The notes below the pieces were generated by a model that worked only from the letters and a program-made list of their open reading frames with translations, was not told the origin of the DNA and searched no databases. Positions 1 through 33,309 of a stretch of DNA of 33,309 nucleotides are shown piece by piece. Every line of letters begins with the position of its first letter. Position 1 is the stretch's first letter. This DNA comes from an uncultured Pseudomonadota bacterium (lineage in GTDB: Bacteria; Pseudomonadota; Gammaproteobacteria; Enterobacterales; Succinivibrionaceae): positions 1 through 33,309 of the forward strand of contig OMYE01000029.1 of NCBI GenBank assembly GCA_900315145.1, read 5' to 3'. Both the position numbers and the translations under genes were made by a program.

Positions 1-311
1 TTACGATCAATATGACCGTACTTTACATGGTACTGAATTCCTTCAAGAACGACATAATTATTATGGGTAGCCCACGCATCATTATTTCTGGAAACATTTT
101 GAATAGCTGTTTTAGCATAAACCATCTGATCGACACTGCGGATAGCTCCGCGAAGAGCCTGCAGTCTGGCAATTCTGGCATCACTGGTTACATTTATGTA
201 TTTCGGAACAGCTGAAGCCGCAATAATGCCAAGAATGACGATAACTAAAACAAGTTCAATAAGTGTAAAACCACGGTGAAAATAGTTATGTAGTGTATTA
301 ATTCTTCTCAT
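1..311 (-). CDS. MSHA-like type IV prepilin, N-terminal part (cut by the window edge)
   Basis: The minus strand reads 103 codons from the ATG at 311 to the window edge, so the C-terminus is missing. After a short basic leader (MRRINTLHNYFHRG) comes the type III signal GFTLIELVLVIVILG, with cleavage expected before the Phe and the conserved Glu at mature position 5. The following stretch, with DARIARLQALRGAI and then QMVYAKTAI, closely resembles the helix of MSHA major pilins (MshA/MshB) rather than PilA. An AGGAGGT ribosome-binding site sits 5-6 bases before the start. The mature protein would be processed by a PilD-type peptidase and assembled into a pilus or pseudopilus. The rest of the locus lies outside the window, so major and minor pilin cannot be told apart. 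Confidence 0.9.
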   Translation of the reverse strand, partial: MRRINTLHNYFHRGFTLIELVLVIVILGIIAASAVPKYINVTSDARIARLQALRGAIRSVDQMVYAKTAIQNVSRNNDAWATHNNYVVLEGIQYHVKYGHIDR

Positions 312-988
312 AACTACCTCCTGTATTACATATCAATAAAGAAACTCTAACGCTACTACTATATCTTATTTTTACTCTCAAAATCGAGTTTTTACTATAA
401 ATTAATTGTAATCAAAATTTCACATAATTAACCCGATCACACTATCACTAATAACTAATAACCGGAATCTAATTGCAAATCATCTAATCTCTGTCATATT
501 CTAAAAACAATAACAGCTTTTTCTTCACCTTGATAACACGGCATGAATTGTAATAGATAACATCTTTAGTCGTTTTTTCATTTTTTCAATAATTAGGCTA
601 AACAGTTCCTGTCCGGACAGAATATCAGAACTGCGGATATTTCTTCCGGAAAACAAGAATGATTTCTGAACCAAAAAGGTTCAGTTTAGCACAAATCACC
701 CCAGGCATTATTGATCGATAATGAAGCATACTGCTATCATAAGCACTTATTAAAAGCATATACCGATAAAACCGACCCTATGCAAAATCATCACCGGATG
801 AGGCCGGACACCCCTCAACCGTTTTTTGCATTGAATATAAACTGCAACATTAAAAATTAAGTATTAGACATTAAATATAAAAAGCCTTCAGTACAATCAG
901 ATTCTCATTCCTCTGCAGTTTTTTATTCAATCGTTAGGATAACTGACCGGTAAAAAAATCTATTGAAAAAATTTATTGAAACAAAATC
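312..988. other. Intergenic region with two short inverted repeats
   Basis: This AT-rich stretch lies between the divergent prepilin and Sel1-like genes, and I see no convincing gene in it. It should hold the promoters of both. A perfect 12-bp palindrome, CTGTCCGGACAG, lies at 609-620. A hairpin with 7-bp arms (CTGAACC/GGTTCAG, loop of five A) lies at 666-684 and is followed only by TTT, so it is a weak terminator at best. I found no consensus promoter. Confidence 0.5.
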
Positions 989-2707
989 ATGGACAAAGAC
1001 AAAAAACAAAAAATACATCCCGTGAAAACCGGTATTCTGAACCATTTTCCCGACAGAACTGGTCAAATATTCACAAACGTCTTATTATTCCTCTTATCTG
1101 TATTCAGCCTCTCTGTATCATCCGCAGATAACGGAGTGTATACCGAATCAGGTCAGTCAGTCTCTGCTGATATTTCAGATAATTCCGGCAACGATGCTTT
1201 AGCAGAATCAGAAGGAACAGTCCCCTCTAAAAATACTGAACCGTCTCCTTCAGTAGAGCAGGAAGAAAAAAACATTCTGAAAACAGATGACCGGAAAGCC
1301 AATCCGGCTAATAATGTTTCTACTCAACCTAAAACTGAAGCAGTTCAAGAAAAGTCAGAAGTCGTAACTTTACAGGACAACAGGGAAAGCACGGCTGCTA
1401 CCAAAGAGGACTCCAATCAGGAGAGTTCACCTGCTCAGGATAATTCGGCAGCAGACAGCATCCCTGAGGCAGAAAATAAAGAGCAGCAGACAGAAAACAA
1501 TGAAAACAGCACTGCCTCCGGATCAGAAGCAGATAAGAACACTTCCCAGTCTTCTGAAGACGAACCGGAACCTGTTGATCCTGAGGAAATCTATCATAGA
1601 TGTCTTGAAGCTCACGAAAAACGTACAGATGACGCCATGGATATCTGTCTTAACGGCGCACGTCTCACCAAGGATCCCCGTATTGAATATCTGGTAGCAC
1701 TTAACTACCGTATGGGAATTTCCGTTGCTCCAAGCCATGATAAACAGATTGTATGGCTGCAGAAAGCCGCATCCAAGCGCCATCCGGAAGCCTGCATGGA
1801 TCTCGCTCTTATCATTCTGGACAACTATAATCTTTATCAGAACCATAATATAGGTCTCAAAGGAGTAGAGTTTTTAAAATATGCTGCAGAAACCAACGAA
1901 AAAGCCAGATATCTTTATGCTGATCTGATGCTGGATCCTTTCTACATAAAGCTGGGGATCTTCAACATTGCTGAAGGTTCAGCAATAATGGAGGAACTGG
2001 TAAATAAAGGCAACCCGTGGTCTCTGCAGTGGACTGCCGACTGGCTTATTGAAAACAGAGAGCTTATAGCCCGTGTCCACAATCTCACCAGAGAATCTGC
2101 AAAAGGTGATGATACCGCCTCCGTTTTGCCTCATAATGAAGAAAACGCAAAGGATTCCTCACCTGTATCATCTGATAATCAGGAATCCGGCATTTCTGCA
2201 AAAGACAGCACAGAAAACATTAAAAAAGAGGAAAGTGGTGCCGGCCACCAGACTGTTGCAGAAAATCCTGAGTCAGTTACAGCTGATATGGAAAATAATA
2301 CATCCGAACCTCCGGAAAATATCGGCTCTACCGCTGAAGACGGCAGTGTCCGTGAATACACCGATGAGGAAATTGCCCGTGAACTTCTCAAAACGGACTT
2401 TATATCCAGGGCCGTCAACAGTTATCTTCATGATGAAAACTATCCCGTACTTCTTTATGAACAGGCTGCTGACAAAGGACTGGTATCAGCATACGAGGCT
2501 CTGGCAAAAATCTACATGGAATCAGATAACCAGAGAACAGTCAGAAAAGGGGTAATCTACACATATGCCTACACCTTCTGCAATAACAGAAAATATAATG
2601 ATAAAAATCTCCTCAGCTATCTGAAAATACAGGTAGACAGGGATGAACAGAAAAAAGCTTACGAATCCGCTATTGAAATAGTTGAAAACCAGGGATGTCT
2701 GAAGTAG
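989..2707 (+). CDS. Secreted Sel1/TPR-like repeat protein with disordered acidic regions
   Basis: The product has 572 residues. A basic N-terminus is followed by a hydrophobic segment (about 27-46) ending in SVSSA, a plausible signal-peptidase I site after Ala46, so it is probably periplasmic or membrane-anchored. Residues about 47-200 and 375-455 are rich in Ser, Glu, Asn and Gln and look disordered. Between and after them (about 200-370 and 455-572) are helical repeats resembling Sel1/TPR units, for example KQIVWLQKAASKRHPEACMD and AYEALAKIYMESDN. Such repeats usually bind proteins. Several Cys lie in the repeat part. The ATG has no clear ribosome-binding site, but no other in-frame ATG precedes the signal peptide. 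The exact role is unknown. The nearby lipoprotein at 3329-4327 has a similar layout of signal, disordered acidic part and helical repeats. Confidence 0.75.
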   Translation: MDKDKKQKIHPVKTGILNHFPDRTGQIFTNVLLFLLSVFSLSVSSADNGVYTESGQSVSADISDNSGNDALAESEGTVPSKNTEPSPSVEQEEKNILKTDDRKANPANNVSTQPKTEAVQEKSEVVTLQDNRESTAATKEDSNQESSPAQDNSAADSIPEAENKEQQTENNENSTASGSEADKNTSQSSEDEPEPVDPEEIYHRCLEAHEKRTDDAMDICLNGARLTKDPRIEYLVALNYRMGISVAPSHDKQIVWLQKAASKRHPEACMDLALIILDNYNLYQNHNIGLKGVEFLKYAAETNEKARYLYADLMLDPFYIKLGIFNIAEGSAIMEELVNKGNPWSLQWTADWLIENRELIARVHNLTRESAKGDDTASVLPHNEENAKDSSPVSSDNQESGISAKDSTENIKKEESGAGHQTVAENPESVTADMENNTSEPPENIGSTAEDGSVREYTDEEIARELLKTDFISRAVNSYLHDENYPVLLYEQAADKGLVSAYEALAKIYMESDNQRTVRKGVIYTYAYTFCNNRKYNDKNLLSYLKIQVDRDEQKKAYESAIEIVENQGCLK

Positions 2708-2795
2708 TACACCCGGTCGTATTTTTTATTGTTTTTATTCCCAAACCGGTATTGTATGTTAGAATAAGTTACTATTTTGCAGGAACAGGCATAAA

Positions 2796-2815
2796 CGCCG
2801 CATAATTATGCGGTG
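2796..2815. repeat. Palindrome in the bamE leader
   Basis: A perfect 16-bp palindrome, CCGCATAATTATGCGG (2798-2813), extends to a 20-nt inverted repeat if a G-U pair is allowed. It lies 34 bases before the preferred bamE start and overlaps an upstream in-frame ATG at 2808. It could be an operator for a dimeric regulator or an RNA hairpin in the leader. No T-run follows, so it is not a normal intrinsic terminator. Confidence 0.5.
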
Positions 2816-2846
2816 CCATAAATTTTATAATAGCGGCAATTTTTTT

Positions 2847-3203
2847 ATGAAAGGACCATCACTAAGATTTTTAATCGTCAGCATTTTTTTATCGGCCATT
2901 TTTGTTTCCGGATGCGTATACAGACACGATCTTTACCAGGGAAATTTCACCGAACAGAAGGATGTATACAAGCTTAGAGTCGGTATGACTCCGGAGCAGG
3001 TTAAATTCGTTCTGGGCACACCAATGTTAATTGATCCGTTAGACACATCAAAATGGTACTATATCAACTACGTGCGCAAGGGATGGAATGATCCGGAATA
3101 TCAGACGCTGGTAGTTATTTTTGATGATGATAAAACCGTTAAAGACATCAAGGGGGATTTCCAGAAGAATCCAAAGTTCCTTATTCCTCTGTCAATGGAA
3201 TAA
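2847..3203 (+). CDS. bamE: Outer-membrane assembly lipoprotein BamE (SmpA/OmlA)
   Basis: BamE is a lipoprotein of the BAM complex, which folds beta-barrel proteins into the outer membrane. With the start at 2847 the product has 118 residues. Its lipoprotein signal (MKGPSLRFLIV...) ends in the lipobox VSGC, with the lipidated Cys at 23. The family core follows: YRHDLYQGNF, then the hallmark KLRVGMTPEQVKFVLGTP, then WYYINYV and a beta strand with VVIFDDDKTV. An earlier in-frame ATG at 2808 would add 13 residues but lies inside the palindrome at 2798-2813 and would spoil the signal peptide, so the later ATG is preferred. Neither start has a strong ribosome-binding site. An inverted repeat (CGTTTATC/GATAAACG) follows the stop at about 3210-3246 without a T-run. 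Confidence 0.92.
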   Translation: MKGPSLRFLIVSIFLSAIFVSGCVYRHDLYQGNFTEQKDVYKLRVGMTPEQVKFVLGTPMLIDPLDTSKWYYINYVRKGWNDPEYQTLVVIFDDDKTVKDIKGDFQKNPKFLIPLSME

Positions 3204-3328
3204 TCTTTACGTTTATCAGCCTGACATCCTGCAGGAAGATAAACGAATATAAGGCCATACAGAAGTTTTTTCCGGAATAAGTCTCAGAATAATAAGCATA
3301 ATCAGATCCCTGCACTAGGAATATTAAG

Positions 3329-4327
3329 ATGAATAAATTTTCCGTACTTTCAATAGCCTTGTTTATCTTCACGGGTTGCGTAAACATACCTGACCGCAAT
3401 CCTGCCAGATTTCCCCTGCATCTCAATACATTTAACGCCACCAATAACGGTGTTTTTCCGGACAATCCGGCCCTTACCTACAAATTCAATACATATTCCA
3501 AGGAATGCGCTCTAGGCATCTATCAAAGTGCCGATAAACTGGCTGATTTGTTCAGTTCCACCCTTGTACCGGCATCTCCTGACTACCTTTACCTGCAGCA
3601 GTCAGGCTTTATCGCCGAATACGATGAATGTATGATTATGATGAAGGACAGCATAATTATCCATAACATCAGAATGAAAAAAAAGGAGACAAATGTGACA
3701 TCGTCACAGGATACTGATCAAAAGACTCCGGAAACTCAGGAAGAACAGAAAACTCCGGAAACTCAGGAAGAACAGAAAACTCTGGTAAAACAGGAGAATC
3801 AGGACAATGATCCTGATGACGATGATGACGATGACAACGATGACAGTACTGAAGCAGGCACTCAGACAGATACCTCCGGAATACAATCTGCCAAGGATAC
3901 TCCTTCTTCTGAAAAAACCGCTGTAAAGAACACACACGAAAACAGACACAGAAGACCGGAAAAGGATCCGCATTATCTCGCAAGTTATGAAAAAATGGTA
4001 AAAAGCTTCCCTGATAATTCCGAGGCCGTTGCTAACATCATGTATCAGTTCTACCTGCTTAAGGACTATAAGAGTTTTTATGCCTGGCAGCAGATTTTAA
4101 GCAGCTACACGGTAAAGGAATATAACATGCCTCCGCAGATATTCACGGCAAATTATTTCTTTAAGCATGCAGAAACCCGTGATTACGGCTATAAAATGCT
4201 GGAGAATTACGCCTTACAAGGGTATTCAAGCGCCGTGGAGCTGCTGCAGTCAAGAGATGGTGCCATCTACCGGAACGAACATCCGGAAGCTAAAAAGACT
4301 TACAACAGCATTCTTCAGAGAAAGTAG
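3329..4327 (+). CDS. Lipoprotein with acidic repeat linker and C-terminal helical repeats
   Basis: The product has 332 residues. The signal peptide MNKFSVLSIALFIFTGC has a lipobox, with the lipidated Cys at 17. Residues about 18-120 form a domain I do not recognise. A low-complexity linker follows, with two perfect and one decayed copy of the nine-residue unit KTPETQEEQ, then an aspartate-rich run (DPDDDDDDDNDDS). The C-terminal part from about 215 (YEKMVKSFPDNSEAVANI, then YGYKMLENYALQGYSSAVELL) looks like TPR/Sel1 helical repeats. The gene lies 125 bases after bamE on the same strand and shares its layout with the secreted protein at 989-2707, so a joint envelope role is possible. The function is unknown. 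Confidence 0.75.
   Translation: MNKFSVLSIALFIFTGCVNIPDRNPARFPLHLNTFNATNNGVFPDNPALTYKFNTYSKECALGIYQSADKLADLFSSTLVPASPDYLYLQQSGFIAEYDECMIMMKDSIIIHNIRMKKKETNVTSSQDTDQKTPETQEEQKTPETQEEQKTLVKQENQDNDPDDDDDDDNDDSTEAGTQTDTSGIQSAKDTPSSEKTAVKNTHENRHRRPEKDPHYLASYEKMVKSFPDNSEAVANIMYQFYLLKDYKSFYAWQQILSSYTVKEYNMPPQIFTANYFFKHAETRDYGYKMLENYALQGYSSAVELLQSRDGAIYRNEHPEAKKTYNSILQRK
3722..3802 (+). repeat. 27-bp in-frame tandem repeat
   Basis: Two nearly identical 27-bp units (3722-3748 and 3749-3775, differing at about one base) and a third diverged unit (3776-3802) encode KTPETQEEQ, KTPETQEEQ and KTLVKQENQ. Whole-unit changes in copy number would keep the reading frame of the lipoprotein. Confidence 0.85.
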
Positions 4328-4837
4328 ATTCTGCAGTTCTGATACTGCCGGTAATTCCTGTTACGGCAGTATATCATCCTCATCTCAGCCGTAACGGAAT
4401 TATTAATATAAACGGCAGTGACTGAAAAAACTCCGGAACCGCCGGCAGTAGATAAGAAATAACACAATTTATGGATAACCTCACAGCATGCGGCGGCATT
4501 TAACTGTATGATGACTATTCAGCCCCAGAGAATAATTTAAGTGAGTGAATCATCTGTGGAATAATATGCAGGCAGTAATGCACAAACTTCCATAAATAAT
4601 GCTGAATCCCCTGTAAAAACATCATGTCTGCCAATATGTAATATAACAGGCGTAGCGCAGAATAACACCGGTACAACACAGTTTACTGAAAAACAGGAAA
4701 TCCCCCTGTCCCGGTAAGTACACCAGAAGTATTTCAACCTCCGGTATATCATTCTGCCATATATTAACGGAATCACTGCCCCCTGTTCCGCCTGAGAGGT
4801 ATTTTGATTCATCACTATAACAGCAACGGTAAAACAA
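4328..4837. other. Intergenic region with a strong hairpin after the lipoprotein gene
   Basis: These 510 bases hold no gene I can support. A strong hairpin with arms ATACTGCCG (4342-4350) and CGGCAGTAT (4364-4372) starts 15 bases after the lipoprotein stop. It may end transcription, but no T-run follows. A minus-strand open frame here (4537-5013) runs into the start of the SseB-family gene and has no family resemblance. Confidence 0.45.
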
Positions 4838-5752
4838 ATGACAGAAAACAATAAAAATACTACCGCAGAAAACAGCAGTTCAGATAACAGATTACCTCCT
4901 GAAAGTACCGCAGAGGGAAAGAAAGCCGAGGTGTTCAACAACAGCAAGCTGGAAACCGCCATAAAAAACCTCAGGGAGTCAAATACCCAAATAAACACCC
5001 AGAGAGTGATCATGCAGCTTATTCAGGCCAAAATGGTTGTACCTTTTAATCTCAGTGACAATAACGGCCAGCCCGTTGCAGCAGACAAACCTGAAGACTT
5101 GGTCATCAACAGCGGCTCCCAGATAAACATTGTCCTCCTGTCCAATGAACAGCAGGAGACATTCTGCCCTCTGTTTACCTCAAAAGAGGAATCGGACAAA
5201 ATGACCGTTCCTTGTTCCGGAATGCTTATTCAACCTTTTATGTCCATAGCTAGAAATATTGTTAAAGCCGAAAGCAGCGTCAAAGGTATAGTGATTAATC
5301 CTTTCGGAGATTCCATGACCCTGTCATCAGATGCCCTGAAGGATATCATAAGGGTTGCGGAATCCATGACAACAAATAAAAACTACACCGTCAAAGCGGG
5401 AGATAAGGTGGTTATCTCCAATCCAGGGGAATCCACAAAAACACTTCAGGATATCATCACGGCAGTTGTCAGACAGCATCACTGCATTGAAAAAGCCTAC
5501 ATAAGATTAATGGTGCGTCCTGAGGCTCAGGTTGGAAACAATTCCAGCTATCTGATTATTATCGATTCATCAGATAAGGACGAGGATATCACGCATCTAT
5601 TCAAAGATCTGGCAAAATTGTGCACTCCGCATGCCAATAATGTACCGCTTGATTTTCTGAGATATGACAATACCAATAAATTTATTGTCGATGCACTGGA
5701 CGGTGTCACCCCGTTCTATAAAAAGAAAAAGAAATTTATGGGATTATTTTAA
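4838..5752 (+). CDS. SseB-family protein
   Basis: The product has 304 residues. After a hydrophilic N-terminus of about 35 residues comes a region like the SseB N-terminal domain: LETAIKNLRES, IQAKMVVPFNL, then CPLFTSKEE, and VKGIVINPFGDSMTLSSD. A second half (about 205-304) fits the SseB C-terminal domain: HHCIEKAYIRLMVRPE, YLIIIDSSDKDEDIT, and a terminal GVTPFYKK. In E. coli, overexpressed SseB causes enhanced serine sensitivity; the biochemical role is not well defined. No signal peptide is visible, so it is probably cytoplasmic. The ribosome-binding site is weak. The gene lies 79 bases before ppk1 on the same strand and may be co-transcribed with it. The assignment rests on motif pattern and domain order, not on an alignment. 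Confidence 0.7.
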   Translation: MTENNKNTTAENSSSDNRLPPESTAEGKKAEVFNNSKLETAIKNLRESNTQINTQRVIMQLIQAKMVVPFNLSDNNGQPVAADKPEDLVINSGSQINIVLLSNEQQETFCPLFTSKEESDKMTVPCSGMLIQPFMSIARNIVKAESSVKGIVINPFGDSMTLSSDALKDIIRVAESMTTNKNYTVKAGDKVVISNPGESTKTLQDIITAVVRQHHCIEKAYIRLMVRPEAQVGNNSSYLIIIDSSDKDEDITHLFKDLAKLCTPHANNVPLDFLRYDNTNKFIVDALDGVTPFYKKKKKFMGLF

Positions 5753-5831
5753 ACTGTACCGTTTTTAACAAAATTATTCCTGTCATAAGACCTGTTATAA
5801 CTACGTATTTTTACTTTCAGAGGCTGACAAA

Positions 5832-7955
5832 ATGAAAAATGAAAAGCTTATGCCAAAAGAACTCAGCTGGATATCTTTCAATGAAAGAGTACTTCAGGAG
5901 GCTCAGGATCCGACCGTTCCGATTATAGAAAGAGTCCGTTTTCTGGGAATCTACTCCAGTAATCAGGATGAGTTTTTCAAGGTAAAGATTGCCGAACTCA
6001 AAAGACAGGTCATGATTGATGAGGAAAACAACAGTCATTCCGAGTCCAGACTGCTTCTCAAAAAGGCACTGGCCAAGGTTAAGGAGCTCGGTAAGGTATT
6101 TGATAAAACCTATAAAATAATAATGGATGAGCTCAGTACCCATAACATCTATCTTCTTGATGAAAATCAGATTTCTGAAAGTCAGACCGAATGGGTAAAA
6201 AACTACTTCCGGACCAATGTACTCAAACATATCAGCCCGGTAATAATTAATGAAAATATTAATCTGGTTTCCTTCCTTAAAGATAAATACCCCTATCTTT
6301 TTGTAAAAATGAGCAAAAAGAACTGTACGGATCAGTATGCTCTTATAGAAATCCCGACCGACAAGGTGCCAAGATTCATTCAGATACCGTCAGACAACAA
6401 GAAAGATAAGGTACTGATGATTCTGGACAATGTCATCCGCATAGGTCTCAACCGCATATTTCAGGGGCTGTTTGACTATGACAAAATTTGCGCCTACACC
6501 GTAAAAATGAACCGTGACGCCGAATATGACCTGTCATCACAGCTTGACCGCTCTCTGCTGGAAAACATGTCACTGAGTCTCAAGCAGCGTCTCATAGCCA
6601 TGCCTGTGCGTGTGGCCTACGATAAGGAAATGCCTAAGGAAATGGTTCACCAGTTCATAACCAAACTGAATATCAAGGATATGGACTCCGTGATGGATGG
6701 CGGACGCTACCATAATTTCAAGGACTTTATCAATTTCCCTAATGTCGGCCGTGAATATCTCGAAAACACCAAACTTCCGGCTCTCAATTCAGCCAGATTT
6801 GATAACGCGAGGAACATGTTCGAGGCTATCACCGCCGGGGATATTCTGCTCTACTATCCGTACCACTCCTTCAGATATTTTACCGAGCTGCTTCGTCAGG
6901 CTGCTTACGACCCTCTCGTAAGATCCATCAAAATCAATATCTACCGCGTGGCCAGAAACAGCCGGGTTATCAGTTCACTTATTGATGCCGCCAATAATGG
7001 CAAGAATGTTACCGTAGTGGTTGAACTCAAGGCGAGATTTGATGAAGAAAACAACATTCAGTGGGCCAGCAGACTGACAGAGGCCGGAGTAAAGGTGCTT
7101 TTCGGTATGCCAAGCCTGAAGATTCACTCCAAACTCTGCCTGATTTCCCGCAGGGAGGGCATGGATATTGTCAGGTATGCCCACATTGGCACCGGTAATT
7201 TCAATGAAAAAACCGCCAAAATCTACACCGACTTTGCCCTGTTCACCAGAAACAGAGAACTTACAGATGAAGTGGAAAGAGTATTTGATTTCATTGAATA
7301 CCCGTATACCAGACCTAAATTTACCAATCTGATGGTATCTCCGGTTAATTCCCGCAAAAAAATCTACGAGCTTATTGATACCGAAATCAGAAATGTTCAG
7401 GCCGGACTGGAGGCAAAAATCATCCTCAAGGTTAACAATCTGGTTGATAAAGAGCTTATCAGCCGGCTGTACGATGCCTCTGCCGCCGGTGTGCAGATTA
7501 ACATGATTGTCCGCGGAATGTGTTCACTTTTACCGGGGGTTCCGGGTCTTAGTGAAAATATCAAGGTCATCAGCATTGTTGACCGCTATCTTGAACATCC
7601 GAGAATTATGTACTTCCACAATAACGGAGACTTCAAGCTTTATATTTCCTCCGCCGACTGGATGACCAGAAACCTCGATCAGCGCATTGAGGTAGGCACT
7701 CCGATTTATGATCCGGTGCTGAAAAAACACATTCTGAATATTCTGAATATTCAGTTAAGTGACAATATGAAGGCCCGCATTATCAACAGGGAGCAGGATA
7801 ATCATTATGTACCGAGAGGAAACCACAAAAAGATCCGTTCCCAGATAGCCATCTATGACTATGTTCAGGCAACTGAAAAAGAGCTTAATAACGAAATCAT
7901 ACAGAAAGTAGCCGTCAGAGAAAAGAACGCCAGTGATGACGGAGAATCCGCATAA
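5832..7955 (+). CDS. ppk1: Polyphosphate kinase 1
   Basis: PPK1 reversibly moves the terminal phosphate of ATP onto inorganic polyphosphate, a stress-response polymer. The product has 707 residues, close to the usual length of about 690. The N-terminus has the family pattern ELSWISFNERVLQEA and FLGIYSSNQDEFFKVK. The phospholipase-D-like catalytic part holds KIHSKL, whose His432 matches the autophosphorylated His435 of E. coli, and YAHIGTGNFNEKTAK with His451 matching His454. NIYRVARNS and DQRIEVGTPIYD are further family landmarks. An AGAGG ribosome-binding site lies 8 bases before the ATG. No ppx (exopolyphosphatase) gene follows, unlike the E. coli ppk-ppx operon. Instead hldD converges on the gene. 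Confidence 0.97.
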   Translation: MKNEKLMPKELSWISFNERVLQEAQDPTVPIIERVRFLGIYSSNQDEFFKVKIAELKRQVMIDEENNSHSESRLLLKKALAKVKELGKVFDKTYKIIMDELSTHNIYLLDENQISESQTEWVKNYFRTNVLKHISPVIINENINLVSFLKDKYPYLFVKMSKKNCTDQYALIEIPTDKVPRFIQIPSDNKKDKVLMILDNVIRIGLNRIFQGLFDYDKICAYTVKMNRDAEYDLSSQLDRSLLENMSLSLKQRLIAMPVRVAYDKEMPKEMVHQFITKLNIKDMDSVMDGGRYHNFKDFINFPNVGREYLENTKLPALNSARFDNARNMFEAITAGDILLYYPYHSFRYFTELLRQAAYDPLVRSIKINIYRVARNSRVISSLIDAANNGKNVTVVVELKARFDEENNIQWASRLTEAGVKVLFGMPSLKIHSKLCLISRREGMDIVRYAHIGTGNFNEKTAKIYTDFALFTRNRELTDEVERVFDFIEYPYTRPKFTNLMVSPVNSRKKIYELIDTEIRNVQAGLEAKIILKVNNLVDKELISRLYDASAAGVQINMIVRGMCSLLPGVPGLSENIKVISIVDRYLEHPRIMYFHNNGDFKLYISSADWMTRNLDQRIEVGTPIYDPVLKKHILNILNIQLSDNMKARIINREQDNHYVPRGNHKKIRSQIAIYDYVQATEKELNNEIIQKVAVREKNASDDGESA

Positions 7956-7999
7956 AAAATTGTAAATGGTCAGAAATAACCATTTCTGACCATTTACAA
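7954..7999 (-). terminator. Terminator of hldE-hldD with an 18-bp perfect stem
   Basis: Arms TTGTAAATGGTCAGAAAT (7960-7977) and its exact complement (7982-7999) enclose the 4-base loop AACC. On the minus strand the stem is followed by six T, a classical intrinsic terminator for hldD. The T-run lies at 7954-7959 and so overlaps the ppk1 stop codon (7953-7955). On the plus strand the flanks are A-rich, so it is a poor terminator for ppk1 but may protect the 3' end of that mRNA. Confidence 0.9.
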
Positions 8000-8013
8000 A
8001 AAAACAGAGATTA

Positions 8014-9000
8014 TCAGAGATAAATATCTTCCTTATTTAGGTAGTTCTGCACATAATCGGCCACACCTTCCTCAAGTGAAGTCATTGGTTTAGTATAGCC
8101 TGCCTCTCTCAGCTTATGCATATCCGCCTGAGTAAAGTACTGATATCTGTCCCTGATGCTTTCAGGCATCTCAACAAACTCAATCTTTTCCTCCATTCCC
8201 ATGGCGTTCCATGTAGCCTTGGCAAGGTCGTAGAAGGAACGGGCTTCACCGGTTCCGACATTAAATAAACCGCTGACCTCAGGATGCTGCAGCAGCCAGA
8301 CAATTACATCCACCACATCCTTTACGTATACGAAATCACGCAGCTGCCAGCCGTCTTTGTAGTCTGGATTATATGACTTGAAGAGTTTTACCGGCTCATT
8401 TTTCTTAACAGATGGAAAAATATGGGCAATAACAGACTTCTGACCGCCCTTGTGGTATTCGTTAGGACCGTACACATTAAAGAATTTCAGACCGGCATAC
8501 TGCTTAGGGGTTGGCCTGTTTTCGGCAATTTCTCTGGCAACCTTCACATCAAACGAAGCCTTACTCCATCCGTACGGATTCAACGGACGCAGTGACTTAA
8601 GATACTCAAGATCGGCTCTGTCGGTAAACCCCTGCTCTCCTGAACCATAGGTGGCTGCAGATGAGGCATAAATAAACTGTGCATCATGATCACGGCAGAA
8701 GCACCAGAGTTTCCAGGCAAGCTGCTGATTGTTCTGCAGGATCTTATCAACATCTCTTTCAGTAGTGGTGGAAATAGCCCCCATGTTGATTACTGCTGTT
8801 ATTTCTGATGCATGCTCAGCTAAAAAATCATCCATCTGTTCAGGCAGAATGATACCGCCGACCTCATGCTTGGCCACGTTTTTCCAGCGATCATCCGTAC
8901 CCAGCCAGTCCACGACATAAACATCATGGATATTCATCTCATCCAGTTTGGCCACAATGCATGAACCGATAAAACCGATACCACCGGTAACAATAATCAT
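8014..9000 (-). CDS. hldD: ADP-L-glycero-D-manno-heptose 6-epimerase HldD
   Basis: HldD converts ADP-D-glycero-manno-heptose to the L-glycero form, the precursor of the inner core of lipopolysaccharide. The product has 328 residues (E. coli about 310) and is a short-chain dehydrogenase-type epimerase. TGGIGFIGS near the N-terminus binds the cofactor; INMGAIS, the catalytic pair in NPYGWSKASFD (YxxxK), and KFFNVYGPNEYHKGGQKSV are further family landmarks. AAGGAT before the ATG is the ribosome-binding site. The gene starts 27 bases after hldE on the same strand, so the two form a heptose operon, ended by the strong terminator at 7954-7999. Confidence 0.96.
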   Translation of the reverse strand: MIIVTGGIGFIGSCIVAKLDEMNIHDVYVVDWLGTDDRWKNVAKHEVGGIILPEQMDDFLAEHASEITAVINMGAISTTTERDVDKILQNNQQLAWKLWCFCRDHDAQFIYASSAATYGSGEQGFTDRADLEYLKSLRPLNPYGWSKASFDVKVAREIAENRPTPKQYAGLKFFNVYGPNEYHKGGQKSVIAHIFPSVKKNEPVKLFKSYNPDYKDGWQLRDFVYVKDVVDVIVWLLQHPEVSGLFNVGTGEARSFYDLAKATWNAMGMEEKIEFVEMPESIRDRYQYFTQADMHKLREAGYTKPMTSLEEGVADYVQNYLNKEDIYL

Positions 9001-9027
9001 ATAAAATCCTTATTAAGCTGATTTATA

Positions 9028-10350
9028 CTAAGCCTGTAAATCTAAATCCACTATATTGACATCTTTAACACTGGCAGCAAAGCTACTGCCTGCTTTAAAT
9101 GAATCCCAGTCCTTTATTTCCACAACATAATCCACGGCTACATGACTTGCTAGAACTGCTTTAGCCAGACTGTGTTCGGCACTTCCGGTAATCACGGCCA
9201 GAAGCTTGTCACAGCCCTGCTTAAGTTCAGAAAGCTTTTCAATCATTTCAGCTGTTAAACCGGCAAATGAACCGGAGACTATTGTAACAGACTGATGATT
9301 ACCGGCCGCACGGGCGATTATATCCTGTAAATTCTGCTCATTGGTAACTGAGCCGTTTTTAGAATGATCCCCGCTCCAGGCATTGCAGAGCTCCTCAAAA
9401 GTAACTGTTGCCGTGCCGAGTTTTCCGACCACGATTCCTGAGGCCTTGTTAGCCAGCCTCATGGCATCCTTGATTTTCATACCTGAACCGATGGCGAGCC
9501 CCAGAGTTGCCAGAGTGGTATCACCGGCACCGGATACATCATAAACTTCTCTGGCTTCGGTAAAGATGTGGGTGATAACCTGATCCTTTCTGGATATATG
9601 CAGCATACCGTATTCACTAAGGGTGACTATCAGATTGGCAATATCATATTTTTCCATAAGCTGAACGGCACCTGCTTTCACCTCATCATGGAATGAAGAA
9701 CCTGCAGGATTGTACTTTCTGCCGGTTGCTTCGCCAAACTCCTTAAGATTAGGCTTTATCAGAGTTGCCCCGGTATACTTGGAATAATCCATTCCCTTAG
9801 GGTCGACAATTACCGGCTTATTCAGCTGACGGCATATATCGATAATCATTCTGGTGGTTTCAGCTGTAAAAATACCCTTATTGTAGTCAGACAGCAGAAC
9901 CACATCTGCTCCCTTGATAGCCTTTAACAGAATGCTGCTGAAACGATCCAGTACCTCAGTCATAACCGGAAGTCTTTTTTCATGATCCACACGGAGCAGA
10001 TGATTATTTCCGGCAATCATTCTTGATTTCAGAATGGTCGGATAGTCATTAAGCTTGAGCAGATGACTGTGAACCCCTATTTCCTTTAACAGATTGGAAA
10101 TTTTCCGTCCTTCAGGATCATTCCCGATAACCCCTAGAAAATCGCATTTTGAACCGATAGAGGTTATATTAGCCACCACATTGCCGGCACCGCCGAGCAT
10201 CTCCTTTTCGTGGTCATATCTAAAAATAGGTACCGGAGCCTCTGGAGAAATTCTTTCAACCTTACCGTATATAAAGCGATCCAGCATAATATCACCTATA
10301 ACCAACGGATTTATGCTTTTTAATTTTTCCAAACCTGACATCACTGACAT
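9028..10350 (-). CDS. hldE: HldE: intact heptose-7-phosphate kinase domain, degenerate nucleotidyltransferase domain
   Basis: In E. coli HldE has two domains: a PfkB-type kinase that makes heptose 1,7-bisphosphate and an adenylyltransferase that makes ADP-heptose. Here the kinase half (about 1-325) looks intact: VIGDIMLDRFIYGKVERISPEAPVP, VDPKGMDYSKYTGATLIKPN, and DVSGAGDTTLA with the catalytic Asp277. The C-terminal half (about 345-440) keeps a nucleotidyltransferase-like outline, VTIVSGSFAG then KLLAVITGS. However, the GCFDxxHxGH motif is replaced by GSFAGLTAEM, the NSD motif by TGS, and the C-terminal STT region is absent. At 440 residues it is shorter than the usual 477. The second activity is therefore probably lost and would have to come from another gene. 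An AGGGAG site lies 12 bases before the ATG. Confidence 0.88.
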   Translation of the reverse strand: MSVMSGLEKLKSINPLVIGDIMLDRFIYGKVERISPEAPVPIFRYDHEKEMLGGAGNVVANITSIGSKCDFLGVIGNDPEGRKISNLLKEIGVHSHLLKLNDYPTILKSRMIAGNNHLLRVDHEKRLPVMTEVLDRFSSILLKAIKGADVVLLSDYNKGIFTAETTRMIIDICRQLNKPVIVDPKGMDYSKYTGATLIKPNLKEFGEATGRKYNPAGSSFHDEVKAGAVQLMEKYDIANLIVTLSEYGMLHISRKDQVITHIFTEAREVYDVSGAGDTTLATLGLAIGSGMKIKDAMRLANKASGIVVGKLGTATVTFEELCNAWSGDHSKNGSVTNEQNLQDIIARAAGNHQSVTIVSGSFAGLTAEMIEKLSELKQGCDKLLAVITGSAEHSLAKAVLASHVAVDYVVEIKDWDSFKAGSSFAASVKDVNIVDLDLQA

Positions 10351-10640
10351 GCTATTTTTATGCTCCCTGTTGAATATATTCCGGTAAACCTGGAGTTCCT
10401 CACCGGAAGTTGATTATACTGTCTCTGCTCATTTCAAAAAGAGACAGTAAAACTGAATGGAAAGGAATCGTTAATAATTCCACTGACTGCAGACTTCTAC
10501 AGTATACATAATACTGTCCTCATTATACATCATTATGCGTATTGCTGTTTTATAGTTCCTTGTCAAATTGGGTTTTCTGTTGAGATATATGCATTTTTTA
10601 CTGTTTATGTGCAAAAAATTCTCTTAAACCTGGGCAATTT
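10351..10640. other. Leader region of hldE with a 10-bp inverted repeat
   Basis: No gene is seen. An inverted repeat with 10-bp perfect arms, TACTGTCTCT (10417-10426) and AGAGACAGTA (10440-10449), lies about 70-100 bases before hldE. It has no T-run on either strand, so it could be an operator or leader hairpin. On the minus strand a TATAAT lies at 10527-10522 and a TTGACA at 10566-10561, but they are 33 bases apart and do not form one promoter. Confidence 0.4.
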
Positions 10641-10680
10641 TCCCAAAAAAGAAAACCCGGTAAATCATATATACCGGGTT
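10641..10680 (-). terminator. Intrinsic terminator of the flotillin cluster
   Basis: Arms AACCCGGTA (10654-10662) and TACCGGGTT (10672-10680) form a perfect 9-bp stem with a 9-base loop. On the minus strand it is followed by TTTTCTTTTTT. It lies 33 bases after the stop of the full-length flotillin gene. Confidence 0.9.
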
Positions 10681-10712
10681 TATCATCAGTATCAATATAA
10701 CATCAAAGATTA

Positions 10713-12143
10713 TTATTCTGCCTTGGTAGCTGACGGAGCAGGACCTTTACCTTTAACAGAACCCAAGTACTGAGGCAGTTCAAGACCGGCCATCTTGGCA
10801 ACATCATGAAGCGGAGGCAGACTCTTAACCATTCCTGAGAGGAAATCAGCTGTTGAAGTCTTGCCGTCACCATTTGAATCGCCATGATCCCATACAGTAA
10901 CCTTATCAATCTTGATGTTGCGGATAGCTTCAGTCTGCAGGCTGACAATTTCCTGAAGTTTTTCAATCATCAGCAGAGTTGAAGCGGCACCGACATCTTC
11001 ACCGGCGCTCTGTACGAGTCTTCTATAACCTTCAGCCTTAGCTTCAAGCAGTGCCTGCTGACCTTCAGCTTCAGCCTTATATTTGAAGAGAACGGCGTCA
11101 GCCTCACCTCGAGCCAGCTGTCTTGCCTTTTCAGCTTCTGCTTCAGCTTCGATGATAAGTTTCTGCTTGTCAATTTCCTGCTGAGCGATTTCTGCTGCAT
11201 TCAAACGCTGCTTTTCAGCTGCGTACTGAGCTTTCTGAATTTCAACTTCAGCTTCACGGTTGGCAACTTCCGCCTTTCTGAAGGCTTCAGCTTCAATAAC
11301 TCTCAATTCAGCATTGGAAAGAGCCATAGCCTGCTTAGCTTCGTTTTCGCCCTTTATCGCCTGGGATTCCTGTTCAGCTACGTAGCAACGCTGGTTTGCT
11401 TCAGCCTTCTTGATACCCTTCTGGGCTTCAGCATTATTGTTGGCCACCTGAATATCACGTTCTCTTCTGGCTTCAGATTCACCGATAGAACCGAGCTTAT
11501 CCTGAATAGCCACATCTACCTTTGCCTTGTTGCTGGCTTCAGAAGCAGCTTTCTTACCGATACTTTCAATATAGTCTGCTTCATCGGTGATATCGGTAAT
11601 GTTAACGTTAATAAGCTTCAGACCGATCTTCTTTAATTCAGGCTCAACATTTGTACGAATTGTTTCCTGGAAGTTTTCACGGTCACCGTTGATTTCTTCG
11701 ATGGTTAAAGAAGCAACAGTAAGACGGAGCTGACCGAGAATAATATTACGGGCCATATCTTCAATTGCATCTGATGTCTGATTCAGAAGACAGTCAGCGG
11801 CATTTCCCATAATATCGTCATCAGGAGAAATCTGAACTGTAAAGCTTGAAGGCACATTTATACGAATATTCTGCTTAGACAGTGCACCGGACAGTGAAAT
11901 ATTGATAGTAAGCGGAGTAAGACTCATGTAAGCGTAGTCCTGAACCAGAGGCCAGACGAACGCACCGCCACCATGAATACACTTTGATGAACGCTCACCG
12001 CCGCCTCCTAAAAGAGCACCCCAGATTACCAGAATTTTATCTGAAGGGCATTTTCTGTAGCGGTTAACTATAAATACAATAAGCGCTACAACCGCCACCA
12101 CGGCAATTATACCGCCAAAAATAACCAAGCCATTTGAATTCAT
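10713..12143 (-). CDS. Flotillin-like SPFH protein
   Basis: Flotillins are membrane scaffold proteins that form multimers in ordered lipid domains and are often encoded with an NfeD-like partner. The product has 476 residues. It starts with one membrane segment (about 5-27), then the SPFH/PHB domain (about 35-200), which begins with RKCPSDKILVIWGALLGGGG. A long Glu/Ala-rich coiled coil follows (about 200-385, with repeated EAE, AEAEKARQ and KAEAEGQQ). The tail holds VTVWDHGDSNGDGKTSTADFL, typical of bacterial flotillins (FloT/YuaG, YqiK). AGGA lies 7 bases before the ATG. It is the last gene of the cluster, downstream of a truncated paralogue, and ends at a strong terminator. Confidence 0.93.
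   Translation of the reverse strand: MNSNGLVIFGGIIAVVAVVALIVFIVNRYRKCPSDKILVIWGALLGGGGERSSKCIHGGGAFVWPLVQDYAYMSLTPLTINISLSGALSKQNIRINVPSSFTVQISPDDDIMGNAADCLLNQTSDAIEDMARNIILGQLRLTVASLTIEEINGDRENFQETIRTNVEPELKKIGLKLINVNITDITDEADYIESIGKKAASEASNKAKVDVAIQDKLGSIGESEARRERDIQVANNNAEAQKGIKKAEANQRCYVAEQESQAIKGENEAKQAMALSNAELRVIEAEAFRKAEVANREAEVEIQKAQYAAEKQRLNAAEIAQQEIDKQKLIIEAEAEAEKARQLARGEADAVLFKYKAEAEGQQALLEAKAEGYRRLVQSAGEDVGAASTLLMIEKLQEIVSLQTEAIRNIKIDKVTVWDHGDSNGDGKTSTADFLSGMVKSLPPLHDVAKMAGLELPQYLGSVKGKGPAPSATKAE
11938..12042. repeat. Near-identical 105-bp tract, copy A (in the full flotillin)
   Basis: This tract matches 12767-12871 at 104 of 105 positions by direct reading; the single difference is a T/C change. 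It covers the start of the SPFH domain. Identity drops sharply on both sides, although the proteins remain related. Confidence 0.95.
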
Positions 12144-12405
12144 ATTTTTTCCTGTATCTCCATAAAAAACAAATCAAACAATCTGTATGATTCTCTCCGT
12201 AAAATAAACAAAACAATCTGTATATCCGTCTGAATACCGGGTAAAGGTTCTGACGGTTAACAGGAGTAAATTACATACCTTGCTGATAATCTGCATCAGT
12301 ACATAAAAACCTAAAAACTTTTTAATTCAATCTGTCAGACAGAAACGATAAATAACTAACTATTCAGTTTTATATGCTCCAGATCCTTTTTTATTCTGAT
12401 GGGGC

Positions 12406-12963
12406 TCAACGGGTAATTTCAGAAAGATTATTTATCCTGATATCCGTAACACTAAGGCCAATGTTCCTTAATTCACCGTCAATAATGCCATGAACGGCTT
12501 TCTTAAAATTTTCGGTATCTCCCAGTTCACCGATTGAAGCAGAAGCAATATAAAGACGCAAATGACCGAGAATAATATGTCTAGCCATATCTTTAATGGC
12601 ATCGGATGACTGATTCAAAAGACAGTCAGCAGCATTATACATAACCTCTTCCTCAAGAGAAATCTGAACCGAAAAATCCATACTTACATCAACATACTTA
12701 TTATCAGATGTAATCGTCATTGCTTGAATTTCTATATTCAGCGGTTCAAGACTCAGATAGCTGAAATCCTGAACCAGAGGCCAGACGAACGCACCGCCAC
12801 CATGAATACACTTTGACGAACGCTCACCGCCGCCTCCTAAAAGAGCACCCCAGATTACCAGAATTTTATCTTTAGGGCATCTTTTATAGCGGGTTACAAA
12901 TACCGCGGCAGATATCATTATCACAAGCGCCGGAAATATCAGTTCGAGATAATGAATATTCAT
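12406..12963 (-). CDS. Truncated flotillin paralogue (membrane segment plus SPFH domain only)
   Basis: The product has 185 residues. It has a membrane segment (about 8-25) and a complete SPFH/PHB-like domain starting at RCPKDKILVIWGALLGGGG and ending with LSVTDIRINNLSEITR. It stops where the full flotillin continues into its coiled coil. No coiled-coil remnant is visible in the 262 bases that follow. It matches the full flotillin closely over the first 70 residues (see the near-identical DNA tract) and more weakly beyond, for example NAADCLLNQSSDAIKDMARHIILG. The reading frame is open and clean, so it may be a working short SPFH protein that forms mixed complexes, rather than debris. The ribosome-binding site is weak. 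Confidence 0.82.
   Translation of the reverse strand: MNIHYLELIFPALVIMISAAVFVTRYKRCPKDKILVIWGALLGGGGERSSKCIHGGGAFVWPLVQDFSYLSLEPLNIEIQAMTITSDNKYVDVSMDFSVQISLEEEVMYNAADCLLNQSSDAIKDMARHIILGHLRLYIASASIGELGDTENFKKAVHGIIDGELRNIGLSVTDIRINNLSEITR
12767..12871. repeat. Near-identical 105-bp tract, copy B (in the truncated flotillin)
   Basis: This is the partner of 11938-12042 in direct orientation, with units about 830 bases apart. The identity includes synonymous positions, so it is more than protein-level constraint. Confidence 0.95.
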
Positions 12964-13154
12964 TTTTTCAACAATTCCACAAAAACAACCGGGAAATCCA
13001 CATGATTTTTTCTTTTAAAAATAAACACCGGAATCCACCTTACGAAAAGGTCTGACTCAAACGACGCAGAGGCATCATCAGTCTTTCACACGGCTGATCC
13101 GCGCAAACAGTAATTACTTATACATTAAGCCGGTTCAGTCCGGACTGACCGAGA

Positions 13155-13757
13155 TCAGGCAGACTGTTCTGTCTCACTGGTGTCAGATTTAGTAACAACC
13201 AAAACATCACTGCCCTTTGTGGAAACAACCTTTACCAGTTCACCGGTCTTGAATTCCTGACTTTCGTTTTCAGCAACAGCATCAATATATCTGCAACGGC
13301 CCTGAACACTCACCTCGACTCTTCCGACTTTACCTGGTTTGATGGTGAGATAAACCTTGGCAGTATGGCCAACAGCATTAACCAGCTTTACTGTTCCGGA
13401 ACTCTGGATTTTCATAAGAACGGATTTGATTTTACTCATAACCGCAATTGTTGCACCGCCTGTCAGCAGAGTAGTGACAACTGCAGCAGGAACTCTCCAG
13501 CCGCTTTCAGGGGAAATCACTGTAAGAACATACAGTCCGAATATACCTCCGACCATACAGAAGGAGGAAATTGACATTATGGAAAAGAATCTGAAAGAAT
13601 AATCTGAGGCCCCCAGGTCACCGATCCCTACTCCGTCAGTATCTATACCTACCCCGATAAATGAAAGTGCCAGCTGAATAAAAAACAGCAGCCCACCTAT
13701 AAATGCAATCAGAGTAAACGGCATATACGGCAAATCCAAAAAAGCACTTAATTCCAT
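13155..13757 (-). CDS. NfeD-like/YuaF-type membrane protein, flotillin partner
   Basis: The product has 200 residues. Three membrane segments are visible (about 12-35, 57-80 and 88-107). They are followed by a soluble beta-rich C-terminus (about 120-190) with VGHTAKVYLTIKPGKVGRVEVSVQG and FKTGELVKVVSTKGSDVLVV, the pattern of the OB-fold of NfeD-family proteins. A Gly/Asp-rich loop (GVGIDTDGVGIGDLGASD) between the first two segments is also common in these. In Bacillus (yuaF-floT) and E. coli (yqiJ-yqiK) such a gene sits upstream of a flotillin, as here. GGAGAA before the ATG is the ribosome-binding site. It is the first gene of the minus-strand cluster. Confidence 0.88.
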   Translation of the reverse strand: MELSAFLDLPYMPFTLIAFIGGLLFFIQLALSFIGVGIDTDGVGIGDLGASDYSFRFFSIMSISSFCMVGGIFGLYVLTVISPESGWRVPAAVVTTLLTGGATIAVMSKIKSVLMKIQSSGTVKLVNAVGHTAKVYLTIKPGKVGRVEVSVQGRCRYIDAVAENESQEFKTGELVKVVSTKGSDVLVVTKSDTSETEQSA

Positions 13758-14466
13758 GGCAGGTTCTCCATCTTCACTGTTTCAGTTAATCGAAAACATA
13801 TTCATTATTCCCACCTGCCAGCACCTGCATCATTCGATGAGCTTCCGGCTGAAATTACCGTAACTGCCATCTTTAACGCAGTGTCTCAAGGAGGTAGAGT
13901 CCTTATATTTTCGCTGTAATATATAATTACTATAAATATATATTGTTTATATATACAAATTAAAAATAAAATATTTGACTATTGAATATTTTATTTTTAC
14001 AACAATTTGTTAACATATTTTACAGTGTTTTATGTCACATTCATTAATTAAATATAGACTATTTTACAAAAATAAAGGATAAGTCATAAAAAACGGGATT
14101 AATTTCAACACGGAAAAAACACCGGGTATCCCGCACACCTCTAGAAGTACCCCTGTCCTCTGCTATCCTGAAGGCGGATCTATTTCGTTATAGAAATGAA
14201 CTGAAGCCTGATTTTATTAACAAGGTTTACTATCATAGGTGTATTGAGGATAATCACCGGTATTAAAAGATAAACACCGGCATTGAAATTTGAAAAGAGG
14301 CATCACTTAACAACAGATAACAATAGCCTCTTCATAATGAGGGGAAAAACTGCCGGCCGGCAGCAGAGACGTGAATACTGAAGCATCAAAGCCACAGGCG
14401 GCATCCAGGACACCTGTTGCATCAACAACTAAAACAGTAGCGAATATAATTCAAAGAAGAGGAATT
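13758..14466. other. AT-rich intergenic region
   Basis: About 700 bases without a supportable gene. The part at 13910-14090 is very AT-rich and probably holds the promoter of the flotillin cluster; several TATAAT-like words overlap and I cannot choose one. Near the other end a perfect 14-bp palindrome, CTGCCGGCCGGCAG, starts at about 14351. Arms AAGAGGC and GCCTCTT at about 14295-14332 could form a weak hairpin downstream of the membrane-protein gene. Confidence 0.45.
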
Positions 14467-15063
14467 CTATACCAGACCTTTAAAAAGCCCTTTCATTCTT
14501 TCAACAGTGCCCTGACTGTGAGCCCCCATAATAATCACACCGATACAGACAGCGTAGCCGTTAATTAAGGGAGTTAAACTCAACTGCCACGGATTTAAAG
14601 TAAACTGTACCGCCACACTGACCGCAAGAACGAAAGCCGCTGCATAGCCGGTTTTGTAATTACCGCCAATCAGCCATATAAAAAGAAACACCGGTGGAAT
14701 AATCATATCAACAATTTCCTCTGCGGAAAAATCAAGTTGCATCAGACGTTCAGAATAACCGCTTTCGATAAGAAAACCGGTAATAACCGGCCTGAATGTC
14801 ATTATTCCCAAAAACAGCTTTCCGATCCTTGCTGCCTTCTGCCGGTTACGGATTTTGATGATTTCAGGGAATTTTTCAATCTCCTCCCTCTCGGCTTTCA
14901 TATCTTTTACAGAAGATGACTCCGGCGCACTACGTTTTTTTACGGATTCAGAATCATCACTGCCGTTTTCAAAAGAGAAAGCATCACCTGTATCTGGACT
15001 TTTTACAGAGAAATCATTACCCGCGTCGGGTGACGCGGTATTACCGGATTCCTTTTCAGTCAT
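14467..15063 (-). CDS. Unknown membrane protein translationally coupled to dgkA
   Basis: I do not recognise this family. With the start at 15063 the product has 198 residues. An acidic, Ser-rich hydrophilic N-terminus (about 1-75) precedes four likely membrane segments: KLFLGIMTFRPVITGFLI, IIPPVFLFIWLIG, YAAAFVLAVSVAVQF, and LINGYAVCIGVIIMG. The ATG overlaps the dgkA stop by one base (TAATG), which indicates translational coupling and favours this start over an in-frame codon 42 bases earlier inside dgkA. The coupling suggests a role near DgkA in membrane-lipid or envelope work, but this is inference. Confidence 0.7.
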   Translation of the reverse strand: MTEKESGNTASPDAGNDFSVKSPDTGDAFSFENGSDDSESVKKRSAPESSSVKDMKAEREEIEKFPEIIKIRNRQKAARIGKLFLGIMTFRPVITGFLIESGYSERLMQLDFSAEEIVDMIIPPVFLFIWLIGGNYKTGYAAAFVLAVSVAVQFTLNPWQLSLTPLINGYAVCIGVIIMGAHSQGTVERMKGLFKGLV

Positions 15064-15458
15064 TAAATAATTCCGGTATAGAGATGAAGCAGAACAAGGA
15101 TCCATGTAATCAGGGTGTACATCAGCATAATAAACACCGCTGCCGATCCCATATCCTTGGCTCTGCCGGAGAGTTCATGATATTCATTACCGATGCGATC
15201 CACCACCGCTTCAATGGCGGAATTGATAATTTCAAAAGTCATTACCAGAAAAGGACCGCTGATAAGAACAATATAATAAAGCACGTTGAACTGACTGTTC
15301 TCTCTAGCCAGAAAAACTGCCGCAATAATCATTATGAGACCCAGTACAGCCTCCTGTCTGAACGCCGCCTCGTTAACCAGCCCCGCCTTCAGCCCCTTTA
15401 AGCTGTATTTTCCGGCATTGATAATTCGCACAATACCTGTTGCCCCTGTTTTTGCCAT
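15063..15458 (-). CDS. dgkA: Diacylglycerol kinase DgkA
   Basis: DgkA phosphorylates diacylglycerol, released when membrane-derived oligosaccharides or lipopolysaccharide receive phospholipid head groups, back to phosphatidic acid. The product has 131 residues (E. coli 122) with three membrane segments. The family signatures are present: GLKAGLVNEAAFRQE at the surface helix and the active-site stretch EIINSAIEAVVDRIG, followed by EYHELSGRAKDMGSAAV. AAGGA lies about 10 bases before the ATG. The gene is divergent from sapA, and its stop overlaps the start of an unknown membrane protein gene. Confidence 0.97.
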   Translation of the reverse strand: MAKTGATGIVRIINAGKYSLKGLKAGLVNEAAFRQEAVLGLIMIIAAVFLARENSQFNVLYYIVLISGPFLVMTFEIINSAIEAVVDRIGNEYHELSGRAKDMGSAAVFIMLMYTLITWILVLLHLYTGII

Positions 15459-15745
15459 GAATTCATTTATCCTTTTTAAAAATAATCACTAAGTTTCGAG
15501 GAATTATACTCCAAAGACACTGTAGATTTTTACATATTTTAATCGTAGTTCCGATCTGTTTCGGATATTCCGGCGAATTATTATCAGGCAGGTCAAATTT
15601 TTGATAAAATGATAGAAGCAGTATTGTTTTTGCAGAATATGTGCCGACAGTAAAATAACTAAATTATGAGGACTATTGATAAGTTCATGGAAAACCTGCT
15701 TTCCGCAGCATAGACGGATTCGGTACGGTTTCACAGCAAAGGATA

Positions 15746-17728
15746 ATGGTTAAGGCAAGTTTTTTTCTTATGCGTCTGTTGTTATTTATTTTTATCATTC
15801 TGATGTCAGGTATGCTCAGCACAGCCTTTGCCGGCCCCGTAAAGGCTGACAACGGGCTTATATACTGCTCGGAAAGGGATATCACCCATATGAATCCGCA
15901 GAGATATAACGTATCCTCCATGGCATCATCAATATCCTTTGCAGTATATGACCGCCTGATGACCCTGGATCCCAAAACCAAAGCCATCAAAAATTCCATA
16001 GGCTCACTCGAACGAATATACAACAACGATACCGTATATATTTTTAATATTCAGGAAGGAATCCGTTTCCACAGCAACAGCTATTTCACTCCGACAAGAG
16101 AGCTGAATGCCTACGACGTTGCCTTCAGTTTTGACCGCATTATCAATCCGAATAATCCTTTCTACAGGCCTATTGATGATTTTCCCTACATTGCCCATCT
16201 GGATATTGTCAAGAACCTGGTAAGCGTCAAAGCCATCAGCGATCATCAGGTAGAGTTCACAGTAAACCAGCCGACCAACCTGCTGCTGCCGTTTCTGGCA
16301 ACTGACAACTCCGTCATTCTCAGTGAGGAATATGCAGAGAAGATTCTGGAAAAGCATCTTCCGATTGATACTCTCGATCATTATGCCATAGGATCCGGCC
16401 CCTACCATCAGACTGATTTTGTAAGAGGAAGATACGCTAAACTGTCCCTGTTCCTTTCATATCATGACAAACTGCCGAAGATTCAGAAGCTTGTACTGAC
16501 CAATTCCTACAAAGCCAATAAGCTTCTCTATAAACTGTTTACCGAGGAATGTCATATCATCAGTAATCCGACAGCCGTTCAGAAGCGCATATTGAGACGC
16601 AAGCCTCAGGACTTCAACATTGTCCAGAAGCATACAATTAACGCAACATTCATCATATACAACACCAGAAAACCGTATCTCAACACTGGAGCTCTGCGAC
16701 GTACCCTGTCATCCATGTTTGATCTGCAGGAACTCAACACCACCGTATTCTTTGATCAGGGGCACTACATTGTCGACCTTTTCGGCGACACCTCATCAGA
16801 CATTCTGCACCAGAATATGCAGAAGGAACTGCAGAACGAAAAAAGTCAACCTATAACGTCAACAGACCTCTCGGAAATAACTGAAAAGGATGAGGAGGAG
16901 AAACCTGATAACAGGAGCTTCAAACCTGGGGAAAGAATTATCGGCAATACGGTACACGGTTATATCAACAATCAGTTTAACGAAGCCATTCCTGAATACG
17001 CCATTCCTATGGCGGAACTACAGGATGGTCTGGATCCTGAACTGATGCCGCATGACCTTACAGCACAGGAATACAAGGAGGCTTATCAGATCCTTAGAAA
17101 ACAGCCGATTGAAATCACCATATTCCAGTCGAACGTAATCGCCAATACAGCTCATTCCAAAATTGCCCAGTTTCTGAAATCAAACTTTGAGAAAAACGGC
17201 ATCCGTACGACCATCAAAAACTACCGAAACACCCGCGGTATCAACAATCTCAAGCGCGGAAACTTCGATATGGCCATTGTAAACGTCTTCTCTGATTCAA
17301 CCAGTCTGATATTTCCGCTGATATCATGCAAAAAGGATTTTATCAAACAGCGAAACAACAGTCTGAACTCTAATCTTAACTATTTTGAAAACTACACCGG
17401 CTGGTGCAATGAAAAGCTGGACAACATGCATGAATCTCTTTCATTTCTGGACCGCAATGATTCCGACGCCGTACAGCTGCGGAAATTCATAAAAAACATT
17501 CTAGTTAATGAAATGCCTATCTATCCTCTGGTATACAACATCAACCAGTTTGTATCACTTGAATACGTCAAAGGGCTGGAATCAACCCCGTCAGGAGGAG
17601 TATCCTTTATCAACGCCTATCTGGAAAAACCGGCGAAAAAGAAAAAGAGAAAACAGGTACAGAACTATCAGGGGACACCCCTGACGGAAGAAACCACGCA
17701 GAAAACTGACGGAGAGGTGCAGAAATGA
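15746..17728 (+). CDS. sapA: SapA-like periplasmic peptide-binding protein
   Basis: SapA is the solute-binding protein of the Sap ABC transporter, linked in enteric bacteria and Haemophilus to antimicrobial-peptide resistance; E. coli SapBCDF has also been described as a putrescine exporter. The product has 660 residues, longer than the usual 550. A signal peptide (about 9-29) ends in STAFA. Family landmarks are NGLIYCSERDITHMNPQRYN, FTPTRELNAYDVAFSFDRI, EFTVNQPTNLLLPFLATD, EECHIISNP and FIIYNTRKPYLN. The extra length includes a charged linker at about 355-395 (EKDEEEKPDNRS). The C-terminus has a basic run, AKKKKRKQ. AAGGA lies only 3 bases before the first ATG; a second ATG at 15770 is also possible. 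The stop overlaps sapB (ATGA). Confidence 0.9.
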   Translation: MVKASFFLMRLLLFIFIILMSGMLSTAFAGPVKADNGLIYCSERDITHMNPQRYNVSSMASSISFAVYDRLMTLDPKTKAIKNSIGSLERIYNNDTVYIFNIQEGIRFHSNSYFTPTRELNAYDVAFSFDRIINPNNPFYRPIDDFPYIAHLDIVKNLVSVKAISDHQVEFTVNQPTNLLLPFLATDNSVILSEEYAEKILEKHLPIDTLDHYAIGSGPYHQTDFVRGRYAKLSLFLSYHDKLPKIQKLVLTNSYKANKLLYKLFTEECHIISNPTAVQKRILRRKPQDFNIVQKHTINATFIIYNTRKPYLNTGALRRTLSSMFDLQELNTTVFFDQGHYIVDLFGDTSSDILHQNMQKELQNEKSQPITSTDLSEITEKDEEEKPDNRSFKPGERIIGNTVHGYINNQFNEAIPEYAIPMAELQDGLDPELMPHDLTAQEYKEAYQILRKQPIEITIFQSNVIANTAHSKIAQFLKSNFEKNGIRTTIKNYRNTRGINNLKRGNFDMAIVNVFSDSTSLIFPLISCKKDFIKQRNNSLNSNLNYFENYTGWCNEKLDNMHESLSFLDRNDSDAVQLRKFIKNILVNEMPIYPLVYNINQFVSLEYVKGLESTPSGGVSFINAYLEKPAKKKKRKQVQNYQGTPLTEETTQKTDGEVQK

Positions 17729-18666
17729 TCAGCTTTATCATAAAAAAACTGGAATTACTGATACTCACCCTGTTTATTCTGACCATTATTCTTTTCTGGG
17801 TGCACGTACGCATCACCGGAACGGAAACAGACAGTATTATCCCTGAGTACTGGAACTATGCCGTCAGACTGATTACTTTAAACTTCGGTAACAGCAGTGT
17901 AAGCGGCATGCCTATAGTCGATGAAATAAAAATATTCTTCCCTCCGACCATTGAACTGCTGCTGCTCTCACTTATCAGCGCTTTCGTTGTCGGAGTACCT
18001 CTCGGTATCTTCGGCGGACTCAACCATCACAGCGGTTCCGACAAATGTATATATACCTTCTGTCTGCTGAGCACCTCCATACCGGTATACTGGAGTTCAC
18101 AGATTCTTATTCTGTTTTTCTGCGTATATATCAAAGCTCTGCCTACCACCGGAAATATCTCTCTGCTCTACGATGTTCCCAAGATGACAGGTTTTCCGAC
18201 CGTGGACGCACTGCTTACCGGAGACAGGAATATCATAATTGACATGCTGCAGCATATGGCTCTGCCGCTGTTCACCTTAAGCGTTATTCCGTGCGCCACA
18301 TTTGCCAGAATAGCTAGAAAATCAACTATAATCCTCACTCAGAAATACTTTATCAAGGCAGCATACTGCCGTGGCGAAAGCAAAATGAGCATCGGCATAC
18401 ATCACGTCATGCGCAGTATTCTTCCGGAAATAATCCAGCAGCTGAATATCATAATCTGTAACCTTTATTCAAGCTGTATTCTGGTAGAGGTTATCTTTGA
18501 ATGGCCGGGAACCGGGTTATGGATAACCCAGAGCATTAATAACTCAGACAGCAATATCATCGAGGCCACCACCTTTATTCTCGGCGGTATATTTCTGATT
18601 ATCAACATAACGCTTGATACTGCAAGTACACTGTTTATCAATCGTAATCTGCTGTCACACAGCTAG
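17725..18666 (+). CDS. sapB: Sap transporter permease SapB
   Basis: This is one of the two membrane subunits of the Sap ABC transporter. The product has 313 residues, near the usual 320. The N-terminal membrane segment starts at about 5, as in DppB/OppB-type permeases. FPPTIELLLLSLISAFVVGVPLGI leads the permease core. The coupling loop (EAA-like motif) is KAAYCRGESKMSIGIHHVMR followed by SILPEI, with the conserved Gly. VEVIFEWPGTGLW is a clear family signature. The ATG overlaps the sapA stop by four bases. The frame is intact although the ATPases downstream appear degenerate. Confidence 0.92.
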   Translation: MISFIIKKLELLILTLFILTIILFWVHVRITGTETDSIIPEYWNYAVRLITLNFGNSSVSGMPIVDEIKIFFPPTIELLLLSLISAFVVGVPLGIFGGLNHHSGSDKCIYTFCLLSTSIPVYWSSQILILFFCVYIKALPTTGNISLLYDVPKMTGFPTVDALLTGDRNIIIDMLQHMALPLFTLSVIPCATFARIARKSTIILTQKYFIKAAYCRGESKMSIGIHHVMRSILPEIIQQLNIIICNLYSSCILVEVIFEWPGTGLWITQSINNSDSNIIEATTFILGGIFLIINITLDTASTLFINRNLLSHS

Positions 18667-18686
18667 TATGTAAGGATAGTTTAACT

Positions 18687-19586
18687 ATGTTTGACCTGAA
18701 TCAACAGACGGAACAAATCCGGTCAGACCGGGCTCTCGGATGGCTGATTTACAAAAAAAGCACCACCGATGTCATAGGACTTTTCACTCTGGTAACCTGC
18801 ATAGTTCTAATCTACATAATGCCGCTTATTATTAACATTGATCCCCTTACCCAGAATTTCGCGGATCGTCTGCTGCCTCCTTCATGGGATGAACGTGGAC
18901 ATCTTAACCACTTTCTTGGAACTGATGAGTTCGGACGTGACTATCTGTCACGACTCGTAATCGGCGCCAGAAACACCACTCTTTACGCGGGAATTGCCAC
19001 TATCAGCTCAATGATTATCGGCCTCATTCTCGGTTTATCAAGCTGTCTCTCAAAACGACGTGCCCAGAAAAGCATTATTCATCACCTGTTCGATATTCTG
19101 TTCTCCATTCCGTCCATGCTGATAGCCCTTATTACTATCAGTATTCTCGGACCGAGTCTGCCACATGCAACTCTGGCAATTGCCATCTCCATGCTGCCGC
19201 GTTTTATTCACGAAATATATCATGCCGTTGAAGAAGAGCTCAGCAAAGAGTACATTGCCTCTGAGATAGCTGATGGAACCAACAGACTTCAGCTGTCATT
19301 CAATACGGTCATTCCGAACATATCAAATACCATCTGCTCAAACCTGTGTAACGGATTCTGTATTGCTATTATCGATATTGCCGCTGTCGGCTATTTGGGA
19401 TTCGGGGCTCAGGCACCGACACCTGAACTGGGCAGCATGCTTGCCTCAGGTATTGATATTATCTACATCAGTACCTCCAAGGCCTTCTTTCCCGGAATTG
19501 CCATGATTATCCTGCTTTCATCAATTCAGCTGGTGGGACATGGTATCTCCAGGGTTTTGGAAACAGGAGTAGACGATGCTACTTGA
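18687..19586 (+). CDS. sapC: Sap transporter permease SapC
   Basis: This is the second membrane subunit. The product has 299 residues, the usual length. HFLGTDEFGRDYLSRLVIGAR is the diagnostic motif of DppC/OppC/SapC permeases. ASEIADGTNRLQLSFNTVIP carries the coupling-loop Asp-Gly. AAVGYLGFGAQAPTPELGSML is the C-terminal family signature. AAGGAT lies 10 bases before the ATG. The gene starts 20 bases after sapB and overlaps sapD by 11 bases. Confidence 0.93.
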   Translation: MFDLNQQTEQIRSDRALGWLIYKKSTTDVIGLFTLVTCIVLIYIMPLIINIDPLTQNFADRLLPPSWDERGHLNHFLGTDEFGRDYLSRLVIGARNTTLYAGIATISSMIIGLILGLSSCLSKRRAQKSIIHHLFDILFSIPSMLIALITISILGPSLPHATLAIAISMLPRFIHEIYHAVEEELSKEYIASEIADGTNRLQLSFNTVIPNISNTICSNLCNGFCIAIIDIAAVGYLGFGAQAPTPELGSMLASGIDIIYISTSKAFFPGIAMIILLSSIQLVGHGISRVLETGVDDAT

Positions 19587-20577
19587 TATCAGAAATCTGT
19601 CCATCATGCTACGCATGGAAACGGAATACCTGCAGGTATGTAAAGGAGTTGATCTATCGATTAATGAAGGGGAAATATGCAGTCTAGTGGGTAGCTCCGG
19701 ATCCGGGAAAAGTATTATCATCAAAGCGATTATGGGAATGTACGGTCATGACATGAAGGTTACAGTCGATAACTTCCGTTTTATGAACTGTGACTTAACC
19801 AATGTTGACGTCAATACCAGAAGAAAAATTCTAAGCAGGGAAATCGCCATTATATTTCAGGAGGCCAGGGCAAGTCTGGATCCTGCTCTTCCGGTAGGTA
19901 CTCAGATGAAAAACTCTCTAAGCTACAGAAGCTTCGACGACAAATGGTACCGGCTGCCATTCTGGAAAAACCGCACCATTAACAATGTACTGCATAAGGT
20001 AGGTATCAAGGATACCAAAATAATTCTCCGTTCCCTCCCTCATCAGCTTTCAGAAATTCTCTGTCAGAAAATAATTATTGCCATGGCTCTCGCCCGCAAA
20101 CCTAAACTGCTGATTGCCGATTCCCCGATAAGCGGCATGACCAGTTCATCCCAGCTGCAGATTCTGAAACTGTTTCACAGCTATGCTGAAAACCAGAAAG
20201 GGACACTTCTCTATATAACCAATGACCTGGGACCGGCCTCCAATCTTATGGACACCATAAAAATGCTATACTGCGGCAAAATTGTTGAAAGCGGCTCTAA
20301 GGAACAGGTTATAAACAACCCGCACCACCCTTTCACCCAGTCCATGATTAATGCCATTCCGGACTTTAACAGACAGCAGAAAATCAAAACAAGATTTGAT
20401 GTTTTAGGAGGAGACCCTCCTGAATTCACCAGAACACCAATCGGCTGTCCGTTAGGCCCGAGATGTCCCTACGCAGACAAGGAATGCAACTCCATGCCTC
20501 CGATTACCAAGGTAAAAAACGGATATTTTCGTTGCTACTACCCTCTAAACATGGAGAAAGACAGTGAGCTCAAATAA
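19576..20577 (+). CDS. sapD: SapD-like ABC ATPase lacking the catalytic Glu and switch His
   Basis: SapD is one of the two ATPase subunits; in E. coli it also supports potassium uptake by Trk. The product has 333 residues, like E. coli SapD. Walker A (GSSGSGKS, 39-46) and the Q-loop (IIFQEARASLDP) are intact. The signature region is weak (HQLSEILCQKIIIAMALA), as in E. coli SapD (LTEGECQKVMIA). Walker B reads LLIADSPIS, so the catalytic Glu of ADEP is Ser183. The H-loop reads ITNDLG, so the usual His is Asn216. These two changes should block or greatly slow ATP hydrolysis while leaving ATP binding possible. The C-terminal domain keeps PIGCPLGPRCPYADKEC and NMEKD. The ATG lies inside the end of sapC. 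Confidence 0.9.
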   Translation: MLLDIRNLSIMLRMETEYLQVCKGVDLSINEGEICSLVGSSGSGKSIIIKAIMGMYGHDMKVTVDNFRFMNCDLTNVDVNTRRKILSREIAIIFQEARASLDPALPVGTQMKNSLSYRSFDDKWYRLPFWKNRTINNVLHKVGIKDTKIILRSLPHQLSEILCQKIIIAMALARKPKLLIADSPISGMTSSSQLQILKLFHSYAENQKGTLLYITNDLGPASNLMDTIKMLYCGKIVESGSKEQVINNPHHPFTQSMINAIPDFNRQQKIKTRFDVLGGDPPEFTRTPIGCPLGPRCPYADKECNSMPPITKVKNGYFRCYYPLNMEKDSELK

Positions 20578-21315
20578 CAGCACCAGACGAAACAATCTTC
20601 TAGAGGTGAATAACGTAAGTGTTACCTATTCCTCCAGAAAGTACCTGTTCTTTAAGCAGAAACAGCATATTCTGACTGATATAAACTTCACCCTGAACCG
20701 GGAACAGACCCTGGTGATAACCGGTGATGCCGGCTCCGGAAAAACCACACTGTTAAAGCTGCTGACAAATCCATACATTAAGCATTCCGGTGAAATTATG
20801 GTACACGGCAAACCCCTCAGTCACTTCAGCCGTAGAAACCGGGTACACTTCATACGTATGCTGCCGACAGATCACTCCAGTGCCGTTAATCCGCACAAAA
20901 AAGTTAACTTTATTCTGGAGCAGCCTCTCAGAATGAACAGCGACTACTCCGCCATACAGCGTGAATACCGCATTGATAGAATTCTGGAACTGGTCGGTCT
21001 TTCCTCCAATATTAAAAGTCTCTATCCTGGTTACTGCTGGTGGATGCCAATATTGAAAAACTTGACGCACAACTGCGTTCCCACTGCCTGAACCTTTTTA
21101 TGGATCAGCAGAAGGAGCACGGCATGGCACTGATTATATGTCTGAATGACTTCGGGCTAATCAAACATATTGCCGATAAAATTCTTATTTTAAGCCAGGG
21201 ACGTCAGGAGGATTACGGCAATGCCAAATTCATCATTTCCCAGCCGCAGAAGGATATCACCAAACGTCTGATTCAGGATTATAACAACGAGTACCGGATA
21301 AGACCGGGGATTTAA
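20564..21315 (+). pseudogene. sapF: sapF, broken by an internal deletion and frameshift
   Basis: The second Sap ATPase starts at a GTG overlapping the end of sapD, with GGAG 7 bases upstream. Walker A is present (GDAGSGKT, 54-61). The Q-loop Gln appears replaced (MLPTDHSSAVNP, where E. coli has MIFQDPSTSLNP). After SLYPG (about 21030) the frame runs into unrelated residues and stops at 21091. Another frame continues the homology: LLLVDANIEKLD (the Walker B region, catalytic Glu replaced by Ala), then LNLF and ALIICLNDFGLIKHIADKILIL (H-loop His replaced by Asp), up to 21315. The roughly 20 residues expected between, holding the ABC signature, are missing. A deletion of about 60 bases that is not a multiple of three explains this. 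It could also be an assembly error, but the other lost residues argue for real decay. Confidence 0.85.
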
Positions 21316-21462
21316 CAGCCGCTGCTGACAGAGCTTACAAGTCCCACCTTTCCGGACACCTTATATCTCCGGAAGAATTTCTCCATGGCGTGCACAGCCA
21401 CACAGATCCGGCATTTTTAAGATATTCATTATTTTTATAATCCTCAGAAGTTAACAATTATA
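21316..21462. other. Region after sapF with a weak hairpin
   Basis: No gene is seen. Perfect 7-bp arms TTCCGGA (21350-21356) and TCCGGAA (21368-21374) could form a hairpin after the sap operon, without a T-run. I see no clear intrinsic terminator for sap here. Confidence 0.35.
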
Positions 21463-21491
21463 TTGAATTATTTTTTTATTCAATGTAACAT
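21463..21491 (+). promoter_or_regulatory. Candidate promoter of the 17-codon ORF and rtcB-prfH
   Basis: TTGAAT (21463-21468) and TAACAT (21486-21491) are 17 bases apart, each matching four of six consensus positions. A 9-base word, GACAGTTAA (21496-21504), follows at the expected start point and recurs inside the palindrome at 21575-21588. The same stretch can fold as ATTGAAT/ATTCAAT. This is a weak computational-style call made by eye. Confidence 0.35.
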
Positions 21492-21546
21492 AGCAGACAG
21501 TTAAAATTTAACCGGTAGTTATTGTCAGTTTTAAGGAGGGAAAAAA

Positions 21547-21600
21547 ATGAGTATCGCTTTATCAATCCGTAACGGACAGTTAACTGTCGAAAAGATTTAA
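21547..21600 (+). CDS. Candidate 17-residue small ORF with a near-perfect ribosome-binding site
   Basis: AAGGAGG at 21533-21539 stands 7 bases before an ATG that encodes MSIALSIRNGQLTVEKI and then stops. This is the strongest ribosome-binding site in the plus-strand half of the window, which argues that translation starts here. A perfect 14-bp palindrome, GACAGTTAACTGTC, lies within the ORF (21575-21588). A hairpin with a T-run follows about 30 bases after the stop. The peptide has no family I recognise. It could be a leader peptide for control of rtcB-prfH, or an independent small protein. Confidence 0.5.
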   Translation: MSIALSIRNGQLTVEKI

Positions 21601-21629
21601 GTTTCAGAACCGGTTCCGGATGTCCCCGC

Positions 21630-21669
21630 AACACACTGTATCTTAAGTTAAATCCTTTGGTGTGTTTTT
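21630..21669 (+). terminator. Weak intrinsic terminator or attenuator after the small ORF
   Basis: Arms AACACAC (21630-21636) and GTGTGTT (21660-21666) with a 23-base loop are followed by a T-run ending at 21669. The large loop makes it weak alone. Placed between the small ORF and rtcB, it could work as an attenuator. Confidence 0.45.
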
Positions 21670-21890
21670 AATTCAGAATCGTTTTAAATTCTGCATAACA
21701 TTCTCAGCCCGTCTTGAGAACGTCATTACTTACATCCTTTCTCTTCAGAACAGCTGTATGCTTTTCTGATTCTTCTTGTGTTTCCTGTCCGCTTCACTAA
21801 TCTCCCGATAATTCCATTTTGCCGCAGTATTCTGAGTCACCAGCTCTGCTGTTCTCTCATTACCATGCGGCACAGTTACAGGATTCTTTT

Positions 21891-23039
21891 ATGAAAACTA
21901 TAAGCGGAAGTAAAAACACCGCAATCGTCTACACGACCTCCAACCGGGATACAATGATTGACAGCTATGCCGTCAGTCAGATTGAAAACCTGTGTTCACT
22001 TGATGTTCTTAAAAACTCCAAAATTCGTATTATGCCGGATGTCCACGCCGGAAAAGTCTGTCCTATAGGCTTTACAGCCACTCTACAAAACGGGATTATG
22101 CCGATATTAATAGGAATTGATATCGGTTGCGGTATCAGCATTATGAGGATTACCCGAGGCAGGCCTGACTGGAACAGGCTTGATTCCGTCATCAGAGAAC
22201 AGATTCCTTCTGGTTCATCTATACGGCAGAAAATCTCAGTTTTTGCCAAAGACTTCGGATACAACGCTCTCGTCTGCAGCAGACATATCCGGAAACAGAA
22301 GGCGGAACTTTCTCTCGGTACGCTCGGTGGCGGCAATCACTTCATTGAAGTTGACGAATGTGACGGCGAACTGTTTCTCAGTGTACACAGCGGCAGCCGT
22401 CATTTAGGCAAAGAAGTGTTTGAACACTACACGTCGGCAGGCCAGAAAATTCTCCGGGAACAGGGAATCAATGTTCCGTATGAGCTTACCTGGATTGAAG
22501 GTAAACTGATGGAGGACTACCTTAATGATGTTTCCATAACGCAGAATTTCGCCCGGCTCAACCGGGAAATAATTCTGAATGAAATAATGAAAGGGATGAA
22601 ATGGAAAGGTGAACTGCTACTGTCATGCTGCCACAATTACATAGATTTCGATCCGGAAGTCATTGCAACACTGGGATCCCCGGTAATTCGGAAGGGAGCC
22701 ATTTCAGCTAAAGCCGGAGAGACTGTTGCCATTCCCGTCAATATGAGAGACGGCATCATTATAGCTGAAGGCCTCGGCAACACTGAGTGGAACTGTTCGG
22801 CGCCACATGGTTCCGGAAGAATTTTAAAACGCACGGAGGTAAAAAATCATATCACCTTGAGCAGTTTTAAAAAGCAGATGCAAGGCATATACACCGGATG
22901 CATAAGTTCAGCAACCCTTGACGAGGCTCCGGACGCCTACAGGGGAATACAGGAGATAGCGGAGGCTATCGGAGAAACTGTAAGGATAACAAAGATTCTG
23001 CGTCCGGTATACAGCTATAAGGCCGGAGCCGAAAACTAA
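21891..23039 (+). CDS. rtcB: RtcB-family RNA ligase (PrfH-associated type)
   Basis: RtcB joins RNA 2',3'-cyclic-phosphate (or 3'-phosphate) ends to 5'-OH ends using GTP and manganese. From the ATG at 21891 the product has 382 residues, the short form found next to prfH. Motifs in order: KIRIMPDVHAGKVCPIG, GIDIGCG with metal-binding Cys80, LGTLGGGNHFIEVD, LSVHSGSRHLGK, CCHNYIDF, and SAPHGSGR with the guanylated His306. An in-frame ATG at 21819 would add 24 residues unlike the family. The 21891 start gives the usual beginning (MKTISGSKNTAIVYT) and has AGGA 8 bases upstream. prfH follows after 18 bases. No archease or RtcA gene is present. Confidence 0.94.
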   Translation: MKTISGSKNTAIVYTTSNRDTMIDSYAVSQIENLCSLDVLKNSKIRIMPDVHAGKVCPIGFTATLQNGIMPILIGIDIGCGISIMRITRGRPDWNRLDSVIREQIPSGSSIRQKISVFAKDFGYNALVCSRHIRKQKAELSLGTLGGGNHFIEVDECDGELFLSVHSGSRHLGKEVFEHYTSAGQKILREQGINVPYELTWIEGKLMEDYLNDVSITQNFARLNREIILNEIMKGMKWKGELLLSCCHNYIDFDPEVIATLGSPVIRKGAISAKAGETVAIPVNMRDGIIIAEGLGNTEWNCSAPHGSGRILKRTEVKNHITLSSFKKQMQGIYTGCISSATLDEAPDAYRGIQEIAEAIGETVRITKILRPVYSYKAGAEN

Positions 23040-23057
23040 CACGGAAGGTAATAAAAT

Positions 23058-23648
23058 ATGCTTATTCAAATCAGTTCCGGTCAGGGACCGGCGGAATGCG
23101 AACTTGCTGTAGCCATGTTCGTTGAAAGTATTATGACGGAATTCAAAGGTCTCACTCTGGTTGAGTCCAGGTCAGGACGGAATAAAAACTGTCTCTGTTC
23201 GGCAACTCTCAGAACCGATGATGATCTCTCATTTCTTGTAGGAAGTGTCCTCTGGATATGCAGAAGTCCCTTCAGGCCGAACCACAAAAGAAAAAACTGG
23301 TTCATCGATGTGAGTGTTATTCCGGAAACGGTACAGATTCCTAAAGACGGAGCAATCCGCTTTGAAAGATTCCATGCCGGCGGTAACGGAGGACAGAACG
23401 TTAACAAGGTGGAAACCGGTGTAAGACTTACGCATATTCCAACCGGTATCGTGGTGACCTCTACTGCCGAAAGGACTCAGGAGCTTAACCGCAGGGATGC
23501 CATGAAAAAACTCGAGATACAGTTGAATCAGCGTCAGTCTGAAGCGGAAGCCAACCAGAAAAACAAGGCCTGGATAGTTCACTACAGGCTTCAGAGAGGT
23601 AATCCCGTGAGATCTTATCAAGGAAGGGAATTCAAACGGATAAAATAG
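23058..23648 (+). CDS. prfH: Peptide chain release factor homologue PrfH
   Basis: PrfH is a release-factor relative with the GGQ domain but no codon-recognition domain. In E. coli strains carrying the rtcB2-prfH pair, it releases the peptide from ribosomes whose 16S rRNA was cut at the decoding centre, and RtcB then reseals the RNA. The product has 196 residues. The GGQ loop is FHAGGNGGQNVNKVETGVR (GGQ at 111-113), followed by the basic helical part ERTQELNRRDAMKKLE and a C-terminus ending RSYQGREFKRIK. The N-terminal part (about 1-90) is the PrfH-specific domain. GGAAGG lies about 10 bases before the ATG. It is co-directional with rtcB and ends at a strong terminator. Confidence 0.95.
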   Translation: MLIQISSGQGPAECELAVAMFVESIMTEFKGLTLVESRSGRNKNCLCSATLRTDDDLSFLVGSVLWICRSPFRPNHKRKNWFIDVSVIPETVQIPKDGAIRFERFHAGGNGGQNVNKVETGVRLTHIPTGIVVTSTAERTQELNRRDAMKKLEIQLNQRQSEAEANQKNKAWIVHYRLQRGNPVRSYQGREFKRIK

Positions 23649-23745
23649 TTTCCTTATAGCATAACCTCCGGTGTTATATCCCAGGCAGCGTAAAAAACGC
23701 TGATGCTCCACTGTAGTCATAGGCTAAGTGCGAAAACAGAGACAT

Positions 23746-23782
23746 AAAAACGGGCTGTGTAATTAACACCGTCCGTTTTTTT
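23746..23782 (+). terminator. Intrinsic terminator of rtcB-prfH
   Basis: Outer arms AAAACGG (23747-23753) and CCGTTTT (23773-23779) continue inward through GTGT/ACAC with one mismatch and one G-U pair. Seven T follow the stem. It lies about 100 bases after the prfH stop. Confidence 0.88.
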
Positions 23783-23873
23783 GAAGCAGTTGCCGGCAGC
23801 ATTCATACCTGCCCGGCAAAAGCCGGCCACAGCATCCTCTGACCGGTACTATTTCCTGATAATAAGCGTTAAG

Positions 23874-26800
23874 TTATCCGGCATCTTTGCTGCTAAGGCA
23901 GACAGCCATATGGTAATCCTCACGTTTCTTGACACTCAGAGAGAACATGAGACAGGCGGTACTATGTCCTTTTTCAAGCATATGGAAGTCAACAAACATC
24001 TGAATTCCGGTTCGGGAATCCTGAAGCAACGCCTCACGATCAAGAGCCTTTTTAACCTTTTCCCGTTGCTTACCATCAGTTATTTTAGCCAGAAAAAGAG
24101 ACTCCACATCGACGAAGAAATCTTCACCTTCCCTGCTGACGGCATACCCGCCGGAATTGTCAACGGCCAGTTCAATATACCTGCAGGAAACCATATCAAT
24201 ATAGTATATGTTCTTCAAACCATTTTGGACATCAGAACCCAGGGCATCATAATCCTTTTTAAATGCCGGAACGATTTCAACATGTCTGCCCCTGCGTTCA
24301 GTCAGGAATCTGTTGAATTCTTCTGCCGGAACAGGTTTGGAGAAATAATACCCCTGAACATATTCACAACCCATTGCTTTCAGAGACAGCATCTGATCCT
24401 CGGTCTCAACACCCTCAGCAATAACGGAAAGATTCAGGTATTCGGCAATCTCCAGAATAATCTCCAGCAGACGGACATCCTTTTTCTGATTGGCAAAGGC
24501 ATTGCGTACCAGACTCATATCAAGTTTCAGTGCATCTATGGATATATTGGTCAGCATCCCCAGTGATGAATAACCGGTACCGAAATCATCCATCTCAATA
24601 CGGAATCCCCTGCCGTCATCCCGCAGATCTTTTGCGGTTGACACCACCTGTACAGAATCATCTGCATAGGCTGACTCCGTAATCTCGAGAACCAGGTCAT
24701 CAGTTGAAAGTTTGTTATCCCGCAGAATATCCATAAAAATACCTTTAAGATTAGGCGTCAGCATATCTATACGGGAAACGTTTACGGAAACCGGAACAGA
24801 ATAACCGAATTCATTCTTCCAGGCTCTTATCTGGGCTCCTACTTCTCGCCACACGTACTTATCCAGTTCGATTATGAGTCCACATTCCTCCAGAAGAGGA
24901 ATGAATACGACCGGACTTATCATCCCCATCTCGGGATGAATCCATCTCACCAGAGCCTCGGCACTGTAAAGGATAGGATTATCAAAGCGGATGTCAAATT
25001 TTGGCTGATAAAACACCTTGAAATCCCTGTTATCTATAGACTTATGAAAATCCTCCAGCAGTCTTTCCTTGTTGACTACGGTCTGATGCATTTCAGCATT
25101 ATATACACCGATGAAATTTAAAAAGCCGTTCTTAACGCTGTTTGCCGCCATAATAGCCCGGTCAAAACGTTGCTCCACCTCAAGATTTCTATCAACATTA
25201 GGATATATCCCCATGCGCAGCCATACTCTGCCGGCAGTGAGATTTGCTGCGCCGTTCATAACGGATATTTTCTCAAAAAATTCACTGTAGCTGTCCTGAT
25301 GCTGGCAGTACAGAAGGAAGACGTCTGACTCCTTGCGGCAGCATACGGCACTTATTTCACCTGAGTACTCTCTTATCTTGGAGCCGACAATCTTCAGAAC
25401 ACCATCACCGTATTTTCTACCGTGACGCTCGTTAATCATATGAAAGTGATTAATGTCCACAACCAGGGCATCCATGGAATAATCTTCGTAATGTTTGTCA
25501 AACATCCGGACATAACGTTTGAAGTACTCGAAGTTATAAAGACCTGTGATACTGTCACGTTCTGTATTCTTGATGGTATCACGATCTTCATAAAGCTCGA
25601 TGCACTTGGTTATACGTGCCAGAATTATTTCCTTTGCCGGATAAGGCTTCTGCAGATAGTCAACAGCTCCAAGATTAAGACACTCCACTTCAGTCCCCTG
25701 CTCGGCGGTAAGCACAATAACCGGAATTCTGCTGTATTCACTGTTATTAGTCATCTTACGCAAAACATCAATACCGCTCATTTTCGGCAGTTGGAGATCC
25801 AGCAGAACCATAGCTATAACCTCGCTATACTGCTGAATCTTTTTAAGAGCCTCAATACCGTCCTCGGCATAGAGCAGTTCATAACTGTCCTGCAGCATAT
25901 TCCCGAGAATTTTCCGGTTGATAAGTTCATCATCAACTATCAGAATATACTTTTTAATGCTGATAGCAGCAAGTTCACTGTCCCGTTTATTTTCAGCATC
26001 AGCATCGGCATCGTCATCATTGAGTAATCCTGCAAGGAGCTTTTTATTCTCATACATCATGTCATTGGCACGGATGAACACTTCATTAACGCTTACATCC
26101 ACATTAGGCACATAGTCGGATAATCCTCCGGCAACTACCACTCCGCCGTTTTTAATATGAGTAACCGATCTGCTGTAGATTCTGCTCATCAGATTCTTGC
26201 GCTCATTGTAGTCACTGCCTACCAGTATCAGTACAAATACATCACTGTTAACTCTGTATATCGTGCTGTGTTTAAATATGGAGGACAACATTAAACAGGC
26301 ATTTCTGACATATTCATCACCAGCCTTTCTGCCGAGACTTGCCAGTATTTTCTTCATATTGCATATATTGAATACCGCCAGTGAAAAAGCCCCCAGTGCG
26401 CCGTCCTGAAGAGACTGATCAAGTTTTGCCTCCCGCTTTATATAAGCCTTCTTACTCATTGCTCCGGATACCGGATCGGTATGAGCCATCATATTAGAGT
26501 GACGTGAACGGGCCGTCATATATATATGATTGACCATCATTATTACGAAGGCTGTGATAAACATAGCTATGGCCAGCGCCACCGATCTTGTACCGTTATT
26601 CTCCAGCCCGTTGATCTTATCTTTGATAAAACTGCTGACATTCCCCTTACCGGCAAATTCTTTCAGGTAATCATCAATCTGCTGAAAAATTATGTTGTTG
26701 TGCGAAAGGATATTCTGCCACATCCACACCATATCGATAAGAAGAGCAAATGACAGCAATGCCACCCACGCAAAATGGGTACTGCCGAAAATATTCTCCC

Positions 26801-28190
26801 GGTCGTGACGGAGGACATAATGAAAATAAAGGAATCCTAAAATACTCCATATCATAAATACAAGATAGGTTTCCTTATTCATACTGCCTATATAGAATAA
26901 ATCTGGCAGTATAAGATACATTCCTAGCCACATCATCACCGCAAGGCTGAGAGCACCGGTTACCTTTTCGATTATGTCACCACGTTCCTCCGCCTTTTTA
27001 AGGGTGGCTGCCGATACCATGCCATAGACGATAATGGCACCGATATTCATCACGTCGATAATCCACTCCATGGCGGTTCTGCCAAGGAAAGGTATCAGAA
27101 TGGAAACAACAGCAATAAAACGGATGGCGTTCATTGGTACTTTTCTGCTGTTCAGATCCGTAAAACATGAAGGCAGAACCTGATTACGTGAAGCTGAATA
27201 AAAAATCCGGCTCAAAGCAAAAAACGTACCTATAAGAGTGGTGAACACAATACAGAACTGTGATAGCAGGAGCAACCCTAAACCGGCGTTACCGAGATAA
27301 TGATGTACAGCATAAAAAGCCGGCAGTGATTCAATTCCAGATAAATTACCGAGATCTTTTATATATTCCACCCATGAGGAATATCTCTCAGGATAGGCAG
27401 TAACCGACATCAGTATTGCTGATATGTAAAGCAGACTGATAGTCACTGTCGCAATTACCATTATTTTAAAAATTTTCTGTTTCGGAAAACTATATTCAGA
27501 TGAGGCATGGGACACACTCTCAAAACCGACAAAAGCCCACGGTGCCACAAAAGCGACTGAAATAATCTGTCCGAATACTCCCGAATCAGGTATAAAAGCA
27601 GGTTCTAGCGACCTGTCTATACCGCCTGTTGATGCCAAAAAACATACAAGAAGCCCCACAGTAAACAGTATGGTCAGGGAAATCATGGCGGTAACACACA
27701 CCTTAAGACCTCTGAGACTCAGGAGAGCAGCTGCCACAATGAAGATGATACTGAAAAGAGCCTCTCCAAAGTAGACTTCATGTCCGAATACGGAATAAAG
27801 CTGCCAGAACTTCAGGGCATCGCCGGTAAAGGTATTTACCAGCATAGGCATTGATGTGGCCCCTGCCCACAGCATAACAAAATAAATCAGGGATAAAAAC
27901 CAACCGGTAAGATAACCGCAGTCATTCCCGAATATCTCCCGGCAGAAGCTGTACGTTCCCCCTAACTTGGGATAGATCTGAATCAGATATGCATAGTTAC
28001 GACAGACAAGCAGAATGTACAGAGTTCCCAGAATTACTCCGAGTACACTGCCCCACGATCCTGCCTTATCAAGATAAATATTACTGGTGGCAACAAGAGT
28101 GCTCCAGCCTATGCCGGTACCGGTACAGAATGCCCATACCCCAACCCCTGAAAAATCAGTATTTTGCCTGTTTTGAATAGATGCTCCCAT
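23874..28190 (-). CDS. APC-family permease fused to GGDEF-REC-GGDEF-EAL and a PAS-like tail
   Basis: The product has 1438 residues. About 1-560 is an APC-superfamily amino-acid permease with some 14 membrane segments, including the typical FVAPWAFVGFESVSHASSEY and ALSRIFYSASR. Next come a degenerate GGDEF domain (about 570-720; GGDEF replaced by NSDVF near Asp650), a receiver domain (about 742-862; LIVDDE, phospho-acceptor Asp798 in LLDLQLP, VLTA, QKPY), a second degenerate GGDEF (about 865-1030; ESDVF near Asp956), and an EAL domain (about 1035-1290). The EAL residues look complete: AEALVRW (Glu1078), NVS, LEITES, DDFGTG (1201-1206), LKLD, AEGVET and VQGYYF, so cyclic-di-GMP phosphodiesterase activity is expected. 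The last 140 residues look PAS-like (YYIDMVSCRYIEL, GEDFFVDVESLFLAKI). It may sense or transport an amino acid and control cyclic-di-GMP. The gene stands alone. Confidence 0.9.
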   Translation of the reverse strand: MGASIQNRQNTDFSGVGVWAFCTGTGIGWSTLVATSNIYLDKAGSWGSVLGVILGTLYILLVCRNYAYLIQIYPKLGGTYSFCREIFGNDCGYLTGWFLSLIYFVMLWAGATSMPMLVNTFTGDALKFWQLYSVFGHEVYFGEALFSIIFIVAAALLSLRGLKVCVTAMISLTILFTVGLLVCFLASTGGIDRSLEPAFIPDSGVFGQIISVAFVAPWAFVGFESVSHASSEYSFPKQKIFKIMVIATVTISLLYISAILMSVTAYPERYSSWVEYIKDLGNLSGIESLPAFYAVHHYLGNAGLGLLLLSQFCIVFTTLIGTFFALSRIFYSASRNQVLPSCFTDLNSRKVPMNAIRFIAVVSILIPFLGRTAMEWIIDVMNIGAIIVYGMVSAATLKKAEERGDIIEKVTGALSLAVMMWLGMYLILPDLFYIGSMNKETYLVFMIWSILGFLYFHYVLRHDRENIFGSTHFAWVALLSFALLIDMVWMWQNILSHNNIIFQQIDDYLKEFAGKGNVSSFIKDKINGLENNGTRSVALAIAMFITAFVIMMVNHIYMTARSRHSNMMAHTDPVSGAMSKKAYIKREAKLDQSLQDGALGAFSLAVFNICNMKKILASLGRKAGDEYVRNACLMLSSIFKHSTIYRVNSDVFVLILVGSDYNERKNLMSRIYSRSVTHIKNGGVVVAGGLSDYVPNVDVSVNEVFIRANDMMYENKKLLAGLLNDDDADADAENKRDSELAAISIKKYILIVDDELINRKILGNMLQDSYELLYAEDGIEALKKIQQYSEVIAMVLLDLQLPKMSGIDVLRKMTNNSEYSRIPVIVLTAEQGTEVECLNLGAVDYLQKPYPAKEIILARITKCIELYEDRDTIKNTERDSITGLYNFEYFKRYVRMFDKHYEDYSMDALVVDINHFHMINERHGRKYGDGVLKIVGSKIREYSGEISAVCCRKESDVFLLYCQHQDSYSEFFEKISVMNGAANLTAGRVWLRMGIYPNVDRNLEVEQRFDRAIMAANSVKNGFLNFIGVYNAEMHQTVVNKERLLEDFHKSIDNRDFKVFYQPKFDIRFDNPILYSAEALVRWIHPEMGMISPVVFIPLLEECGLIIELDKYVWREVGAQIRAWKNEFGYSVPVSVNVSRIDMLTPNLKGIFMDILRDNKLSTDDLVLEITESAYADDSVQVVSTAKDLRDDGRGFRIEMDDFGTGYSSLGMLTNISIDALKLDMSLVRNAFANQKKDVRLLEIILEIAEYLNLSVIAEGVETEDQMLSLKAMGCEYVQGYYFSKPVPAEEFNRFLTERRGRHVEIVPAFKKDYDALGSDVQNGLKNIYYIDMVSCRYIELAVDNSGGYAVSREGEDFFVDVESLFLAKITDGKQREKVKKALDREALLQDSRTGIQMFVDFHMLEKGHSTACLMFSLSVKKREDYHMAVCLSSKDAG

Positions 28191-28723
28191 ATTGTATCCG
28201 CTTTAATCAACTGTTTATTATGTATCACCGTAAAACAGCCAGGTAATATTCACAACTGGAACATGTCCGTTATCATCTTTACTCTGCAATATTCTGAGTA
28301 TACTTATTTTTGTATACTTATTTTTGTATATTTATTTTTGTATATTTATTTAATATATTTTTCCTTTATTATTTTTATCCGTTTTTATAATTTATTGTCT
28401 GCTATTTATATCCGGCAGCCGTCTTTTCCCTGTTTTCCTGCCATTCCAAATGCAGAGCCAGAAAATTACCATAAAAACAGATGACAGCATTAAAATCTAA
28501 AAAGAGCATAAGGCTGTTATTAAACTATTCAACAGTCCGTCTATCATATTTATTATTTCTACACTTAAAATTTTAAAACTTAACTATAGAAAAGAAAAAA
28601 AGATATACCGCCTATAAAAATATTCAATAAACCACAACAATTATAAAACACATAAATAATTTATTATCTAGCAAATGCCTCAAAATTGCTCAATAATCAC
28701 TCTATACCGACACCCAATTAAAT
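28191..28723. other. AT-rich intergenic region upstream of the permease-EAL gene
   Basis: No supportable gene is seen between the permease-EAL gene and the adk terminator. The part at 28298-28380 carries a 14-bp tandem repeat. A plus-strand open frame of 106 codons (28164-28484) crosses the repeat and reads as low-complexity Tyr/Phe/Ile, so I do not treat it as a gene. The promoter of the permease-EAL gene should lie here. Confidence 0.45.
28298..28351. repeat. 14-bp tandem repeat, nearly four copies
   Basis: Units GTATACTTATTTTT (28298-28311 and 28312-28325), GTATATTTATTTTT (28326-28339) and a partial GTATATTTATTT (28340-28351). It lies about 110-160 bases before the start of the permease-EAL gene, where copy-number change could alter promoter spacing. 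Confidence 0.92.
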
Positions 28724-28764
28724 AAAAAAAAACCGGCATCACAAAATGCCGGAATTGTTTTTTG
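28724..28764 (-). terminator. Intrinsic terminator of adk
   Basis: Arms CCGGCAT (28733-28739) and ATGCCGG (28746-28752) are followed on the minus strand by nine T. The plus strand also has a T-rich run (TTGTTTTTTG), so it may work in both directions. It lies about 110 bases after the adk stop. Confidence 0.9.
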
Positions 28765-28860
28765 TATATAACAGTATCTGATGATTTTTATGTCTGTACC
28801 TGCAATGACAGAGAACAGCATCCGGAAAAACCTCCGGCATCAGATCAGACTGACTGAAGA

Positions 28861-29553
<693 letters not shown>

Positions 29554-29569
29554 TCACTGAACCGGAATA

Positions 29570-29598
29570 ATTATAAGCAAAACAGCCATATCCCACAA
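29570..29598 (-). promoter_or_regulatory. Candidate sigma-70 promoter of adk
   Basis: On the minus strand TTGTGG (29598-29593) and a perfect TATAAT (29575-29570) are 17 bases apart, about 65 bases before the adk start. The -10 element is consensus; the -35 matches only TTG. Confidence 0.55.
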
Positions 29599-29663
29599 GT
29601 TTTTTGACAGCCGTTCCAAACTGCCGGAACAACCGCTTTACATCTGCCGGCCGGTCGGCCGGA

Positions 29664-29702
29664 TAACAACAAAAGGCAATATGACAACACATACTGCCTT
29701 TT
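29664..29702 (-). terminator. Intrinsic terminator of htpG
   Basis: Arms at 29671-29683 and 29690-29702 (AAAAGGCA... and ...TGCCTTTT) form a 13-bp stem with one mismatch and a 6-base loop. On the minus strand TTTTGTTGTT follows. It starts about 45 bases after the htpG stop. A GC-rich palindrome (GCCGGCCGGTCGGCCGG, about 29646-29662) lies just beyond. Confidence 0.82.
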
Positions 29703-29745
29703 CATTTTTCTATCCGCGTTAAATCCCGGATTTAACGCCTGAATC

Positions 29746-31653
29746 CTAACCTAACAGCAGACTGTTAACCAGCTTGATGTAGGCTACAGGATCCTTAAGA
29801 CCGCGCTGATCCGCCAGAAGCGCCTGATCCAGAACGAGTTCACACCAGTTCTTGAATCTGCCTTCATCGGCTTCAGCGCTGAGCTTCTTGATGATTTCAT
29901 GATCCGGATTGATTTCCAGAACATACTTCTCTTCAGGAAGCTTCTGACCTGAAGCTTCGAGAAGCTTACGCATCTGAGCGGTAAACATACCGTTGTCATT
30001 GCAGATTACACAGCTTGGAGTATCAACCAGACGAGAGGATACCTTGACTTCACTTACAGATTCACCGAGAGCGTTCTTGATACGTTCCAGTAAATCCTTG
30101 TTTTCATTAGTCTTGGCTTCCTGTTCTTCCTTTTCAGCCTTATCTTCAAGCTCGCCTAAATCAAGGTCTGATGAACATACGTTAATGAACTTCTTTTCCT
30201 TGTATTCACTAACCTGGTTCATTACCCATTCATCAACGCGTTCCCACATCAGAAGAACTTCAACCCCCTTCTTCTTGAGGTTTTCGATGTACGGACTTGA
30301 AGCAGCTGCATTGTATGATTCAGCAACAATGTAGTAGATGTTCTTCTGCTTTTCAGGCATACGGGAAATATAGTCTGCCAGAGAAACATTCTGCTCGCTG
30401 TTATCATTTGCGGTAGAAGCGAATCTGATTAAATCAAAGATTTCATCGCGGTTTTCGTAATCCTCAACCAGACCTTCCTTCAGTACATTGCCGAACTGGC
30501 TCCAGAAAGTGGTGTACTTGGACTTGTCTTCATCCTTGGCAAGCTTGGCGATCATCTGTAAAGCTTTCTTGGTGCAGGCCTTCTTTAACTGGCTGCTTAC
30601 CTTGTTGCTCTGAAGAATTTCACGGGAAACGTTAAGAGGTAAATCATTTGAATCAAGAACACCCTTAATGAAACGCAGATAACCAGGCATGAACTGATCA
30701 GCGTCATCCATAATGAATACTCTCTGTACATAAAGCTTCAGACCGTGCTTCTGTTCTCTGTTGAACAGATCAAACGGAGCGCGCTTAGGTACGTACATCA
30801 GACTGGTATATTCCTGTGAACCTTCAACGTGATTATGAGTCCAGGTTAAAGGATCTTCGTAGTCATGAGATATGTGCTTGTAGAATTCCTTGTATTCATC
30901 CTCAGTGATTTCACTAGGATTCTTGGTCCACAGAGCCTTGGCATCATTAATCTGCTTCCATTCGGTGTACTCAGCCTCCTGAGAATCCTCACCTTCCTTC
31001 TTTTCAGGCTTAACAGTTTCAAGCATCTGAACAGGAACACTGATATGATCTGAGTACTTGCTGATATTTGAACGCAGAGTCCAGTCTTCCAGGAATTCTG
31101 ATTCATCGTCACGGAGACTTAAAATGATATCAGTACCGCGTGATGATTTTGTAGTAGAACTTACTTCGTATTCACCGCTGCCGTCAGATACCCAGCATAC
31201 AGCATCCTGAGCTTCGGACTTATATGAACGGCTGACTACGGTAACCTTGTCGGCAACAACAAATGCTGAATAGAAACCTACACCGAACTGACCGATAAGC
31301 TGGGAATCCTTTACCTGATCACCGGTAAGGTTCTTAAAGAATTCAGCGGTACCTGACTTGGCGATAGTACCGAGATGAGCAATAGCTTCATCCTTAGTCA
31401 TACCGATACCGTTATCAGAAATGGTAAGAGTCTTGGCATCCTTATCGGCGGAAATACGGATACGGAATTCCGGATCATCACCTAAAACTTCAGGATGTTC
31501 CAAAGAAATAAAACGGAGTTTATCAATAGCATCAGACGCATTGGAAACCAGTTCTCTTAAAAATACGTCTTTATTTGAATATAAACTGTTGGCTAAAAGA
31601 TTTAATAATTGCTTAACTTCTGTTTGAAAGCCGTGCTTTTCAACTTCGCTCAT
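29746..31653 (-). CDS. htpG: Chaperone HtpG (bacterial Hsp90)
   Basis: HtpG is the ATP-dependent bacterial Hsp90 and helps refold client proteins with DnaK. The product has 635 residues, near the E. coli 624. The N-terminal GHKL ATPase has FLRELVSNASDAIDKLRF with the catalytic Glu, DNGIGMTKDE, GQFGVGFYSAFVV and RGTDIIL. The middle domain holds NLPLNVSREILQ, and the C-terminal dimerisation domain follows. The neighbours recR and adk match the E. coli order. A sigma-32-like promoter lies about 130-160 bases upstream and a terminator follows, so heat-shock control is likely. Confidence 0.98.
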   Translation of the reverse strand: MSEVEKHGFQTEVKQLLNLLANSLYSNKDVFLRELVSNASDAIDKLRFISLEHPEVLGDDPEFRIRISADKDAKTLTISDNGIGMTKDEAIAHLGTIAKSGTAEFFKNLTGDQVKDSQLIGQFGVGFYSAFVVADKVTVVSRSYKSEAQDAVCWVSDGSGEYEVSSTTKSSRGTDIILSLRDDESEFLEDWTLRSNISKYSDHISVPVQMLETVKPEKKEGEDSQEAEYTEWKQINDAKALWTKNPSEITEDEYKEFYKHISHDYEDPLTWTHNHVEGSQEYTSLMYVPKRAPFDLFNREQKHGLKLYVQRVFIMDDADQFMPGYLRFIKGVLDSNDLPLNVSREILQSNKVSSQLKKACTKKALQMIAKLAKDEDKSKYTTFWSQFGNVLKEGLVEDYENRDEIFDLIRFASTANDNSEQNVSLADYISRMPEKQKNIYYIVAESYNAAASSPYIENLKKKGVEVLLMWERVDEWVMNQVSEYKEKKFINVCSSDLDLGELEDKAEKEEQEAKTNENKDLLERIKNALGESVSEVKVSSRLVDTPSCVICNDNGMFTAQMRKLLEASGQKLPEEKYVLEINPDHEIIKKLSAEADEGRFKNWCELVLDQALLADQRGLKDPVAYIKLVNSLLLG

Positions 31654-31782
31654 ATTATCCTCTTTACGATTTAATATAATTTATAATTTACCCAAAAAAT
31701 CATTCTCTTTTACTGAAAAAAACAGCTCATCTGCATGTTTTCTCTTCAATAACAGAAAAACCTTTCAAATTTCTATGAGAGT

Positions 31783-31810
31783 ACATAAGGTTTAATCTGA
31801 CAATTTCAAG
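31783..31810 (-). promoter_or_regulatory. Sigma-32-like heat-shock promoter of htpG
   Basis: On the minus strand CTTGAAA (31810-31804) is the full sigma-32 -35 consensus. CCTTATGT (31790-31783) matches six of eight positions of the -10 consensus CCCCATNT. The spacing of 13 bases is in the normal range. It would give a leader of about 120 bases for htpG, a known sigma-32 target in E. coli. Confidence 0.7.
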
Positions 31811-31943
31811 AAAAAATACCAAAAAAACCATAAGATAATAATAAAGGTATTGTAAAGACTGATTCCTGCGGGATAGGGTAAATCCGGTAATGAGTTACGT
31901 ACAGGTCCGGAACATGATGTGATTTCAGGCCTGCCGGCATAAT

Positions 31944-31976
31944 TTGAAAACCGCTGTCTGCGGAGTGCACAGCGGT
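31944..31976 (-). terminator. Intrinsic terminator of recR
   Basis: Perfect 8-bp arms ACCGCTGT (31950-31957) and ACAGCGGT (31969-31976) with an 11-base loop are followed by TTTT on the minus strand. It lies about 30 bases after the recR stop and insulates htpG from recR transcription. The rest of the gap (31654-31943) holds the htpG promoter and no gene. Confidence 0.75.
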
Positions 31977-32003
31977 AACTTACAGATTCTTTGTGATAAA
32001 AAA

Positions 32004-32606
32004 TTACAGCGGGCTTCTTCCGGCAAGAGATTTCATTATGGTGGAGCCGTCAATTGATTCAAGCTCCCCGCCAACCGGAATACCTCTGGCGATTCTTGTG
32101 GCGGTGACGTTTCTTCTTGAGGCGATATGGGCTATGTAATGGGCCGTGGTATCACCTTCAACTGTAGGGTTGGTCGCCAGAATTATCTCGTGATAGTCAC
32201 CTGTATCAAGCATTGATGTCAGCTGATCCAGCCCTAGTTCAGCCGGTCCGATCCCGTCTATAGGTGAAAGATGACCGTGCAGCACAAAGAACGTGCCTTC
32301 AAACTCGCCGGTCTGTTCAATTGCCAGCACATCAGCCGGACTCTCAACTACACAGAGAATACCGGTTGCCAGCCTTTTCTGACTGGAGCATATGCTGCAG
32401 ACTGCGCCGTCATCACTGTATGAATGACATTTGGGACAGTAGCTTACCCGGCTCATAGCCTCATTTAAAGTCTCCCCGAGTTTAACCGCTCCTTCACGAT
32501 TGTGATCCAGCAGATAAAAGGCTATTCTCTGAGCTGTTCTCGGCCCTACCCCGGGCATCACCTGCAAATCGCTAATTAATCTTTCTACAAGAGGACTGAA
32601 TTTCAT
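32004..32606 (-). CDS. recR: Recombination protein RecR
   Basis: RecR works with RecO and RecF to load RecA at gaps in damaged DNA. With the start at 32606 the product has 200 residues, like E. coli (201). MKFSPLVERLISDLQVMPGVGPRTAQR is the helix-hairpin-helix start. A four-Cys zinc finger (YCPKCHSYSDDGAVCSICSS) and a Toprim domain (ILCVVESPADVLAIEQTG, LATNPTVEGD) follow, then IPVGGELESIDG. An earlier in-frame TTG at 32621 would add five residues; the ATG matches the family start. ybaB lies upstream on the same strand. Confidence 0.97.
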   Translation of the reverse strand: MKFSPLVERLISDLQVMPGVGPRTAQRIAFYLLDHNREGAVKLGETLNEAMSRVSYCPKCHSYSDDGAVCSICSSQKRLATGILCVVESPADVLAIEQTGEFEGTFFVLHGHLSPIDGIGPAELGLDQLTSMLDTGDYHEIILATNPTVEGDTTAHYIAHIASRRNVTATRIARGIPVGGELESIDGSTIMKSLAGRSPL

Positions 32607-32689
32607 AAAAAAAACCGCCAAACTACTGCCGGAAAAACAACCGCCGCTGCCTGAAACCGTATCCCGGACAACAGTTTAATGCTTCCATG

Positions 32690-32745
32690 CATAAAAAAAC
32701 AAAACGGCACGCCGCCCCGGGATAATTCCGGATGACGGCATACCG
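32690..32745 (-). terminator. Probable terminator between ybaB and recR
   Basis: A GC-rich inverted repeat (GCACGG and CCGTGC at its ends, with inner CCG/CGG pairing and a bulge) is followed on the minus strand by GTTTTGTTTTTTT. It lies about 30 bases after the ybaB stop. If efficient, recR would need its own promoter or rely on read-through, unlike a simple ybaB-recR operon. Confidence 0.5.
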
Positions 32746-32770
32746 TGCACTAAAAGAACCCTTTAATAAA

Positions 32771-33112
32771 TTAGAACGGGAACTTGAATCCTGGAGGTAA
32801 AGGCACACCATTGGTTACCTGTTCCATGCGCTTGGCTGAATATTCAGCCAGCTGACGGTTGGCATCATTTACAGCAGCAACAATGAGATCTTCACACATT
32901 TCCTTGTCATCACCGAATGCAGAATCTGCAATTTCAATTTTGAGAAGCTGGTGAGTACCCTTCATGCGAACCTTAACCATACCGCCGCCTGAAACGCCCT
33001 CAACTTCGTGTGCTTCTATATCAGCCTGAGCTGATTTCATACGTTCCTGAACCAACTGAGCCTGCTTAAGCATGTTACCCATATCAGCTAATTTACCCAA
33101 ACCACCGAACAT
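32771..33112 (-). CDS. ybaB: Nucleoid-associated protein YbaB/EbfC
   Basis: YbaB is a small dimeric DNA-binding protein. The product has 113 residues (E. coli 109). The family pattern is clear: FGGLGKLADMGNMLKQAQ, a coiled-coil helix, VEGVSGGGMVKVRMKGTH, then ADSAFGDDKEMCEDLIVAAVNDA and the Pro-rich tail LPPGFKFPF. GGAAGGGA precedes the ATG. In E. coli the gene lies between dnaX and recR. recR follows here too, but no dnaX end is visible in the 197 bases before the window edge. Confidence 0.96.
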   Translation of the reverse strand: MFGGLGKLADMGNMLKQAQLVQERMKSAQADIEAHEVEGVSGGGMVKVRMKGTHQLLKIEIADSAFGDDKEMCEDLIVAAVNDANRQLAEYSAKRMEQVTNGVPLPPGFKFPF

Positions 33113-33201
33113 ATTAAATCCCTTCCATCTCTAAGATTATTGTTATTGATTATTGATAATCCGACTGCCGGAATATCCTGATTAAATTAATATCAACTCA
33201 C

Positions 33202-33230
33202 TATTATGCAATTTTTTCCTTATCTGTCAA
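33202..33230 (-). promoter_or_regulatory. Candidate sigma-70 promoter of ybaB
   Basis: On the minus strand a consensus TTGACA (33230-33225) and ATAATA (33207-33202) are separated by 17 bases, about 90 bases before the ybaB start. The region upstream to the window end is AT-rich and holds no gene. Confidence 0.6.
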
Positions 33231-33309
33231 ATTATCTGTCGTCTTATACTACTGTTATCACTAAATTTGCATTCAGAAACACAATTCAGTCTAAATTATA
33301 AACAAGTCA

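Follow-up and report, generated by a model that had tools for sequence, protein, structure and literature searches.

Can an amino-acid permease act as the sensory part of an enzyme that degrades cyclic di-GMP (c-di-GMP)? This question is raised by a gene in the 33,309-nucleotide stretch analysed here (the window, contig OMYE01000029.1 of an uncultured member of the Succinivibrionaceae), in which a single chain carries an APC-type permease followed by GGDEF, receiver (REC), GGDEF, and EAL domains (Table 1). Our analysis supports a membrane receptor with a predicted role in steering c-di-GMP breakdown. By sequence comparison, its architecture is one branch of a large family of APC signaling proteins from gut and rumen bacteria.

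Table 1. Coordinates of the gene, its predicted domains, and flanking elements in the window.
Feature	Position	Strand	Basis
Whole gene, 1438 aa; APC - TM13/loop/TM14 - GGDEF1 - REC - GGDEF2 - EAL - tail	23874..28190	-	
APC (LeuT-fold) amino-acid-permease domain, residues 14-463	26802..28151	-	Pfam and fold match
TM13, ~45-residue helical hairpin (extracytoplasmic by predicted topology), TM14, and helical stalk into GGDEF1, residues 470-567	26490..26783	-	
GGDEF1, residues 570-726, catalytically degenerate	26013..26483	-	NSDVF at 648-652
Receiver (REC), residues 746-862, phospho-acceptor Asp798	25605..25955	-	Pfam and motifs
GGDEF2, residues 873-1035, degenerate	25086..25574	-	ESDVF at 954-958
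EAL phosphodiesterase domain, residues 1041-1300, site motifs complete	24291..25070	-	Pfam, motifs, fold
C-terminal tail, residues 1310-1438, possibly PAS-like	23877..24263	-	
14-bp tandem repeat, 3.9 copies, ~110 bp 5' of the start codon	28298..28351	.	
Terminator-like stem then T run, after adk	28733..28752	-	

The reading frame begins with ATG and contains no internal stop codon (the open frame as a whole spans 1442 aa), as a sequence-only reading of the locus had described. The source genome is a 3-Mb draft in 246 contigs, and relatives exist in which the same parts are two adjacent genes, a setting in which one might suspect an assembly artefact joining two genes. Such a join is vanishingly improbable, because a search of other genomes recovered the identical domain order in a single frame at six loci in six Bacillota genomes (L031, L034, L035, L038, L041, and L083), and the REC-GGDEF-EAL halves of the seven fused forms (these six loci plus the window protein) form one clade. 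The sequence-only reading had itself named a mis-join, or homologues that always encode the permease and EAL parts separately, as objections to its proposal; the order recurs in frame in six other genomes, and only some relatives split the halves. The base composition of the gene (GC 0.436, GC3 0.457) is similar to that of neighboring genes, which gives no support to a recent transfer. The terminator-like stem after adk suggests separate transcription of adk and this gene, although terminator-like sites are weak as a class (9 found versus 3.7 expected). A search for known RNAs, including riboswitches that might hint at the ligand, found none at gathering score across 11 sources (147,893 bases), apart from one tRNA.

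The assignment of the N-terminal half to the APC-type transporters is borne out by both profile and fold. Pfam AA_permease matches residues 20-422 (E 2e-27), with scores above the curated cut-offs for both PF00324 (96.5 bits versus 24.6) and PF13520 (AA_permease_2; 70.3 versus 27), and Foldseek comparison of an AlphaFold2 model (mean pLDDT 83.5) indicates a LeuT-type fold (TM-scores by target of 0.81 for AdiC, 3ob6, and 0.79 for GkApcT, 6f34). The closest solved sequences are CAT1, CAT4, and GkApcT. NCBIfam gave only weak matches far under its curated cut-offs (BcaP, 69.9 bits versus 690), and we therefore offer no substrate name. Carriage on plasmids was considered and rejected: 67 records matched the APC part, identity is 22-28% in the ten listed, and those of the ten that carry annotation are ordinary permeases. 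Across 95 aligned rows, the TM1, TM3, and TM6-like stretches are conserved, and the TM6-like and membrane-proximal stretches reach conservation values of 0.76-0.86 versus an average of 0.60, as expected if ligand binding has been kept. The window copy deviates at three positions with conservation of 95% or higher (G30 to S, N110 to G, and G129 to W) and lies on a long branch of the permease tree (1.26 versus 0.24-0.39 in its nearest kin), so that sensing by this particular APC part may be altered or relaxed. The linker that follows has no Pfam match; structure prediction, which had been proposed for both linker and tail, gives it two long helices (473-511 and 518-569) beyond the APC helices, and hydropathy places segments near 470-492 and 532-561, making the original estimate of about 14 membrane segments a reasonable one.

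On the cytoplasmic side, the proposed domain search matched GGDEF, Response_reg, and EAL, as it had AA_permease. The receiver (Response_reg, 749-856, E 5e-21) retains its Asp, Thr, and Lys motifs in 13/13 aligned rows, including Asp798 within an LLDL motif, and the EAL domain (1047-1286, E 3e-56) has all of its site motifs (EAL, N, E, DD, K, E, Q), whose letters we take to include the catalytic ones, in the same 13 rows, the window included. Both had been called complete from the window alone, and the alignment agrees. The EAL fold matches known domains closely (scores by target of 0.92 for BifA, 8arv; 0.91 for MorA, 4rnj; and 0.92 for PdeA, 3u2e). Pfam GGDEF is found in two stretches (best at 878-969, E 4e-20), neither of which has the GG(D/E)EF motif expected of a diguanylate cyclase (NSDVF and ESDVF). 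The description of both GGDEF domains as degenerate thus stands for the window but not for the family: the motif is absent from GGDEF2 in all 13 aligned rows, whereas GGDEF1 is canonical in 23 of the 24 APC relatives having that domain, and the CDVNGLKKIND of these relatives reads FNICNMKKILA in the window. This conservation makes it probable that the ancestor combined a cyclase with a phosphodiesterase and that the window copy has lost the former. Invariant REC and EAL motifs alongside a uniformly degenerate GGDEF2 would be expected of a protein that works through its REC and EAL domains. A PAS-like tail, as had been suggested, is plausible from the strands and helices of a modest-confidence model, but Pfam matched neither a PAS domain nor any other in four tails even at E 1; weak counterparts occur in L031 (16% identity) and L041 (21%), and L042 has a tail of similar length.

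The architecture is not a one-off. Pattern matches number at least 593, and the APC part has at least 553 confirmed relatives, of which 80 loci were retained; some encode the same parts as two neighboring genes, and a much larger share consists of APC-histidine kinases (APC-HKs; e.g., L012, L094 from Butyrivibrio sp. MB2005, and L109 from Butyrivibrio sp. XPD2006), whose APC part and TM13/TM14 linker are homologous to those of the window protein but whose output is HisKA-HATPase(-REC) instead of GGDEF-REC-GGDEF-EAL. With the exception of L056, the APC parts of c-di-GMP type form their own clade (26 rows, support 100). Among the seven fused proteins, support for a single clade of the output halves is complete (100/100), while a single clade of the permease halves is rejected (AU p 0.0016). 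A single origin of the entire fused protein was accordingly rejected for the APC half and not for the output half, and because of this discrepancy we conclude from the trees that sensor halves have been exchanged on the REC-GGDEF-EAL output. One relative, in G021, is a broken APC-GGDEF gene. Narrow queries of the open-access PMC literature found no description of an APC domain fused to a histidine kinase, GGDEF, or EAL domain, a result that does not imply absence from print.

If Asp798 is phosphorylated, which kinase acts on it? The absence of a nearby partner holds within the window, but the same genome encodes an APC-HK-REC on contig C155 (L012) and a non-APC hybrid kinase on C137 (HisKA-HATPase-REC-REC, 952 aa), so that the kinase, at first called unknown, now has candidates. 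An APC-HK is present in 7/7 genomes having the fused form, directly upstream of the fused gene in four (L035, L038, L041, and L083; -37 to +37 bp) and elsewhere in the other three (L060 in the genome of L034, L134 in that of L031, and L012 in that of the window). More broadly, an EAL gene lies directly upstream of 20 of the 53 APC-HK ORFs having more than 1.2 kb of upstream sequence, for comparison with 9 EAL places across the 3-Mb window genome; 28 of the 53 have no signaling gene of these kinds upstream. We regard the APC-HK on C155 as the most likely kinase for Asp798. It falls in a different part of the APC tree from the APC-HKs that adjoin the fused genes of Bacillota, and hence kinase and fused gene were not inherited together as a pair. 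The alternative keeps the receptor but assigns Asp798 to a non-APC hybrid kinase, for example the C137 protein. It draws on L034, which the permease tree places among the two nearest relatives: 52 bp downstream of L034 lies such a kinase (HisKA-HATPase-two REC, 857 aa), and the best match to this kinase in the window genome is the C137 kinase (39% over residues 330-843, 335 bits, versus 192 for C155). Two-gene relatives (L032, L033, L036, and L039) and a stand-alone REC-GGDEF-EAL gene in G019 (L016) likewise adjoin PAS-PAS-HisKA kinases. Cross-matches among hybrid kinases tell little about partner choice, however, and given an APC-HK in every fused-form genome, we consider this alternative rather unlikely. 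At E 1e-60, no APC-HK was found in the five genomes whose two-gene relatives have a REC-GGDEF-EAL gene next to them in the same orientation; in four of these a PAS-type hybrid kinase lies alongside instead, so this output clade may differ between lineages in its kinase partner. As for the source genome itself, its draft yielded no 16S gene; it is placed among the gammaproteobacteria by HtpG, whose ten listed best hits all belong to that class (best 62.1%, Aeromonas), and by an ArcB-type kinase.

The reading we favor, with confidence slightly better than even and based on sequence and model, is a transceptor whose ligand and Asp798 phosphorylation jointly set c-di-GMP breakdown. The APC domain would bind an amino acid or related small molecule, and its occupied state would be relayed through TM13, the extracytoplasmic hairpin, TM14, and the helical stalk to the cytoplasmic GGDEF1(dead)-REC-GGDEF2(dead)-EAL module; a second input would come from phosphorylated Asp798, with the C155 kinase as the likeliest phosphate donor, and both together would set the rate of c-di-GMP hydrolysis by the EAL domain, within a genomic network of 13 GGDEF, 9 EAL, and 2 PilZ places. 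Since GGDEF1 is canonical in the Bacillota relatives, these could join a ligand-controlled cyclase to a kinase-controlled phosphodiesterase, forming a two-way switch that the window lineage would have reduced to a phosphodiesterase with two inputs.

Should the permease part still be a working transporter, the fusion might mainly sense transport turnover and not ligand occupancy. The APC fold, the Pfam scores above cut-off, and the conserved TM1, TM3, and TM6-like stretches are consistent with this, as is the SLC5 sensor kinase CbrA, which reportedly transports histidine; on the other side stand the three altered near-invariant positions and Ks-Amt5, an Amt-HK reported to have lost transport and retained binding. 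On balance, we think transport sensing rather doubtful. It is improbable that the gene is instead in decay or serves a purely structural role, as a relic of horizontal transfer that has drifted since its cyclase was lost: a GGDEF1 dead only in this copy, the long APC branch, absence from the three other genomes of the genus in the sampled set, the lack of an adjoining kinase, and the broken relative in G021 would fit a relic, but 1438 codons remain open, the REC and EAL motifs are complete, the evolutionary rate of the output half is ordinary (branch 0.56), and the composition matches that of the neighbors.

Taken beyond the window, the transceptor reading leads to a bolder and tentative picture, one that we put short of even odds. 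Amino-acid permease folds would here support a two-receptor, two-way c-di-GMP switch, in which cells produce an APC-HK alongside an APC-cyclase-receiver-phosphodiesterase and a single class of ligand has two points of action: the cyclase, reached directly via the fused permease, and the phosphodiesterase, reached via phosphorylation. Sensors would have been exchanged on the conserved REC-GGDEF-EAL cassette, and a gammaproteobacterium would have acquired one such protein, which then lost its cyclase site and was left with degradation only. If this holds, APC permeases would rank among the receptor folds in common use by bacteria of the gut and rumen. The cassette, with permease sensors from two different branches, offers an evolutionary test case, the fused and two-gene forms are natural pairs with and without a covalent link, and the adjacent kinase genes are testable partners. 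Attachment and motility are commonly governed by c-di-GMP, and if amino acids are the ligands, such receptors would tie it to the peptide and amino-acid supply of the rumen.

Transporter-signaling fusions have been described earlier for SLC5 and Amt proteins; in the family described here, which joins permease-based receptors to c-di-GMP enzymes and kinases, the sensory part is an amino-acid permease fold, which serves histidine kinases as well as cyclases and combined c-di-GMP enzymes; most of these proteins come from bacteria of the rumen and gut. The precedents are SLC5-STAC-HK/GGDEF, Amt-HK, and Amt-GGDEF. Reportedly, an Amt-GGDEF protein was the subject of a paper in about 2024. In a wide sense the window protein is a transceptor, with a full transporter-fold domain and a signaling domain in one chain. 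The APC transporters CAT1, GkApcT, AdiC, and BasC resemble it in sequence and fold over residues ~14-463, the window's APC domain differing in its fused signaling output. The REC-EAL and GGDEF-EAL enzymes RocR (3sy8), MorA (4rnh), PA0575 (5m3c), and DosP (9cmf) share the EAL domain and the dead GGDEF-EAL tandem in fold and sequence and lack the APC receptor. Solved chains named 'Ammonium transporter' (8qj3/8qpf) match the stalk-GGDEF profile, and these and, reportedly, Ks-Amt5 likewise use a transporter domain as receptor with a helical stalk into the output (GGDEF in 8qj3/8qpf). The Amt sensors have the Amt fold, are trimers, and carry neither REC nor EAL, whereas the membrane part of the window protein matches only APC-type Pfam families and no Amt domain, its GGDEF1 is dead, and its EAL domain is a predicted working enzyme. 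The SLC5-STAC transceptors (CbrA, CrbS, and SLC5-STAC-GGDEF) are reported to be complete secondary transporters fused through a linker to a histidine kinase or GGDEF domain (PMC7096432, PMC5715377, PMC13022988), and they and the window protein share the plan of whole transporter domain, linker, and signaling output. No SLC5 domain is among the six Pfam families matched at E up to 1, and the linker has no Pfam match, a result that bears on STAC only if Pfam holds a STAC model; in place of SLC5, the window protein has an APC domain (PF00324/PF13520), a TM-hairpin-TM linker, and a GGDEF-REC-GGDEF-EAL output, a predicted phosphodiesterase with a receiver.

In agreement with the sequence-only reading, permease, receiver and EAL domain lie in one frame, whose 1438-aa product has Pfam matches to AA_permease, Response_reg, EAL and, in two stretches, GGDEF. 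An AlphaFold2 model of residues 1-745 built with 20 relatives (pLDDT 83.5, pTM 0.70) contains an APC bundle, with AdiC and a bacterial CAT homologue as its top solved matches, followed by two long helices (473-511 and 518-569) that are partly membrane-embedded by hydropathy, the second continuing directly into the first GGDEF domain (GGDEF1). The model of residues 569-1438, in which the placing of domains relative to one another is not trustworthy because of its pTM of 0.44 (pLDDT 77.9), matches the GGDEF-EAL proteins MorA, PA0575 and DosP; its EAL part by itself matches BifA, MorA and PdeA at 0.89-0.92 by target. A tandem repeat with an AT-rich unit of 14 bp (3.9 copies, 97% matches) lies in the gene's leader.

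Coordinates of the fused gene, its neighbors and related loci in other genomes
Feature	Sequence	Position	Strand
Fused gene, single 1438-aa frame	Window	23874-28190	-
Tandem repeat	Window	28298-28351	
rtcB-like and RF-1-domain (prfH-like) genes, adjoining the fused gene	Window	21819-23648	+
Last ABC-transporter ATPase of peptide-transport operon, two overlapping frames	Window	20564-21091 and 21040-21315	+
dCache-GGDEF-REC-GGDEF gene	L009	2392-5286	+
dCache-GGDEF-REC-GGDEF gene	L010	4262-7081	-
APC permease-alcohol dehydrogenase gene	L025 (G066)	1438-4179	+
REC-GGDEF-EAL gene and adjoining kinase	L016 (G019)	1121-4690 and 4912-6621	-
APC-GGDEF gene, two open pieces	L011 (G021)	616-2328 and 2159-2869	-

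Seven APC parts, used as queries against 84,980 species genomes, gave at least 593 pattern matches and at least 553 confirmed relatives. The 80 loci kept are almost all labelled Bacillota, from gut or rumen samples; other labels are Actinomycetota (L057, L079, L091), Treponema/Spirochaetales (L095, L100) and Fretibacterium (L108). Their 89 APC ORFs comprise 62 APC-histidine kinases (APC-HKs; 5 truncated at a sequence end), 18 APC-GGDEF proteins (1 truncated), 6 that have the complete domain order of the window's protein in one frame (L031, L034, L035, L038, L041, L083) and 3 others (1 truncated), counts that are not population frequencies because the kept loci are the most window-like ones. 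The architecture is no one-off; with six loci holding both parts in one frame, the possibility that homologues always encode permease and EAL separately falls away. Elsewhere the single protein corresponds to two neighboring genes: APC-GGDEF then REC-GGDEF-EAL, 3-52 bp on, in L032, L033, L036 and L039; the reverse order, with open frames overlapping by 16 bp, in L042; and a REC-GGDEF-EAL gene nearby on the opposite strand in L037. One further APC permease (L025) shares a frame with an iron-containing alcohol dehydrogenase, an unrelated output.

In a tree of 100 APC rows, from which duplicates and any row shorter than 280 aa had been removed, a single clade of 26 (SH-aLRT 100) unites all c-di-GMP-type APC parts but L056 and takes in L048, a row without a recognized output domain; the window groups with L034 and L031 (support 91). 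Outside this clade fall the Bacillota APC-HKs adjoining fused genes and the APC-HK encoded by the window's genome; the latter clusters with others from the same family (support 98). In a tree of 28 REC-GGDEF-EAL halves, a single clade holds all seven fused rows (100/100), the two-gene rows neighbor it (both together 100/99), and a separate clade contains 11 genes that lie upstream of APC-HKs. Among 26 APC halves (L011, L056, L095 and all APC-HKs except three left out), the fused rows split over two places; their union in a single clade, a group fixed before the tree was built, was rejected (AU p 0.0016), although the window's branch is long (1.26). With output halves in one clade and APC halves split, the output cassette is shared, and at least one exchange of the permease half took place.

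Both GGDEF domains, which the sequence-only reading called dead, are indeed degenerate in the window, but only the second is so throughout (13/13 aligned rows). GGDEF1 reads NSDVF in the window, where the DVNGLKKIND signature is also gone, versus GGDEF in the 20 relatives of its alignment. Outside that alignment are four APC-GGDEF ORFs, of which L039, L049 and L095 read GGDEF; in the fourth, the third APC gene of L041, the frame is lost immediately ahead of the site. GGDEF1 is therefore canonical in 23 of 24 relatives. REC and EAL motifs are retained in 13/13 rows. In the simplest history, which rests on one sequence, the ancestor would have been a cyclase-phosphodiesterase whose cyclase was lost in the window's line. 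Two dCache-GGDEF-REC-GGDEF proteins (L009, L010), 45% identical to the window's GGDEF1 and with canonical GGDEF, present the window protein's cytoplasmic chain on a Cache sensor, with no permease.

No partner kinase had been seen nearby, and the candidate is indeed not adjacent, but the window's genome does encode an APC-HK, a 1014-aa APC-HisKA-HATPase-REC frame on another contig (C155). APC-HKs are present in 7/7 genomes with the fused form, directly upstream of the fused gene in L035, L038, L041 and L083 and elsewhere in the genome for L034 (L060), L031 (L134) and the window. Among the 53 of 62 APC-HK ORFs with more than 1.2 kb of upstream sequence, 20 are immediately preceded by a same-strand EAL-bearing gene (REC-GGDEF-EAL in 12), 28 have no upstream gene of the sought kinds and 5 have other sought genes; the gaps to the EAL-bearing gene are 320-535 bp, so wide that a shared transcript is not implied, except one of -4. 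Against the APC-HK as partner, none was found at E 1e-60 in the genomes of the two-gene forms L032, L033, L036, L039 and L042, the first four of which have PAS-PAS-HisKA kinases adjoining instead, and 52 bp downstream of the fused gene in L034 lies a non-APC hybrid kinase; the top match to this kinase in the window's genome is another of the non-APC hybrid type, C137. A lone REC-GGDEF-EAL gene in G019 adjoins a PAS-HisKA-HATPase-REC-REC kinase, the same pairing as next to two-gene APC forms.

The window's genome is gammaproteobacterial, as judged from its HtpG. Distribution alone makes transfer from Bacillota into the window's lineage the likely direction: APC-GGDEF matches 0/397 other genomes of a phylum sample at E 1e-60, and the APC part matches 8/56 family genomes, including a broken APC-GGDEF in G021, and none of three others of the window's genus. 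The gene's composition gives no sign of transfer. In genome G002, a 597-aa ORF and then adk come after the adjoining transporter genes, with neither a prfH homologue nor the window's gene in this counterpart region. Since none of the genus's other three genomes shows a prfH match, the rtcB-like/prfH-like pair may have come with or near the same insertion. The split ABC ATPase, one 273-aa frame in G002, reflects a broken reading frame, either of the gene itself or from the assembly.

The window's protein is made of familiar parts, and its best-supported predicted function is that of a dual-input transceptor phosphodiesterase. Specialists would find it surprising if permease-based sensors made up a widespread family whose halves can be exchanged and whose kinases are encoded next door, a proposal open to direct testing. 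SLC5-STAC sensors and Amt-based sensors (including the solved chains 8qj3 and 8qpf) work as the window's protein would, although it is a member of neither group because its transporter family differs.
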